Shown: positions 1 to 64,000 of the stretch, piece after piece | Layout of the letters: each line of letters opens with the position of its first letter | Numbering within the stretch: position 1 is the stretch's first letter | Source: Clostridium mediterraneense | Lineage (GTDB): Bacteria > Bacillota > Clostridia > Clostridiales > Clostridiaceae | DNA length: 64,000 bases | Reading direction: 5' to 3' | NCBI RefSeq assembly: GCF_900091705.1 | Contig: NZ_LT594785.1 | Span: 1,782,985 to 1,846,984, forward strand | Program-made: the position numbers and the translations under genes | Notes under the pieces: generated by a model | Told to the model about the DNA's origin: nothing | The model's input: the letters and a program-made list of their open reading frames with translations, nothing else | The model's database searches: none

Positions 1-697
1 TCATCCCGCTATAAGTTCCCCAATTTTGAACTGATTCAGCCATTTTTGATAATGGTGCTGCAAAAAATGAATAATAAAACTTACCTCTAGCAAAATTTTC
101 AGGATAAATAGGGTATGGCCATTCATTAATTGGTAAATTTGTTTTATAAGCAACATTTATAAGTAGTTTATTCGCTCCAAGTTCATTAACTAAAGCTTCT
201 TTTTGTTCTTTGGTTCCATTTAAAAGAATATCCTGTTGGGTTTTAGTTAAATTAATATAGCCACTATTAGGTACTTTATTTTTTATTGCATTATAAACCA
301 TTTCTCTAAGCGCACCAACTGAAAGCCCCATTTTATATGCTTTAGCACCAAGTTCAGCATAATCTTGACCAGCTGCAACATCTATTGTAGAAAGATCACT
401 TGGTAAAGTATTAGAATTATTACCTGTTACAGCTTTACTTACAATAGCTACTTTGGGATTATTTACAGTAGTATCTATATTATTTGAACTATGATCTACA
501 GATACATTATCTTGTGTAGTTGAACTAGTATTCTTTATATTTTCAGAGTCAGCTTTATTTACTGCTATTTTATTATCATTTATTTGATTAGTTTGAACTG
601 TATTTTTAACTTGTGAAGTATTGCTAAAACCTATATAACACGCTACTCCTCCAATAACTACTACTGCTACAATTATTCCTATAAGTAATTTCTTCAT
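1..697 (-). CDS. Partial anchored or secreted protein, function unknown
   Basis: An open frame runs without a stop from an ATG at 697 to the left edge, about 232 codons, so the C-terminus is missing. A GGAG-type ribosome binding site precedes the ATG. The N-terminus MKKLLIG is followed by a single hydrophobic segment (about residues 4-24). Next comes an Asn/Thr/Ser-rich linker to about residue 95, and then a folded-looking, mostly helical region. The same plan (MKKL start, one membrane helix, polar linker, extracellular domain) is seen in the three plus-strand proteins at 36579-41053, although the visible domain here does not obviously match theirs. I do not recognise the domain. It probably sits outside the membrane. 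Function is unknown. Confidence 0.75.
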   Translation of the reverse strand, partial: MKKLLIGIIVAVVVIGGVACYIGFSNTSQVKNTVQTNQINDNKIAVNKADSENIKNTSSTTQDNVSVDHSSNNIDTTVNNPKVAIVSKAVTGNNSNTLPSDLSTIDVAAGQDYAELGAKAYKMGLSVGALREMVYNAIKNKVPNSGYINLTKTQQDILLNGTKEQKEALVNELGANKLLINVAYKTNLPINEWPYPIYPENFARGKFYYSFFAAPLSKMAESVQNWGTYSGM

Positions 698-868
698 TTG
701 TTTTCTCCTTCCAATTCTTCAAATATAAGTTTACACCTAAAGCTTATAATAAAAGAAAAACTTTAGTAACAAAATAATGGAATAACTATAACTTATTAGA
801 ATTTAAACTTATATAAAATTTATTTATTCTTTAAACTTAAATTTTATATAACTATTAACAAAACAAAA

Positions 869-899
869 AAAGAATTGCCTTAAAAAAGACAATTCTTTT
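869..899 (-). terminator. Rho-independent terminator after the P-type ATPase
   Basis: An inverted repeat pairs AAAGAATTG with CAATTCTTT around a short A-rich loop. Read on the minus strand, a T-run follows it. It lies a few bases after the ATPase stop codon. Confidence 0.75.
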
Positions 900-904
900 C
901 TTAA

Positions 905-3517
905 TTATTTCACAGCTTTCATAACTGTTTTTCTTATCATATCTACTGGTATTATTGTTAATGCTAATACTAATATTAGCAGCCAATACTTAGCTTCGAA
1001 AGGATAGCAGTTAAATACATCTCCACCTATATAAGTTATGATAACTTGAACTACAAGTATTATTCCCATAACCTTAACAAAGCTCATATTTTCTTTTAAG
1101 CCAGAAGTTATATTTAGACTATCTGTTCTTACATTAAATCCATTGAATACAACTACAAATACAAATAATGAGAAGTATGCAGTTGTTAATACATGTTGAT
1201 TTTCAAACATATTCACAAATAGAGGTAACTTTAAGAATACTATACTTAATGCAGCTAACCATGCACCTGAAACTAAAACCTGTCCCATCATATCTTTTGA
1301 TACAATACTTTGACTTCTTGACTTAGGTTTTTCTTTCATATAACTCTTAAGTGCTGGTTCTGAACCAAGTGCTAAAGCTCCAAGTCCATCCATTATAAGA
1401 TTTATCCATAAAATATGTGTAATACTTAATGGTTCTGCTACCCCTATAAAAGGTCCTATTGCACATACTGCAACAGCAGCAACATTTATAGTTAATTGGA
1501 ATTTTATAAACTTAAGTATATTATTATAAATTGTTCTTCCATAAAGAATAGCATTTTCTATGGATTTAAAGTTATCATCTAAAATAACTATATCTCCAAC
1601 TTCTTTTGCTACATCAGTACCTGATCCCATTGCAAATCCAACATCTGCTCTCTTAAGTGCTGGAGCATCATTAACTCCATCTCCTGTCATACCACAAACA
1701 AGATTTAATTCTTGTGAAAGCCTAACCATTCTTGATTTATCTGTTGGAAGAGCTCTAGCTATAACTTTTAGATTAGGTAATAATTTTTTAACCTCATCAT
1801 CTGAAAGCTTATTTAATTCTTCTGAAGTTAATGCTAAATCACTTGATTTTTTAATAAGTCCACAATCCTTAGCTATAGCTACTGCTGTTTCTTTTCTATC
1901 ACCAGTAATCATAACTACTTGAACACCAGCATTTTCAACATCTAAAATAGCTTCTTTTGCCTCTTGTCTAACTTCATCCCTTATACCAACAAAACCAACG
2001 ATAACTAAATCATCTGGTAATTCATTTTCAGTAAGAGGTTTTTCACTATATGCAAATGATAAAACTCTCATAGCTTTAGCTGCTAACTCATCTATCTTTT
2101 TATTAATCTTATCTTTATCTATATCTATAATATTTCCATTAGCATCTATATATTTTGTAGCTTTTGCTAATAATCTTTCAGGTGCTCCCTTATAAACAGT
2201 TTTACCATGTAATTCTGAAGCAGAATATTTATTAGTAGAATTAAACTGCTGTATATTGTCTACTTTTAAAGCAGAATATTTATTTAACTGCTCTTTCCCT
2301 AAATAATTAAGTAAAGCTTTATCTGTTGCATTTCCACCTATTACAACTCCATTAGCATCAAACATTGCATCTGTATTCTTACCTATGCATAGTGAAATTA
2401 TTTCTTTAATTTCAGCACTACTTTCATATGAATTTTCTATATTTCCATCGAAAAACTCTACAACTTCTAATTTACCTTTAGTTATTGTACCTGTTTTATC
2501 ACTAAATAATATATTTAATGAACCAGCAGTTTCTATACCTATTGGTTTTCTAACTAAAATATTTTTTTGAAGCATTTTTGCAGTATTCTTCATAAGAACT
2601 ATGGCTATCATAAGTGGTAAACCTTCTGGAACTGCCATTACTATTATTACTACAGAAAGCATTAAAGTTTCTAAAACATCTTTAAATATATTAATAACTG
2701 GCATTGCTGTATAAGCAGCAATACCACCACTTATAATAATCTTATGAATCATAAGTGCTAGACCTATTACTGTTGCCCCTATGTATCCAAACTTTGAAAT
2801 CTTATTTGCAAGATCTGTAAGCTTTATTTTAAGAGGACTATCTACACCATCCTCAGCCATATCAGCAGCCATACATCCCATTACAGTTTTCATTCCGACT
2901 TTTGTTACTGTCATAACTCCCAATCCATTTACTGTAACAGCTCCTCTAAATAAAGAATGCTTATCTACAAAAATCTCTCCTGTAATAGCAGTTTCTGATT
3001 CAATATCAATATTTACAGAAGAATTTACAGCAACTTTTTTACATTCTTCTGATTCTCCATTTAATGATGAATTATCTACACTTATGTTACCTTCAATAAG
3101 CACGCCATCAGCTGGTATTTTATCTCCTGATTGAAGAATTACATGATCACCAACAACTATATCATCTACTAATATTTCTATCGCCTGTCCATCTCTATAA
3201 ACTTTACATTTATCTTTTTCAGCTTTTTCTTTTAATTTTCTATACTCATTATCTGATGCCATTTCTGTTTTTGCAGAAATAAAAGTAACAAGAAATACAG
3301 CTATTACTATTCCTATTATCTCTCCCCATTCTGCATAACCAAATATACACATAATAGCTAATATAGCTGCTATAGCAAGTAGCAATTTTATCATAGGATC
3401 TCCAAATGCTTCTTTGAATTTATCAAAGAAAGTTTCTGGAGCAGCCTCATGTATTTTATTATCACCATATTTTTCTCTACTAATTTTAACCTGTTCATTA
3501 CTTATGCCTTTCAACAT
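905..3517 (-). CDS. Calcium-translocating P-type ATPase (P2 type)
   Basis: 870 residues, the normal length for bacterial SERCA/PMCA-like P2-type pumps. An N-terminal cation-ATPase domain is followed by a first helix pair (about 43-82). The actuator motif NGES is at 153-156 and the membrane motif PEGLP at 297-301. The phosphorylation motif DKTGT has Asp340, followed by the nucleotide-binding domain, the hinge motif GDGVNDAP and C-terminal helices. PEGLP and DKTGT are hallmarks of Ca2+ pumps, so it probably exports Ca2+ from the cytoplasm using ATP. Exact ion choice is inferred. It lies downstream of the terD genes but is separated from them by a terminator. A link to the calcium-binding TerD proteins is attractive but unproven. 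Confidence 0.9.
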   Translation of the reverse strand: MLKGISNEQVKISREKYGDNKIHEAAPETFFDKFKEAFGDPMIKLLLAIAAILAIMCIFGYAEWGEIIGIVIAVFLVTFISAKTEMASDNEYRKLKEKAEKDKCKVYRDGQAIEILVDDIVVGDHVILQSGDKIPADGVLIEGNISVDNSSLNGESEECKKVAVNSSVNIDIESETAITGEIFVDKHSLFRGAVTVNGLGVMTVTKVGMKTVMGCMAADMAEDGVDSPLKIKLTDLANKISKFGYIGATVIGLALMIHKIIISGGIAAYTAMPVINIFKDVLETLMLSVVIIVMAVPEGLPLMIAIVLMKNTAKMLQKNILVRKPIGIETAGSLNILFSDKTGTITKGKLEVVEFFDGNIENSYESSAEIKEIISLCIGKNTDAMFDANGVVIGGNATDKALLNYLGKEQLNKYSALKVDNIQQFNSTNKYSASELHGKTVYKGAPERLLAKATKYIDANGNIIDIDKDKINKKIDELAAKAMRVLSFAYSEKPLTENELPDDLVIVGFVGIRDEVRQEAKEAILDVENAGVQVVMITGDRKETAVAIAKDCGLIKKSSDLALTSEELNKLSDDEVKKLLPNLKVIARALPTDKSRMVRLSQELNLVCGMTGDGVNDAPALKRADVGFAMGSGTDVAKEVGDIVILDDNFKSIENAILYGRTIYNNILKFIKFQLTINVAAVAVCAIGPFIGVAEPLSITHILWINLIMDGLGALALGSEPALKSYMKEKPKSRSQSIVSKDMMGQVLVSGAWLAALSIVFLKLPLFVNMFENQHVLTTAYFSLFVFVVVFNGFNVRTDSLNITSGLKENMSFVKVMGIILVVQVIITYIGGDVFNCYPFEAKYWLLILVLALTIIPVDMIRKTVMKAVK

Positions 3518-3603
3518 AACTTACCCCCTAACTAAATAATGTTTATTCACCAGCATTTTATTTCTAGCTTTTTAAAGAATTCACTATTTTTTACATCAAA
3601 ATT

Positions 3604-3640
3604 TATAAAATATACATGCGAAAAAATTTCCGCATGTATT
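3604..3640 (-). terminator. Terminator of the Ter operon
   Basis: The stem TACATGCG (3613-3620) pairs with CGCATGTA (3631-3638) around an A/T loop, with a T-rich tract on the minus strand after it. It lies just beyond the last terD gene and separates it from the ATPase. Confidence 0.7.
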
Positions 3641-3648
3641 AAAATAAA

Positions 3649-4281
3649 TTATTGGTATAAAGCTAAAACTCCATTTAAATCTGCTATTCTACCTTCACCT
3701 ATAGCTTTAAATTGCCACTCCATACCTGCTCTATAAAGTTCTGCAAATATAACAGATGTAGCTGTTGATCCATCTTCTTTTAGATTGAATCTACAAATTT
3801 CTTTTTCATTTTGTTCTGCATCTAAAAGTCTTACATATGAATTGTTTATCATTCCAAATGTTTGTCTCTTTGCAGCAGCATTATGAATAGTAACTACAAA
3901 AACTATTTTCATAATAGAACTATCTATAGCTGATAAATCTAATGACATTCTTTCATCATCACCATCCCCAGCTCCTGTTCTATTATCTCCTCCTAAAGTT
4001 ACTCCTTGTCCATTAGGATTATTAAAGAAAATAACATTAGAAACAGTGTTAAATTTATTATTAGCATCTAATAAAAATGCTGCTATATCTAAATCAAAAT
4101 CTGCTCCATTAGTAGCAATATCCCAACCTGCACCTAAAATTACTTTTTTAAGTCCTGGATTTCTTTTAGTTAAATCTAAAATATCATTTTTATTTAGATT
4201 TAAAATTCCACCTTGTGGTACATTATTCATTTGATTGTTGTTTGATAAACTTCCAAAGTTTCCACCTAAATTTATCGCCAT
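3649..4281 (-). CDS. terD: TerD-family stress protein (third terD copy of the operon)
   Basis: 210 residues, a single TerD domain. The acidic stretch DFDLDIAAFLLD and the loop GDNRTGAGDGDDE match the Ca2+-coordinating segments of the family. A conserved C-terminal part with EICRFN and an aromatic-rich end follows. TerD proteins are cytoplasmic and bind calcium. They are tied to tellurite resistance, phage or colicin tolerance and general stress responses, but the biochemical role is unsettled. It is the last gene of the Ter operon, 15 bases after the middle terD copy. Its closest relative in the window is the copy at 4916, with which it shares an INLGG N-terminus, so these two look like a recent duplication. 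Confidence 0.9.
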   Translation of the reverse strand: MAINLGGNFGSLSNNNQMNNVPQGGILNLNKNDILDLTKRNPGLKKVILGAGWDIATNGADFDLDIAAFLLDANNKFNTVSNVIFFNNPNGQGVTLGGDNRTGAGDGDDERMSLDLSAIDSSIMKIVFVVTIHNAAAKRQTFGMINNSYVRLLDAEQNEKEICRFNLKEDGSTATSVIFAELYRAGMEWQFKAIGEGRIADLNGVLALYQ

Positions 4282-4296
4282 ATTAAAACACCTCTT

Positions 4297-4869
4297 TTAT
4301 TTATATCTATCGAAAAGACTAGACACAGTTGCATCCATTAGCTCTCCTCTTGCTTTAAAACTCCAGTCTGAGTCATCTCTATTTAACTCTGCAAATAATA
4401 TTGCAGTATTATCTCCACCATCTTCAGTTAGATTATATCTACATATTTCTGTGTTACCTTGATCTTCATTTATAAGTCTTACATAAGCATTTTTAACCTT
4501 TGCAAAACTTTGCTTTCTACTTTTAGCATTATATATAGTAACAGCAAAAATAACATTATGACAGTCAGCAGGTAATGAATCCAATTTAACAGAAATCATT
4601 TCATCATCTCCATCGCCTTCTCCTGTCCTATTATCTCCATGTAGATATATACCTGTTTGTCTTTGATTACCAAAGTATATTAAAGAATTTTTACCTAATA
4701 TTTTTTGATTTTTATCAAGTAATAGAGCAACTAAATCTAAATCATAATCTGCTTGAAAGCTAAAGAATCCTTTCTTAACTACATCCCAGCCTGCAGCTAA
4801 CATAATATTATTTAAACTCGGATTTTTCTTAGTTAAGTTTAAGACCTCATTTTTCTGTAAATTTAACAC
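4297..4869 (-). CDS. TerD-family stress protein, divergent middle copy
   Basis: 190 residues, a TerD domain. The start is GTG at 4869, with GGGGAG about nine bases upstream. It lacks the glycine-rich leader of its two neighbours and has an insertion, FFSFQADYDLDLVALLLD, where they read directly into the first acidic segment. The second acidic loop, GDNRTGEGDGDDE, is intact, so calcium binding is likely kept. The divergence from the flanking copies suggests a distinct TerD subtype, perhaps a different partner in a hetero-oligomer. Its place between the two similar copies suggests they act as a set. Confidence 0.88.
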   Translation of the reverse strand: MLNLQKNEVLNLTKKNPSLNNIMLAAGWDVVKKGFFSFQADYDLDLVALLLDKNQKILGKNSLIYFGNQRQTGIYLHGDNRTGEGDGDDEMISVKLDSLPADCHNVIFAVTIYNAKSRKQSFAKVKNAYVRLINEDQGNTEICRYNLTEDGGDNTAILFAELNRDDSDWSFKARGELMDATVSSLFDRYK

Positions 4870-4915
4870 TATAAAATTCTCCCCTTCAAATCTTTAAAAT
4901 AAGTAATACACTTTT

Positions 4916-5533
4916 CTACATATATAGACCTAAAATTCCATTTAAATCCGCTATTTTTCCTTCACCTATAGCTTTGAATTGCCATTCATATCCGTCCCTA
5001 TGAATTTCAGCAAATATAACTGATGTAGCTGTTGATCCATTTTCTTTTAAATTAAACTTACATATTTCTTTTTCATTATTTTTTGTATCAAGAAGTCTTA
5101 CATATGAATTTTCAACCATTCCAAATGTTTGTCTCTTCATTTGAGCTTCATGTATAGTTACTACAAAGACAATTTTTTTAATATCTTGTCTTATTTGTGA
5201 TAAATCCATTTGAATTCTTTCATCATCACCATCTCCAGCTCCTGTTCTATTATCTCCTAAAAGTTCAATTCCTTGACCTCTCATATTATTAAAGAAGATA
5301 ACATCATCTGGAACATTTGCTACTTTTCCATTTTCATCTAATAAGAATGCTGCTATATCTAAATCAAAATCAAATCCATTATTAGCAACATCCCAACCTG
5401 CTCCTAAAATTACCTCTGTAAGACCTGGAGCTTTTTTAGTTAAATTTAAAACATCATTTTTCTTAAGATTTAAAGCATTAACATTATTATTTGCTCCAAT
5501 ATTCCCCATCATTCCACCTAAATTTATTCCCAT
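4916..5533 (-). CDS. terD: TerD-family stress protein (first terD copy)
   Basis: 205 residues, a TerD domain with a short glycine-rich N-terminus (MGINLGGMMG). The acidic motifs DFDLDIAAFLLD and GDNRTGAGDGDDE are both complete. The ATG at 5533 has AAGGAG upstream. It is first of the three terD copies and follows telA after 89 bases. That gap holds an extended -10 promoter, so the terD genes may also be made independently of the long operon. Family knowledge predicts a cytoplasmic calcium-binding stress protein, and the gene order with telA is typical. Confidence 0.9.
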   Translation of the reverse strand: MGINLGGMMGNIGANNNVNALNLKKNDVLNLTKKAPGLTEVILGAGWDVANNGFDFDLDIAAFLLDENGKVANVPDDVIFFNNMRGQGIELLGDNRTGAGDGDDERIQMDLSQIRQDIKKIVFVVTIHEAQMKRQTFGMVENSYVRLLDTKNNEKEICKFNLKENGSTATSVIFAEIHRDGYEWQFKAIGEGKIADLNGILGLYM

Positions 5534-5561
5534 ATAATCAACTCCTTATACATTTTTCCTA

Positions 5562-5570
5562 ATTATAACA
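5562..5570 (-). promoter_or_regulatory. Internal extended -10 promoter for the terD genes
   Basis: On the minus strand the sequence reads TGTTATAAT, a perfect extended -10 element, about 30 bases before the terD start at 5533. No good -35 is seen at the usual distance, which extended -10 promoters tolerate. Confidence 0.5.
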
Positions 5571-5622
5571 TAATATTACCAAAAAAACATTCTTTTGGAG
5601 TTACATTAGAGATACAATCATT

Positions 5623-7239
5623 TTAAGATTCTGCTATATTTCTTTTCATATTAGCTTTGATAGTTTCTAGCTTATGTGAATTTTCTCTTCTTTGTTGTCT
5701 ATTAGCTTCTTGTATAGCTTTTGTATCTTCGATACCTTTCATAATTGTTTCAAATGACTTTTCTAAAGTTTCAATAGCAACAGAACTTCCTGAAGCCATC
5801 TTAGCTATTTCAACTGATTGTCTAGCTGTATTTTGTGCATTTCTCATAATAAGCTCATTTGTCTTATCATCAAGTTGTTTAATTGATTTTGCTTGTATTT
5901 CTTGTCTTTTTAATATTACAGCTTGAGCTAAGCATTGCTTAAATATAGGTAAAGTTACTATAAATGAAGAATTAATCTTTCTCATTAAGTTGAAGTTAGA
6001 CATTTGTATTGTTTGAATCATAGGTGCTGCTTGTATAGCAACATTTTCTGCTATTTGAAGATCATAAACTCTTTGAGATAGCATTTCTTTGCTGACTTCT
6101 AACTTTTGAATAAGCATTTGCTTTTCTTCTTGATTCATTGAATTATCCATAGGAATTTGCGTTAAATATCCATCAATTTCTTCCAATGCCATTTCACCAG
6201 CAACTATATATTTTTCTAATAATCTATAAAATTCTAAGTTTCCATCATATAATTTCTTTAAATGTGCATTTGATTCTCTTATGTCATTTTCATATTTCTT
6301 TAATAAAACATAAACCTTTTGAACTTCATATCCCATAGTATCATACTTTTGGAATAGCTTTGCAACTGATGTTCCTACATTTTTAAATATTTTAGAAATC
6401 ATTGAATCTGGCTTTGCATCTTTGATTTCCTTAACATCAAATTTATCCATTATTTTAGTTAAGCTTACAAGCATTTCACTTGCCTCTTCTGATTTAACAG
6501 CTCTCATTGAGTTAAGAAGCTCATCTGATATCTTAGAAATATTATCACTAGCTTTTTGACCAAAATTTATTATTGAATTAGTGTTTTGTATATCTACTTC
6601 ACTAGTTAAAGCTTGAACTTCTCTCATTCCTCTAAGTCTTTGTTTATATTCACTAATTTGTGCATTTATTTGTTCTACTGACATATCACCAGTTTGAGGC
6701 ATCATTTCTCCACCTTGGTTATTAAGTCCTATATTAAGTCCCATACCTTGATTTTGATAACCATACTGCATATTATTTTGTTGATATCCCATATTATTTT
6801 GAACTTGTTGGTATCCATTATTCACACCTTGCTGAACTTGCCCATATTGCATTGGATCATTCATAGCATTCATATTATTATTCATTCCATGCATATTAGC
6901 TTGCATATTATTTTGATATCCCATATTCATGTTTGGATTTCCATAATTCATTCCATTATTCATACCTTGATTATAATTAGGATTCATATTTTGATTATAT
7001 CCACCCATGTTCATCCCTTGATTTTGTTGATGATTTTGGTTATATCCTCCCATATTCATATCATGATTTTGTTGATAATTCTGATTATTCCATCCCATAT
7101 TCATTCCTTGGTTTTGCTGGTTATTTTGATTATTCCACCCCATATTCATCTCTTGATGATTAGCTCCCATTGAATTCATATCTTGATTATCTAAATCAAC
7201 ATCTATAATATTTTCCTTGTTGAATTCATCATTATTCAT
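5623..7239 (-). CDS. telA: TelA/KlaA-family toxic anion resistance protein with prion-like N-terminus
   Basis: 538 residues. The C-terminal part (about 185-525) is a coiled-coil-rich TelA domain (toxic anion resistance family), starting near MSVEQINAQI and ending in a basic helix. Residues 22-180 are unusual. They are almost only Asn, Gln, Met, Gly and Tyr, and contain near-identical 15-residue repeats of the type NQQNQGMNMGWNNQN. This head resembles the prion-like domains that form condensates or fibres in other proteins. That likeness is compositional and its function is inferred. TelA proteins are cytoplasmic and always travel with TerD and YceG-type genes. The gene follows yceG by 14 bases and precedes the terD copies. 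The usual TelA protein is around 350-400 residues, so the head is an addition. Confidence 0.88.
   Translation of the reverse strand: MNNDEFNKENIIDVDLDNQDMNSMGANHQEMNMGWNNQNNQQNQGMNMGWNNQNYQQNHDMNMGGYNQNHQQNQGMNMGGYNQNMNPNYNQGMNNGMNYGNPNMNMGYQNNMQANMHGMNNNMNAMNDPMQYGQVQQGVNNGYQQVQNNMGYQQNNMQYGYQNQGMGLNIGLNNQGGEMMPQTGDMSVEQINAQISEYKQRLRGMREVQALTSEVDIQNTNSIINFGQKASDNISKISDELLNSMRAVKSEEASEMLVSLTKIMDKFDVKEIKDAKPDSMISKIFKNVGTSVAKLFQKYDTMGYEVQKVYVLLKKYENDIRESNAHLKKLYDGNLEFYRLLEKYIVAGEMALEEIDGYLTQIPMDNSMNQEEKQMLIQKLEVSKEMLSQRVYDLQIAENVAIQAAPMIQTIQMSNFNLMRKINSSFIVTLPIFKQCLAQAVILKRQEIQAKSIKQLDDKTNELIMRNAQNTARQSVEIAKMASGSSVAIETLEKSFETIMKGIEDTKAIQEANRQQRRENSHKLETIKANMKRNIAES
6985..7167 (-). repeat. 45-bp tandem repeats coding the Asn/Gln/Met-rich head of TelA
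   Basis: About four imperfect in-frame copies of a 45-base unit, each coding roughly MNMG(W/GY)NQN plus QQNQG. Degenerate copies continue to about position 6700. The nucleotide repeats are close enough to allow copy-number change by slippage. Confidence 0.8.
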
Positions 7240-7253
7240 ATTCTTTATCCTCC

Positions 7254-8792
7254 CTAAAACACATCTAATATTTTTGATAAAAATCCTTGCTTACTACTAC
7301 TTAAACTTTTATATTTTGAATTATAATTCATTTCATCTAATCTTGTTATATTAACAGATTCACTATTAATAATATTAGTTATATTAAGTAAACCTGATGG
7401 ATTAAAAATAACTATATCCATGCCTATTGTGTGAAGATATCCAAATAGCATAAGCATATTATCTGAAATTTTATCTTCATCATTTAGATATACAACTAAT
7501 TTAGGTACATAGCTTGTAAAATCAAAATTATCTATAAGCCTAATTATATTTTCATTCATAGATAAAACTAAAACAAGGAATTTTAATTTATCTTCTTTTG
7601 TAAGTTGTTTTGCAAAAATATTTTTATCTTTTATTGCCTCATTGAATTTATTTAACAATAAATTTTGAATCTCTTCACTATATTTACTAAATGAATATAA
7701 TGAAGTCTTTTTAATTTCTTCTATATCAAAACTTCCATCACTCAACTGAGAAAACATAAGCTCATACATATTACTATTAACTTTTGTTTCATCTGAAATC
7801 ATTCCATTATTAAAGAAAATTGTATTTGGTGACTTTATGCAAAAATCAACAAGCTTTTTAAAGTTTGAAACATCTCTATATTGTCCATCTATCTTTTTAA
7901 AGAAACATGGAACTGTAACTAAATCACCTTCAACTTTAAATCCCTGTCTTAGTTTAGCTTGTTCTTGCCAATAACTATACAAATCTTCTACTATTCCATC
8001 TATAAGAACACTCTTAGTATAACCATCTCTAAATTGCCAAGGCATATACATTCCAGTTCCTGAGAATAATTCTCTTTCAACATCTCTTTGTATTTTCTTT
8101 GTTATGCTTTCAACATTATCAATAACTTTACCTTTGGCTGCTTTTTCTTTAAAGCTTTCTATCTGTGATATACCCATTCTTTCTTCACGAATACTTAAAT
8201 GATCTATATCTATACTATCCCAATGTTCTTCCTTTAATGGATTTATATATATAACATCAAAATTCATTCTATTAAGCATTATTAAAAAATAAATCGCATG
8301 TCTATCTATATTTCCATAATAAATACATCTAGGATTTAAATCAGATTTATAATCTAAATCCTTTAAAAATGAATATGCCCATACAATAAGCTTTGTTATA
8401 AAATTATTTCTAACACTATCATTAAAGAAGTTTTCTGTTCTAACAGCAATAGAAATTACATATTCTAAAGCTTTTAAAAAATTAAGATTTACTTCAAAAT
8501 CATTAAATATAGTAATTTCCTCTCTAGATATATTAAAAATATCCATAGTATTAAGCTCATTATAAATATATTGTATAAGTTCCATTTCCCCTATTAAAGG
8601 TAAATCATTATCAAATATTATAGAAGTACTTTTATTTTCATCGCATTTTAATTCTAAAGTTTTTAATGAACTATTATATTTTTCTTCATTTTCGACACCT
8701 ATAAATCTATAAAAGTATGGCTTAAAGTTACTTTCTGTACTTCTTTCAAACTTTTTTCTAAATATAGAGTGAGTTAATTCTAGAATTTCCAT
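7254..8792 (-). CDS. YceG-like protein of the Ter biosynthetic module
   Basis: 512 residues with no signal peptide or membrane helix. It contains the motif FFNNGMISD and a conserved segment around MYMPWQFRDGYT, and by context and length fits the YceG-like family that sits beside telA in Bacillus and clostridial ter operons. The family is assigned to a predicted biosynthetic module and has no proven reaction. It is not the membrane lytic transglycosylase MltG, which is sometimes also called YceG. It lies between the HAD phosphatase gene and telA. The ATG at 8792 is preceded by GAGG. The assignment rests on context and general sequence likeness. Confidence 0.65.
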   Translation of the reverse strand: MEILELTHSIFRKKFERSTESNFKPYFYRFIGVENEEKYNSSLKTLELKCDENKSTSIIFDNDLPLIGEMELIQYIYNELNTMDIFNISREEITIFNDFEVNLNFLKALEYVISIAVRTENFFNDSVRNNFITKLIVWAYSFLKDLDYKSDLNPRCIYYGNIDRHAIYFLIMLNRMNFDVIYINPLKEEHWDSIDIDHLSIREERMGISQIESFKEKAAKGKVIDNVESITKKIQRDVERELFSGTGMYMPWQFRDGYTKSVLIDGIVEDLYSYWQEQAKLRQGFKVEGDLVTVPCFFKKIDGQYRDVSNFKKLVDFCIKSPNTIFFNNGMISDETKVNSNMYELMFSQLSDGSFDIEEIKKTSLYSFSKYSEEIQNLLLNKFNEAIKDKNIFAKQLTKEDKLKFLVLVLSMNENIIRLIDNFDFTSYVPKLVVYLNDEDKISDNMLMLFGYLHTIGMDIVIFNPSGLLNITNIINSESVNITRLDEMNYNSKYKSLSSSKQGFLSKILDVF

Positions 8793-8877
8793 AATAAATT
8801 TTTTCCTCCTCTATAAAAATAATTAATACTTTAATTATATCATCTTTAAGAGTAAATTTAATTATTTTAACTATTTG

Positions 8878-9639
8878 TTAACTATCTATTTTTTCTAATT
8901 CCTCACCTATATAATCTAATAAGTCTTCAGTTGAATAAATCCCTTCTTTTTCGGTAATAAAAGCATCCTTATGTCTAAAACTAGCATGCTTTGGCAAGAT
9001 AGCTTTTCCTCTTGTGGTAAAGTCTTTGTCAACATAACTATCTCCTGCTGTAATCAAATTATTTAACTTATATTTATCAATTAAATAATCTAAAGCATTT
9101 ATCTTATTTATTCTTTTATCTATAATAAATATTTTTACTCGTATTTGTATTATCTCTATATTAGCCTCAAATTTATCTCTTAATACTTCATAAGCTATTT
9201 TTGCTTCATTCATATCTTTACATTTTATAGTTATATAAAAACCTTCAATATTTCTTATTTCAATACAATCAATATTTAATGATTCTATAAAATTTATCTG
9301 CTTATCTATTTCTTCTGGAATAATTAAATTTTTCATTCTTTTATCCCATTCTAAATCTAGCTCTCCATTTATATATATCTGAGCTCCATTACTACAAATT
9401 ATTATTTCAGGCTTGTACTCTTTTATAAAATCAATTCTTAAAGTTTGCTCTATATTTCTCATTGTGCAAGGAATAAAATTAAATTCTTCTTTTTCTAACA
9501 GTTCTTTTAATTTATTATAACTATCATCTGTCATATAAGTTATTTCTTTATGACCTATATACTCTACACATCTAAAGCCTTCATTTTTAGCATGTACTAT
9601 AGTCCTATCTAAATCTGTTACAAAATCTATTTTCTTCAT
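8878..9639 (-). CDS. HAD-superfamily hydrolase of the Ter module
   Basis: 253 residues, cytoplasmic. Motif I is FVTDLDRTIV with the nucleophile Asp9 and the acid/base Asp11. The last HAD motif is AGDSYVDKDF near residue 200, with the paired acids that hold Mg2+. The size and the cap between the motifs fit a Cof-like (type II cap) phosphatase for a small molecule. Next to two phosphoribosyltransferases, it likely removes a phosphate from a sugar- or nucleotide-like intermediate. It starts one base before the stop of the upstream StiP gene, which suggests translational coupling. Confidence 0.8.
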   Translation of the reverse strand: MKKIDFVTDLDRTIVHAKNEGFRCVEYIGHKEITYMTDDSYNKLKELLEKEEFNFIPCTMRNIEQTLRIDFIKEYKPEIIICSNGAQIYINGELDLEWDKRMKNLIIPEEIDKQINFIESLNIDCIEIRNIEGFYITIKCKDMNEAKIAYEVLRDKFEANIEIIQIRVKIFIIDKRINKINALDYLIDKYKLNNLITAGDSYVDKDFTTRGKAILPKHASFRHKDAFITEKEGIYSTEDLLDYIGEELEKIDS

Positions 9640-10707
9640 TTATTTATCTTTTCCCTCTATTATTGCTATTGCTTTATAATCACTATCCTTATATTCTCTT
9701 ATCTCTAGCTTCTTTTCCCTAGCTATATTAACAAGTTGTCTAACACTTTGGTCACTAATATCTTTCAATAATAACATCTTAGCTTTTCTTCTTATTAAAA
9801 CTCTAGAAGCTTCCCCTACACTTAGCTTTATAAGATTTATATCATCAACATTATAGATATCTTTAATCTTAATAGTTACATCTTTAGCATAATCTCTATC
9901 TTCTTTTTCAAATTTAAAATTTTCTAAATTCTTTCTAAATAAACTACTAATTCTATCAATATATAATTGTGAATAATCATATTCCTTTAAATAATCAATC
10001 ATTTTTGCGCCATGAAACTCATTATCTTTTATATATTTATCACTAAGGATAGTTCTACTAACAAGACCACTAACAGTTGAATTTAAAATTGATGTAGGAA
10101 TAGCTATATCTTCTCTAGTTCCATAAAACTTACTAAGCTTTGCTGGATCTGCAATAACAGCTAGTGAATTATCAACATTCTGATTATTTTCTCTATTAAA
10201 TATCTCTATAGATTTTTCTAATTCTCTAATTATAGAACCTTTTCCTGTCCAAGCATCTACAAATTGAATCTTAGCTTTAGGATGATTCTTTAAAATATAT
10301 TTTAAGGCATTATAATCTACACCTTTCCCCCTAATAATTGATATACTATAATGCTTTGTCTCTACACCATATTTATATCTTAAATATTTCTTCATTAAAA
10401 TTCCATAAGGAGTCCCTGCTCTTGCAAGAGATACAATAATCAAATCATTTCCTTTTTCCTTATATATAGCTTCTGAAATTTTTGCCACATAATCAGCTAT
10501 TTTTTGTCCATGAGTCTCAAGCATTTTAAAGAAATCCTTTTCTCTTGCTTTTGTAGGCTTATCCTCCTTAGATATTGTTTCTGAATAGCTAATCCCACTT
10601 CTTATAATCTTTTCTTTTTCTTCTACACTTACCTCTGACACTGTATCTGAAATATCTTTTAAAAGGAAAGTACAATCATCCTTATAGCTGCCATTTATTA
10701 ATTTCAC
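9640..10707 (-). CDS. StiP-type phosphoribosyltransferase with C-terminal PELOTA domain
   Basis: 355 residues with a GTG start at 10707, GGGGAG seven bases upstream. A Rossmann-like phosphoribosyltransferase core shows SLARAGTPYG (93-102) and a PRPP-loop-like VDAWTGKGS (150-158). The last 45 residues (about 310-355) fit the PELOTA RNA-binding fold found in this family. The family has also been annotated as a 'cysteine protease StiP', but the visible motifs favour a transferase. The predicted role is attaching ribose-phosphate to a base-like acceptor, perhaps with RNA recognition by the PELOTA part. It lies directly between the TRSP protein and the HAD phosphatase. Confidence 0.75.
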   Translation of the reverse strand: MKLINGSYKDDCTFLLKDISDTVSEVSVEEKEKIIRSGISYSETISKEDKPTKAREKDFFKMLETHGQKIADYVAKISEAIYKEKGNDLIIVSLARAGTPYGILMKKYLRYKYGVETKHYSISIIRGKGVDYNALKYILKNHPKAKIQFVDAWTGKGSIIRELEKSIEIFNRENNQNVDNSLAVIADPAKLSKFYGTREDIAIPTSILNSTVSGLVSRTILSDKYIKDNEFHGAKMIDYLKEYDYSQLYIDRISSLFRKNLENFKFEKEDRDYAKDVTIKIKDIYNVDDINLIKLSVGEASRVLIRRKAKMLLLKDISDQSVRQLVNIAREKKLEIREYKDSDYKAIAIIEGKDK

Positions 10708-10724
10708 CTTGAATCTCCCCTTAA

Positions 10725-11936
10725 CTATATTTTAAATATACTAATATTCTTTGTTAATTTTATATTTAAATCATTCTCTGTTAATAAAATTACCCTATCA
10801 TAATTTTTTTCAATTTCATCCTTATTATAAAAATAATATTTAACATCATTATCATAGAAAATATACTTTTCTTTTATAGGATAAAGTTCTTCCTTACAAG
10901 CATAAATGGGGCTTCTAGTTGTAGTTTTAAAATAAACTTCTCCATTAAGATATGATGCTATTCTTGAAGGAATATATATATTTTCCCCATGCCCTAAAAC
11001 TAAAGTTTTCTTTAAATATCCTAATTCTTTTTCTATCTTTTTAGCTATATCCTTACATTTCTCTTCTAAATTTCTAATATCTTTAAATTCAACGCCAAAT
11101 CTTCCACTATCTTTTATATAATTTTCTAAACCATGACTTGTTTTAAGTTCTATTCTATCTAAATTATTTAAATTAGTAATTTTTATTTTTTCTTTTAAAA
11201 ACTTTTCTTCCTTATCATAAAATATTGTAGCATCCTCTATTTTTATCTCTCCTGAGATTAAAGATAATACTTCTAAATCTATGTCTTCCTCTTCTATAAA
11301 TCTATCATATAAATCTAAATATTCTTTATTTCTCCAATCAAGAATACTTAAAATAGTATAATTCTTTATATTAGTAACTCCCTTTAGTTCTTTTATAATA
11401 TTAAGCATAGATTTTCCTGTTGTTATCTCATCATCTACTAAAATTATTCTTTCAGCTTTTAATAATCTTTCTTTATCTAATAAAAAACATTTATGAGTTG
11501 TAGCATGTGAATGTTCTTCTTCAAATTTTAATAAAGATTCTATCTCAACTATCTTCTCTCTAGTTGTAGTTAGATAATATGAATCTTCTATTGAAGAGGC
11601 TACTGACATTCCAAGACCAGTAGCTGTTTCTGCAAAACCTAGTACTAAAATATCTTCTTTACACTTAAAAGAATTGTTAAATAAATCATTTATATTTTTA
11701 TAATCAGATTCTTTAAAAGCTTTAACTATATTTTTTGTAAGTTTACTATCCTCACTAAGTCTTGAAGCTAATAAGTAACCAGCTAATCTACAAACATCAG
11801 GTTTTAATTCAATATGTTTTCCTAAAACCTTACTAATAAATAAAAAATTTCTCTTTGGGTTATTAGCTCTATATCCCTTAATCATTAAATCATCTAAATT
11901 TAATCCATATATATTTTCTTTTATACTAATCTTCAT
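10725..11936 (-). CDS. Phosphoribosyltransferase with TRSP domain
   Basis: 403 residues, cytoplasmic. The N-terminal half is a phosphoribosyltransferase. It has the motif FAETATGLG (101-109) and the PRPP-binding loop ILVDDEITTGKS, with the acidic pair Asp168-Asp169. The C-terminal half contains the sequence TTTRSP that gives the TRSP domain its name, preceded by VLGHGENIYIP. The PRTase-TRSP fusion is a hallmark of the Ter-linked biosynthetic module and is predicted to make a nucleoside-like compound. It starts one base before the stop of the upstream lyase gene. Substrate is unknown. Confidence 0.8.
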   Translation of the reverse strand: MKISIKENIYGLNLDDLMIKGYRANNPKRNFLFISKVLGKHIELKPDVCRLAGYLLASRLSEDSKLTKNIVKAFKESDYKNINDLFNNSFKCKEDILVLGFAETATGLGMSVASSIEDSYYLTTTREKIVEIESLLKFEEEHSHATTHKCFLLDKERLLKAERIILVDDEITTGKSMLNIIKELKGVTNIKNYTILSILDWRNKEYLDLYDRFIEEEDIDLEVLSLISGEIKIEDATIFYDKEEKFLKEKIKITNLNNLDRIELKTSHGLENYIKDSGRFGVEFKDIRNLEEKCKDIAKKIEKELGYLKKTLVLGHGENIYIPSRIASYLNGEVYFKTTTRSPIYACKEELYPIKEKYIFYDNDVKYYFYNKDEIEKNYDRVILLTENDLNIKLTKNISIFKI

Positions 11937-11937
11937 C

Positions 11938-13029
11938 TTAAAAATTCCCCTCTAAATATAGCTCGTCTACTTTTACTCCCTTATTTAATACTCCATAGAC
12001 CTCTGCTTTCTCCACTATCTTTTTCGCCCAATTTAAATGTGGTAATACTTCATTCATTTTATTATCAGAACACCCCTTAAATACTCCACCTTCTTTAGAA
12101 TTATCAATTATATTAACTGCATCAATATATTCTTCATAACTAACAATATGAGCTAAGTTTACATACCTTGCTTGCTTTGGGTGTATAACTGTTTTACCAC
12201 AAAAACCATTTTCCTTATCTAATCTAAGTTCATTTAAAAGTCCCTGAACTTCTTCTGAATTTATATCATCAGAAAAATATTCCCAGACTGGAGCTGATAT
12301 AATATATTCACTAGATTCACGTAAAAATATATTTACTATATCAATAAGACATTCTCCTACTACTCTTACCTCATAAATATTAGAATTCACAGATCTTCTT
12401 AAAGCAAATTTAGAAGAAAAGTCTGTTCCTCCAACTCTAATATTTAAAATAATATCCTTATATCTATCTAAAATATCTTTTATTATAATAAGTTCAGCCA
12501 TTCTTGTTTCTTTATAAATAATATTTTCTGATTCTAAAATTGGCATTACATAAAATATTTCATTAAATAAATTTGATAATTTTCTCGTGTGTTCTAAATA
12601 CTCTATGGCATTTTCTGCATTAAACTTTGGAAAAACAAAACCTGAAATTAATGGTGCATGATGTTTAGATAACCTACTACTAAAATCTATAAATTGATTT
12701 ATATTTCTTATCCTCATAAAAATAAGAGGTATATCTTCAAAATTTATTTCTTTATTTCTTAAGCTATTATAAAGCTTGTCTAAAATTATTATTGTATTAT
12801 CTTCACAAATCTTTAAATCACTTTCTCTTACAGAATCCTCAAAACAAATAGTTATACTTGCTATATTCTTAAAATCTCCATTCATAATCTTACTATAAAT
12901 ATCTTTGAGACTATTCATATATAAATTAGCTCCTAAAGCATATTTAAGGAAATTTTTATTACTATATTTATTAAAATCACTTGGTAACTTATAAAAATAC
13001 TTTTCTTTTAGGTCCATAAAATATCTCAT
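11938..13029 (-). CDS. HpcH/HpaI-like TIM-barrel C-C bond lyase of the Ter module
   Basis: 363 residues. Motifs ICFEDSVRE, RIRNI, RVGGTDF and GKTVIHPKQ match the citrate lyase beta / HpcH-HpaI aldolase superfamily, whose metal-dependent TIM barrel makes or breaks carbon-carbon bonds with CoA or oxo-acid substrates. This subgroup is known from Ter operons and has no defined substrate. It is the first gene of the operon. The ATG at 13029 has AAAGGTGG upstream, and a strong promoter lies 50 to 75 bases before it. I would place it at the head of a pathway that feeds the two phosphoribosyltransferases. Confidence 0.8.
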   Translation of the reverse strand: MRYFMDLKEKYFYKLPSDFNKYSNKNFLKYALGANLYMNSLKDIYSKIMNGDFKNIASITICFEDSVRESDLKICEDNTIIILDKLYNSLRNKEINFEDIPLIFMRIRNINQFIDFSSRLSKHHAPLISGFVFPKFNAENAIEYLEHTRKLSNLFNEIFYVMPILESENIIYKETRMAELIIIKDILDRYKDIILNIRVGGTDFSSKFALRRSVNSNIYEVRVVGECLIDIVNIFLRESSEYIISAPVWEYFSDDINSEEVQGLLNELRLDKENGFCGKTVIHPKQARYVNLAHIVSYEEYIDAVNIIDNSKEGGVFKGCSDNKMNEVLPHLNWAKKIVEKAEVYGVLNKGVKVDELYLEGNF

Positions 13030-13074
13030 TATTTATCCACCTTTTCACCTGTTTATTTTTTCTAATTAATTAAA

Positions 13075-13103
13075 ATTATATCATTAGGCTATTTTTTTGT
13101 TAA
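13075..13103 (-). promoter_or_regulatory. Main promoter of the Ter operon
   Basis: On the minus strand TTAACA, a 17-base spacer, then TATAAT with an upstream TG (TGATATAAT). This is close to the sigma-A consensus at both boxes. I see no obvious operator beside it. Confidence 0.75.
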
Positions 13104-13109
13104 ATAATA

Positions 13110-13152
13110 AACTTAAAACAAAAAGTGAACTCTATAATATGAATTCACTTTC
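13110..13152 (-). terminator. Terminator of the Bce-type transporter operon
   Basis: AAAGTGAA (13122-13129) pairs with TTCACTTT (13144-13151), and a T-rich tract follows on the minus strand. It lies seven bases beyond the permease stop. Confidence 0.7.
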
Positions 13153-13158
13153 TATTTA

Positions 13159-15138
13159 TTACTTATTTAACTTTCTATTTATATTATTTTTAACTATTAT
13201 ATAAGTTGCTATAAAATATCCACCATAAACTGACACTAAAATTACTGCAGTAACCATAATATTTCTAACAACATTATCATAGCCAAAGCTACTAACTATA
13301 TCTCTTGCAAGCTTTAATCCAACAATGGAATGTATTAATGCAACAGCTAAAGGAATTATGAAATATATAACAATTTGAATAAAGATAGATTTATTTATCA
13401 TAGCTCTATCCACACCTATTTTATCCATTAAATTATACCTTTCAATATTATCGGTTGATTCTGATAATTGTTGTATTGCTAATACTACTGAAGATGCTAT
13501 TAAAAATATTAAACCTAAATATATTGAAAGATAAGCAATCATAACTCCAAAAGCTAAAGGAGTTTCCTGTGCTGTATCTTGATTAGCATAAGCTATGCTT
13601 CCATTCTCTTTACTAATCAATTTCACCTTATTAGTAATCTCTGATAAATCTTTATTAGTATCAATATTAATATAAGATTTAACCTTTGGTAGATTATTCA
13701 CTACTAAATCATTAACAACAAAAATTACTATATCTGATTTAATAAATCCGTTATAAAAAGTAATATTACTGGCCATATCATTTACTGGCGTTAATATATT
13801 GTTATTTATATCTATCTGTTTTCCACTCTTTAAGACCGAATCAATATATTTTATAGCATCACCTATATTAGATATAACCATATATTGATTTTCTTTAAAA
13901 CTTATAGGCTTTTCACCAAGCATTTGTAATGTTTTATTTAACTGAGATAACTTAATAACATTAATATTGTCATTTATATATACAGGATAATATTTATTTA
14001 AATCACCTATATTATTTTTATTAAAGAAGCTTTTATAATGAATATCAGTCTTATACATATCAATATTAGAATAATTATTAGTATAACTACTTATATTTAA
14101 ACCATGATCTTTTAAATATTTATCTAAATCTACATTATTTCCTGATATAGTTATATCAAATTTACAAGCATCTTTAATACTAGAATTTATACTCTTATTT
14201 AATCCAAGCCCTGTTGATAAAGTGCATATTGCTATAAATAACATTAAACAAACAAATGACATAGATACAAAGGCAGTATTTATTTTACTATTAAGTTGTC
14301 TTAAAACAAACATATTTAAATCTCTTAAATATGTTTTCTTACTTGTTTGTACAACTTTTAAAAAGAACCCTGTTAATGATAAAAATAATAATAAAGTTCC
14401 TACTGCTCCAAGTCCAACACTTAGAAAATCTGTTCTTCCCCCTATTGTAGCAGTACCTTTTTTTAATATTAAATAATACGCAGTTCCTATCATAACTACA
14501 CTTATAAAGAATATAATAACTGATATTAAAATATTGCTTATTAATAATTTTTCATTTTTCTTTTTTGCATTAATTAAATTTATAAGCTTTATTCTTCTTA
14601 AAGAAAAACTATTAAAAATAAATACTATAATATATATAATTAAAAAACATATAATAGTTTTTAAGGCTGCTGATGAAGAAAATATAAAAATAAATTTATT
14701 TAACTTTGTATCAAATAACTTTGCTGTAAATATTGATAATCCCTGTGATAATAAAACTCCTAATAAAAGTCCAATCCCTAAAGAAAGGAAACCTAGTACT
14801 AAACTCTCTATAAATAAAATCCTTGAGATTTTACTTTTTTCCATACCAAGAGTCATATATATTCCAAATTCTTTTTTTCTTCTTTTTATAAGATAATTAT
14901 TAACATATAAAATCAAAAATCCAAGAATAAATGATACAAAAACAGAAGTAATACTCATAATAACATTTATTGAGGAGAATGCTGCCTTTTGTGACTCACT
15001 TAAATCCAATATTATAGTTTGAGATTGTATAGAATTAAAAGTATAGAAAATACAAACTCCAAATATTAAAGTCATAAAATAAATAGTATAATCTCTAACA
15101 CTTCTCCTTATATTTTTAAGAGCAAGATTAAAATACAT
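13159..15138 (-). CDS. BceB-type ABC transporter permease (FtsX-like)
   Basis: About 659 residues. I start it at the ATG at 15138 because GGAGGTG lies about nine bases upstream. The in-frame ATG at 15147 touches that site, and an upstream in-frame codon at 15174 would overlap the ATPase gene more deeply. One helix near residue 25 is followed by three more. A helix group around residues 190-300, a large outside domain (about 325-525) and a final helix cluster come next. This ten-helix plan with a roughly 200-residue external domain is typical of BceB/VraG permeases, which free lipid-II-cycle targets from bacitracin-like peptides. It overlaps the ATPase gene by 11 bases. Confidence 0.88.
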   Translation of the reverse strand: MYFNLALKNIRRSVRDYTIYFMTLIFGVCIFYTFNSIQSQTIILDLSESQKAAFSSINVIMSITSVFVSFILGFLILYVNNYLIKRRKKEFGIYMTLGMEKSKISRILFIESLVLGFLSLGIGLLLGVLLSQGLSIFTAKLFDTKLNKFIFIFSSSAALKTIICFLIIYIIVFIFNSFSLRRIKLINLINAKKKNEKLLISNILISVIIFFISVVMIGTAYYLILKKGTATIGGRTDFLSVGLGAVGTLLLFLSLTGFFLKVVQTSKKTYLRDLNMFVLRQLNSKINTAFVSMSFVCLMLFIAICTLSTGLGLNKSINSSIKDACKFDITISGNNVDLDKYLKDHGLNISSYTNNYSNIDMYKTDIHYKSFFNKNNIGDLNKYYPVYINDNINVIKLSQLNKTLQMLGEKPISFKENQYMVISNIGDAIKYIDSVLKSGKQIDINNNILTPVNDMASNITFYNGFIKSDIVIFVVNDLVVNNLPKVKSYINIDTNKDLSEITNKVKLISKENGSIAYANQDTAQETPLAFGVMIAYLSIYLGLIFLIASSVVLAIQQLSESTDNIERYNLMDKIGVDRAMINKSIFIQIVIYFIIPLAVALIHSIVGLKLARDIVSSFGYDNVVRNIMVTAVILVSVYGGYFIATYIIVKNNINRKLNK

Positions 15139-15898
15139 CTCTATCATCACCTCCAAGTAGGGCAATAACTTCAATTATTCTATTAAAAAATTCTTTTCTT
15201 GTATCATGTCCTCTAATTATTTCATTAAATATTTTTCCATCCTTTATAAAAAGAATTCTACTAGCATAACTTGCAGTAAACGCATCATGAGTAACCATCA
15301 TAATAGTTGCATTTAATGACTTATTAAGTTCTTCCATAGATTCTAATAACTTTTTAGCAGACTTCGAATCTAAAGCTCCTGTTGGCTCATCAGCTAAAAT
15401 CAGACTTGGATTAGTTATTATAGCTCTTGCTGCTGCAACTCTTTGTTTTTGTCCACCAGATACTTCATAGGGAAATTTATTTAATATATCAGTAATATTT
15501 AATTTATCACTTATCTCTTTGATTCTATTATCTATCTCTTTAGGTTTTATTTTTAATATCGATAAAGCTAATGCAATATTTTCATAATTAGTTAATGTGT
15601 CTAAAAGATTAAAATCTTGAAAAATAAATCCTAACTCTTCTCTTCTAAACTTAGATAAAGCCTTTGAACTTATTTTTGTAACATCCTTATCATTTATATT
15701 AATATGTCCACTACTTACCTTATCAATTGTAGCTATACAATTAAGCAAAGTAGTCTTTCCACTTCCTGATGCCCCCATTATTCCAACAAATTCACCTTCA
15801 TCTACTTCAAAACTAATATTATTTAAAGCTTTAACTACATTACCTCTTCTACCATAATATTTTTCTATATTACTTACTTTTAAAACTTGCTTCCTCAT
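15128..15898 (-). CDS. BceA-type ABC transporter ATPase
   Basis: 256 residues. Walker A is GASGSGKTT (42-50), the signature SGGQ is at 147-150 and Walker B is LILADE (166-171), followed by PTGALD. This is the MacB/LolD/BceA-type subgroup that pairs with FtsX-like permeases. It gives the energy for the permease just downstream, whose gene overlaps its end. GAGG lies upstream of the ATG at 15898. The 124 bases before it hold a promoter and a BceR-like operator, so the transporter pair can be induced separately from the regulator genes. Confidence 0.92.
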   Translation of the reverse strand: MRKQVLKVSNIEKYYGRRGNVVKALNNISFEVDEGEFVGIMGASGSGKTTLLNCIATIDKVSSGHININDKDVTKISSKALSKFRREELGFIFQDFNLLDTLTNYENIALALSILKIKPKEIDNRIKEISDKLNITDILNKFPYEVSGGQKQRVAAARAIITNPSLILADEPTGALDSKSAKKLLESMEELNKSLNATIMMVTHDAFTASYASRILFIKDGKIFNEIIRGHDTRKEFFNRIIEVIALLGGDDRDVF

Positions 15899-15967
15899 TA
15901 TTTATTATATCCTCCTTAAACTTCTTATAGCTTAATTCTATCAATCTACTAATTCTTAAACCATAGA

Positions 15968-15998
15968 AGTATATAACACTAAACTTACATTTTTGTTA
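15968..15998 (-). promoter_or_regulatory. BceR-like operator and -10 box before the ABC genes
   Basis: On the minus strand TAACA-AAAA-TGTAA (15985-15998) is an exact match to the TNACA-N4-TGTAA inverted repeat known for BceR-type regulators. Eleven bases on, a -10 box TATACT (15968-15973) follows, with no clear -35. That is the usual form of an activated promoter. Confidence 0.65.
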
Positions 15999-16022
15999 TA
16001 TTAGAAATACTATAAATTACTT

Positions 16023-17033
16023 TTAGAAAGTAATCATTTTATTAATAGGAAATATAATAGAAACTTTAGTTCCGATTCCTTCTTTTGAATCAAGTTTTAT
16101 TCTGAGTCCAAGTTTTATACAAAGTTTATTACATAAATAAAGTCCTATACCAGTTGATTTTATAAATTTTCGTCCATTATCACCTGTATATCCTTTTTCA
16201 AAAGCTTTAGCTATATCCTTTTCACTCATTCCAATTCCATTATCACAAATACTTAAAGTTATATTTTCTTCATTTTTATCACAATATATCTTCAGCTCTT
16301 TATTCCCCTTTTTCATATATTTAATAGAATTTATAATTATCTGATTTAAGATAAATTCTAACCATTTACTATCTGAATAAACTTCCTGATCAATATTGTC
16401 CAATTTTATTTTAATATTATTATTAAGCAGAGAATTCATATTTCTTTTAATCACTTTATTAACAGAACTTTTTATATTCATCTTTTTAATAATATAATCT
16501 TTCTCTACCTCATTGCTTCTAGCATAAAATAACGCTTGTTCTATATAATTTTCTATTTTCTCTACCTCTTCACTAATACTATCCACAACTTCAGATTCAT
16601 TATTTTCACTTATTAATTTACAAACTGCTATTGGTGTCTTAACCTCATGCACCCACATCTCAATATACTCTTTATATTCTTCACTTTTTATATTTAAGTT
16701 AGCTACCTCATCAGCCATTGACTTATTAGTTTCTTTGATAACTTTATATAAAATCTTTCCATCTAAAAAATTAGCTTCTTCTATTATATCTGAGATTAAA
16801 TATTTTTTATCTAAGGCCTTTAGATTATATAAAAGTTCGCTATAATATTTATTCTTATTAAAATAATCATAAATATAAAATATAGTACTTCCTATAAAAT
16901 TAACAATTACTATAAATATAATTGTATAATTCTCAACTCGTAATGACTTTAAAAGGACTGAGGTAAATATTAAAACTAATATATGAATCCCAATGAAAAT
17001 TAAATGAGATTTAAAATACTCTAATGGTTTCAT
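16023..17033 (-). CDS. BceS-type intramembrane-sensing histidine kinase
   Basis: 336 residues. Two membrane helices (about 11-30 and 36-55) are separated by only a few residues, so there is almost no outside sensor domain. This is the mark of intramembrane-sensing kinases that read the state of their partner ABC transporter. The phospho-acceptor motif is WVHEVKTP with His129. The ATP-binding part shows the N box around NSIKY and the G boxes GIGMS and GIGLYLC. It overlaps the response regulator gene by four bases. It likely senses transport flux of BceAB-like proteins rather than the peptide itself. Confidence 0.9.
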   Translation of the reverse strand: MKPLEYFKSHLIFIGIHILVLIFTSVLLKSLRVENYTIIFIVIVNFIGSTIFYIYDYFNKNKYYSELLYNLKALDKKYLISDIIEEANFLDGKILYKVIKETNKSMADEVANLNIKSEEYKEYIEMWVHEVKTPIAVCKLISENNESEVVDSISEEVEKIENYIEQALFYARSNEVEKDYIIKKMNIKSSVNKVIKRNMNSLLNNNIKIKLDNIDQEVYSDSKWLEFILNQIIINSIKYMKKGNKELKIYCDKNEENITLSICDNGIGMSEKDIAKAFEKGYTGDNGRKFIKSTGIGLYLCNKLCIKLGLRIKLDSKEGIGTKVSIIFPINKMITF

Positions 17034-17704
17034 ATAATCATATACCCCTGCCCTCTTTTAGTTTGTAAATAATCTACTGCTCCTATCCCTTCTAGTTTTT
17101 TTCTTAATCTATTCATATTAACAGTTAAAGTATTATCATCAACAAATTCTTCTTCCTTCCAAAGTTCCTTAATAATTTTATTTCTTGAAACTATCTTCTC
17201 TTTATTCTTAAATAAAATATGTAATATCCTACTTTCATTTTTAGTAAGCTCTATTTTCTTTTTATTAAATTCAGCTTCACTCTTAGATAAATTATATTTT
17301 AAGCCTCTAATATCAAATACCTCCATAGATTCCTTTAAATATGCCCTTTTCATAAGAGAAGCTACTCTTGCTAATAAAATTTGAATATTATAAGGTTTAG
17401 TTACAAAATCATCTGCTCCAAGATTAATGCTCATAAGTTCATCAATATCACTATCTCTGCTAGTAACTACTATTATAGGTACATTACTAACTTTTCTAAG
17501 TTCCCTACAAATATAATATCCATCATAATAAGGTAAATTAATATCTAGTAATACAAGCTTTGGATCTTCCTCTAATATTCTTTCTACTATATTTTCAAAA
17601 TCTAAGCTATAAGTAACTTCATAAGCATATTTATTTAAAATATTTGTAAGCTCTTTTATTATCTTCTCTTCATCTTCTACTATAAAAATCTTTTCTCTAG
17701 CCAT
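17030..17704 (-). CDS. BceR-type OmpR-family response regulator
   Basis: 224 residues with the start taken as the ATG at 17704, which has GAGGTG six bases upstream. A GTG at 17713 lies inside that site. The receiver domain has phospho-acceptor Asp54 in LLDINLP, with the acidic pair near residue 10 and a TSR motif near residue 81. A winged-helix DNA-binding domain (about 130-222) ends in RGQGYMI. It is first in the operon with the kinase. The BceR-like inverted repeat at 15985 is the likely binding site. Confidence 0.9.
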   Translation of the reverse strand: MAREKIFIVEDEEKIIKELTNILNKYAYEVTYSLDFENIVERILEEDPKLVLLDINLPYYDGYYICRELRKVSNVPIIVVTSRDSDIDELMSINLGADDFVTKPYNIQILLARVASLMKRAYLKESMEVFDIRGLKYNLSKSEAEFNKKKIELTKNESRILHILFKNKEKIVSRNKIIKELWKEEEFVDDNTLTVNMNRLRKKLEGIGAVDYLQTKRGQGYMII

Positions 17705-17803
17705 ATTAATCACCTCTATCTAATTATTCTTTTATTAAAAGCATACTATAGATTTTATTATTAAGTAATAACTTTTAACAATTATATGCCAAATTTAGAT
17801 AAT

Positions 17804-17836
17804 AAAAAAAGTAGATTCTTAAGAATCCACTTTTTT
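17804..17836 (-). terminator. Terminator after the KimA-like permease gene
   Basis: AAGTAGATTCTT pairs with AAGAATCCACTT (one mismatch on this strand), flanked by an A-run and a T-run. It begins two bases after the permease stop. Confidence 0.8.
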
Positions 17837-17837
17837 A

Positions 17838-19220
17838 TTACTTCATACTACTAGGTTTACATCTACATCTTTCAATATACATCATAATCATAACTAATAT
17901 AGGTATTATAATACATACACTCCAAGCACCTTCCATAAACTTAGATATAATTATTATTGTAGTTGCTATTATAGTAAATAGTAATCCTGTACCATTTATA
18001 CAAACTTTCTTTTGCCAACCTTGTGGCTTAAGTCTAAACCATCTTACCATCATACCTGTTTGAGCAAGAGTAAATGATATAAATACTCCTATTGCATATA
18101 AAGGTAATAAGGCATCTGTATTTCCGTTAAATATAATTACTAATAAAATAGCTACTGCTGCAAGAATCATTATTCCATTTGAGTGACTATCCTTCTTATT
18201 TTTCTTTCTTAATAATTCAGGTAGACATTTATCCCCTGCAACTAATGCAAGTAATAATGGTAATCCTGTAAATGCAGTATTTGCTGCCATTATTAATACT
18301 ATCATAGTAGCTAATTGAATTATATAATATATAACATTATGACCAAAAATTTCAGTTGCAACTTGTGATATAACTGTTTGCTCAACTCCTGGAACTGCAT
18401 GATACATAGTTGTTAAATATGATAGTCCTCCAAATATAAGAAATACTAAAATCCCTAAAGCTGTTAAAACTTTCTTAGCATTCTTTTGTGCTGGTGATTT
18501 AAAGCTTGGAATTGCATTACTTACAGCTTCTATTCCTGTTAAGGCTGTACATCCTGAAGCAAAGCCCTTTAAAAATAATAAGAATGTTATATTCTTTGAA
18601 AATGTAGGTAATGTATATAATGGATCTGGATTATCTCCAAAGAATACTACTTTTATTATTCCAACAGCTATCATAAATAGTATTGAAATAATAAAGAAAT
18701 ATGTTGGAATACCAAACATTTTAGATGATTCTTTAATACCTCTTAAATTACCATACATTAAAATTAATATTAGAATAATAGTGATTATTACTCTATATGG
18801 ATAAAGGCTTGGAAATGCAGCTACTATAGCTTCAGTTCCAGAAGTAGTACTAACAGCAACTGTTAAAGTATAGTCAACTATAAGTGCTGAAACTGCTACT
18901 AAACTAACTTTTTTCCCCAGATTATCTTTGGCAACTATATATGCTCCACCACCATTTGGGTAGCAGTCAATTACTTGTCTATAAGACATTATTAATAAAA
19001 ACATTAAAAATAATATACTTAGACTTATATAAAGCATATATTTATAAGATGCCATACCTACCATAGGCATAAGTACTAATAATATAGCACCTCCTGCATA
19101 TGCAACTGATGATATAGCATCACTTGCTAATATAGGTAATCCCCATAAAACATTTAATTTACCACCAGTGGAACTGGCCTCTCCCTCTGAAATTCCGTTT
19201 TTCATTTGTAATTTTTTCAT
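17838..19220 (-). CDS. KimA-like APC-superfamily permease
   Basis: 460 residues, about twelve membrane helices. The N-terminal half has the run ASDAISSVAYAGG, then SYRQVI, YPNGGGAYIVAK and NLRGIKES. This order and spelling closely follow Bacillus subtilis KimA (YdaO), a high-affinity potassium importer of the APC superfamily. KimA is about 600 residues and ends in a cytosolic domain. Here the protein stops shortly after the last helices, so that domain is absent. Potassium uptake is therefore a reasonable but unproven call, and amino acid transport remains possible. It has its own promoter and terminator. Confidence 0.75.
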   Translation of the reverse strand: MKKLQMKNGISEGEASSTGGKLNVLWGLPILASDAISSVAYAGGAILLVLMPMVGMASYKYMLYISLSILFLMFLLIMSYRQVIDCYPNGGGAYIVAKDNLGKKVSLVAVSALIVDYTLTVAVSTTSGTEAIVAAFPSLYPYRVIITIILILILMYGNLRGIKESSKMFGIPTYFFIISILFMIAVGIIKVVFFGDNPDPLYTLPTFSKNITFLLFLKGFASGCTALTGIEAVSNAIPSFKSPAQKNAKKVLTALGILVFLIFGGLSYLTTMYHAVPGVEQTVISQVATEIFGHNVIYYIIQLATMIVLIMAANTAFTGLPLLLALVAGDKCLPELLRKKNKKDSHSNGIMILAAVAILLVIIFNGNTDALLPLYAIGVFISFTLAQTGMMVRWFRLKPQGWQKKVCINGTGLLFTIIATTIIIISKFMEGAWSVCIIIPILVMIMMYIERCRCKPSSMK

Positions 19221-19265
19221 AATTTTCTCCTAATGCATAATGCTTTTCCTGCAATAATTAAGTAA

Positions 19266-19293
19266 ATTATATAATACCTATTTAAATTTACAA
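19266..19293 (-). promoter_or_regulatory. Promoter of the KimA-like gene
   Basis: On the minus strand TTGTAA, a 16-base spacer, TATAAT. The leader is about 40 bases, too short for a c-di-AMP riboswitch. Confidence 0.55.
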
Positions 19294-19516
19294 GTGAATA
19301 ATTTTGACAATATAATAATTAATCAAATTAACTATAATAATAATAACTACTTTTTTGTTTTTAAGATTAACAATTTAAAAAAACTTTTATTAATTCTCTT
19401 GTAATATTCTCATATGTAAATATATTTTCATTTATACAAAATACATATTTTTTTGCAAGTATTTATGCGTTTTTTCATTAAATACTAATATAGTATTTTT
19501 AACTTATTTTTTATAG

Positions 19517-20584
19517 CTAATTAAAAACAGGTATATCAAATGTAAATGTATCATCACTATCATAAAGATAACTATATTGATTTATTATTTCTCCAATATC
19601 ATTACCATAGTGTAATATGCTTGCATATTCATGCCATACATTATTAGCATTAGGTGAATATCTAATTTTATAAGGAGTATTCTGATTATAAACTCCATGA
19701 ATATAATGATTTGATAAAAACTTTGCTGCTCCTTCTATAGCTTTAGGAACTGTTGTCCATCCATGTTTATATGCATAAGTAGTTCCTAAAATACCTGCTC
19801 TATTTGGAAAGCCAGGTAAATTATTTTTAGCTCCTATTCCAAATAAATTAAAAACAGTAACAGGATGTGGAAGTTTTATCATTTGATATCCAACAAGATG
19901 ACCATTTCTATATATAGGAGCATTTTCATTAGCTATTTCATCTATTGTTACTCCTTGCGCTAAAGCACTTGTACCTCTTCCTGTTTCTAAAATTGATTGT
20001 GCTACAAAATATAATGGATCAATATTATAATCTCTTGAAACATCGTTTATAATTTGTGCTTGTCCAGCTAAAACTCCCATATTTTGTAGAACTTTATTTA
20101 ATCCAGCAACATCTATATCTCTATATCTATTAACTCTTAAGAATTCATATTTACTACTAGAATTATCAGGATTTACAGCCTCTATATATTGTCCTAAAGA
20201 TGCATTTCCCCATTCATTTTTTTGCATTCTAGCATAATTTCTTAATGATACATTATAATTAGTATGAATTGTATTTGAATTAACAGCTTCTGGTGAAGTA
20301 TTTAGATAATATCCACAAGTATATCCTACTATATCTCTATATTCTACTTTATACCATCCATTTCCCTCATCATTTAAAATAGTTACTTTAGCTCCACTTT
20401 CTAAATTAGCCACTATTCTACCGTTATTACTAGCATTACTTCTGACATGAAGATATGGATAATTTCCTAAATTACAAACTACTGCTTTTTGTGCATTTGC
20501 AGGACTTGCTTGAGCCTCAACTTGATGAGCTCCTACAACTGCACCTGCTATTGCAATAGTTGTAAAAATATTTCTATTGTTCAT
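19517..20584 (-). CDS. Secreted SH3-domain N-acetylglucosaminidase (autolysin)
   Basis: 355 residues. A signal peptide ends near the AQASPA segment (about residue 26). An SH3b cell-wall-binding domain (about 33-95) shows YLHVRSN and GWYKVEY. The C-terminal glucosaminidase domain (about 165-345) has the likely catalytic Glu200 in SILETGRGTS and the conserved LFGIGA and YAYKHGWTT segments. It belongs to the LytG/GH73-like group that cuts the glycan strands of peptidoglycan after N-acetylglucosamine. It is probably involved in wall turnover or cell separation. It is transcribed divergently from the chitinase, and each has its own promoter. Confidence 0.88.
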   Translation of the reverse strand: MNNRNIFTTIAIAGAVVGAHQVEAQASPANAQKAVVCNLGNYPYLHVRSNASNNGRIVANLESGAKVTILNDEGNGWYKVEYRDIVGYTCGYYLNTSPEAVNSNTIHTNYNVSLRNYARMQKNEWGNASLGQYIEAVNPDNSSSKYEFLRVNRYRDIDVAGLNKVLQNMGVLAGQAQIINDVSRDYNIDPLYFVAQSILETGRGTSALAQGVTIDEIANENAPIYRNGHLVGYQMIKLPHPVTVFNLFGIGAKNNLPGFPNRAGILGTTYAYKHGWTTVPKAIEGAAKFLSNHYIHGVYNQNTPYKIRYSPNANNVWHEYASILHYGNDIGEIINQYSYLYDSDDTFTFDIPVFN

Positions 20585-20660
20585 CTATTTTTTCTCCTAA
20601 TTTTTCCTTATTAATTTTAATAAAATATTAATTTTTTTAAAACTAATTTATACTTTAACA

Positions 20661-20689
20661 ATTATAAGACACAATTTAACTTCTTTCAA
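20661..20689 (-). promoter_or_regulatory. Promoter of the glucosaminidase gene
   Basis: On the minus strand TTGAAA, a 17-base spacer and a perfect TATAAT. The leader to the start at 20584 is about 70 bases. Confidence 0.7.
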
Positions 20690-20803
20690 CCTTCATTTTC
20701 CAATAAGGATTTATGCATATCTATAAAATTTTTTTATCCTATAATTTTCTTTATAGCTTCATTTTTTGTAATAATTTAACTAATTATTTTTATTAACTTT
20801 TTT

Positions 20804-20840
20804 TTGAGTAAATGTTAACATTAAAGTATAACAAACGTTT
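20804..20840 (+). promoter_or_regulatory. Promoter of the chitinase gene with overlapping palindrome
   Basis: TTGAGT (20804-20809), a 17-base spacer and TATAAC (20827-20832). The 8-base palindrome AAACGTTT follows at about 20833-20840, at the expected transcription start. It shares the core of catabolite-repression (cre) sites but not their outer bases, so control by CcpA is only a suggestion. Confidence 0.6.
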
Positions 20841-20854
20841 AAGGGGGAATTTTT

Positions 20855-23338
20855 TTGATAAGTAAAAAAATTAAAAAAGTAGTTTCTACTTTAATTGTCT
20901 CATCTCTTTCTTGTTTACTTTTACCTACTAGTAATTTAACTGTTGCTATGGCTAAAGAAAACGTTAGCAATAATACTGAAATCAGAAAAACTACTGATAC
21001 TTCTATAGAAAGAAAAATAGTTGGTTATTTTCCAGAATGGGCTTATAAAAGTGAAGCTCAAGGCTACTTTAATGTTACTGACTTACAATGGGAAGAACTA
21101 ACCCATATTCAATATTCTTTTGCTTCTGTAAATGAAAAAACAAATAAAATAGACTTTGGAGATAAAAAAGCTGCAATAGAAGAAGACTTCTCAGATTTAA
21201 AACCTGAACAACTTATGTATAATGGCAAACAAATAGAGCTTGATAAAACTTTACCTTATAAAGGTCACTTTAACCTTCTTCAAACAATGAAAAAATCTTA
21301 TCCTGATGTTGATTTATTAATTTCTGTAGGTGGTTGGGCTGGTTCAAGAGGTTTTTATACTATGATGGATACAGATGCTGGTATAAATACTTTTGCTGAT
21401 TCCTGTGTTGATTTTATAAGAACCTATGGTTTTGATGGTGTTGATATAGATTTTGAATATCCATCTTCAACTAGTCAATCAGGAAATCCTGCTGATTTTG
21501 ATGTTAGCGAACCTAGAAGAGCTACTATAAATGAAAGATATAATGTTTTAATGAAAACATTAAGAGAAAAATTAGATGCTGCATCTAAAGAAGATGGAAA
21601 ACAATATTTATTAACAGCTGCTGTTACTGCTTCATCTTGGGTACTTGGTGGGGTATCTTCAAATGAATATGCTAAATATCTTGATTTCTTAAGTGTAATG
21701 TCTTATGACTTCCATGGTGGTTGGAATGAATTTGTTGAAAACTTAGCTAATATTTACCCAGATCCTGCTGATAAAGAAACTGCAAGTATGTTAATGCCTG
21801 TACTTGCTATGGATTGGGCTTATAGATATTATAGAGGTGTTCTACCTCCTGAAAAAATATTAATGGGTATCCCTTATTATTCTAGAGGCTGGGAAAATGT
21901 TAATGGTGGAGAAAATGGACTTCATGGAACAAGTAAAACTCCTGCTTCTGGTAAATATAATATTTGGGGAGATGACTTAGATGGAAATGGTGAATTAGAA
22001 CCTGCTGGTGCTAATCCTTTATGGCATATACTAAATCTTATGGAAAAAGACCCAGATCTTAAAGTTTATTTTGATGAAGTAGGTAAAGTACCTCATGTTT
22101 GGCAAGATAAAGAAAAAGTTTTCTTATCTTTTGAAAATGAACAATCAATAGCTGAAAGATTAAAATATATACAAGAAAAAAATCTTGGTGGTGCTTTAAT
22201 TTGGGTTATGAATGGTGATTATGGCTTAAATCCTAATTATGTTCCTGGTTCTGATAATGTTAATGAAGGTAAATACACTTATGGAAATACTCTTACAAAG
22301 AAATTAAGCGATGGTTTAAAGAAAATGGGACCTGCTACTCCTACTATTGAAAACGATACAAGTAATGGAGAAATAAATGTTGATGTAAAACTTAATGGAA
22401 AATATGATCACCCTAATTACACATACACTTTAGATATAACAAATCATACTACTGAAAAAATAGAAGGTGGTTGGACTGCTACATTTGATCTTCCAAATTC
22501 AGCAGTATTTAAATCATCTTGGGGAGGAACTGTTACTACAACTCCTAATGGTGACTTTACAACTGTTAAAATAACTTCAGCTGGCTGGCAAGGAATTGAT
22601 CCTGGACAAACTTTATCATTACAAGGTATGATTGGACTTTGCTTCTCTGGAGTTAGAAATGTAACATTTAACGGAATGAAACCTGTTGGAGATAAAGAAA
22701 TAGTTAAAAATGAAGCTCCTGTGATCTCTGGTGTTTCTGATAAAACTATAAAAGTTGGTGATAGCTTTGATCCTTTAGCTGGACTTAAAGCTACTGATAA
22801 AGAAGATGGTGATTTAACAAGCAAAGTAACTGTATCTGGAAAAGTTGATACTTCAAAAGTTGGAAAATATACATTAGAATACTCTGTTAAAGATAGTAAA
22901 GGACTTACAACTACTAAAATAGTAACTATTACAGTTCAAGATAAAGATGTAACTCCTACTAATACAAAACCTGAAATAAAAGGTGCTGATAATGTTGAAC
23001 TAAATGTGGGAGATAAATTTGATCCTTTAGCTGGAGTTACAGCTTCTGATAAAGAAGATGGTGATTTAACAAGTGAACTAAGTTATTCTGGACAACTTGA
23101 TACTTCAAAGGCTGGAAAATATACATTAATATATTCTGTTAAAGATAGTGGCGGATTAGAAGCTACTATAACTAGAACAATTACAGTCAAAGAAAATTCT
23201 AGTGTAGAAGATACATTTGATATAAATAAAGCTTATTCAGCAGGTGATACTTGTATATATAATGGTAAAAAATATGTAGCTAAATGGTGGACTCAAGGTG
23301 CTTATCCTGATAAAAGTGATGCTTGGAAATTAGCATAA
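20855..23338 (+). CDS. Secreted multidomain GH18 chitinase
   Basis: 827 residues from a TTG start at 20855. AAGGGGGA lies about seven bases upstream and no nearby ATG has a site. A signal peptide covers about residues 1-33. The GH18 domain (about 53-490) has SVGGW and the catalytic DGVDIDFE, with the proton donor Glu201. A cellulose-binding-type beta-sandwich (about 505-615), two nearly identical Ig-like DUF5011-type repeats (about 620-705 and 708-780), and a C-terminal chitin-binding type 5/12 module with paired Trp (KWWTQGAYP) follow. It should degrade chitin or GlcNAc-rich host glycans outside the cell. It matches the plan of clostridial ChiB enzymes. Confidence 0.93.
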   Translation: MISKKIKKVVSTLIVSSLSCLLLPTSNLTVAMAKENVSNNTEIRKTTDTSIERKIVGYFPEWAYKSEAQGYFNVTDLQWEELTHIQYSFASVNEKTNKIDFGDKKAAIEEDFSDLKPEQLMYNGKQIELDKTLPYKGHFNLLQTMKKSYPDVDLLISVGGWAGSRGFYTMMDTDAGINTFADSCVDFIRTYGFDGVDIDFEYPSSTSQSGNPADFDVSEPRRATINERYNVLMKTLREKLDAASKEDGKQYLLTAAVTASSWVLGGVSSNEYAKYLDFLSVMSYDFHGGWNEFVENLANIYPDPADKETASMLMPVLAMDWAYRYYRGVLPPEKILMGIPYYSRGWENVNGGENGLHGTSKTPASGKYNIWGDDLDGNGELEPAGANPLWHILNLMEKDPDLKVYFDEVGKVPHVWQDKEKVFLSFENEQSIAERLKYIQEKNLGGALIWVMNGDYGLNPNYVPGSDNVNEGKYTYGNTLTKKLSDGLKKMGPATPTIENDTSNGEINVDVKLNGKYDHPNYTYTLDITNHTTEKIEGGWTATFDLPNSAVFKSSWGGTVTTTPNGDFTTVKITSAGWQGIDPGQTLSLQGMIGLCFSGVRNVTFNGMKPVGDKEIVKNEAPVISGVSDKTIKVGDSFDPLAGLKATDKEDGDLTSKVTVSGKVDTSKVGKYTLEYSVKDSKGLTTTKIVTITVQDKDVTPTNTKPEIKGADNVELNVGDKFDPLAGVTASDKEDGDLTSELSYSGQLDTSKAGKYTLIYSVKDSGGLEATITRTITVKENSSVEDTFDINKAYSAGDTCIYNGKKYVAKWWTQGAYPDKSDAWKLA

Positions 23339-23340
23339 TA

Positions 23341-23378
23341 AAAAAAGGAGTTATTTCTTTAGAAATAGCTCCTTTTTA
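23341..23378. terminator. Bidirectional terminator between chitinase and lipoprotein genes
   Basis: AAAAAGGAGTTATTTCT pairs with AGAAATAGCTCCTTTTT around a two-base loop. The A-run and T-run allow termination from both sides of the converging genes. Confidence 0.85.
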
Positions 23379-23389
23379 ATTAACTAAAA

Positions 23390-24247
23390 TTATCTACTTA
23401 ATCTATATCCTATTAATAAATCATTATCTGTTTCATCTATATAATATGGTGTTCCTTCATATGAAACTAATCCTACTCCTTTTTCATAATTCCTAGTTTC
23501 TTTATATGTTTTATCTTTAAAACCTTCTATATCATTTATTATAGTAGTTAGAGTATATGAATTATCCTTTACATTACTCATAACAGTTTTTGCAGTGTAT
23601 TCTTTTCCTTTAAAAATAACTTTCTGACTCCATGAATCTCCATCAAAAGGCTCTCCCCACATAACAATATAATTTTTAATAATAGAGACTAAAGTATCCT
23701 TATCCTCCCTTAGATAATCTTTATTTCTAATTCTTTGATAAATCATTGGTTCTCCAGCTTCATCATATTTAAAATTATATTCTAAACTAAATAATCTTTT
23801 CCCTCTTTCATCTTCACCATATCCATCTGTCATTTGTCCACTATATTTAATAGATAAATTTTTACTATCCACATTACTCTTTCCTAAAGTAAAGCCAGTT
23901 TCAGCATATCCATTATATATAGACTTATCTTTATTTGAAATAAAATATTTTTGTTGTTTTTCAAAATAAGTTTTTAATTTTTCTTTATCTCTATCAATAG
24001 TAACTTTATCAGATTCTATTTTATTATTCCCATCTTGATTTTGAATCTTATCATTATTACTAGTTACTTCATCTTTATCTTTATTCTTATCACTGTCTTG
24101 CTTATCTTCATTATTTTTATCTTGTGAATCGTTATTTATAATATTATTTTCATTATTATATACTACTTTCTCCTCTTTAACAGTACATGACATAAGAATA
24201 CTTGAAATTATAATTATACTAATAAAAGTAGCTATTAATTTTTTCAT
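23390..24247 (-). CDS. Lipoprotein of unknown function
   Basis: 285 residues. A type II signal peptide ends in the lipobox LMSC, with Cys21 as the lipidated residue. A very polar Asn/Asp/Lys linker (about 28-85) follows, then a compact domain (about 90-285) rich in beta-strand-like segments (SLEYNFKYD, KVIFKGKEYTAK, YTLTTIIND). It should sit on the outer face of the membrane. I do not recognise the domain. It converges on the chitinase gene, and its end lies a few bases from the shared terminator. No function is proposed. Confidence 0.8.
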   Translation of the reverse strand: MKKLIATFISIIIISSILMSCTVKEEKVVYNNENNIINNDSQDKNNEDKQDSDKNKDKDEVTSNNDKIQNQDGNNKIESDKVTIDRDKEKLKTYFEKQQKYFISNKDKSIYNGYAETGFTLGKSNVDSKNLSIKYSGQMTDGYGEDERGKRLFSLEYNFKYDEAGEPMIYQRIRNKDYLREDKDTLVSIIKNYIVMWGEPFDGDSWSQKVIFKGKEYTAKTVMSNVKDNSYTLTTIINDIEGFKDKTYKETRNYEKGVGLVSYEGTPYYIDETDNDLLIGYRLSR

Positions 24248-24353
24248 AAAATCTCCTTCTAATTTATATTATATAAATAATTATTCACCACTAAATAAAA
24301 TCTATTCCATTTATATCTCATATTATTAAATTATATTTCCAAGCTTCATGAAA

Positions 24354-24392
24354 TAAAAAAATCTGCAAATAAATTTATTTGCAGATTTCCTT
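24354..24392 (-). terminator. Terminator of the giant secreted protein gene
   Basis: An 11-base perfect stem pairs ATCTGCAAATA (24361-24371) with TATTTGCAGAT (24376-24386). A T-run follows on the minus strand. It lies about 30 bases beyond the stop codon. Confidence 0.85.
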
Positions 24393-24415
24393 AACTATAT
24401 TATTTTTGTTAAGTT

Positions 24416-27400
24416 TTAATTTATACTATCTCCTATATAAACTAAACCATTTTTAGTTATTTCAAATACACTAGACTTATTTACATCATATGAATTATTT
24501 AAAATATTATCCTTATATAAATGTGAAATACTTATTTTAGAACTTCTATTATAGTCTATAAATATTTTATCTCCATATTTAAAATCTAAATTATTAAATG
24601 CATTATATAGTGGATCCTCTGGATAATCCCCACCTTTTAGTGTTACACTTTTTATTAATTCATTATTTTTATTATATAATCCTATAGTGAATGCTCTTTC
24701 TTTTAAATATGGATTTATTACTGACCATCCTTTATTAACATTCATTTTCATACTTAAAGTATTGAAACCTAATTTAGCTAATGATTGATTCCATATATTA
24801 TTAATAGTAATACTAGAATTAGTTAAAGGAGTAACTCCCTTTTCTAAGCCTTCTTTTGGCATTAGATTTAACATATCCTTAGCAATTGGTTTTTGATTAG
24901 GATTTTCAACTAAATTTAAAGCCTTTTGAATAGAATCAACATAATAATTATAATCTAAAGTTGTTCCATTATTTAATATTTGATTTTTAATTTGTAATAA
25001 TATATCAAACATAGGCATTGGATAATCTTTAAGTGCTTTTATAATTTCCTCACTAAGATTCATATAATCTTTTACTGTAAGATTATTATTTGTCTTCATT
25101 AAATTAATCTTATCAAGCCATGCTTCTAGATTTAAAGGTTCTATACTTATAGCCTTATCTATTGCATTCATCTTATCTTTGTAAGAAGTTCTAGAACTTG
25201 CTAACCATAAATATTCATTTGAATTACTTAACTTTTGCTTATCTATATTTTCATATAATAAATTATAATTTGTTACATTCCCATTAGTTGCTATGCCTTT
25301 TGACCATCCACTAATATCAGCTCCTGAGCTGCCTGACCATCCACTAATATTATTTCCTAGAACCCATTCCTTTTGATTATTATAAAATATAAATGCACAA
25401 TGTCCTGGTTGTCCAACTGGTTGTGCTGGCATACCAAATATTTGACAAGCAGATGCTCCTATATAAGATGTAGAACCACACACTCCTCCATCATACCAAA
25501 CATCTAATGGACTTGGATTTGCTCCATAGAAATCTGGTCCAAATACGCTTACTCCTGTATGAGGATTTATTTCATTATAATTTATTGTATAAGCTATATT
25601 ATTTAAACCACTATGTCCATTTGCATTTATAAAAGCATTATGATTTTGCATTATTACAGCTCTCATCCCTAATATTTGAGAATTAGGTATATGTGTATTA
25701 ACAACGTACATTATATGTCTAATATCTAAAGTTTTAAATATAGGAAGCATTTCACCTTCCTCATTTAAAGTTTCAAATATATTGTATCTTTCAACTGGAT
25801 CTCCTACAGTACCTTTACCCGGCCAAGCCTTTATTGGCGTAGCATTACTTACTGCAACAGCTATTGCTAATTTTAAATTAAATCCTGTTCTTGAGTTTGT
25901 ATATTTGTTCCATATATCAGACCAAATTTGTAGCCCATTAATATTCATTTCTTTTGGATTTGTTGCTTGTAAATATTCTTGCATAGCAATTTTATTATTT
26001 AGCACCCAGTTTATAAACTCTTTATTAGCTTCACTTTTATTAAAGAAGTTTTCTAAGTTTGTTTCCCCAACTCTTGTTATAAACTCTCTTGTAGTAATAT
26101 CATAATTTAACTTATCAGAACCTAATATATCAGCATTATTATTAGTATTCATCATTGAATTAATATTAATCTCAAATTCTTTAGCATAACTTGATATATC
26201 ACTTGATTTATCTATATTAATAACTGATTTCTCAGTAACAGCTATTAAAAGTAAATTATCTGAATTTCCTTCTAATATATACTTTGAATTACTTGGAGTA
26301 TTTGATGAAACTTTTATTGGGAATAATTTATTATTTACCTCTAAAGCAAATGTATAATGTTGTCCTACTACTAATTTATTTAAAATTGATTCTGGTATTA
26401 TAGCTTGTACACTTAGCTCATTATTATTTAATATGCTTGTATTTACTGAATCTACAATTTTATTATTTGAATCTAATATAACAAGCTTTTTATTAGCTTT
26501 TAATATATTTTCACTTTGTCCATTAGCTATATTACTATCTACAACTAAATTATTATTATCCCAAGAAACATTACTTGTATAAGCATTTTGTCCAAAATTA
26601 ACTTTCACAAGGCCCTCTTTTGTTATTTTAAAGTACTCTTCATCACCACTTATATTACTTAATATCTTATTTCCATTTAAAACAACTGGTCTAGAAATAT
26701 CCTTATTATAACTTAATCCTATTATGTCACCATAATTAAATGATTTTTCATTTAAAAGATTTGTTAATTGACTTGTTGCTCCATTATTAACTGAAGAACT
26801 TAAAATTTTATCTCCATTAGTGTTATATAAATTAAAATTAAAGTAATGGGATTTTCCATCTCCAAAACTATCAGCATAATTATTTACTATAAACTTCATA
26901 GTTTGTGGATTAAATGTTATACTTGATGATAATTTTCCTTGCCATCCTTGATTATCATAAAAGTTTATATAACTATTCATTAATTGTATATTAGACTTTA
27001 TTGATGGAGTAATTTGTGTTGGTATATATCCTTCTGATGATACAATAATATTTGTATTATTTGTAAATCCATCTTTATCATTTATAGCAATATTAAAATT
27101 ACCATTTCCATTTGTCATTCCCTTAAATATGTTTCCATCAACTGAAACATCTACAAAAGTATTAGGTTTTGCAGTACCTTCTATATTAGCTGATATTACT
27201 TTTTCATTACTTAAGATATCTAGTGGTTTTACATTAATAAATTTATTATTTAAATTTACAAGCCCCTTATTTGTTATCTCAAAATATTCTTTTGCTCCAG
27301 TAGTATTTCCTATACTATTCTTTCCATCATAAACATTAGCTTTAACAAACTGTGGATTATATGAGACTTCTATTATATCTCCAAGTTTATAATTTTTATT

Positions 27401-29755
27401 ATTTACTTCTGATATAAAGCCATTAATGTCATCTAATTTATTACCTTTGAAAGAATATATATACTTTCCTGTTTTAGAATCTATAAGCTTTATATTTAAA
27501 GAATCTCCATAAAATGCTCCTGTATATGTCTTACTTAAAGGATTTGCTGCTGCTTGCAATGTATTATTAACAGGGTTAAAACTTACATTAAATATTGGAA
27601 CATTAGTATTATTTAAAACTTCTATTCTATTTGTATTTATATTTATTAAATTAGAATCATATTTTACTGTTAAGATTTTATTATTATCATTATTAACAAA
27701 AACTCTAATTTCACTATCTATAGGTGCATCATTAATAGGTATTTCTATTGAAAAATTACCATTATTATCTGCTTTAACAATTTTTGATCCATTATTGAAA
27801 TAAGCATTTACATCTGCATTAGGCAACGTTTTACCTGTTAAAACTATATTTTGATTACCTTTATATAAAGCTTGTGAAGTAATTAAATCTTTATTTTCTA
27901 ATGGTACTAATCCACTCGGTGTTATTTTAAAACATTTAAATTTATCTACAGCATCAATCTTAGTTTTTCCATCATCAAGTAATAAATTTCCGCAAGATAA
28001 CTGTGTTTCCTTACTTTCATACACAGCAATTATATCTCCATATTTAAAATGAGCACCATTTAAATCCTCTTTTGAATCAAATACATTAAAATTGCTTGTA
28101 GCACAACTTGCTATAAGCTTTCCTGATTTACCATCTATAAGTTGTGCTGCAAAAGCTTTCCCTCTTTCATTATTTACTGTCATTGTTGCTGGATTAAAAC
28201 TTATAGTTTGTCCATAAGTTGCATCCTTATTTTTATCTGATATATATATCTTAGATTTTAATATACCTAAATTTTTATTAACTGATGGATTTATAGTTGT
28301 AGTAAGTTGCCCATCAGTTTCTACTAATATATTAGTTTCATTTGTAAATCCATTAACATCAGAAATATTAACTTCAAATTTTCCTTCTGAGTTAGATTTA
28401 GTTGTAAATTCTTTTCCTTCAACAATTACATTTACTACTTGATTAGCTTTATTAATATTCCCTGAAATAATACCTGTTGTTATTTTTCCATTTCCTAAAA
28501 CACCAAAAGGATTAACTTTGATTTCAGTCATATCACATAACTTTAATCCATCTTGTGTTATTTTCATTTCAATAGGTTTATTTATTAAATATTGTTTTTC
28601 ATTATTAAAATTAGATATTTTTAATTTACTTGATTTCTTGTAATCTATTTTTATAATATCACCATAAGAAAAATTTAAATTATTAAAAGTATTACTTAAT
28701 TCAGTCTGTGGATGTTCAGTACCTTTAACTTTTACTGTTTTAACCAACTTACCATTACTTTTATACATACTTATAGAAAAAACTTCATCATCTTTTGATA
28801 CATATGGATTTATTTGCGCCCAATCTTTTATAAATTCTATTTTAGATGTTAGAGGATTAAATTTTAAAGTGCCAATATGTTGGTTCCAAATATTATCAAT
28901 ACTTATATTATTTTCACTAATTTTGTATATATTAGGATTTAATATAGGGTTTACTATTTTTTCTTTTTCTCCTTCTGCTAAAACTTTAATTTTAGTTGAT
29001 ACTGTTATATTTTTATCTGCTGTTATATCTAAATTATAAATCCCCTTAGAATCTGAAGTTGTTTTATAATCTTTATTATCTACCCATATATTTACTATCA
29101 TATTTGGTTTTGCTTTACCTGAAACATTTATCTTATTACTATTTAAAGTAAAATATATAGGATTTACAATTAAATTATCTTCAATTTTCTTTAATCCATC
29201 TTGTGTAATTTCATAATTAATATTTTCATTTGGCTTAGCATTAGTTCCAAGATCTTCTGGATAATTACTTCTTGAATCTATTCCACTAGTCCATACATAT
29301 AATCCTGTACTTTGGATTGATATTCTATCTCCATAATTAAATGTTAATCCATTAAAATCTTTTGCTATATCATTAATATTTTCTGAATCACTATAACTTT
29401 TACTCTTTATTATTGTTCCATCTTTACTATATAAAGTAATACTAAACGCTTTATTAGTTCTAGTATTAGAAAATTTTCTATTATTTATTGGACTTATTTC
29501 TATCTTATTATTAATAGTATTAAACTTTATTGCTCCTGATATATATGGTCCATAGTAATCACAGAATAATTGAATTTTCTGATTATCTAAACTATTATTT
29601 TTTATAATAGTTTTGTTTGTTTCATTACTTTTTTCTATTTTAGTAGTACTAGCTAATAAAACTTTATTATTACTCATACTTGATGCTATTGGCTGTACAT
29701 TCATAGCCATTACTCCAGCTAAACTTATAATTGATAATATTTTTTTGGTATTCAT
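24416..29755 (-). CDS. Giant secreted repeat protein with transglutaminase-like domain
   Basis: About 1,779 residues from the ATG at 29755, which has GAGGAG nine bases upstream. An in-frame ATG at 29806 would put a charged stretch before the signal peptide. A signal peptide covers about residues 1-26. Five copies of a roughly 125-residue beta-rich module follow, near 72-185, 285-415, 498-622, 705-838 and 925-1055. Each has FNP-T, an LY..NG strand, F-YGD-I and ITxxGL. Most are joined by Ig-like linkers. Residues about 1285-1500 look like a transglutaminase/papain-like fold, with Cys1426 in GGVCGST and His1452 in GQPGHCAF, then Asn/Trp. A TPR-like helical stretch and a sixth module end the protein. 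The modules resemble mucin/carbohydrate-binding domains. There is no LPXTG motif. It may be an adhesin, enzyme or toxin. Confidence 0.8.
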   Translation of the reverse strand: MNTKKILSIISLAGVMAMNVQPIASSMSNNKVLLASTTKIEKSNETNKTIIKNNSLDNQKIQLFCDYYGPYISGAIKFNTINNKIEISPINNRKFSNTRTNKAFSITLYSKDGTIIKSKSYSDSENINDIAKDFNGLTFNYGDRISIQSTGLYVWTSGIDSRSNYPEDLGTNAKPNENINYEITQDGLKKIEDNLIVNPIYFTLNSNKINVSGKAKPNMIVNIWVDNKDYKTTSDSKGIYNLDITADKNITVSTKIKVLAEGEKEKIVNPILNPNIYKISENNISIDNIWNQHIGTLKFNPLTSKIEFIKDWAQINPYVSKDDEVFSISMYKSNGKLVKTVKVKGTEHPQTELSNTFNNLNFSYGDIIKIDYKKSSKLKISNFNNEKQYLINKPIEMKITQDGLKLCDMTEIKVNPFGVLGNGKITTGIISGNINKANQVVNVIVEGKEFTTKSNSEGKFEVNISDVNGFTNETNILVETDGQLTTTINPSVNKNLGILKSKIYISDKNKDATYGQTISFNPATMTVNNERGKAFAAQLIDGKSGKLIASCATSNFNVFDSKEDLNGAHFKYGDIIAVYESKETQLSCGNLLLDDGKTKIDAVDKFKCFKITPSGLVPLENKDLITSQALYKGNQNIVLTGKTLPNADVNAYFNNGSKIVKADNNGNFSIEIPINDAPIDSEIRVFVNNDNNKILTVKYDSNLININTNRIEVLNNTNVPIFNVSFNPVNNTLQAAANPLSKTYTGAFYGDSLNIKLIDSKTGKYIYSFKGNKLDDINGFISEVNNKNYKLGDIIEVSYNPQFVKANVYDGKNSIGNTTGAKEYFEITNKGLVNLNNKFINVKPLDILSNEKVISANIEGTAKPNTFVDVSVDGNIFKGMTNGNGNFNIAINDKDGFTNNTNIIVSSEGYIPTQITPSIKSNIQLMNSYINFYDNQGWQGKLSSSITFNPQTMKFIVNNYADSFGDGKSHYFNFNLYNTNGDKILSSSVNNGATSQLTNLLNEKSFNYGDIIGLSYNKDISRPVVLNGNKILSNISGDEEYFKITKEGLVKVNFGQNAYTSNVSWDNNNLVVDSNIANGQSENILKANKKLVILDSNNKIVDSVNTSILNNNELSVQAIIPESILNKLVVGQHYTFALEVNNKLFPIKVSSNTPSNSKYILEGNSDNLLLIAVTEKSVINIDKSSDISSYAKEFEININSMMNTNNNADILGSDKLNYDITTREFITRVGETNLENFFNKSEANKEFINWVLNNKIAMQEYLQATNPKEMNINGLQIWSDIWNKYTNSRTGFNLKLAIAVAVSNATPIKAWPGKGTVGDPVERYNIFETLNEEGEMLPIFKTLDIRHIMYVVNTHIPNSQILGMRAVIMQNHNAFINANGHSGLNNIAYTINYNEINPHTGVSVFGPDFYGANPSPLDVWYDGGVCGSTSYIGASACQIFGMPAQPVGQPGHCAFIFYNNQKEWVLGNNISGWSGSSGADISGWSKGIATNGNVTNYNLLYENIDKQKLSNSNEYLWLASSRTSYKDKMNAIDKAISIEPLNLEAWLDKINLMKTNNNLTVKDYMNLSEEIIKALKDYPMPMFDILLQIKNQILNNGTTLDYNYYVDSIQKALNLVENPNQKPIAKDMLNLMPKEGLEKGVTPLTNSSITINNIWNQSLAKLGFNTLSMKMNVNKGWSVINPYLKERAFTIGLYNKNNELIKSVTLKGGDYPEDPLYNAFNNLDFKYGDKIFIDYNRSSKISISHLYKDNILNNSYDVNKSSVFEITKNGLVYIGDSIN

Positions 29756-29829
29756 ACTTTTAATCTCCTCATACCTATATATAACTATATATTTACATGA
29801 TTTCATCTTTTAAATGTTATCTTTATTAC

Positions 29830-29845
29830 AATTTGTATACAAATT
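29830..29845. promoter_or_regulatory. 16-base perfect palindrome upstream of the giant gene
   Basis: AATTTGTATACAAATT is a perfect palindrome about 75 bases before the start at 29755. Its size and place suggest an operator for a dimeric repressor or activator. No regulator gene is next to it. Confidence 0.4.
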
Positions 29846-30104
29846 AATTTCTAAGTTAAAGATTAAGTTTATAATTATTAACAAATATTAATTAATAATT
29901 AACAATACTGATTATATATTAATAATTATCGATATACAATTAACAAATATAATGCTTAATAGCAAATTATTAGTTACGATATTTTATTTTTATAATATTT
30001 ATAAATATAAAATCCTAAAAAAAATAAAATAAATAAAATTTCAAATATATTTTTATAACTATAATTTTTCCAACTAATATTTTCCATTTAAAAGTTATTT
30101 TTAA

Positions 30105-30151
30105 TAAAAAAACTATACATAAATACAAAATATATGTATTTATATATAGTT
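30105..30151 (-). terminator. Terminator of the companion secreted protein gene
   Basis: A 16-base stem with one mismatch pairs ACTATACATAAATACA (30112-30127) with TGTATTTATATATAGT (30135-30150). It lacks GC pairs but has a T-rich tail on the minus strand. Confidence 0.55.
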
Positions 30152-30202
30152 TAATTTTTATCTCTTTTATAAATAATTTGTTTAGCTTAATCATTTAAAT
30201 AT

Positions 30203-31522
30203 CTATATTTCACTAATAATAACCTCTATATTTTCATTAATCTCAGTAAAATTGTTATCTGATAATCTAGTTGGAAGAATATACTCTCCATTTATATCCT
30301 TATTTGCTTCTATTCCATTAATAAGGATCTTTGAAACATGATAATTATCTAATACCTTTGGAATATCTATATTTATATAAGAACCAGGTGAGCCACTTGT
30401 TACTTCATGTTTTGCTAATATAATTTCTCCCTGATCATTTTTAATCTCCATATGTACTTTATGTATTATATCTTTTACAACATAATAAGTTATTATTTCA
30501 TTTTCAACAGAAAACTTTTCTGGAACTCCAGATACAATTTCTCCTCTTAAATTAGTTATATCCATTAAATGATAGCCACTTGGAATTTCAGGTTCTTTAA
30601 ACCCTGTTTCTTCTCCCTTTTTCCCAGTTGCAGATAATTTCAAAATAACCTCCATTGTTTCACTATCTACAACTTCAACATTATTAACACAAGTAACTTC
30701 CTCTTTATTTGAAACTATATCTTTATCGGAATCAACATTTGTATTAATTAAAATATCTAATAAGTTTTTCTCTATGTACTCTTGTCCACTTACCCTATTT
30801 CCTTCTGGAGTATATACTTTTATAGCATCATCAAAATTTTCTTCCACTTTTTTATTATTAGTTTCTATACTAATAGTATTACTAACTTCTATTACCTTAT
30901 TTGCATTTATTATTTCTTTCTCTGTTAATTCATAAGGAAGTTCTTCTAATCCATCTCTAGTTATTTCCACAAAAATAGGATTACTTATTTGATAATCCCT
31001 TCCACCATTAAAATTAGATATATTTACATTAATAGATTCACTATAATCTATCTTTAAAATATCTCCATAAAAAAAACTTAAATTATTAAAAGCTAAGCTT
31101 AATTTACTTTGTGGCTCTTCCCCTATATTGATAAAGACAGATTTTATTAAAGTTTTATTATATCTATATAAACTAATAGAAAAAGTATCTTTTGAATCTA
31201 CTAAATCATTAAATCCTGCCCAGCCCTTTCTAAATAATATCTTATTTGTTAAAGGATTAAATCTTAAAACTCCAATTGGTTCCTCCCAGATATTACTCAT
31301 AGTTATAATATTATTTTCAATCTCATATGTAGTAGCATTATTATCTCTTTTAACCCTTGTATTTATAGTTGTATCTTTTTTAGCTTTAGTACTTTTATCA
31401 TTGAATTCACTATTATTATAAGTAGTATTATTCCCAGTAATATCATCTGGCGGTATAGGCTGCGTATTAACAAGTGAAACACCAGCTAATGCCATAATTG
31501 ATAATATATTTTTTGAATTCAT
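30203..31522 (-). CDS. Secreted companion protein with one shared repeat module and MucBP-like tail
   Basis: 439 residues. The leader MNSKNILSIMALAGV matches that of the giant protein (MNTKKILSIISLAGV) closely, ending near QPI. One copy of the shared beta-rich module lies at about 70-195 (IGVLRFNPLT, FFYGDILKIDY, EITRDGL). A spacer of about 100 residues follows. The C-terminal region (about 300-439) has strand patterns like MucBP domains (PSGYHL, GSPGSYINIDIP, NYHVSK). No sortase motif or transmembrane tail is seen. It is probably secreted and glycan-binding. The shared leader and module suggest descent from, or exchange with, the larger neighbour, and joint function outside the cell. Confidence 0.75.
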   Translation of the reverse strand: MNSKNILSIMALAGVSLVNTQPIPPDDITGNNTTYNNSEFNDKSTKAKKDTTINTRVKRDNNATTYEIENNIITMSNIWEEPIGVLRFNPLTNKILFRKGWAGFNDLVDSKDTFSISLYRYNKTLIKSVFINIGEEPQSKLSLAFNNLSFFYGDILKIDYSESINVNISNFNGGRDYQISNPIFVEITRDGLEELPYELTEKEIINANKVIEVSNTISIETNNKKVEENFDDAIKVYTPEGNRVSGQEYIEKNLLDILINTNVDSDKDIVSNKEEVTCVNNVEVVDSETMEVILKLSATGKKGEETGFKEPEIPSGYHLMDITNLRGEIVSGVPEKFSVENEIITYYVVKDIIHKVHMEIKNDQGEIILAKHEVTSGSPGSYINIDIPKVLDNYHVSKILINGIEANKDINGEYILPTRLSDNNFTEINENIEVIISEI

Positions 31523-31764
31523 TCTTTATTTTTCTCCTTGAAATATGTATATAAATATTATAAACAATAACAGTTACAAATCAGTAATAATTATGGCTTT
31601 ATGAGAATAATTGTAATTGCTATTTAAATTAATATAAATACATTTACATAATATTAATTCTCATAAAAATTATATATAAAAAAATAAAAGTATAAGATAT
31701 AAAATATAATTAAATCTCTACTTAATTATTTTCTATAAATCATACTTTTATAAAATATTTAATA

Positions 31765-32343
31765 CTAAGCTTCTAACACAACTTCTGTTTCTGAAACTAA
31801 ATTATTCATTTCTGCTTCCTTAATAACATTGAAGTCTATAACTTCTGAAAGTCCTATATTACTTCTTCTTTCCATTAAGAAAGTATCTTTCCATACTCCA
31901 AATATAGTTTGAGCTATCTTTTCTCTATATCCAACTTCTCTAAATCCACATTTTTCATGTAACTTCTTGCTTCCAATATTACCGTCTAATATTGTTGCTT
32001 GAAGTGTCCATATTCCTGCTTCTTCTGATAATCTTATAAGTTCATTTAAAAGTTTTGTCCCAATACCTTTTCCTCTTTGACCTGACTTAACATATATGCT
32101 AAGCTCAGCAACTCCTCTGTATTGGTATTTAGCATTCATAGCTGTAAGTGCTGCAAATCCTAAAACAACTCCATCTTCTAGTAAAATTATATTAAACCCC
32201 TTAAGATGGGAATCCATCCATTCTTCGTAGCTAGGCACTGTCCTTTGAAAAGTAATGATGCCTGTATCTATTGATTCTTTATATATGGCGACCATTTCGC
32301 CCCAATATTTTTCTTCTAATTGCACTATTTCATACTTTTCCAT
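31765..32343 (-). CDS. GNAT-family N-acetyltransferase (PAT-like)
   Basis: 192 residues, cytoplasmic. The acetyl-CoA-binding motif A is SGQRGKGIGTKLLN (about 87-100). The segments GVAELSIYV and LHEKCGFREVGYREK are typical of the phosphinothricin acetyltransferase-like subgroup, whose members acetylate amino acids such as methionine sulfone or related compounds. The last 30 residues are an extra acidic tail. It has spacers on both sides and appears to be its own transcript. The ATG at 32343 is preceded by AGGAGG. The true substrate is unknown. Confidence 0.85.
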   Translation of the reverse strand: MEKYEIVQLEEKYWGEMVAIYKESIDTGIITFQRTVPSYEEWMDSHLKGFNIILLEDGVVLGFAALTAMNAKYQYRGVAELSIYVKSGQRGKGIGTKLLNELIRLSEEAGIWTLQATILDGNIGSKKLHEKCGFREVGYREKIAQTIFGVWKDTFLMERRSNIGLSEVIDFNVIKEAEMNNLVSETEVVLEA

Positions 32344-32546
32344 TACCTAACCTCCTATTACTATTTTTATTGCTTAATGAATAAATTACTGATATATTGC
32401 GAATATTATTATAATATAATTTTAAGTTATTTTAAATATATTAATTTATAAATTTAAGAGGTATTTAAAGATTTTTTATCAATTTAATTAATATTTTTTT
32501 AACAAAATGTTAATTGTAAAATAAAGTATTGATAAATCATATATTT

Positions 32547-33737
32547 TTATCTACTAAAAATACTAATAGACCTATCTAAAATCCCATTTAGAAAAGCTAA
32601 AACTATCCCATAATTAGTAATTGGAATCTCTTTTTTCTCACATTCATTTATTCTATTAATAACAGTCTTTCTATTTATCATGCACGCTCCACAATGAATT
32701 ATTAAATCGTATTTTTCTATATCATTTGGAAAATCATGTCCCATTCTAAAAGTAAAATCTAATTTAGCTCCAACATATTTTTCTAAAAGTTTTGGTATCT
32801 TAACTTTACCAATATCCTCATGTGAAACATTATGACTACAACTCTCAGCTATTAAAATCTTACTTCCTTCTTTTAATTCTTTAATTTTATAGGCCCCCTT
32901 AACAAAAGTATCTAAATCACCTTTTTGTCTTGCAAATAATATTGAAAAGCTAGTTAAAGGAATATCCTTTGGAAGAATTTTATTAACTTTTTTAAATGCT
33001 TGTGAATCAGTAACTACTAAATCAACTTTTTTCATATCAGAAAGTCCCTCTTCAAGTTCTGTATCTCTCAAAACATAGCTTTTAATCCCATTATCCAAAC
33101 AATCTCTAATAAGCTGAACCTGTGGAAGTATAAGTCTACCTTTTGGAGCTTCTGAATCTATTGGAACAACCATAACAACTGTTGATCCATAAGGCAAAAT
33201 ATCAGCAATTAAACTTTTTTCTGCTTCTAATTTATCTAAAGATAAACTTATCTTATCTATAAGCTTATCTATGCCTATATCTTCTTTAGCTGAAATAAAT
33301 AAAACATCCTCTAATTTATCTTGTATCTCTCTAATCTGTATTTCACTTAGTAATTCTTTTTTATTTACAACAATTATCGAACTAAGATTATATTTCTTTA
33401 TCTCTTCTTCCCATTTTTTATATGAATTTAAATCGATATTTTTACCATCAATAACAAAGATAGCTAAATCTACTTTTTTTAAAGTTTCCATAGTCTTCTC
33501 TATTCTTTTTTCTCCAAGAATAGTATCATCATTTAATCCTGCTGTATCTAAAAATAAAACTGGTCCTACTCCTATAATCTCCATAGCTTTTTTTACTGTA
33601 TCAGTTGTTGTTCCTTTATTTTCAGATACAAGTGAAATATCTTGATTTACTATTCTATTCATTAAAGAAGACTTTCCAGAGTTTGTATTTCCAAATATAC
33701 CTATGTGCTTTCTATTTGAATTTGGTGTTCTAAGCAT
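32547..33737 (-). CDS. hydF: [FeFe]-hydrogenase maturation GTPase HydF
   Basis: 396 residues. The N-terminal GTPase domain has the P-loop GNTNSGKS (16-23), DTAG and NKKE. A middle dimerisation domain follows. A C-terminal cluster-binding domain has the conserved ligands CSHN and, about 50 residues later, HCGAC. HydF is the scaffold on which the 2Fe subcluster of the H-cluster is built and from which it is passed to the hydrogenase. It is the last gene after hydE and hydG, 15 bases past the hydG stop. Length and motifs are standard. Confidence 0.95.
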   Translation of the reverse strand: MLRTPNSNRKHIGIFGNTNSGKSSLMNRIVNQDISLVSENKGTTTDTVKKAMEIIGVGPVLFLDTAGLNDDTILGEKRIEKTMETLKKVDLAIFVIDGKNIDLNSYKKWEEEIKKYNLSSIIVVNKKELLSEIQIREIQDKLEDVLFISAKEDIGIDKLIDKISLSLDKLEAEKSLIADILPYGSTVVMVVPIDSEAPKGRLILPQVQLIRDCLDNGIKSYVLRDTELEEGLSDMKKVDLVVTDSQAFKKVNKILPKDIPLTSFSILFARQKGDLDTFVKGAYKIKELKEGSKILIAESCSHNVSHEDIGKVKIPKLLEKYVGAKLDFTFRMGHDFPNDIEKYDLIIHCGACMINRKTVINRINECEKKEIPITNYGIVLAFLNGILDRSISIFSR

Positions 33738-33752
33738 CTTAGCTCCCCCTAA

Positions 33753-35132
33753 TTATAAGAATAAATCTCTTTTACCTTGTTTTAGTTTTTCAATATTTTT
33801 TTCTACTATATTTTTAATTCTTTCATTTTTTATTTCTGATACTACTTTTAAAGCTGTTTTCATTGCTTTTTCTTTAAATTCTTCATCACCATAATCAAGA
33901 GCATATTCAACAAGTGTTGTTATAGCATTAGGCTCACATACATTTTGTATTTCTCCTGATTTAGCAAGTTCCATAAATCTATCTCCAGTTCTTCCTGTTC
34001 TGTAACAAGCAGTACAATAACTTGGTATATATCCATCATCAAGAAGTTCTTTAATTACTTCTAAAGGAGTTCTATCATCTTCAGTTTGAAATTGCTTATC
34101 ATCACTTCCATTTTCTTCCCTTTCCTTATATCCACCAACTCCAGTGCTAGAACCTGCCGAAACTTGAGATACTCCATATCTTAAGACTTCTCTTCTCATC
34201 TTAGCTGTTTCTCTTGTTGAAAGTATAATACCAACATAAGGCACAGCTATTCTAAGAACAGCAACTACTCTTTTAAACATTTCATCACTTAAAAGATGTG
34301 GATAATTTTCTAAACTAACTCCCCCTGCTTTTTTAAGTCTAGGAACTGAAATTGTATGGAAACCTACACCATACTTTTCTTCAAGATAATTATTGTGCAT
34401 CATAAGACCTAAAACTTCAAACTTTGGATCTGCTAGTCCAAATAAAGCTCCAGCTCCTACATCATCAATTCCAGCTTCCATTGCTCTATCAAAAGCAGTA
34501 AGATGATAATCATAATCACCTTTTAATGAATTTGGATGCATAAGTTCATAAGTTGGTTTGTGATAAGTTTCTTGGAATAAAATATAGGTTCCTATTCCCT
34601 TTTCCTTTAGCTTTCTATAATTTGCTTTTGTAGTTGCAGCAATATTTACATTAACTCTTCTTATTGCCCCATTTTCATTTTGAGTATTATATATAGTATC
34701 AAGACATTCTAAAACATAATCAATAGGAGCATTTAATGGATCTTCTCCTAGTTCTAAAGCAAGTCTTTTATGTCCCATTTTTTCTAATATCTTAACTTCA
34801 TTAGCCACTTCTTCTTGAGTAAGCTTTCTTCTTTTAAATGTATTACATCTTTTGTAACCACAATAAACACAATTATTAACACAATAATCGCTAACATATA
34901 AAGGAGCAAACATTACAATTCTTTTTCCATATATATTTTCTTTTATTTTTCCTGCTAAATTATATATTTCTTTAACTACATCTTCATCAGAAGTTGATAA
35001 TAATACAGCTATTTCTCTATAATCTAATCTCTTACCACTTTTAGCTTTATCTATTACTGCCCTTGCTTCTTCTTTACTTGGATTCTTTGTATCTTCTAAA
35101 ACTCTACTTATTAAATCATGATTTATAAACAT
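33753..35132 (-). CDS. hydG: [FeFe]-hydrogenase maturase HydG (radical SAM tyrosine lyase)
   Basis: 459 residues. The radical-SAM cluster ligands are Cys84, Cys88 and Cys91 (CVNNCVYC). The C-terminal part has the second cluster motif YCTACYRTGRTG with a further Cys about 20 residues on (NVCEPN). HydG cleaves tyrosine to p-cresol and makes the CO and CN- ligands bound to iron for the H-cluster. It follows hydE by 11 bases and precedes hydF by 15. It is related to ThiH, but the extra C-terminal cluster motif and the neighbours settle the identity. Confidence 0.95.
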   Translation of the reverse strand: MFINHDLISRVLEDTKNPSKEEARAVIDKAKSGKRLDYREIAVLLSTSDEDVVKEIYNLAGKIKENIYGKRIVMFAPLYVSDYCVNNCVYCGYKRCNTFKRRKLTQEEVANEVKILEKMGHKRLALELGEDPLNAPIDYVLECLDTIYNTQNENGAIRRVNVNIAATTKANYRKLKEKGIGTYILFQETYHKPTYELMHPNSLKGDYDYHLTAFDRAMEAGIDDVGAGALFGLADPKFEVLGLMMHNNYLEEKYGVGFHTISVPRLKKAGGVSLENYPHLLSDEMFKRVVAVLRIAVPYVGIILSTRETAKMRREVLRYGVSQVSAGSSTGVGGYKEREENGSDDKQFQTEDDRTPLEVIKELLDDGYIPSYCTACYRTGRTGDRFMELAKSGEIQNVCEPNAITTLVEYALDYGDEEFKEKAMKTALKVVSEIKNERIKNIVEKNIEKLKQGKRDLFL

Positions 35133-35143
35133 ATCTTTTCCCC

Positions 35144-36268
35144 CTAATCAAAAATTAATTGTATATTTCCATTTACAGCTTTCTTTATATTTTTCTCTAC
35201 TATTTTTTGTCCCTGTATAGTCTCAAGCCAAGTAGCATTATCTCCTCTAGTAACTTCTATCTCATATCCAGCCTTTCTCATTCTACCTTCAATACACATT
35301 CTACATTCAGCTGCTTCATCCCCTGTACAAATCTTACCATCATAAAGAGCATATTTATCTCTAACATTTGTAGGAGATAAATTTGGCATAACAACATTCC
35401 CTCCTGCCTTTATCCCCTTTTCTCTTCCAAGTGGATCAATACTTCCAAGCGCAGTAGTTGCTGGAAGCAATACATCTGGAATTAATAATCTCACTAAAGA
35501 TAACATTAAAACTGTTTTTTCAAGAGTTCCTCCTGATTCTTTTCCAAGTGGAGTATCTTTTTGAGGAATAAATGGACCTATTCCACACATGTGAGGTTTA
35601 AATTCTTTAACAAATATTAAATCATTTACTAAATCATCATTAGTCTGCTCTGGTAGTCCAACCATAAAGCCAGCTCCAACTTGATATCCTATTGTCTTTA
35701 AATTATAAAGACACTCTCGTCTTTCATTCATAGTACAACCTGGATGTAATTTTTCATACAAATGATTTGAGGCAGTCTCATGTCTTAAAAGATATCTATC
35801 TGCTCCAGCCTCATACATCTTTTTATATGATTCATAACTTCTTTCACCTAAAGATAAAGTTATAGCATTCCTTGGAAATCTTCTTTTAATTTCTTTTATA
35901 ATTTCCACCATTCTATCATCTGTAAAATAAGCATCTTCTCCACCTTGAAGTACATAAGTTTTATAACCTAGCTTGTCTCCAATATTAGCACATTCCATAA
36001 TCTGCTCAAAAGTTAGCCTATACCTATCTGCATTTTTATTGCTTCTTCTAATTCCACAATACATACAATCTCTTCTACAAAAATTAGTAAACTCAATAAG
36101 TCCCCTCATATAGACCTTATTCCCATAAACTCTTTTCCTTACCTCATCAGCTTTTATTCTTAAATACTCTTTTTCTTCATCATTAATATTATCAAGAATA
36201 TATAAAAGCTCTTCTCTTGTTGCATTACTTTCTTTATAAAGCTTATCTATTATTTTTATGATATTCAT
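35144..36268 (-). CDS. hydE: [FeFe]-hydrogenase maturase HydE (radical SAM)
   Basis: 374 residues. The radical-SAM ligands are Cys64, Cys68 and Cys71 (CRRDCMYC). A BioB-like barrel follows, with LQGGED and SLGERS, and three closely spaced cysteines near the C-terminus (CTGDEAAECRMC). HydE works with HydG and HydF to make the dithiomethylamine bridge and a dimeric iron intermediate. It is the first gene of the maturation operon, with a near-consensus promoter about 70 bases upstream. The hydrogenase structural gene is not in this window. Confidence 0.95.
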   Translation of the reverse strand: MNIIKIIDKLYKESNATREELLYILDNINDEEKEYLRIKADEVRKRVYGNKVYMRGLIEFTNFCRRDCMYCGIRRSNKNADRYRLTFEQIMECANIGDKLGYKTYVLQGGEDAYFTDDRMVEIIKEIKRRFPRNAITLSLGERSYESYKKMYEAGADRYLLRHETASNHLYEKLHPGCTMNERRECLYNLKTIGYQVGAGFMVGLPEQTNDDLVNDLIFVKEFKPHMCGIGPFIPQKDTPLGKESGGTLEKTVLMLSLVRLLIPDVLLPATTALGSIDPLGREKGIKAGGNVVMPNLSPTNVRDKYALYDGKICTGDEAAECRMCIEGRMRKAGYEIEVTRGDNATWLETIQGQKIVEKNIKKAVNGNIQLIFD

Positions 36269-36338
36269 ATTTATCCCCTTAAACTTTAAATATTGTTATA
36301 AATTACAAATAGTTCATTTAAAATCCCCAATATTTTTA

Positions 36339-36367
36339 ATTATAAATCTACTAGAAAATATTGTCTA
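36339..36367 (-). promoter_or_regulatory. Promoter of the hydEGF operon
   Basis: On the minus strand TAGACA, a 17-base spacer and TATAAT. The transcript leader is about 65 bases. Confidence 0.7.
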
Positions 36368-36490
36368 TCAAGTATTTATTTATTATTTTTTTTATTGTTT
36401 TTTATTAATTTTGTTAACATTAATTTCATTTAGTTACTAATATTCATCTATATTACTTATATAACTGAAAATAGCACATACTTTATCAAA

Positions 36491-36519
36491 TTGATTTATA
36501 TTCTCATTAAATGTATAAT
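36491..36519 (+). promoter_or_regulatory. Promoter of the first anchored paralog
   Basis: TTGATT (36491-36496), a 17-base spacer and TATAAT (36514-36519), 59 bases before the ATG at 36579. Confidence 0.75.
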
Positions 36520-36578
36520 TTCCCTTGGTAAAAATACATATTATTAACTTTTTAAAAAAATATATAAGGAGAAAACAA

Positions 36579-37475
36579 ATGAAAAAATTATTTATAATAA
36601 TAGCACTATTAGCAGCTGCTGGTATTGGATACTTGTTTGCAACAAATTCTGGACATGGCTCTGTTAAAGCTAATGCAAGTGAAAATATATCTAGTAATAC
36701 TATAGGAAATAATTCTACTGGAGATGGTTCTACTAATAATACATCTACTCAAAATACTAGTGGAGAAAGTAATAATTCAAACTCAAATCAAAATATTAAT
36801 ACAGGAAGTAATAACTCTAGCTCCAATTCCTCATGTCAAAATTATGGACAACAATTTTCATATTATTATCCATTTAAAATGAATTATAGTAATGATCAAA
36901 GCGGTTTAGAAAAATATAATTCTATCTTAGAACCTTCTTTTAAAGGATTGTATGGACAATATCATAGTGTTCAAGTAAATATACTTAAAGGACATACTAT
37001 TCCAGGTCCATTTTCTACACCTGAAGCAATAGCAGTCACATATACAGCTACTTATATAACAAGTGACCATAAACTTGTACATACAGCTATAGAAGATATA
37101 ACTATTCCTACTCAAAATTCAGGTACACAACCATATCCAACTACTAGCACTACTGCTATTAATAGTGATTATAACTATGCACCTAGATATAATGAACCTG
37201 TTGGATATTCTTTAACTTTAAAAGGTATTTCTGGTGAAGGAAGCAATCATGAAGCTTTAAAAACTGCTTTAAATATACAATTTGATGGTACAGGAGATAA
37301 AGTAATAGCTACTGAGACAAGTGGAATAGAAGGTATGGAGCATTATGGTGCAATTTATAATTTAACTTATACTACACCTAGTGGTAAAACTGTAACAATA
37401 AAAGATGAAGCTATATGTGGTATAGTTAATCCAAATACAGGAGCTATTGTAGCTACTTATTCTAATTTAGATTAA
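36579..37475 (+). CDS. Membrane-anchored paralog 1 (short form, no SH3 domain)
   Basis: 298 residues from the ATG at 36579, with AAGGAG seven bases upstream. An earlier in-frame start at 36525 lies next to the promoter and would spoil the membrane leader. One hydrophobic helix (about 4-21) is followed by a Ser/Asn/Thr linker (about 25-88). Domain A (about 90-185) has F-Y-YPF-MNY, LEKYNSIL and YTATYIT. Domain B (about 200-298) has APRYNEPVGYSL, FDGTGDKV and YNLTYTTP. The two domains match the first and last parts of the next two plus-strand proteins. I do not recognise the family. It has its own promoter and terminator. Confidence 0.85.
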   Translation: MKKLFIIIALLAAAGIGYLFATNSGHGSVKANASENISSNTIGNNSTGDGSTNNTSTQNTSGESNNSNSNQNINTGSNNSSSNSSCQNYGQQFSYYYPFKMNYSNDQSGLEKYNSILEPSFKGLYGQYHSVQVNILKGHTIPGPFSTPEAIAVTYTATYITSDHKLVHTAIEDITIPTQNSGTQPYPTTSTTAINSDYNYAPRYNEPVGYSLTLKGISGEGSNHEALKTALNIQFDGTGDKVIATETSGIEGMEHYGAIYNLTYTTPSGKTVTIKDEAICGIVNPNTGAIVATYSNLD

Positions 37476-37587
37476 TAAAATAACTATAAAAATTATTAAT
37501 AAATTATTTTTATCTCAATAATATAAGTAATTAACATATTTAATAGTTACTCATTAAAACTTTTAAATTTATATAATACTAAATAAT

Positions 37588-37625
37588 AAAAAGGATTATC
37601 AACTTTAGATAGTCCTTTTTATTTT
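37588..37625 (+). terminator. Terminator after the first anchored paralog
   Basis: AAAAAGGATTATC pairs with GATAGTCCTTTTT (one weak pair), followed by T-rich sequence. Confidence 0.75.
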
Positions 37626-37947
37626 TAATATTCTTTTAAGGGTTTAAAACATTAGCTTTTTATCTTATTTAATTACTAATTCTATTTTCTATAAATTTAG
37701 TAATAAATAATTAAATTTAATAAAACTCTTTTACAAATTTAATACAACAAATTTAAACTTTTTTACATTTTAGATTATAAATATCTTTCAACTTTTATTA
37801 ATACAATAATAATTTTATATTTAATTTATTATTATATTATCTTCAATCCACTCCTTTTATTATTAATACTCTTAATAAACTTTTATTTATAATACTAATA
37901 TTTATATCAAAAGCTTTATTAAGGTAAAGAATATATTTTGACATAAA

Positions 37948-37976
37948 TTGCTACATAATCTCTTTAGATATATAAT
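37948..37976 (+). promoter_or_regulatory. Promoter of the two SH3-containing paralogs
   Basis: TTGCTA (37948-37953), a 17-base spacer and TATAAT (37971-37976), about 50 bases before the ATG at 38027. Confidence 0.65.
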
Positions 37977-38026
37977 CGCATTATCAAAGTGTACATTTTT
38001 AAAATTTGTAAATTAGGAGAAAATAT

Positions 38027-39478
38027 ATGAAAAAATTATTTATATTAGGAGTTTTAGTAGTAGCTGTTGCTGGTGGATATATTTTTGCTACAAATGCTGA
38101 AAAAGGTACAATAAAGGCGAATGCAGCTGAAAATACAAAAACTACTTCTACTACTTTACTAGCTAAACAAGAAAATAATAAAGAAACATCAAAACAAGTT
38201 AATAATACATCTGATAAAGATAATAATTTAGATAAATCTTCTGAAAATAAATATGGTACGGAGTTTTCTTATAAACTACCTTTCGAATTAAATTTTGTTG
38301 GTAGCCAAGCTAATTTAGAACATTATAGAAATATGATTACTCCTACTTTTAAAAAATTATATAGTAACGATTATAGTGTAGAAATTAATATTTATAGAAT
38401 TTATGTTAGCTGTGAAAACAAAAATCCTACTTTAACTGTTCTATATACAGCTAGTTATATAACTGATACTCATAAGATTGAAAGAACCGCTATAAAAGCT
38501 ATACCTATATCTGTGCCTGATCTTGCTGTTACACAATCAAATCCTGCACTACCTGAAACATGGGATTATACATCACAGCCTATAACAATAGATGGTACAG
38601 CTATTCCTACTAATACATCATATATAACTTTAGATGATGGAAGTAAAGCTTATTATGCTAATATGGTATTTAAAAACTTTAATACTCCTGTTATGTTCTA
38701 TAATTCAGAGGAAGATGCAAGACTTAATAATGATGGAATTAAAGTAAATAATGCTTATCTTATAGTAACAAATATAAATAAAACCTATGCAGAAGTATAT
38801 GATAAATCTACAGGTGAAATTGGATTTATAAACTTAAAGGATAATCCACTTATTAGTCTTGATACTCAGACACCTAATAATAAAATTAGAAAGCCTTTAA
38901 ACTCAACTCCTCTTCAAGGCATATATAATTCAACTTCATTTTTAGTAGTTGATTATAAATGTAAGGTAAAAAATAAATATCAAATAGTAGATTTAAGAAA
39001 GTATCCTACTATAAGATCTGGAGTTCAAGCTACTATACAAGGTGGTACTAATATGATTGTTATAGAACAAGGTAATACTTGGAGTCTTGTAGCAGATGGA
39101 AATACTTTAGGCTGGATTCCTAATAAATATATTTTAGATGAAGGTGCTGCTGATGAAATAAATACTATGGATATTGCACCTAGATATACTAATCCAGTAG
39201 GATATTCATTAAATATAGATACTAACACTAAATATAATCAAGATGAGGTTCCTTATTCAATACTTATACATGCATTAAATGTAGAATTTGATAGAACTGG
39301 AGATAAAGTAACAGTATCAAACTTAGATCCTTTAATTGGAATGGGTCATATTGGAATGGCTTATAACTTAACTTATACTACACCTGAAGGAAAAACTGTA
39401 ACTAAAAATAATATTGAAATAGCTGGAGGAACTAATTCAGTAACAGGTGGAGAAACTAATTATTATTCACAATCATAA
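38027..39478 (+). CDS. Membrane-anchored paralog 2 with inserted SH3-like domain
   Basis: 483 residues, with AGGAG before the ATG at 38027. A membrane helix (about 3-21) is followed by a Lys/Asn/Thr linker (about 25-75). Domain A (about 78-170) matches paralog 1 (FSYKLPFELNF, TFKKLYSNDYSVEI, YTASYIT). A middle region with PALPETWDYTS and DGSKAYYANMVF follows. An SH3b-like domain (about 320-372) has KYPTIRSG, GNTWSLVADGNTLGWIP and NKYI. Domain B (about 384-483) again matches (APRYTNPVGYSL, YNLTYTTPEGKTV). SH3b domains in this setting usually bind cell wall. It lies 36 bases before paralog 3, probably as one operon. Function is unknown. Confidence 0.85.
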   Translation: MKKLFILGVLVVAVAGGYIFATNAEKGTIKANAAENTKTTSTTLLAKQENNKETSKQVNNTSDKDNNLDKSSENKYGTEFSYKLPFELNFVGSQANLEHYRNMITPTFKKLYSNDYSVEINIYRIYVSCENKNPTLTVLYTASYITDTHKIERTAIKAIPISVPDLAVTQSNPALPETWDYTSQPITIDGTAIPTNTSYITLDDGSKAYYANMVFKNFNTPVMFYNSEEDARLNNDGIKVNNAYLIVTNINKTYAEVYDKSTGEIGFINLKDNPLISLDTQTPNNKIRKPLNSTPLQGIYNSTSFLVVDYKCKVKNKYQIVDLRKYPTIRSGVQATIQGGTNMIVIEQGNTWSLVADGNTLGWIPNKYILDEGAADEINTMDIAPRYTNPVGYSLNIDTNTKYNQDEVPYSILIHALNVEFDRTGDKVTVSNLDPLIGMGHIGMAYNLTYTTPEGKTVTKNNIEIAGGTNSVTGGETNYYSQS

Positions 39479-39514
39479 TATTCTAATTACTTTTTAAAGT
39501 TGGGGGAAAAACTT

Positions 39515-41053
39515 ATGAAAAAATTAATTTTAATTGGAATTTTAGTGTTAGCAGTTGGAGCTGGATATGCTATAGCTTCAAATTTAGCAAAAGAAGCTGT
39601 AAATGTCTATACATCTGAAAATGCTCAAGCAACATCTGCTATTTTACAACCTGAAATAACTAAACCTAAAATAAATGAAACTACGCAGAAAATTAATAGT
39701 ACTAATAATGAAACTAATGATAGTATTAATAAAAATAGTAACACTACTCAAGATAAAAACCCTACTAATAATAGTGTTCTTATTTCTAAGCAAGATACTT
39801 CTAATACTAATAATTCTTCAAAGGATAAATATAGTGAACAATTTGCTTATAAACTACCTTTTAAAATAAACTTTACTAATAATCAAGCTGATTTAGAAAG
39901 ATATAGTTCTATGATTACACCTACATTTAAAAAATTATATAGTAATGATTATAGTGTACAAATTAATATTCATAGAATTTATGTTAGTTATCAAAATGGA
40001 AAATCTACATTAACTGTTATGTATACAGCTAGTTATATAACAAATAAACATGTTCTTGAAAGTACTGCTGTAAAAGCTATAGCTATACCAGTTTCTGGTC
40101 TTGCTATTACACAATCAAATCCTGCACTTCCTGAAACATGGGATTATACATCAGAGCCTATAACAATAGATGACTCAACTATTCCAGCTCAAACATCATA
40201 TATAACTTTACCTGATGGAAGTAAAGCTTATTATGCTAATATGGTATTTAAGAATTTTAATACTCCTACTATGTTTTATACTTCAGAAGAGGATGCAAAA
40301 CTTAATGAAAATGGAACTAATATAAATAATTCTCATCTAAGAATTACTTGCATAAATAAAAACTTTGCTGAAGTTTATAATAACATCACAGATCAAATTG
40401 GTTTTGTTAACCTAAAAAATAATCCTGTTGTTAGTGGAGATTCTAATGAACCTACTAATATAAGAAAATCATTAGCTTCATTATCAGAAGGATTATATAA
40501 TTCAACATCATTCCAAGCACTTGATGCTAAATGTATTGGAAATAGTAAATATGAAAATTTAAAATTAAGAAATTATCCAACAATATTATCTAATATACAA
40601 GCTACTGTACCCACAGGAAGTAAAATGGTTATTCTACTTCAAGGAAACAACTGGAGTCTTGTTGCATATGGTAATACACTTGGCTGGATTCCTAATAAGT
40701 GTATACAGCCTGATGGACTAGCTGATAAATATAATTACCTGGTAGTTGATGTTGCTCCTAGATACACAAAGCCTGTTGGATATTCATTAACAGTAGAAAA
40801 TGATAAATATAAAGAAATGTGGTGCTCTAAAGTATTTGAACATGCACTAAATGTAGAATTTGATGGAACTGGAGATAAAGTAACAGTATCAAACCTAAAT
40901 CCTTTAGTTGGAATGTGCCATAATGGAATGGAATATAACTTAACTTATACTACACCTGAAGGACAAACTGTAACTAAAGATAATATAGCTATAACTGGTA
41001 CTTATCAACCATGTGCAAGTGGAGAAACTAATTATTATTCATCTAAATTCTAA
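39515..41053 (+). CDS. Membrane-anchored paralog 3 with inserted SH3-like domain
   Basis: 512 residues from the ATG at 39515, with GGGGG upstream. The in-frame TTG at 39500 overlaps that site, so I reject it. It has the same plan as paralog 2: membrane helix, a longer Asn/Thr/Lys linker (about 25-105), domain A, a middle region with PALPETWDYTS, an SH3b-like domain with GNNWSLVAYGNTLGWIP, and domain B with APRYTKPVGYSL. Long stretches of the gene are nearly identical to paralog 2 at the DNA level, so this is a fairly recent tandem duplication. The linkers and the ends differ most. It is anchored outside the membrane; function is unknown. Confidence 0.85.
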   Translation: MKKLILIGILVLAVGAGYAIASNLAKEAVNVYTSENAQATSAILQPEITKPKINETTQKINSTNNETNDSINKNSNTTQDKNPTNNSVLISKQDTSNTNNSSKDKYSEQFAYKLPFKINFTNNQADLERYSSMITPTFKKLYSNDYSVQINIHRIYVSYQNGKSTLTVMYTASYITNKHVLESTAVKAIAIPVSGLAITQSNPALPETWDYTSEPITIDDSTIPAQTSYITLPDGSKAYYANMVFKNFNTPTMFYTSEEDAKLNENGTNINNSHLRITCINKNFAEVYNNITDQIGFVNLKNNPVVSGDSNEPTNIRKSLASLSEGLYNSTSFQALDAKCIGNSKYENLKLRNYPTILSNIQATVPTGSKMVILLQGNNWSLVAYGNTLGWIPNKCIQPDGLADKYNYLVVDVAPRYTKPVGYSLTVENDKYKEMWCSKVFEHALNVEFDGTGDKVTVSNLNPLVGMCHNGMEYNLTYTTPEGQTVTKDNIAITGTYQPCASGETNYYSSKF

Positions 41054-41076
41054 AAATATATCTTAATATTTAAATT

Positions 41077-41157
41077 CTAATAAAATTTTATTAGGATTAA
41101 GATTTTATAATAAGAAAAAGAATCTAATCGGAAGCTTGTCCAATTAGATTCTTTTTT
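41077..41157. terminator. Terminators between paralog 3 and the kinase gene
   Basis: A palindrome CTAATAAAATTTTATTAG (41077-41094) is followed by a strong hairpin. AAAAAGAATCTAATCG (41115-41130) pairs with CAATTAGATTCTTTTT (41141-41156), flanked by A- and T-runs. The second works for both converging genes. Confidence 0.8.
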
Positions 41158-41200
41158 ATTATAATTTAATTTTACTAAGATATTATAACAATAAATAAAG

Positions 41201-42304
41201 CTAAATATATTTACTAACTATCTCATTCATCATATCAAAATTATTCTCTATATCTGAAACTAATTTTAATTGATTTCTTGTTCTATCTAAATTATGATTC
41301 TCACTTGTTACCTTAAAATATGTATCTCCATTTAAATAATCTGTTAAAAATCTCATAGCAAGCTCAATAGTTATTAATTTAGCCGAAAATGCTATATTTT
41401 CTATTTCATATTTATTTAATGTTTCCTTACTCTCTTCTAATAAGCCTCTTACAAAGTTTTCATATAACTTCATATCTAAACTTACCTTATCTAAATTAGT
41501 TTCATCTTCAGCTGCTGTACTACAACCTGATCTTATTGCATCACCAAAATCATATAATGATAAACCTGGCATAACAGTATCAAGATCTATAACACAAATT
41601 GCTTTACCTGTATTATCATCTATCATAATATTATTAATTTTCGTATCATTATGAGTAACCCTTAATGGAAGTTTTCCATCATATTGTAAGTTAACTAATC
41701 TACTTAACTCATCAGCCCTATCCATTATATATTTTATTTCTACTAAGGCTGTACTTACCCTACCAGCAATATCTTTCTCTATTGCTTCTTGAAAATCCAT
41801 ATATCTCTTTGGTGTATTATGAAAATCTTTTATAACTTCATAAAGATTCTCTACATTAAAATCTGAAAGCTGATTTTGGAACTTTCCTAAAGCTTTTCCT
41901 ACCTCATAAATATGATCTGGCTTTTCTACCTTCATATAAGTACTAGCATCTTCTATAAATAAAAATGCTCTCCAATACTCTCCAGAATCAGTTTTATAAT
42001 AATGTTTACCCTCTTTTGTCTTTACTAAATTTAAAGATTCCCTTAAAATATCTCCACCTGATAACTTTACTTTATCTGAAATATGTAAAGTTATCTTGCT
42101 CATATTATCCATAAGCTTGTCCGGTTTAGTAAAAACTTTATGATTTATCCTTTGAATAATATACTTTTTAATATTATCCTTATCTTTAAAACTAACAATG
42201 AATGTATCATTTATATTACCAACATGATGAGAATTTTCGCAAATAAATTCTCCATTAAAATTAAAAGAATCTATTATTTCTTTTATTAATAAATTTTTAT
42301 TCAT
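41201..42304 (-). CDS. N-acetylhexosamine 1-kinase-like phosphotransferase
   Basis: 367 residues, of the aminoglycoside/choline kinase fold. The catalytic loop is THNDTKINNIM (His218, Asp220). The metal-binding motif is VIDLDTVMPG (Asp240/Asp242), followed by LYDFGDAIR. These spellings and the length closely follow bifidobacterial NahK, which phosphorylates GlcNAc and GalNAc at C1. It would make GlcNAc-1-phosphate or GalNAc-1-phosphate for UDP-sugar synthesis. It is the last gene of the capsule run, so it may feed salvaged amino sugars, for example from the chitinase, into capsule precursors. That link is inferred. Confidence 0.75.
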   Translation of the reverse strand: MNKNLLIKEIIDSFNFNGEFICENSHHVGNINDTFIVSFKDKDNIKKYIIQRINHKVFTKPDKLMDNMSKITLHISDKVKLSGGDILRESLNLVKTKEGKHYYKTDSGEYWRAFLFIEDASTYMKVEKPDHIYEVGKALGKFQNQLSDFNVENLYEVIKDFHNTPKRYMDFQEAIEKDIAGRVSTALVEIKYIMDRADELSRLVNLQYDGKLPLRVTHNDTKINNIMIDDNTGKAICVIDLDTVMPGLSLYDFGDAIRSGCSTAAEDETNLDKVSLDMKLYENFVRGLLEESKETLNKYEIENIAFSAKLITIELAMRFLTDYLNGDTYFKVTSENHNLDRTRNQLKLVSDIENNFDMMNEIVSKYI

Positions 42305-42345
42305 TCTATGATCCTTTATATATAAATTATGAATCTAACCTCTGA

Positions 42346-42858
42346 TTAATTATATTTCTTATTTAAATAGAAGTGTTTTAAATATTTTTTTTCTTCATAA
42401 TGCTCCTTATCTCTATATTTTAAAATTCTAGCTGGATTCCCTCCAACAATAGCACAATATGGTACATCCCTTGTAACAACAGACCCCATACCAATTATAG
42501 CTCCCTCTGAAATTCTGACTCCAGGTAATATCGTAACTCGTCCACCAATCCAAACATTATCCTCTATTATCACCCCTAAATCTTTAACTTTACTATCATA
42601 TGGTATTGTATCAGCATTTTCATAATTATGATCAGCTGACCATATCATCACTTCTGGCCCAAAGATAACATTATTTCCTATTCTTACTTCTGACATTGCA
42701 TTTATTTTCATTCCATTATTTAAAAATACATAATTACCTAAATATAAATTAGATATATTATCAACACTTATTATTCCATTTATAATTATATTATTGCCTC
42801 TTTTTTTTATTTTTTTATTATATGAGTTATTTTTAATCTTATTAATTATACCTAACAT
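42346..42858 (-). CDS. Hexapeptide-repeat O-acetyltransferase of the capsule cluster
   Basis: 170 residues. The left-handed beta-helix repeats lie in about 35-150. Motifs WSADHNYE, WIGGRVTILPGV and IGMGSVVTRDVP are typical of the LacA/WcaF family. The conserved active-site His is in ADHN. It likely adds an acetyl group from acetyl-CoA to a capsule sugar in the cytoplasm. It follows the flippase gene by 13 bases on the same strand. Confidence 0.88.
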   Translation of the reverse strand: MLGIINKIKNNSYNKKIKKRGNNIIINGIISVDNISNLYLGNYVFLNNGMKINAMSEVRIGNNVIFGPEVMIWSADHNYENADTIPYDSKVKDLGVIIEDNVWIGGRVTILPGVRISEGAIIGMGSVVTRDVPYCAIVGGNPARILKYRDKEHYEEKKYLKHFYLNKKYN

Positions 42859-42871
42859 CTAAAACCAACTC

Positions 42872-44338
42872 CTAAAATCTAAATTTAATCCCCCTACTTT
42901 TAACTAGTAAAATTCCAATCACATATATTAAAACTATTAATATAGAATAAATTATTAATGCAATAACATCATTATTAATAACAATAATATTTTTGATAAA
43001 GATAAATGTAAAAATTGTAAATATTGAAACTAATAATATTTTAATATTTTCAATTATAATATATTTTTTATATATATTAAATTTATATATATTTTTAAAT
43101 TTAATTAATATCATACTAAATGATATTATAGTAGCTATTAAAGTTCCTATCACTACTCCATATATCCCCATATACTTAGATAAAATTATACTTATTACAA
43201 TATTTAACATACTTGTATAAATACTATTTTTAAATGGTGTATAGGTATCATCATTTATATAAAAATATTTATATATTAAATCTTTTATAGCACTTATAGG
43301 CATCAATAATGAATATATAATTAAACAAATGTACACTATATTTGTTGTAGTATTTGTAAATTCTCCTCTTTGATAAAGTATTTTAACCCCATATTTTCCA
43401 ACTAGTATTATTCCTATTGATACTAAACTTATTACCATATTTAAAAATATCATATAATCAAATATTTTACTGTAATTTTTTTTATTTATTATTTCATTCG
43501 ATAATTTAGGATATATAAATATCATTAAATTTCCTAATATTAAAGTCACTATCATTCCATTTAAACTATTAGAGTAATTTAATTGTGATATTACTCCATC
43601 CCCTAATTTGGATGCTATTACTGTATCTATACTTAATGATAATTGATATACGCTTGATCCAATTGCTATTGGTAAAAATGATTTTAACATTTTTTTCAAA
43701 ATATCAAATTCATATTTTATCTCTTTTATAAGCTTATATAAATATCTTCTTATTAAAATAAATTGTAATACCAAATTTACACTAGTAACTATTAAAACAA
43801 TATTTGCATAATACTTTATTGTTATCTTATCTTTAGAAAATAATAATATAACACTAATAAATAATGGAATTAAATTTAGAAACTTAGATATATTAAATTT
43901 CTCCTCACATTGTGTAATAGCATTGGTTACACCTAAAAATGTTTGTATAAAATGAGTTATTATTATTATACTGGATATATCTAATATAACCTTTATAAAA
44001 TAATGATTATCACCATTATAAAAAATACTAAGTATATCTCTTTTGAAAATTAATGTAAATAAGAAAATAATAAATGTAATAAAATATATGAATAAAATAA
44101 ATATATTTATATACTTTCTATTTTTTTTATTCATATAATTAGGAATTAATATAGTAGTAACTCCAAATGAAATAAATCCAAAAATCAACCCAATTATACT
44201 ATTAATGAAATTATATCCATCCATCTCTATACTTGTCCCAAAACTTGATGCAACAATTGATGTTTTTACTAAAGTAACTATTTGTGCTAAAACTGATAAC
44301 AAAATCATAATTACTAATCTAATATAATTTTTATTCAT
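42872..44338 (-). CDS. MurJ/MviN-type flippase of the capsule cluster
   Basis: 488 residues, about fourteen membrane helices. The N-terminus (VKTSIVASSFGTS...MDGYNF) and the segment GVTTILIPNYM match the MviN/MurJ branch of the MOP exporter superfamily. In this place it should flip the lipid-linked capsule repeat unit across the membrane (the Wzx role). A second lipid II flippase role is possible but less likely given its neighbours. It starts one base before the stop of the upstream pyruvyltransferase gene. Confidence 0.8.
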   Translation of the reverse strand: MNKNYIRLVIMILLSVLAQIVTLVKTSIVASSFGTSIEMDGYNFINSIIGLIFGFISFGVTTILIPNYMNKKNRKYINIFILFIYFITFIIFLFTLIFKRDILSIFYNGDNHYFIKVILDISSIIIITHFIQTFLGVTNAITQCEEKFNISKFLNLIPLFISVILLFSKDKITIKYYANIVLIVTSVNLVLQFILIRRYLYKLIKEIKYEFDILKKMLKSFLPIAIGSSVYQLSLSIDTVIASKLGDGVISQLNYSNSLNGMIVTLILGNLMIFIYPKLSNEIINKKNYSKIFDYMIFLNMVISLVSIGIILVGKYGVKILYQRGEFTNTTTNIVYICLIIYSLLMPISAIKDLIYKYFYINDDTYTPFKNSIYTSMLNIVISIILSKYMGIYGVVIGTLIATIISFSMILIKFKNIYKFNIYKKYIIIENIKILLVSIFTIFTFIFIKNIIVINNDVIALIIYSILIVLIYVIGILLVKSRGIKFRF

Positions 44339-44339
44339 T

Positions 44340-45413
44340 TTAAATACCTAATATTTCTTTAAAACTATAATCTATCTTTTCTTGAAATTCTTCTAAAGAA
44401 AAATTATTTATATTTTCTTCAGAAAAAGATTTCAACTTATCTGAAAATACAAATGGTATAACTTCACAATTATAATTTTGAGCTAAAATTAGAGCGTGCA
44501 TTCTAGCAGATATAACTTTACTTGCTACCGATACTATTTCTATAAATGAATCTAAGTCATTTGTATTTACTACATCGAATCTTAATCCATGTACTTCATT
44601 ACAATATTTTATAAATCTATATGCCTGATCTTTATCAGAATTAGTAGTATAACATATTTTTACCTCATAATTTTTATCATTATTTTCTCTTACTAGTCGT
44701 AACCATTCTTCCATAAATTCTTCTTCACCATCATATCTATTACAAATATTATTTATTATTGAATAATCCATTATTGATATTAAAATTAATTTTTTTTTGA
44801 TTAATCCTTCTTTTTTATTTATTTTATTAAAATAATATACTATATCTGGAGATAATTTTATTTCTTTTTTCAAGTTTAATTTTTCTAACTTTTCTTTACT
44901 ATTTTTATCTCTAACATAAATTTTATTAAATTTAGGTAATATTAACTTAAATATCATTTTATCTATAAATGAAATTTTATCCCCTATTCCCACTCCATAT
45001 AAATATACTTCTGATTTCAAGTATACTTTAGATATAATAAACCATAGTAATAATGATTGAACAAAATAACCATTTGAAAGTAATAATTGTCCTCCTCCAA
45101 TTATTACCTTATCATAACTTTCTTTTTTAACCTTACTATATATTGATTTATTATTTTTAAACCAAATGATAGTCTTTATAATTGGAAATATTTCTTTTAG
45201 TTTAGTTTTTATTAAATTTGCCTTATTCACTTTTAAATTATCTTTATCTTCATATTTATAATAACTACTAATATGAATTTTACTCTTCTTTGTATAGTCT
45301 ATACACTTTACATTATTCCCTTTTAAGCGTAAGTAAGTTGAAATACTTTCACCAATAGCTACATCCCCTAAATTATCAGATAAACATTCATTTATTACTA
45401 ATATATTTTTCAT
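44340..45413 (-). CDS. Polysaccharide pyruvyltransferase-family protein
   Basis: About 357 residues. I place the start at the ATG at 45413, which forms an ATGA overlap with the stop of the upstream gene. A start at 45428 would sit on the GGGG site itself. The N-terminal motif is NLGDVAIGES. GGGQLLLSNG and the late motif SARMHALILAQ are the family's marks. It transfers pyruvate from phosphoenolpyruvate to a sugar to form a ketal, giving a negatively charged capsule. Some members instead act as glycosyltransferases. Confidence 0.85.
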   Translation of the reverse strand: MKNILVINECLSDNLGDVAIGESISTYLRLKGNNVKCIDYTKKSKIHISSYYKYEDKDNLKVNKANLIKTKLKEIFPIIKTIIWFKNNKSIYSKVKKESYDKVIIGGGQLLLSNGYFVQSLLLWFIISKVYLKSEVYLYGVGIGDKISFIDKMIFKLILPKFNKIYVRDKNSKEKLEKLNLKKEIKLSPDIVYYFNKINKKEGLIKKKLILISIMDYSIINNICNRYDGEEEFMEEWLRLVRENNDKNYEVKICYTTNSDKDQAYRFIKYCNEVHGLRFDVVNTNDLDSFIEIVSVASKVISARMHALILAQNYNCEVIPFVFSDKLKSFSEENINNFSLEEFQEKIDYSFKEILGI

Positions 45414-46120
45414 ATTGATTTTATACATCCCCTTATTAATCTTTTCACTCCATAAGTAACTCTTCCTATAACTTTTTCTTTCTTAGGTACCCAAGAGCCC
45501 ATAAAATGATGAATTGTATATGTATTTTCAGTTATATTAATCTTCCCAGTTCGCCAATCCTTTGCACAAAAGTAATCAAAAGGATATATATGAATATTAT
45601 TATCTAACACCTGATATTTATTATTTAATTTTAAATTATAATTTTTTAATGTTATATCTGTTATTGTTCTAGTATTAGGAATATTATAAATACTACCATC
45701 ATCTAATTTAAATTCCTTATCATTATAAAAATCTAATAATATTTTTATCCATTCATTATTTTTACATGCTGCCATCATTCCAGTTGGAATAGAATACTCA
45801 TTTTCAAAACTAGTAAATGCTCTATGTTTTAAAAATCTATTTAATGGCTTGATTACTTCTACATCAGTATCCATATAAATTCCTCCATAATTATATAGAG
45901 CATATAATCTAACAAAATCAGTTACAAATGCATATTTTTTATTATTGTAAGCTTGATAAACAAATTCATTACATGTTATATCAAAATTTTCTTCATTCCA
46001 TATTTTTAACTCATAATCAGGCATAATCTCTTTCCAACTATTAATACACCTTAATGCTTCTTTTGGTATTTTATTACCTCCAAACCAGCAATAATGAATA
46101 ATTTTAGGTATTTGATTCAT
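45410..46120 (-). CDS. GT32-type capsule glycosyltransferase
   Basis: 236 residues. IPKIIHYCWFGG at the N-terminus, then FVTDFVRLYALYNYGGIY and the metal-binding DTD (Asp84, Asp86), are the standard marks of the OCH1/GT32-like family. It should transfer a sugar from a nucleotide-sugar donor to the growing repeat unit on the inner face of the membrane. It overlaps the polymerase gene by 17 bases and the pyruvyltransferase by four, so it is translationally coupled on both sides. Donor unknown. Confidence 0.87.
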   Translation of the reverse strand: MNQIPKIIHYCWFGGNKIPKEALRCINSWKEIMPDYELKIWNEENFDITCNEFVYQAYNNKKYAFVTDFVRLYALYNYGGIYMDTDVEVIKPLNRFLKHRAFTSFENEYSIPTGMMAACKNNEWIKILLDFYNDKEFKLDDGSIYNIPNTRTITDITLKNYNLKLNNKYQVLDNNIHIYPFDYFCAKDWRTGKINITENTYTIHHFMGSWVPKKEKVIGRVTYGVKRLIRGCIKSI

Positions 46121-47378
46121 TTAAGTTTTCCCCCTTAATAAAATAAAATAGATATATCATCCCTATCCATGTAGATATAAAAAGAAACATCCATCCACTT
46201 GTAGTTTTTATCATCGTATATATTAAATATGCCATCATCGCTATACTAAAAAGATTTCTTTTTCTAAGCATTACTAAATACATAAAATTAACAATAAATC
46301 CAAATATTATTGGATAAATTATTAATCCCCATATTCCTAAATCTCTTAATAAATGATATACCCATGTAGGAGCTGCATTCATGTATATCCCATCACCTAT
46401 ATTTTGAGTAATAGCTGTCATAGATGTTATAATATAATCTCCACCGTATAATTTATAATCAAAATTAAATAATTTTGATGATATAGCTATTATTGGATTT
46501 ATTAACCCTCCTAAAAATACTCTTCCTGTTAAATAATTATTTATGAAAAGAAATTCACTATTACTCAAATATATATCTAGTAAAGAAAAACTCCCTACAT
46601 AATAAACAGCAAAGTTATTTAGAAAATTAAAATTGCTTCCTCCTCGTTTTATTGTTAAATAAATTATTGGAATTAATAAAATTAATATAAATCTTTTTTT
46701 TATTTTTATTTTCACTTTATTATTTAATCTAATTAACATATAAATAATTATATAAAATTCTATTATTCTAGATATAGGAGTCCTTCCTCCAAATGTAATA
46801 GCTTCTAAGATTGAATTTAAAAAAGATATTTTTAATAATATATTTAATCTATTTTCTTTAAAACTTAATATTATACCTAATATTGAAACTATTAAAAAAA
46901 ATGGACTAACAATATATTGAAATAAAGCATGTATCATAGTTGAATTAATAAATTCACTTGATTCATTAAATGCTAATAACCTTAAATATTCAAATCCATT
47001 TTCCCTAATTATATTAATTGATTTAAATGTATATGGAAAAATTATAATTATATATATAATATTCAAAGAAATTAATTGCTTTACCTTAATATTTTTTATT
47101 GATAATTTTAACTTTTTATTTAAATTATTTTTCATTATTTTTTTTGATGATATAAAATATATAAGATAGGATCCAATATTAAAAAATAATATTGATAAAA
47201 AAATATATAGATATGTACTATTTCTTGGAACCCTTAAGCCTGATATGCCGAAAATAGATAAAAAACTTATTATCATCCACCAAATATTAAATATAGCCGT
47301 TGGATTAAATATACATTTATATATTTTTTTTGAAATTACTATACCTAATCCACATTCTAATACTACAATTAACCCCAT
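46104..47378 (-). CDS. Capsule repeat-unit polymerase (Wzy-like)
   Basis: 424 residues, about eleven membrane helices, with long loops. A larger outside loop lies around residues 280-340, including the segment YGGDYIIT. The pattern and place fit the O-antigen/capsule polymerase family, which joins repeat units outside the membrane. Such proteins share little sequence, so the call rests on topology and context. It overlaps the next glycosyltransferase gene by 17 bases. Confidence 0.75.
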   Translation of the reverse strand: MGLIVVLECGLGIVISKKIYKCIFNPTAIFNIWWMIISFLSIFGISGLRVPRNSTYLYIFLSILFFNIGSYLIYFISSKKIMKNNLNKKLKLSIKNIKVKQLISLNIIYIIIIFPYTFKSINIIRENGFEYLRLLAFNESSEFINSTMIHALFQYIVSPFFLIVSILGIILSFKENRLNILLKISFLNSILEAITFGGRTPISRIIEFYIIIYMLIRLNNKVKIKIKKRFILILLIPIIYLTIKRGGSNFNFLNNFAVYYVGSFSLLDIYLSNSEFLFINNYLTGRVFLGGLINPIIAISSKLFNFDYKLYGGDYIITSMTAITQNIGDGIYMNAAPTWVYHLLRDLGIWGLIIYPIIFGFIVNFMYLVMLRKRNLFSIAMMAYLIYTMIKTTSGWMFLFISTWIGMIYLFYFIKGENLNESNT

Positions 47379-47388
47379 TTTTTTCTCC

Positions 47389-48222
47389 TTAATTTAAAAC
47401 TTTTGATAGAATAATAAATATAATCTTATTTTTATTTATTTTTATCTTATCTACTATACTTAAATTTTTATTTATTCTTTGTTCATTTTCCTCATTCGTA
47501 AATTCTTCCATTTTTTTATTTTTATATAATTCATTTATGTAGCATGTACTAATCATTTGTTTATCAGTGTTACTTCTAGATACCCCACTTTTTCTTACCC
47601 TGTATTTTAATAATCTTTTATTTAATATACGTATTCTTTTATTATTACTTATACATCTTAATATTAAATCATAGTCTTCTGCATATTTTACATCTCTATA
47701 CCCACCAATTTCATCTATTAGTTTTCTTCTAAAAATTATACTAGGATGAATAAATAAATTCCCATATGATAATATTTTCATTATATTTACTTCTTTTTTA
47801 CTTCTATTAATAATATTACTTTTTATAAAATTACCATCTTCATCAATTAAATCAACTTCACTTCCTAATAAATCAATATAATTATTATCCTCCATATAAT
47901 TAACTTGTTCTTCTATTCTATTTTTATAACTTATATCATCTGCATCCATTCTTACTATATATTTACCACTGCTAATTTCTATACCTTTATTCAAACAATA
48001 TACTAGACCTTTATTGGTATGATTTTGTATAAATATAATTCTAGAATCTATTTTTTTTACTTCTTCTACATATTTAATACACTTATAATTTTTAGGATTA
48101 TCTGATATTATTATCAGTTCTAAATCATTAAAAGTTTGCTTTAATATAGATTCTATAGATTGCTTTAATAACATTATGTCTTCATTATAAAAGCTCAATA
48201 TAACTGAAACTTTTCTATCCAT
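47389..48222 (-). CDS. GT2-family glycosyltransferase
   Basis: 277 residues. A GT-A fold starts with SVILSFYNED. The metal site MDADD is at 92-96, and FRRKLIDEIGGYR and YAEDYDLILR follow. It probably adds one sugar to the capsule repeat unit in the cytoplasm. The C-terminus is basic and may touch the membrane. It lies between the GT4 gene and the polymerase gene. Acceptor and donor cannot be told from sequence. Confidence 0.87.
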   Translation of the reverse strand: MDRKVSVILSFYNEDIMLLKQSIESILKQTFNDLELIIISDNPKNYKCIKYVEEVKKIDSRIIFIQNHTNKGLVYCLNKGIEISSGKYIVRMDADDISYKNRIEEQVNYMEDNNYIDLLGSEVDLIDEDGNFIKSNIINRSKKEVNIMKILSYGNLFIHPSIIFRRKLIDEIGGYRDVKYAEDYDLILRCISNNKRIRILNKRLLKYRVRKSGVSRSNTDKQMISTCYINELYKNKKMEEFTNEENEQRINKNLSIVDKIKINKNKIIFIILSKVLN

Positions 48223-48236
48223 TTTATAATCTCTCC

Positions 48237-49442
48237 TTAGTATAAATTGGTATACTCATTATATTTATTATTTTTATTGTATAATAAAGCCCTATTCGTA
48301 CAATTAACCCTTGAAAATTCTTCTACATTTATACTATAAATATAACTATATAAATTAAAATATTTATTTTTATCTATAATTAATCCACAACTTTTATCAA
48401 TACTTTCTATACTTCCACCAGTATAAAATGTAATCACTGGTATACCGCAAGCAAGTGCCTCTAAATTTGTTGTAGGAAAATTATCTTCTAATGTTGGATT
48501 TATAAAAATATTAGCTGCTGAATAAATTTCTACAAGCTCATTTACATTATTCGTTCTACTTATTACTATTATATTATTAGGTAATTTACTTTTCTGTTTT
48601 TCACTTACTCCAACAATAACTACTTGATAACTTTTATCTAATTTTTCCGATAGATCAACAAAATAATTTAATCCCTTCCTTCTATCCCAATAACTAGCAA
48701 CTCCAAGTATTATTTTTTTATTTCCTATATTATATTTTTCTCTAAAATTACTTTTTACTGGTTTAAAAATATCTAAATCTATACCATTATTTATTACTTC
48801 AACTTTATATTTTCCTAAATGAGATTTCTTAACTAAACCTGCCAACCAATTTGATGGTGTAACTATAGTTAATTTATCTTTATCTATTAAAGTAAATATT
48901 TCTTTTTTCTTCTGATAGCTCCATTTAGAGTTATCTTTTAAATTAGATGTTGGATATTCTTTCTTTTGTGGACATTCATAACACCCTGTTTTCCACCTAC
49001 TACATCCAACATAATCAAAGTATGCACAATGTCCAGTAAAAGTCCAACAATCATGTAATGTCCAAATTATTTTCTTCCCTGATTTCTTTAAATAGTTAAA
49101 TAATATTTCAATATTTATATAATATCCATGAATATTATGTAGATGAATTACATCTGGATCATATTTTTTTACTTCTTCAATAAACTTTATAGTAGCTTTT
49201 TTGGATCCAAAGCCATGCTTATCTAAAATTCTTGTTTTAGCTACATGCATATAATTATCAAAATTATTTCCTATTTTTATAGTTTTATATCCTTCTGGAG
49301 CAGTCCCTCTTCCATAAGCTATAACACATTCATGTCCCTGCTCTTCTATTACTTTATATAAATCAGTTGCTATTCTCCCTGTACTTCCAAAACCACATAC
49401 TGAATTTATTTGTAATATCTTAAGTTTTTTCTCACCATTCAT
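48237..49442 (-). CDS. GT4-family glycosyltransferase
   Basis: 401 residues, a GT-B fold. The N-terminus NSVCGFGSTGRI gives the glycine-rich loop. A cysteine-rich segment (CWTFTGHCAYFDYVGCSRW and two further Cys) is characteristic of a WcaC-like branch. The C-terminal donor site is NPTLEDNFPTTNLEALACG with its two glutamates. It likely transfers a sugar to the capsule unit with retention. It starts one base before the stop of the 2-epimerase gene. Confidence 0.87.
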   Translation of the reverse strand: MNGEKKLKILQINSVCGFGSTGRIATDLYKVIEEQGHECVIAYGRGTAPEGYKTIKIGNNFDNYMHVAKTRILDKHGFGSKKATIKFIEEVKKYDPDVIHLHNIHGYYINIEILFNYLKKSGKKIIWTLHDCWTFTGHCAYFDYVGCSRWKTGCYECPQKKEYPTSNLKDNSKWSYQKKKEIFTLIDKDKLTIVTPSNWLAGLVKKSHLGKYKVEVINNGIDLDIFKPVKSNFREKYNIGNKKIILGVASYWDRRKGLNYFVDLSEKLDKSYQVVIVGVSEKQKSKLPNNIIVISRTNNVNELVEIYSAANIFINPTLEDNFPTTNLEALACGIPVITFYTGGSIESIDKSCGLIIDKNKYFNLYSYIYSINVEEFSRVNCTNRALLYNKNNKYNEYTNLY

Positions 49443-49443
49443 A

Positions 49444-50568
49444 TTACTTTCCCCATATAAACTTATTAATTATACCTGTATACCCCTGAATTATATTAAC
49501 TACTTTAGTTGATACATTTATATCAGTATAATCATGAACTTTAACTAGCATTTCTCTCATTTCTTTTTGTTTTGTTATAACTTCTATACTTTGAGTTATA
49601 CTATTAAAATCTATTCCTCCAAGTATTACAGATCCTTTATCTATTGCTTCAGGTCTCTCTGTACTTGTTCTTATTGATACTGCTGCAAATCCCATTATAT
49701 TTGATTCTTCTGCAAGTGATCCTGAATCTGATAATACACAGAAACTTTCTTTTTGTAGTTTATTATAATCATAGAATCCAAATGGTTTTAATTGTTGTAT
49801 ATTTTTATGGAACTTAATATTCATTGATTCTATTCTCTTCCAGCTTCTTGGATGAGTTGAATATATTACTGGCATATCATACTTTTCTGCTATTGCATTT
49901 AAAGCATCTGTTAAACTCTTAAAGTTTTCATCATTATCTATATTTTCTTCTCTATGAGCACTTACTAAAATATACTTTCCTTTTTCAAGACCAAGTTCGT
50001 CTAAGACTTTACTTTCATCAATCTTATCCATATATCTATGGAATACTTCTGGAAGTGGTGAACCAGTTACAAAAGTATATTCTTTTCTCATGCCTTCATT
50101 TAAAAGATATCTTCTAGCATGTTCTGTATAAGCTAAATTAACATCACTTGTTACATCAACTATTCTTCTATTTATCTCTTCTGGAACATTTTGATCAAAA
50201 CATCTATTTCCTGCTTCCATATGAAATACCGGTATTTTTAATCTTTTAGCAGCTATAGCCGCTAGACAACTATTTGTATCTCCTAAAATTAAAAGTGCTT
50301 CTGGCTGTTCTTTAACTAATATATCGTAACTTTTTGCTATTATATTCCCCATTGTTTCACCAAGATTATTTCCTACAACACCTAAGAAATGATCTGGTTC
50401 TCTTAATTCAAGCTCTTTAAAGAAAACATCATTTAATGTATAATCCCAATTTTGTCCTGTATGAACTAATATATGTTCAAAATATTCATCACATTTCTTT
50501 ATAGTTTCTGCAAGTCTTATTATTTCTGGTCTTGTTCCAACCATAGTCATTACTCTAAGCTTTTTCAT
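49444..50568 (-). CDS. capG: UDP-GlcNAc 2-epimerase-like enzyme CapG/FnlC
   Basis: 374 residues. GTRPEIIRLA at the N-terminus, HTGQNWDYTLN, MEAGNRCFD and SDSGSLAEES mark the non-hydrolysing UDP-sugar 2-epimerase family. Because it directly follows CapE and CapF homologs, it is most likely CapG/FnlC. That enzyme converts UDP-2-acetamido-2,6-dideoxy-L-talose to UDP-N-acetyl-L-fucosamine. It is not a general WecB, whose neighbours would differ. It abuts the capF stop with no gap. Confidence 0.88.
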   Translation of the reverse strand: MKKLRVMTMVGTRPEIIRLAETIKKCDEYFEHILVHTGQNWDYTLNDVFFKELELREPDHFLGVVGNNLGETMGNIIAKSYDILVKEQPEALLILGDTNSCLAAIAAKRLKIPVFHMEAGNRCFDQNVPEEINRRIVDVTSDVNLAYTEHARRYLLNEGMRKEYTFVTGSPLPEVFHRYMDKIDESKVLDELGLEKGKYILVSAHREENIDNDENFKSLTDALNAIAEKYDMPVIYSTHPRSWKRIESMNIKFHKNIQQLKPFGFYDYNKLQKESFCVLSDSGSLAEESNIMGFAAVSIRTSTERPEAIDKGSVILGGIDFNSITQSIEVITKQKEMREMLVKVHDYTDINVSTKVVNIIQGYTGIINKFIWGK

Positions 50569-51678
50569 TTATTCTACCTCCAAATAAATAGTATCTGGCT
50601 TTTCTGGATTAAATCTTTCATTAACCCACATTATAGTTACCATATCTCTATCACCAGTATTTATTATGCTATGTGTATAACCTACTGGTATATCTACTAC
50701 CTCTAACTTTTCACCACTAACTTTATATTCAATTACTTTTTCCTCTCCAACTTTTCTAAACTTAATTACTCCTTCACCACTTACAACTAAAAATTTCTCA
50801 TTTTTAGTGTGATGCCAATGATTTCCCTTTGTTATTCCTGGTTTAGAAATATTAACTGATACTTGTCCCATATTTTCATTTTTTATAAATTCAGTAAATG
50901 AACCTCTATTATCAACATTCATTTTTAATTCATATGAGAAATTATCCTCAGGTAAATAACTTAAATATGTGCTATATAATTTTTTTGTAAGCCCATCATT
51001 CATATCAGATATATTTAAAGTCTTTCTACTATCTTTAAATTCATTTATTAAATCAACTATTCTTCCTAAAGTAGCTTTGTGTTCAATTTCTACTGATAAA
51101 TATCCACTCATTTTATCAGTAGAATCCATAGTATCTATAAAACTATCTATTACATCATCTATATAAACTAATGTCATTTCCTTTTCTCTATCTGATATCC
51201 AAACTTCTTTTCCATTAGCTATATTATTACAAAAAGTTGCTATTGCTGAATTATAATTAGGTCTACACCATTTTCCAAAAACATTGGGTAACCTATAAAT
51301 ATAAACTTCTGCTCCTATTTTAGCTCTATAATTAAGTAAAGCTTCTTCAGCTAATTTTTTACTAACCCCATAAGGATTATCTAAATCTGCTTGAATGGAT
51401 GAAGTTATTACTATTGGAGTCTTTTTATTCTCTCTTATTAAAGTATTTATAATTTTATCTGTTAATCCTGCATTTCCTTTTTTGAATTCATCTTCATTTT
51501 TAGGTCTATTAACTCCAGCTAGATGAAATATAAAATCACTCTTCTTAACAGCATTATCTAATTCTTCTTCTGAATTATTTATATCAATTTTTATAATCTC
51601 ATATTTATTTAATTCTTCTAATTTACAAATTAAATTTTTCCCTATAAAACCATTAGCTCCAGTAACTAAAACCTTCAT
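50569..51678 (-). CDS. capF: Bifunctional CapF/FnlB (epimerase and reductase)
   Basis: 369 residues. The N-terminal short-chain dehydrogenase domain (about 1-240) has the NAD(P)-binding GANGFIGKN and the catalytic YGVSK. The C-terminal cupin domain (about 245-369) has the zinc-binding HWHHTKNEKF. In Staphylococcus aureus CapF the cupin part epimerises C3 and the SDR part reduces C4 with NADPH, giving UDP-TalNAc. The order capE-capF-capG is the same here. Confidence 0.92.
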   Translation of the reverse strand: MKVLVTGANGFIGKNLICKLEELNKYEIIKIDINNSEEELDNAVKKSDFIFHLAGVNRPKNEDEFKKGNAGLTDKIINTLIRENKKTPIVITSSIQADLDNPYGVSKKLAEEALLNYRAKIGAEVYIYRLPNVFGKWCRPNYNSAIATFCNNIANGKEVWISDREKEMTLVYIDDVIDSFIDTMDSTDKMSGYLSVEIEHKATLGRIVDLINEFKDSRKTLNISDMNDGLTKKLYSTYLSYLPEDNFSYELKMNVDNRGSFTEFIKNENMGQVSVNISKPGITKGNHWHHTKNEKFLVVSGEGVIKFRKVGEEKVIEYKVSGEKLEVVDIPVGYTHSIINTGDRDMVTIMWVNERFNPEKPDTIYLEVE

Positions 51679-51689
51679 ATTATATCCTC

Positions 51690-52739
51690 CTAAACAAGTT
51701 CTTTAACTCTTACTTCTGTAGTATTATTAAACTTGTCTAATTCTTGTTGAATAAATGGTAATTTAAGAAGTAATTCTTTAACACCTTCTATATCAATTCT
51801 GTTTGTATTATCTGAATTATACTCAACTTGATTTCTTATCATATCATTTCCCTCAGTAAAGTATTTATTATAATTAAGATCTCTATTATCACAAGGAATT
51901 CTATAATAATTTCCACAATCTTCAGCTTTAACAAACTCTTCTTTAGTAACCAAAGTTTCATAAGATTTTTCTCCATGTCTTGGTCCTATTATTTTTATTC
52001 CTACATTTGAATCAAATAGTTCTTTTAAAGCTGTAGCTAATTCAAATATTGTACAAGCTGGTGCTTTTTGTACAAACATATCTCCTTGTTTACCATTAGC
52101 AAAAGCATATAAAACTAGATCTACTGATTCTTCTAAAGTCATCATATATCTAGTCATATTTGGATCAGTTATTGTTAAATCCTTTCCATTCTTTATTTGT
52201 TCAACAAATAATGGGATAACAGATCCTCTTGATGCCATAACATTGCCATATCTAGTTCCACAGAATACTGTATCTCCATCTATAGCACCTCTTGCTCTAG
52301 CTATCATAGCTTTTTCAGCCATTGCTTTAGAAATTCCCATTGCATTTACAGGATAAACTGCTTTATCTGTACTAAGTAAAATTACCTTTTCAACATTATT
52401 CATTAAAGCTGCTTTAAAAACATTATCTGATCCTTCAACATTAGTTTTAACCGCTTCCATTGGATAAAACTCACAGCTTGGGACTTGCTTTAAAGCCGCT
52501 GCATGGAATACATAATCTACACCCTTCATAGCATAATTAATACTATCTAAATCTCTAACATCACCTATATAATACTTAACCTTAGAATTATTTAATTTTT
52601 TTCTCATATCATCTTGTTTTTTTTCATCTCTTGAAAAAACTCTTATTTCTTTTATATCAGTATCTATAAATCTTTTTAAAACAGTATGACCAAAAGAACC
52701 TGTTCCTCCTGTTATTAAAAGCACCTTATCTTTAAACAT
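51690..52739 (-). CDS. capE: UDP-GlcNAc 4,6-dehydratase/5-epimerase CapE/FnlA
   Basis: 349 residues, an extended SDR. The NAD motif is GGTGSFGHT. The active site reads STDKAV and then MGISK, so Met takes the place of the usual Tyr of the YxxxK motif, as in the CapE/FlaA1 group. It starts the UDP-N-acetyl-L-fucosamine pathway by 4,6-dehydration and 5-epimerisation of UDP-GlcNAc. The next two genes complete the pathway. Confidence 0.92.
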   Translation of the reverse strand: MFKDKVLLITGGTGSFGHTVLKRFIDTDIKEIRVFSRDEKKQDDMRKKLNNSKVKYYIGDVRDLDSINYAMKGVDYVFHAAALKQVPSCEFYPMEAVKTNVEGSDNVFKAALMNNVEKVILLSTDKAVYPVNAMGISKAMAEKAMIARARGAIDGDTVFCGTRYGNVMASRGSVIPLFVEQIKNGKDLTITDPNMTRYMMTLEESVDLVLYAFANGKQGDMFVQKAPACTIFELATALKELFDSNVGIKIIGPRHGEKSYETLVTKEEFVKAEDCGNYYRIPCDNRDLNYNKYFTEGNDMIRNQVEYNSDNTNRIDIEGVKELLLKLPFIQQELDKFNNTTEVRVKELV

Positions 52740-52753
52740 AATTAATCCCCCTA

Positions 52754-53950
52754 TTAATTAAAATGTTTCATTATTATATCTGCTGAATGTTTTGCTGTAT
52801 AATTATTTTCTAAATACACTCTTCCATTTTTACCTTGTTCTTTAAGCTTTTCTTTATTACTAATACATTCATTTAATATTTCATTAAATTTATTTAAGTC
52901 TCCACTTTCACACCAATATCCAAAATTATTTTTTACTATTACTTCACCAACATCAGTATTAACATCTGTTGCTGCTAAAATAGGAATACCTGCATCCATA
53001 TATCCTAATAATCTAGATGGAAAATTCGGTATTGTAAATCTTTTATCTAATAATATTAACCCTATATCAGCTGTTTTAACTAATTCATCATATTGTTCTT
53101 TAGGTAACTTAGATTTCAATATTACATTTTTAATTTTATTATTTTTTATAAATAATTTAAGTTTTTCTGCCTCTGTTCCACTTCCTATAATAATAAACTT
53201 AATATTTTTATTCTCATTATTTGATTTTAAAATATCTAATAAAAAGTCAATACCTTGCGGTCTTCCTAAATTCCCTCCATATATAACCAACAATTGCCTA
53301 TTAGTTATTCCATATGCTTCTCTTAAATTAGTTTTTTTATCATATTCTCTATATGACGGATTTATACTATTAGGACATATCTCTACTTGTTTCTTATTTA
53401 AATTAATATTATTCTTTAATAAATAATCTGCATTTTTTTGAGACATGCATCCTATATAATCTGATATACTGTACAGTTTTCTTTCTTTTCTTCTAAAAAA
53501 TTTATAAAAGATACTATTTTTACTAAATATATTCATATCAACAGCATTCTGCGGAAAAATATCTTTTAATAATAAATAAGATTTGGCACTATCTCTATTT
53601 TTAATAAATTTAATTACCTTTTCAAATGTTATTGGTGGTGTAGAATATATTATTAAATCAAATTTCTCTTTGTTGTAATATTTTTTAATTTGTTTAATAA
53701 AAATATTTTCTATTAATAATGTACTTATCCCCTTTTCAAATATATTAGTCTTTTGAATATTAAGTGTTTTTACTCTTAATACCTTAATTCCATTATCCTC
53801 AATTTCTATATAAGTATCTTTTTTTTCTTTTCTTTCCAATGCAGTTACTACAGAAACCTCATTTCCCTGTTTAACTAATTCATTCATAAGATCCCTATAT
53901 ATTGTATTTCCACTCTTTGAATAAACTAAAGTTAAAAATAATATTTTCAA
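52754..53950 (-). CDS. GT4-family glycosyltransferase (WbuB/CapM-like, possible FucNAc transferase)
   Basis: 398 residues from a TTG start at 53950, GGAG about seven bases upstream. It is a GT-B fold with LTLVYSKSGNTIYRD at the N-terminus, YSTPPITF and a donor site around FPSRLLGYMDAGIP. It resembles WbuB-type proteins that add N-acetyl-L-fucosamine to the lipid-linked sugar. Its position between the Pgl-type genes and capE suggests it adds the second sugar to the bacillosamine primer. That is inference. Confidence 0.78.
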   Translation of the reverse strand: MKILFLTLVYSKSGNTIYRDLMNELVKQGNEVSVVTALERKEKKDTYIEIEDNGIKVLRVKTLNIQKTNIFEKGISTLLIENIFIKQIKKYYNKEKFDLIIYSTPPITFEKVIKFIKNRDSAKSYLLLKDIFPQNAVDMNIFSKNSIFYKFFRRKERKLYSISDYIGCMSQKNADYLLKNNINLNKKQVEICPNSINPSYREYDKKTNLREAYGITNRQLLVIYGGNLGRPQGIDFLLDILKSNNENKNIKFIIIGSGTEAEKLKLFIKNNKIKNVILKSKLPKEQYDELVKTADIGLILLDKRFTIPNFPSRLLGYMDAGIPILAATDVNTDVGEVIVKNNFGYWCESGDLNKFNEILNECISNKEKLKEQGKNGRVYLENNYTAKHSADIIMKHFN

Positions 53951-53968
53951 AACATATCTCCTATAATT

Positions 53969-54604
53969 CTAATATATTTTTTGTGCTGGAATTCCTATTA
54001 CAGTACAATCTCTATCTATATCTTTTATTACTACTGCTCCTGCTCCTATAATAGAATGACATCCAACTTTCCTATTTTGTATTATTGTAGATCCTGATCC
54101 AAACATTACCCCTTCTTCTATCAAATCATTTCCAGATATATTTACATTCCAAAGGAGACTTGCATAATCTTTTATTATTGAATCATGTCCTATTCCTACT
54201 TTAGGACTTATTATTACATGATTTCCTATGATTACATTAGGACTTATTATTGCACCTTCATATACTATGGTTCCTATACCTATTCTTGTTGTTTTAGGTA
54301 TTTTAACTTTTGGATGAATTATAGTTGCATATTTTATATTATTTTTTTTTAATTGATTAACTATAAATTTCTTTACTTTATAATTAGCAATAGAAACTAC
54401 AACTTCTCCCCTATATTTACTATTTAAAATATACTCTAAGTCACCTAAACACCTATATCCATTTATATCTTTTCCCCATATCTCTTTATCAGCATCTATA
54501 AATCCTAAAATATTATAGGTCTCTTTTTCTTCGTTTATTTGTTCTATTATCCATGCAGTTTCTCTTCCAACTCCTCCTGCACCAATAATTATTAAGTCTT
54601 TCAT
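53969..54604 (-). CDS. pglD: PglD/NeuD-family sugar N-acetyltransferase
   Basis: 211 residues. A Rossmann-like N-terminal part with IGAGGVGRE precedes a left-handed beta-helix (about 95-210) carrying the catalytic His in GIGHDS. PglD acetylates the C4 amine of UDP-4-amino-sugar to give UDP-N,N'-diacetylbacillosamine. Beside PglF, PglE and PglC homologs, that role is the best fit. It starts two bases before the stop of the pglC-like gene. Confidence 0.88.
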   Translation of the reverse strand: MKDLIIIGAGGVGRETAWIIEQINEEKETYNILGFIDADKEIWGKDINGYRCLGDLEYILNSKYRGEVVVSIANYKVKKFIVNQLKKNNIKYATIIHPKVKIPKTTRIGIGTIVYEGAIISPNVIIGNHVIISPKVGIGHDSIIKDYASLLWNVNISGNDLIEEGVMFGSGSTIIQNRKVGCHSIIGAGAVVIKDIDRDCTVIGIPAQKIY

Positions 54605-54606
54605 AT

Positions 54607-55224
54607 TTAATTTTCTCCTGTAAACTTCTCCATTGTTACATTTCCTTCTTGACTTATTCCTTCTCTTTTAAATAACTTTCCAAAAGTCATAAAGAAAATT
54701 TTTATATCCAAATATAAAGACCAATTTTCTACATAATAAATATCAAGTTCAAACTTAGCCTTCCAACTTAATGAATTTCTTCCATTTATCTGTGCCCATC
54801 CTGTTAATCCTGGAGTAACATCATGTCTCTTTAATTGTCTTTCACTATATAATGGAAGATATTCTACAAGTAATGGTCTTGGTCCAATTAAACTCATTTC
54901 ACCTTTTAAAATATTTATAAGTTCAGGAAGTTCATCTAAACTTAAACTTCTTAATACTTTCCCAAACTTAGTTAGTCTTTGTTCATCTGAAAGTAACTCT
55001 CCATTTTTATCTGTTGCATTTTTCATAGATCTAAATTTCATCATCTTAAATTTTTTATTGTCTTTTCCTATTCTTTCTTGAGTAAAAATTATAGGACTTC
55101 CTAAATTAGTTTTTACTAATATAGCTACTATTAAAATTATTGGAGATAAAACTATTAATCCCCCTAAAGCTGCAACTATATCAAATAATCTTTTTATAGT
55201 TCTACTGACTTTCTTATTTTTCAA
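54607..55224 (-). CDS. pglC: Initiating phosphoglycosyl transferase (PglC-like)
   Basis: 205 residues, TTG start at 55224 with GGGGAG six bases upstream. One N-terminal re-entrant helix (RLFDIVAALGGL...) is followed by the catalytic Asp-Glu in SLDELPEL and the IGPRPLL motif. It is the small, single-domain form of polyprenol-phosphate phosphoglycosyl transferase (PglC), which puts the first sugar phosphate on undecaprenyl phosphate. Flanked by the bacillosamine genes, it probably transfers diNAcBac-1-phosphate and starts capsule repeat assembly. Confidence 0.9.
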   Translation of the reverse strand: MKNKKVSRTIKRLFDIVAALGGLIVLSPIILIVAILVKTNLGSPIIFTQERIGKDNKKFKMMKFRSMKNATDKNGELLSDEQRLTKFGKVLRSLSLDELPELINILKGEMSLIGPRPLLVEYLPLYSERQLKRHDVTPGLTGWAQINGRNSLSWKAKFELDIYYVENWSLYLDIKIFFMTFGKLFKREGISQEGNVTMEKFTGEN

Positions 55225-55242
55225 AACTAACTCCCCTAAAAA

Positions 55243-56385
55243 TTAGTTAAATAAATCTTTTATTAAATTTATTACTTTTTTTTGTTCTTCAATAGTCATC
55301 TTAGTATCACTAGGAAGACAAATTCCATTTCTAAATACTTTTTGACTTATTGATTCTTCATTTTCATCATTATGATTAAAGAATTTATATTCCTTATAAT
55401 ATGGTTGCATATGCATTGGCTTCCATATATGTCTTGCTTCTATATTATTATTTTCTAAAACTTCTATTATATCTTTTGGTTTAACTTCTGACTTTTCATC
55501 AACTGTCATTATAGATAACCAATAATTTGACTGACCATAATCCATTTCTTTAGCCATTTTTAGCTGTAATATTTCTTTAAAAGCTTCTTTATATAGAGTA
55601 AATATCTCTTTTTTCTTTTTAATTCTTTGTTCAAGAACCTCCATCTGTCCCCTACCAATTCCTGCAACTACATTACTCATTCTATAATTAAAACCTAATT
55701 CTTTATGTTCATAATAAGGTTTATTTTCTCTGGCTTGTGTTGACCAAAATCTTACTTTCTTTATAGCTTCTTCATCATTAGAAACTAACATTCCACCACC
55801 TGATGTAGTTATTATCTTATTTCCGTTAAACGAAAATATCCCGTAATCACCAAAAGTTCCACTTTTCTTTCCATTATAAGTAGCTCCTAGACTTTCTGCC
55901 GCATCCTCTATAATTTGAACATTATATTTTTTACAAAGTTCTATTAATGGATACATATCAGCACTTTGACCATAAAGATTAACTATAATAACAGCTTTAG
56001 GCATCTTATTTATTTCTTCACAATATTTAAAAGCTTTCTCAAGAGCTTTTGGACTCATATTATAACTATCTGGTTCTGAATCTATAAATACCGGAATAGC
56101 GCCTTCATAAATAATCGGATTACAACTAGCTGCAAAAGTTAAACTTGAACAAAAAACTAAATCATCTTGTTTTACTCCTATGGCCTTTAAAGCTAAATGT
56201 ATTGCTGCTGTTCCAGAAGTTAGCGCTGCAGCATCTTTAACTCCAACATAATTAGCAACTACTTTTTCAAATTCATTTACATTTGGACCAAGTGGTGCTA
56301 TCCAATTTGTTTCAAAAGCTTCATTAACATATTTTTGTTCTGTTCCCCCCATATGTGGTGAGGATAAATATATTCTTTTACTCAT
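55243..56385 (-). CDS. pglE: PglE-like UDP-4-keto-sugar aminotransferase
   Basis: 380 residues, a DegT/DnrJ/EryC1 PLP enzyme. The substrate loop is TSGTAAIHLAL near 56-67. Lys190 in FNGNKIITTSGGG forms the Schiff base with PLP. PglE/PseC-type enzymes add an amine at C4 to the PglF product. Here it sits between the 4,6-dehydratase and the phosphoglycosyl transferase, the standard set for bacillosamine. It opens with ATG at 56385. Confidence 0.92.
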   Translation of the reverse strand: MSKRIYLSSPHMGGTEQKYVNEAFETNWIAPLGPNVNEFEKVVANYVGVKDAAALTSGTAAIHLALKAIGVKQDDLVFCSSLTFAASCNPIIYEGAIPVFIDSEPDSYNMSPKALEKAFKYCEEINKMPKAVIIVNLYGQSADMYPLIELCKKYNVQIIEDAAESLGATYNGKKSGTFGDYGIFSFNGNKIITTSGGGMLVSNDEEAIKKVRFWSTQARENKPYYEHKELGFNYRMSNVVAGIGRGQMEVLEQRIKKKKEIFTLYKEAFKEILQLKMAKEMDYGQSNYWLSIMTVDEKSEVKPKDIIEVLENNNIEARHIWKPMHMQPYYKEYKFFNHNDENEESISQKVFRNGICLPSDTKMTIEEQKKVINLIKDLFN

Positions 56386-56416
56386 TTTTTCCCCTTATTA
56401 AAATACTAATTTAATT

Positions 56417-58318
56417 TTACTCCTCAGTTATTGCCACCATATTTTCTGTTTCCCTTATATATGTTGGAACAATATCTGCCATCTTATCTTTTAATTCTTC
56501 TTTACTTACTTCTTCACCAATTTTTATTAATTCATCTATCTTAAGTTCAATTTCTTTAATATCAAAATCACCTGGTTTACCAATAAATATTTTTTCATGC
56601 TTTGTTTTTTCTAAACCTTCTTCATCCATAAGAAGTTCTTCATAAAGTTTTTCTCCTGGTCTAAGCCCTGTAACTTTTATTTCTATATCTTTATCAGGTT
56701 CAAAACCACTTAATCTTATTAAATCTCTAGCAAGATCATAAATTTTTACTGGCTCTCCCATATCTAATACAAATATTTCTCCACCTGTTGCAAAGGCCCC
56801 AGCTTGAAGAACTAATTGAACTGCTTCTGGAATAAGCATAAAATATCTTGTTATATTTTCATGAGTTAATGTAACTGGCCCTCCAGCAGCTATTTGCTTT
56901 TTGAAAAGTGGAATAACTGAACCATTACTTCCAAGAACATTTCCAAATCTAACTGCTGCAAATTCTGTTTTCTTTCCAAGCTTTTTACTTTCAGCTTGCA
57001 TTCCCTGAATAACCATTTCACAAAGCCTTTTTGTTGCTCCCATAATATTTGTTGGATTAACAGCTTTATCTGTAGAAATAAGAACAAATTTTTCCACTTC
57101 ATATTTAAGAGCAAGCTCTGCAACATTTAATGTACCCTTAGCATTGTTTTTTATTGCCTCACTAGGAGAAAACTCCATTAAAGGGACGTGTTTATGAGCC
57201 GCAGCATGGAAAACAACCTCTGGTTTATATTCTTCAAAGATTTCTCTTATTCTGTCCTTTTCCCTCACTGTAGCTATAATTGTTCTTTTATTTAAATTTG
57301 GTTTATTCCTATTTAATTCATTTTCAATTTCATAAGCATTATTTTCATAATTATCTAGAATAAGTAGCAGACTTGGATTAAATTTAGATATCTGACGACA
57401 AAGTTCTGAACCAATTGAACCTCCACCACCTGTAACTAAAACTCTTTTTCCTTTTATATAACTATCTATTCCAGCTTTATCAAGTTTTATTTCATCTCTT
57501 CCTAGTAAATCTCTTAAATCGATATCCCTCATAGTTTTAATAGAAGCTTTTCCTTCTATCATCTCACCTATTGCTGGAACTATCTTTGTTTTCACTTTAG
57601 TTCTTTTACAAATTTCTATAATTTCTTTTTTACTTTTTCCATCTATTGATGAAATAGCAATTACTATCATATCTATTTCTTCTCTATTAACTATTTCTTC
57701 AATTTGATTTCTATTTCCTAATACCCTTAATCCTTTTAAATAAGTATTTAACTTCTCTGGATTATCATCTATAATTGCTACTGGTCTTAAATTATTTTCT
57801 CTATCTTTTTGCATTTCATCTATAATAAGATGTGCATAAGCACCTGCTCCTATAATAAGAACTTTTTTATAATCTTTTTCTAAGAATATACTTCCAAAAA
57901 GAGTTAATCTTCTTATTATTCTGTAAGAAAGTCTTGATCCTATAACAGCTAAATAAATTAATATCCCTGTAGCCCAAATTATTACAAGTGGAATTGCTGT
58001 TCCTTTAATTAATATTAATAAATTACTAGCTAAAATACCTATAGCTACTGCCATAGAAGCTCTAACAAATTCATCAAAACCTGCATTTCTCCATAGACTT
58101 CTATACATTTTAAAAGATATAAGGGGAATAAGATAACTTAAAAGAAGTATCCCACTAACACTTTTAAATTCGCTCTTATGAATTTCTGGAATAAAACTTT
58201 CATATCTAATATAAAAACTAAACATTAAAGCTAAATTAATAGCAATTATATCAGCAAAGAATAAAAGAGTACTTCTTATCTTTTTACCATTATCAAAGAA
58301 CCTTTTAAAATAACTCAA
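56417..58318 (-). CDS. pglF: PglF-like membrane UDP-GlcNAc 4,6-dehydratase
   Basis: 633 residues from a TTG at 58318. Four N-terminal membrane helices (about 12-130) are followed by a CoA-binding-like domain with IIGAGAYA. The catalytic domain (from about 290) has the NAD motif TGGGGSIGSEL and the active site STDKAV...MGATK, with Met in place of Tyr. This is the CapD/PglF/WbpM group, inverting or retaining 4,6-dehydratases. The pathway neighbours indicate the retaining PglF reaction, the first step to UDP-diNAcBac. Confidence 0.93.
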   Translation of the reverse strand: MSYFKRFFDNGKKIRSTLLFFADIIAINLALMFSFYIRYESFIPEIHKSEFKSVSGILLLSYLIPLISFKMYRSLWRNAGFDEFVRASMAVAIGILASNLLILIKGTAIPLVIIWATGILIYLAVIGSRLSYRIIRRLTLFGSIFLEKDYKKVLIIGAGAYAHLIIDEMQKDRENNLRPVAIIDDNPEKLNTYLKGLRVLGNRNQIEEIVNREEIDMIVIAISSIDGKSKKEIIEICKRTKVKTKIVPAIGEMIEGKASIKTMRDIDLRDLLGRDEIKLDKAGIDSYIKGKRVLVTGGGGSIGSELCRQISKFNPSLLLILDNYENNAYEIENELNRNKPNLNKRTIIATVREKDRIREIFEEYKPEVVFHAAAHKHVPLMEFSPSEAIKNNAKGTLNVAELALKYEVEKFVLISTDKAVNPTNIMGATKRLCEMVIQGMQAESKKLGKKTEFAAVRFGNVLGSNGSVIPLFKKQIAAGGPVTLTHENITRYFMLIPEAVQLVLQAGAFATGGEIFVLDMGEPVKIYDLARDLIRLSGFEPDKDIEIKVTGLRPGEKLYEELLMDEEGLEKTKHEKIFIGKPGDFDIKEIELKIDELIKIGEEVSKEELKDKMADIVPTYIRETENMVAITEE

Positions 58319-58346
58319 ATTCCTATCCCCTTTTTATTATTAAATT

Positions 58347-59006
58347 TTATTTTTCACCATAATAATAGTAGTAATTATTTCTACCATTTTTACTATCTAC
58401 AGCATTTAATACTGTTCCTATTATTTTTCCACCTACATTTTCTATCTGCTTTTTAGCTTTTATAACTATATCTTTCTTTGTATGTCCAGCCCTAATAACT
58501 AAAACCATCCCATCAGCACTTCTTGAAAGAATTTGAGCATCTGTTACAGCAAGTACTGGTGGTGTATCAAGAATTATACAATCATAATGCCTTCTTAACT
58601 CCTCTAAAAGTTTTTGCATATTTTTACTACCAAGCATTTCTGAAGGATTTGGTGGAATCTTCCCTGAAGTTATTATTGTTAAATATTTATTAAACTCTTT
58701 CATAGTATCCTTTAATTCAGCTTTTCCTACCATAACTTCTGAAAGACCTGAACTATTAGTTATACCAAATTTTTTATGTACTGTTGGTTTTCTTAAATCA
58801 CAATCTATAAGTATAGTTTTCTTACCATCCTGAGCTATTGAAAGAGCTAAATTACCTGATGTTGTTGACTTACCTTCTCCTGGTTGAGAACTAGTTACTA
58901 TAATAACTTGTGCATTTTTATCAAAGGACGAATATTGTATATTAGTCCTTAAAGTCTTGTAAGCTTCCGCCCCTACTGATTTTGGATCACTTTGAACTAT
59001 AAACAC
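58347..59006 (-). CDS. BY-kinase (CpsD/CapB-like tyrosine autokinase)
   Basis: 219 residues, GTG start at 59006 with a GGGGGGG run upstream. Walker A is GEGKSTT, Walker A' is LIDCDLRKP and Walker B is ILDTPP. The C-terminus is a run of five tyrosines (NNYYYYYGEK), the autophosphorylation cluster. It is the cytoplasmic half of a Gram-positive chain-length control pair. Its partner is the membrane protein just upstream. No CpsB-type phosphatase is present in the window. Confidence 0.93.
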   Translation of the reverse strand: MFIVQSDPKSVGAEAYKTLRTNIQYSSFDKNAQVIIVTSSQPGEGKSTTSGNLALSIAQDGKKTILIDCDLRKPTVHKKFGITNSSGLSEVMVGKAELKDTMKEFNKYLTIITSGKIPPNPSEMLGSKNMQKLLEELRRHYDCIILDTPPVLAVTDAQILSRSADGMVLVIRAGHTKKDIVIKAKKQIENVGGKIIGTVLNAVDSKNGRNNYYYYYGEK

Positions 59007-59017
59007 TTTATCCCCCC

Positions 59018-59725
59018 CTATTTTCCTTTTCTACTTTTCTCATCAAACTTTGGAATAACTCCTATAACTGGAAGCTCTAAAGCAGCCTCTAATTCCTCAG
59101 TTCCTTTAAAAGTATTATCTAAATACTCTAAAAGGAATGCTATTCCAACACTTATCATCAGTCCTAATAAAAATCCAATTGCTGTATTCATAATCTTATT
59201 TGGAGCAACTGGAGCTATTGGTTCCTCTACTTCTTGAATTACTTGTATATTACCATTCGGAATTAAATCACTTGACTTTGATATAAATGTATTTGTAACT
59301 GCTTTTAATATTTTAGTTACTTCTGATTTATTCTTTGTTTTATATGTAATATCTAAGATTTGAGTGTTAGCCCCTGGTGTAACTGTAAGATTTGAAAGTA
59401 CTCTAGATACATTGGATACACTTGTATCTTCTCCGATAACTCTTAATGCTTTTTTAGTAGAATCTTTTGTTTTAATAATCTCAGCATATGTTTTCATAAG
59501 ATTTTGATACATAGTAACATCACTACTATTGTAGTCTTTTGATTCACTTGTAGAACCTTCTTTACCTATAAAAACTTTGACCTTCCCCTCATAGGTAGGC
59601 TTAATAACAAAAAAACTAAGTATTCCTGCTACTAATGTAGATAAAATAGTGATTAAAACTATCATCTTCCATCTTTGCTTTAGACTATAAAAAATATCTT
59701 CTAGCCTTATAACTTCTTCGTTCAT
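59018..59725 (-). CDS. Capsule chain-length determinant/kinase activator (Wzz/CpsC-like)
   Basis: 235 residues. Two membrane helices (about 17-37 and 180-198) enclose an outside domain of about 140 residues. PVAPNK lies before the second helix and the tail is short and cytoplasmic. It activates the BY-kinase and sets capsule length. It is the first gene of the capsule operon, with an extended -10 promoter 40 bases upstream and GGGGGATGAA before the ATG at 59725. Confidence 0.92.
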   Translation of the reverse strand: MNEEVIRLEDIFYSLKQRWKMIVLITILSTLVAGILSFFVIKPTYEGKVKVFIGKEGSTSESKDYNSSDVTMYQNLMKTYAEIIKTKDSTKKALRVIGEDTSVSNVSRVLSNLTVTPGANTQILDITYKTKNKSEVTKILKAVTNTFISKSSDLIPNGNIQVIQEVEEPIAPVAPNKIMNTAIGFLLGLMISVGIAFLLEYLDNTFKGTEELEAALELPVIGVIPKFDEKSRKGK

Positions 59726-59763
59726 TTCATCCCCCTAAATAAATATTTTTACTTACCTAGGAG

Positions 59764-59772
59764 ATTATACCA
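59764..59772 (-). promoter_or_regulatory. Extended -10 promoter of the capsule operon
   Basis: On the minus strand TGGTATAAT, a perfect extended -10, about 40 bases before the Wzz-like gene. The -35 (TTTTAA) is poor. The next upstream gene ends in a terminator, so this is the likely start of the operon down to at least 42346. Confidence 0.65.
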
Positions 59773-59883
59773 TTACAGTAATATATTTAAAATATCATAA
59801 TTGTTATAATTTTGTAACTTTTGTATAATTATGTTTATTATTGTATATAACTTATATATCTATATACTTAATCAAAAATACAA

Positions 59884-59919
59884 TAAAAAATAGGTACTAC
59901 TTTAGTACCTATTTTTGTT
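59884..59919 (-). terminator. Terminator of the second polysaccharide cluster
   Basis: A perfect 13-base stem, AAAAATAGGTACT (59886-59898) with AGTACCTATTTTT (59904-59916), and a five-base loop. T-rich sequence follows on the minus strand. Confidence 0.85.
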
Positions 59920-59997
59920 ATTAAATTTAATATACATGACTTTAAACTTATATTTTATTTAAAATTAAGTATAAATAAAAAGAAACTAACTAAAAAT

Positions 59998-61245
59998 TTA
60001 TCTATAAAATTTACATATATATATTTTTATAATCTCAATAATACAAATCATATAAACCCAAAAAGTTTGTAAATAATAATATTCAAACCATCCCATAACT
60101 AGTCCACTAGCAAACGTAGCGTATATTAACTTAGAAACTAAATCTTTATTATACTTAGCTCTAATTAATAAAAAATATGAATATATTGATATAAATCCAA
60201 CCATAAGAATAGACTTGATCCATCCACTATATAAAAGTAAAGTTCCAAAAAAAGAATTTACATTACTATATTTATATTCATTTGAAAAAATAGAATATAT
60301 AGCAGCCTGATTAGTAGGTATATATCCAGTATTCTCTACAATATTAAATTTAGATAAAAATTTAATAAATGGAGAGAAAATTGGATTATTAATAATATCA
60401 ACATCAAAAAATAAATTATTAGAAATATTATAGTTAAAGCTCTGGATACCTGATGTTAAATAAGATATAAATTTATCAATCATAGTCTTATAAGTATTAA
60501 TATCGTATATATTACTTTTATCCCAAATTGTTATTTCAATAAAATAGACCATTAGAAAAGCAAATATCCCTAATATACTAACTAACAATATATTTTTAAG
60601 CTTTAAATTTTTATTATTAATTATACAATACATAATAGCTCCACCTACGCAAGGCATTATTATCATACCCTTAACAAAAGTTAAAAATATTGGTAATAAA
60701 AACAGAATTGCTACAAATATATTCTTTTTCTTCCCCTTTTTATAAGTTCCTAAAAAATATATAACACAAAAAAAGCATATTAATCTTAAATAAAAATTTA
60801 TTCCTCCTATATATTGAGCTTGAAATCCTTCATTAACAATAAATGATACTTTCGGAAACTTCCTAATCTTATTTATAAAATCTAAAAGTAAAATACTAAC
60901 TGAAAAAAATCCTAAAACATACATTAATTTATCAACTTTTAAAGTATTAAAAGTTGTTTTTTTATTCTTCTTATATAAATTATTTGCTAGATATTCTCCT
61001 ATCCCCCCCAAAAGTCTAAATAAGATAGTAAAGATAATGAATATTAAAATCGTATTTGTATGCAAATATTTTACTTCACTACATAATGACATTATATAAG
61101 TTATAAAAGTTATCAAATAAATAGGTAATATTAATATATTAAATGGTGTTAGATTACTTCCTAAAATATTTTTATCATATAAATAAATTACTAAAATAAT
61201 TACTCCCCATATAATCATCAATAATAATGTTATAATATTTAACAT
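59998..61245 (-). CDS. Second polysaccharide polymerase-like membrane protein
   Basis: 415 residues, about eleven membrane helices with one larger outside loop near residues 240-320. The pattern is like O-antigen or capsule polymerases (Wzy/EpsG-like) with little sequence conservation. It is the last gene of the cluster that continues off the right edge, two bases past its glycosyltransferase neighbour. Together with the other polymerase at 46104 it points to a second glycan made at this locus. Confidence 0.65.
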   Translation of the reverse strand: MLNIITLLLMIIWGVIILVIYLYDKNILGSNLTPFNILILPIYLITFITYIMSLCSEVKYLHTNTILIFIIFTILFRLLGGIGEYLANNLYKKNKKTTFNTLKVDKLMYVLGFFSVSILLLDFINKIRKFPKVSFIVNEGFQAQYIGGINFYLRLICFFCVIYFLGTYKKGKKKNIFVAILFLLPIFLTFVKGMIIMPCVGGAIMYCIINNKNLKLKNILLVSILGIFAFLMVYFIEITIWDKSNIYDINTYKTMIDKFISYLTSGIQSFNYNISNNLFFDVDIINNPIFSPFIKFLSKFNIVENTGYIPTNQAAIYSIFSNEYKYSNVNSFFGTLLLYSGWIKSILMVGFISIYSYFLLIRAKYNKDLVSKLIYATFASGLVMGWFEYYYLQTFWVYMICIIEIIKIYICKFYR

Positions 61246-61246
61246 A

Positions 61247-62215
61247 TCAGCTTACATATAAAGAGATAACATCTCTTATTGCTCCCTTAACTCCTGTATA
61301 AAAAATATTATAATTTTTATTAATTATATTTTTTATAATTAAATGAATACTCTTTAATCTGTTTTTTGAATTTAATTTATTCATATCTTCCCAAAAATAA
61401 ATACACCTATTTAATTTATTATTTATATCAGTACTTTCATTTCTATAAAATTGAGAATAATTATAAACTGATTTATAGCGTTTCAATCTATCAAATCTAA
61501 CTTTTTTAATTTTCTTTATATTATTGAAATAACTTTTAATCTTACCAATTAAATTAATATTTTTAGCACCAACAACATTATTAGAATGTTGCCTATATAA
61601 TATTAATTTTTTATCTAAATATAAAATTCTATTATTCATTGCATATATAATAGCTAACCAACCATCATGTAACCATCCATTAGGTATAGGAAATAACTTT
61701 TCAAGTTTGCAGTTTCTAATTGCCATAGTTGCTCCAGTTACTACACATCTATTTAAAAGAATATCTATAATATATTTATTCTCTATTGATGGCTTAAACC
61801 CTACACTCTTCCATAAATCAATTTTAAATTCTTTTAACTCAGAATCTACTAAACTAGCATTAGTAAACACTAAATTACACTTTTTATTTTCTTTAAAAAT
61901 CCTCTCTATAATTTTAACTTTATCAATATCCCAAACATCATCTTGATCTGAAGTAAAAATTATGTCTCCTGTACATTTTTTTATAGCATTTTCAAAATTC
62001 TTAGTTACTCCCATATTTTTTTCATTTTCAACTATTGTATATTCTATATTCTTGGAACTTAGTATTCTTTTTATAATCTTTACTGTATTATCAGTAGAAG
62101 CATCATCAAATATAACTATTTCATCAGGTCTTCTACTTTGATTACATATACTCATAAGCTGTTCTTCTACATATAATTCACCATTATATGTACATATCGC
62201 TACTGATATTTTCAA
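61247..62215 (-). CDS. GT2-family glycosyltransferase (rhamnosyltransferase-like)
   Basis: 322 residues from a TTG start at 62215, GGAGGGG six bases upstream. The GT-A fold begins SVAICTYNGE, with the motifs DDASTDNT and SDQDDVW (metal-binding DQD) and LHDGW later. This spelling is common in rhamnosyl- and related transferases of cell-wall glycans. The start lies 32 bases inside the flippase gene, so the two are coupled. Confidence 0.87.
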   Translation of the reverse strand: MKISVAICTYNGELYVEEQLMSICNQSRRPDEIVIFDDASTDNTVKIIKRILSSKNIEYTIVENEKNMGVTKNFENAIKKCTGDIIFTSDQDDVWDIDKVKIIERIFKENKKCNLVFTNASLVDSELKEFKIDLWKSVGFKPSIENKYIIDILLNRCVVTGATMAIRNCKLEKLFPIPNGWLHDGWLAIIYAMNNRILYLDKKLILYRQHSNNVVGAKNINLIGKIKSYFNNIKKIKKVRFDRLKRYKSVYNYSQFYRNESTDINNKLNRCIYFWEDMNKLNSKNRLKSIHLIIKNIINKNYNIFYTGVKGAIRDVISLYVS

Positions 62216-63467
62216 TAAAATCCCCTCCTAAATTTTTTCTTAAAATATAGAACATCATTAATACTATATATAGTTCTGACATTAATGAGGCAATAGCCAT
62301 CCCTATTCCACTAAAATTAGGAACTAAGATAAATGAAAGGCTGATACAAATCACTCCAGTAGAAATAATTATATTTCTAAATTTCTTTTCCATCCCAATA
62401 TTTATCATTATCTGTGTTCCAAATAAATTATTCAAAAAAATAGTTGTTGGTATTATAGATAAAATTTTTATAACTAAAGAGGTGTAAGATACATATGAAT
62501 TAACAAAAATCTTAGCTATTAAATCTGAAAAAACAAAAAGAGAAATAGATATGCTTATAAATAGAAGTGTCCCTTTTTTCATTATCCTTCTTATAAAATT
62601 CATTCCTTCAACTAAAGACTTAGAAAATTTCTCACTACTAATTGGGTATATTGCTTTATTAAGGGGACTTATAAGCCCTACAGCTGTTCTAACTATTTTT
62701 TCTCCAATAGAATAACTAGCCACTATCTCTGAAGTTGCAAATGCTCCTAATATAAAAACATTAATATTACTAAATAAAGTAGTTGATATTTGTGAAACAA
62801 ACAAGGTCCATCCTTCTTTAAAAGTTAATAAAACATCATTAAATTTAAATTTAACAAAATGAATTCTGTATTTATGATAAAGATAATACATTCCTAGACA
62901 GCTTTGTACTACTGATATTATTGAATATATTATTATGCATTTATATAAATCGGTATCATTATATACAAAAGTAAAAACTAAAAATAATTGAGAAATTTTT
63001 GAACACATAGTTATAGTAGAAGATGCTTTCATATCTTCTAGTCCCTGAAACATCCATATAGGATAAATAGTATTGCCTAAACTATAAATCATAAATAAAA
63101 TACAGCCCTTCTCATAAATTCCATATATATCAGAAAAACTAAAAAAGATACTTATTAATATACATATACCTAAAAGTAATATTAATCTTCCTATTTGTAC
63201 ACTTGTATAATATAAATTTAATTCTTTAATATCTTTTCTTATCTTAACAATTTTCTTTGGAGCACTGAGTGAATAACCATAATCACTTATTATACATATA
63301 TATCCTGCTAAAAGATAAGAAAATTGAAATATACCATAATTGTTCATTCCTAAATTTCGTGATAAATATGGCATTAATAGTACAGGGAATATCTGCATAA
63401 AGAATTGTAAAATGTATAAGAATATTAAATTGCTTTTAAGTTTGCTTTTTAAATTATAATTATTCAA
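62184..63467 (-). CDS. Wzx-type polysaccharide flippase
   Basis: 427 residues with a TTG start at 63467, GGAGG ten bases upstream. About twelve membrane helices. The N-terminus with LPYLSRNLGMNNYGIFQF and the later segment PIWMFQGLEDM are typical of the RfbX/Wzx branch of the MOP superfamily, different from the MurJ-like flippase at 42872. It should flip the second glycan's repeat unit. It overlaps the genes on both sides. Confidence 0.88.
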   Translation of the reverse strand: MNNYNLKSKLKSNLIFLYILQFFMQIFPVLLMPYLSRNLGMNNYGIFQFSYLLAGYICIISDYGYSLSAPKKIVKIRKDIKELNLYYTSVQIGRLILLLGICILISIFFSFSDIYGIYEKGCILFMIYSLGNTIYPIWMFQGLEDMKASSTITMCSKISQLFLVFTFVYNDTDLYKCIIIYSIISVVQSCLGMYYLYHKYRIHFVKFKFNDVLLTFKEGWTLFVSQISTTLFSNINVFILGAFATSEIVASYSIGEKIVRTAVGLISPLNKAIYPISSEKFSKSLVEGMNFIRRIMKKGTLLFISISISLFVFSDLIAKIFVNSYVSYTSLVIKILSIIPTTIFLNNLFGTQIMINIGMEKKFRNIIISTGVICISLSFILVPNFSGIGMAIASLMSELYIVLMMFYILRKNLGGDFIENISSDMYI

Positions 63468-64000
63468 ATTGCCTATTCCTCCAATTTAATATATACGATA
63501 TAGATTCATACCTTTTTAATCTTCTAATATCATTTTTAATTTTTCCTGTTGTAGAATGCTCATTATGTTCTATTTCTATATTATCTAAATATTTTATTTG
63601 CTTACCAAATCTATATATTTGTTCAGCTAAGTAAATTTCTTCTGAATATAATAATTTACTGTAGTCTAATGTTCCTCCAAGTGTAAAAAATTCTTTATTT
63701 ATTATAATAAATGATCCATGTGCTGCATAAATTTTATCTACCTTATCAGTAAATTCACTACTAAAAAAATCTGATTTTATCTTTGCTAATTTATTAAACA
63801 AATAGAAGAAAACTTTATTTGAATAAAAGATTTTAAGAATCTTTAATTTTCTATCTTTTATTCTTCCTATTAAAAATGGATTTTGATTTCTCTTTGTTTC
63901 TAAACTAATTATCTTAGGTGCTATACAAATAGCATCCTCATTATCTAACTTTGATATAAAATCACTAGATTTTATCTTAATATCAGTATTTGAAATTACC
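63460..64000 (-). CDS. GT2-family glycosyltransferase, N-terminus beyond the window
   Basis: The frame stays open from the TAA at 63460 to the right edge, at least 180 codons. A TTG at 63801 is inside the gene and is not the start. The visible N-terminal end, VISNTDIKIK with APKIISLETK and QNPF, matches the middle of rhamnosyltransferase-like GT2 proteins. The rest has GSFIIINKEFFTLGGTLDY and EEIYLAEQI, the acceptor-side motifs. It ends eight bases into the flippase gene. The donor site lies outside the window. Confidence 0.82.
   Translation of the reverse strand, partial: VISNTDIKIKSSDFISKLDNEDAICIAPKIISLETKRNQNPFLIGRIKDRKLKILKIFYSNKVFFYLFNKLAKIKSDFFSSEFTDKVDKIYAAHGSFIIINKEFFTLGGTLDYSKLLYSEEIYLAEQIYRFGKQIKYLDNIEIEHNEHSTTGKIKNDIRRLKRYESISYILNWRNRQFE

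Follow-up and report, generated by a model that had tools for sequence, protein, structure and literature searches.

What does a giant secreted protein of Clostridium mediterraneense do with a Cys/His domain set among repeated modules? In this study, we closely examined its gene within a 64,000-nucleotide stretch of contig NZ_LT594785.1 (here called the window). The initial annotation, made from the sequence alone, had described six copies of a beta-rich module and Ig-like linkers around a domain with a suggested transglutaminase/papain-like fold. As detailed below, what it had observed was confirmed, and its interpretation was supported in part.

Layout of the protein and its repeated modules

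The longer open reading frame (24416-29806, minus strand) contains a second ATG at 29755, preceded by GAGGAG; translation from this codon gives a protein of 1779 amino acids (Table 1). Its leader, MNTKKILSIISLAGVMAMNVQPIASS, is of the signal type as judged by eye, and the first cysteine is residue 65, so that a lipoprotein cysteine is lacking. A pattern search revealed zero [LI]PxT[GSA] matches across the protein and hence no LPXTG-type C-terminal motif, which, together with the leader, agrees with the earlier description of a secreted protein without this anchor. The leader is followed by modules M1 to M5 with Ig-like linkers, the Cys/His domain, and module M6. Four Ig-like linkers separate M1 to M5, with Pfam matches to Big_6 and CarbopepD_reg_2. 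The approximately 127 residues between M5 and the Cys/His domain had no Pfam match. The NCBIfam adhesin repeat Ca_tandemer scored 46.6 bits in the protein, just under the cutoff of 50. Pfam scans at E <= 1 yielded no match to Peptidase_M60 (PF13402) in the 1779-aa protein and none to the thioester domain family in either the protein or its Cys/His domain. Promoter-like sites (71 versus 72.1 in shuffled sequences) and terminator-like sites (1 versus 1.0) were as frequent as in the shuffles.

Table 1. Positions of the gene, its parts and related genes (L numbers denote loci outside the gene under study)
Feature	Position	Strand	Evidence and remarks
Coding sequence of the 1779-aa secreted modular protein	24416..29755	-	ORF; GAGGAG upstream of ATG
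Module M1	29180..29584	-	Residues 58-192; leave-one-out E 8.7e-17; alone, no Pfam match at E <= 1
Module M2, Mucin_bdg-like	28532..28912	-	Residues 282-408; leave-one-out E 9.6e-23
Module M3	27896..28246	-	Residues 504-620; leave-one-out E 1e-12; alone, PF03272 at 12.1 bits, E 0.18
Module M4	27248..27622	-	Residues 712-836; leave-one-out E 2.9e-12; alone, no Pfam match at E <= 1
Module M5	26597..26956	-	Residues 934-1053; leave-one-out E 1e-14; alone, PF03272 at 19.0 bits
Enzyme domain	24956..26215	-	Residues 1181-1600; 25-row alignment, AF2 model, fold searches
Module M6, C-terminal to enzyme domain	24431..24820	-	Residues 1646-1775; leave-one-out E 2.3e-21
439-aa protein, upstream	30203..31522	-	Similar leader; one module copy (residues 74-194), module profile iE 5.9e-26
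Sister scaffold with Peptidase_M60 head	L035:3-4202		Upstream of one paralogue, same strand
Enzyme domain with Mucin_bdg, E. gallinarum plasmid	L015:6636-9110		
Enzyme domain with Mucin_bdg, E. faecalis plasmid	L017:6684-9107		

When each module copy was searched with a profile built from the other five, all six were recovered with E values between 9.6e-23 and 2.9e-12, and the repeat is therefore not due to chance; the six copies of one module stand as first described. The whole protein reached 44.7 bits with Mucin_bdg (PF03272), above the Pfam cutoff of 27, and single modules remained under it (best M2 with 25.7 bits; M6 with 18.5 bits). On these profile scores the modules can be named Mucin_bdg, a putative mucin- or carbohydrate-binding module. 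The likeness to mucin-binding domains seen by the initial annotation thus holds, but its view that the family could not be named does not, since Pfam names it. The AF2 model of M2 had a pLDDT of 92.0 and a pTM of 0.86. The module profile also matched part of a solved DUF3472 protein (8pmu/8pn3/8pn5; E 7e-4).

The Cys/His enzyme domain and its predicted fold

The enzyme domain consists of a helical part, a transglutaminase-like core (C1426, H1452, and N1469), and a TPR-like helical tail with TPR-type profile matches. Residues 1181 to 1600 matched no Pfam or NCBIfam family and no PDB sequence over threshold. At E <= 10, 13 PDB profile matches were obtained, 12 of them within the tail (profile positions 304-385) and 8 designed TPR-type proteins by name. 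Four NCBIfam families were matched by one relative each, none by the C. mediterraneense copy, and these matches look like chance. The C. mediterraneense domain did not match Transglut_core (PF01841) at E <= 1, nor did it reach the Pfam cutoff of 23 bits; 6 of 20 domain members matched at E <= 1 (best E 5.5e-4), and whole-protein scans gave four scores of 13.1 to 18.3 bits versus the same cutoff.

We aligned the domain with 24 relatives. Left out of these 25 rows were a copy in two short frames (genome G044), L016 (same protein accession as L015), L018 (same gene as L014), three other E. faecalis plasmid matches, and weak partial matches. C1426, G1441, H1452, Y1497, and P1579 are invariant in all 25 rows, among them both residues, Cys1426 and His1452, that the initial annotation had singled out. 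At position 1469, 22 rows have N or D, L040 has A, and L041 and L038 have G. The conserved motif reads GGVCG...GxPA...QPGH...[ND]...GW, and judging from the alignment, the catalytic triad is apparently complete. Furthermore, dN/dS values of 0.22 to 0.41 in seven out of seven pairs revealed purifying selection, which indicates that the domain is maintained by selection.

The AF2 model of the domain is confident (pLDDT 89.3, pTM 0.90) and places C1426, H1452, and N1469 in the predicted transglutaminase/papain order. Fold searches with the model gave modest matches to transglutaminase-like proteases and transglutaminases, including transglutaminase 2 and factor XIII; the top match is a putative protease, and among the four VIA rows of the transglutaminase kind, two are putative proteases as well. 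In local mode, hhalign against a transglutaminase set (29 of 47 matches, namely, those with a locus; L096 left out) aligned the Cys motif with a probability of 38% over 27 columns, which is suggestive only. Structure prediction and fold search give the fold first suggested partial support: triad order and invariant Cys and His speak for it, but the fold matches are modest and the Transglut_core match at E <= 1 is missing.

Distribution, partner modules and a shared chassis

The genome of C. mediterraneense harbors two paralogues of the enzyme domain (75% and 70% identical). Counting this genome, a protein query detected the domain in four of the seven genomes from the genus and in 14 of the 206 from the family. 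An alignment query found it in 17 of the 225 genomes from the order, of which three gave only short, weak matches of 21 to 26 bits. Among 391 genomes drawn from the class, nine were positive (our genome, five full-length, and three weak), and among 398 drawn from the phylum three (our genome and two weak). Six of 72,556 plasmid records carry the domain, all from Enterococcus and five typed as conjugative. A pattern scan of genome contigs yielded one relative, in Clostridium thermobutyricum; the phage and viral collections contained none. The relative L014, from C. thermobutyricum DSM 4928, shows 60% identity. The G044 copy (L051), split over two short frames, appears broken, and in a relative from genome G006 (L037:3157-9246) an in-frame stop cuts off the last module from the remainder.

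All relatives except L034 (23 of 24) were scanned with Pfam, and L034 was assigned by the module profile instead. For L043, L045, L046, and L017, the scan agreed with the labels used in the tree described below. In 22 of the 23, CBM32 (F5_F8_type_C), NPCBM, Mucin_bdg, or choline-binding repeats scored over the cutoff. The exception, L036, had no Pfam family at E <= 0.1, yet the module profile found six full module copies. Further domains comprise FIVAR, Big, leucine-rich repeats, and once, in L085, a C-terminal dockerin. The tree of the 25 domains contains some long branches, the Enterococcus branch included, and splits into three groups: one mostly with NPCBM/CBM32, one with CBM32, and the C. 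mediterraneense group, mostly with Mucin_bdg. The Enterococcus plasmid copies nest in the CBM32 group (branch support 98/95, 100/99, and 99/95) and probably derive from a Clostridium relative. Since these plasmid copies also have Mucin_bdg, we infer from a tree of this size and branch length that the Mucin_bdg pairing arose at least twice or that other partners were swapped. The enzyme domain, to which neither Pfam nor NCBIfam assigns a family, is scattered across clostridial genomes and Enterococcus plasmids and was linked to glycan-binding modules, apparently on more than one occasion.

Comparison of the 25 loci revealed, beyond the enzyme genes, no gene cluster common to more than three of them, several flanks being short, and no recurring wall-related neighbor. 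Three clusters (not annotated) are common to three loci and 20 to two loci, 11 of the latter within two sister pairs. The protein therefore probably works by itself. In the window, its gene adjoins one for a GH18 chitinase-type protein with ChiC, Ig-like, and CBM5/12 domains (20855-23338, plus strand). Farther away lie a likely surface polysaccharide cluster (42872-58318, minus strand; MurJ-like flippase, epimerase, and polysaccharide synthesis, three proteins scanned) and an FtsX-type permease with a histidine kinase (13159-17033, minus strand), an arrangement that resembles BceAB-type systems for peptide sensing and export.

The leader and modules recur within the own genome, where six proteins combine KxILSIxxxAG-type leaders with the same modules. 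Three bear the Cys/His head, one bears a Peptidase_M60 head, and two, of 439 and 1065 aa, have no recognized head. In the first 1,400 aa of the M60-bearing sister scaffold (L035), Peptidase_M60 scored 31.1 bits (cutoff 25.8; E 2.2e-7) with an intact HEVGH. No enzyme domain and no Pfam family at E <= 1 were found in the 439-aa protein. By eye, its C-terminal half shows beta repeats of similar appearance, unmatched in Pfam, which resemble those of the 1065-aa protein (L138:1407-4604). This common chassis is the strongest clue to function: its heads are exchangeable and one belongs to a mucinase family, so that the Cys/His head is most simply read as a glycoprotein-directed hydrolase.

Proposed function and relation to known enzymes

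We lean, by somewhat more than an even chance, toward a secreted, glycoprotein-directed cysteine hydrolase whose modules hold mucin-type glycoproteins while the head cleaves an amide bond. In terms of putative chemistry, it is most likely a mucin- or glycoprotein-directed cysteine peptidase or amidase. Through its Mucin_bdg modules and Ig-like spacers the protein would stay on its substrate, assuming that the modules bind glycans, and the transglutaminase-like head would then cut an amide bond of the bound glycoprotein by hydrolysis rather than transfer. A peptide bond is the most likely target; an amide of a side chain or of glycosyl-asparagine is less likely. As nucleophile we propose Cys1426 and as base His1452, which Asn1469 (Asp in many relatives) may orient. 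This proposal builds on the leader and the modules, on a triad whose positions are conserved, on the order of structural elements in the predicted model, on the glycan-binding modules that accompany the domain, and on a scaffold that in a sister protein carries an M60 metallopeptidase head. Should the head cleave mucin, it would stand beside the M60 mucinases as their cysteine-type counterpart.

A true transglutaminase, joining Gln to Lys and thereby stapling the scaffold (and the cell, if attached) to mucus proteins or stiffening the mucus, is unlikely. The modules would put such an enzyme on mucin, and the fold matches include transglutaminase 2 and factor XIII. According to a title cited in PMC12775068, host transglutaminase 3 cross-links MUC2. 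The sister scaffold, however, has a peptidase head, and putative proteases make up the top fold match and half of the VIA rows of the transglutaminase kind. Moreover, bacterial transglutaminase-like domains are mostly considered proteases. The specific version in which the modules attach the secreted enzyme to mucus glycoproteins and Gln-Lys links then fasten the bacterium's own scaffold within the mucus gel is in our view less likely still; if true, the swappable Cys/His and M60 heads on one leader-and-module chassis would form a mucus-editing enzyme kit, and a linking head would offer bacteria a new means of attachment to mucus.

Cytosolic peptide:N-glycanase (PNGase) has a transglutaminase-like core, and the glycan- or wall-binding modules of 22 of 23 scanned relatives would fit a glycan-amide substrate. 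A secreted glycoamidase that strips N-glycans from glycoproteins nevertheless seems quite doubtful, as the Pfam matches at E <= 1 included no PNGase family and the fold matches listed (50 rows, and the VIA rows) no PNGase, which does not exclude one. We regard as improbable a cell-wall enzyme whose modules grip its own or a competitor's envelope and whose head cuts or links wall peptides. Choline-binding repeats in five relatives (L049, L044, L038, L041, and L045, the last with leucine-rich repeats too) and the sortase, holin, and amidohydrolase genes near the gene on two Enterococcus plasmid records would suit it, but the domain is more often paired with CBM32, NPCBM, or Mucin_bdg, the compared flanks lack a recurring wall-related gene, and the choline-binding repeats may serve only to retain the protein on its producer. 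Finally, the giant multimodule build and the near-cutoff Ca_tandemer repeat recall adhesins, but a covalent adhesin or inactive scaffold, whose head would be a binding domain like the thioester domains of Gram-positive adhesins or would have lost activity, is very improbable given invariant Cys and His, N/D in 22 of 25 rows, as catalysis would demand, and purifying selection in all pairs; a thioester-domain fold was absent from the best fold matches listed, which does not exclude one.

The favored hydrolase belongs to a known superfamily, and its enzyme family is without a name in the libraries searched (Pfam and NCBIfam). Among the literature matches listed, which were open-access papers only, none dealt with the enzyme domain. 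By description, it can be likened to the dockerin-bearing transglutaminase-like proteins of Ruminococcus flavefaciens FD-1, which are secreted and modular as well, as far as an excerpt of PMC2930009 describes them; the relative L085 likewise ends in a dockerin. With Mucin_bdg, the protein shares a whole-protein score over the family cutoff. An excerpt of PMC3267712 describes enhancins, of the M60 family, as insect-mucin-degrading metallopeptidases, PF03272 then being the accession of an M60-enhancin profile. Compared with Peptidase_M60 enzymes (enhancin/M60-like mucinases), the sister scaffold carries a similar leader, modules, and linkers under its M60 head, whereas the 1779-aa protein has a head of the cysteine enzyme type. 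As in Transglut_core, a Cys precedes a helix and then GxP[AS], a His lies on a strand, and N/D follows beyond the next strand, so that the Cys-His-(Asp/Asn) order is kept. In contrast, the Cys-to-His spacing is 26 to 28 in the domain family (23 rows, leaving out L041 and L038) versus 32 to 46 in the 23 of 29 ordinary transglutaminases that fit the pattern, and the family has its own QPGH motif, a big helical part before the core, and a TPR-like tail after it.
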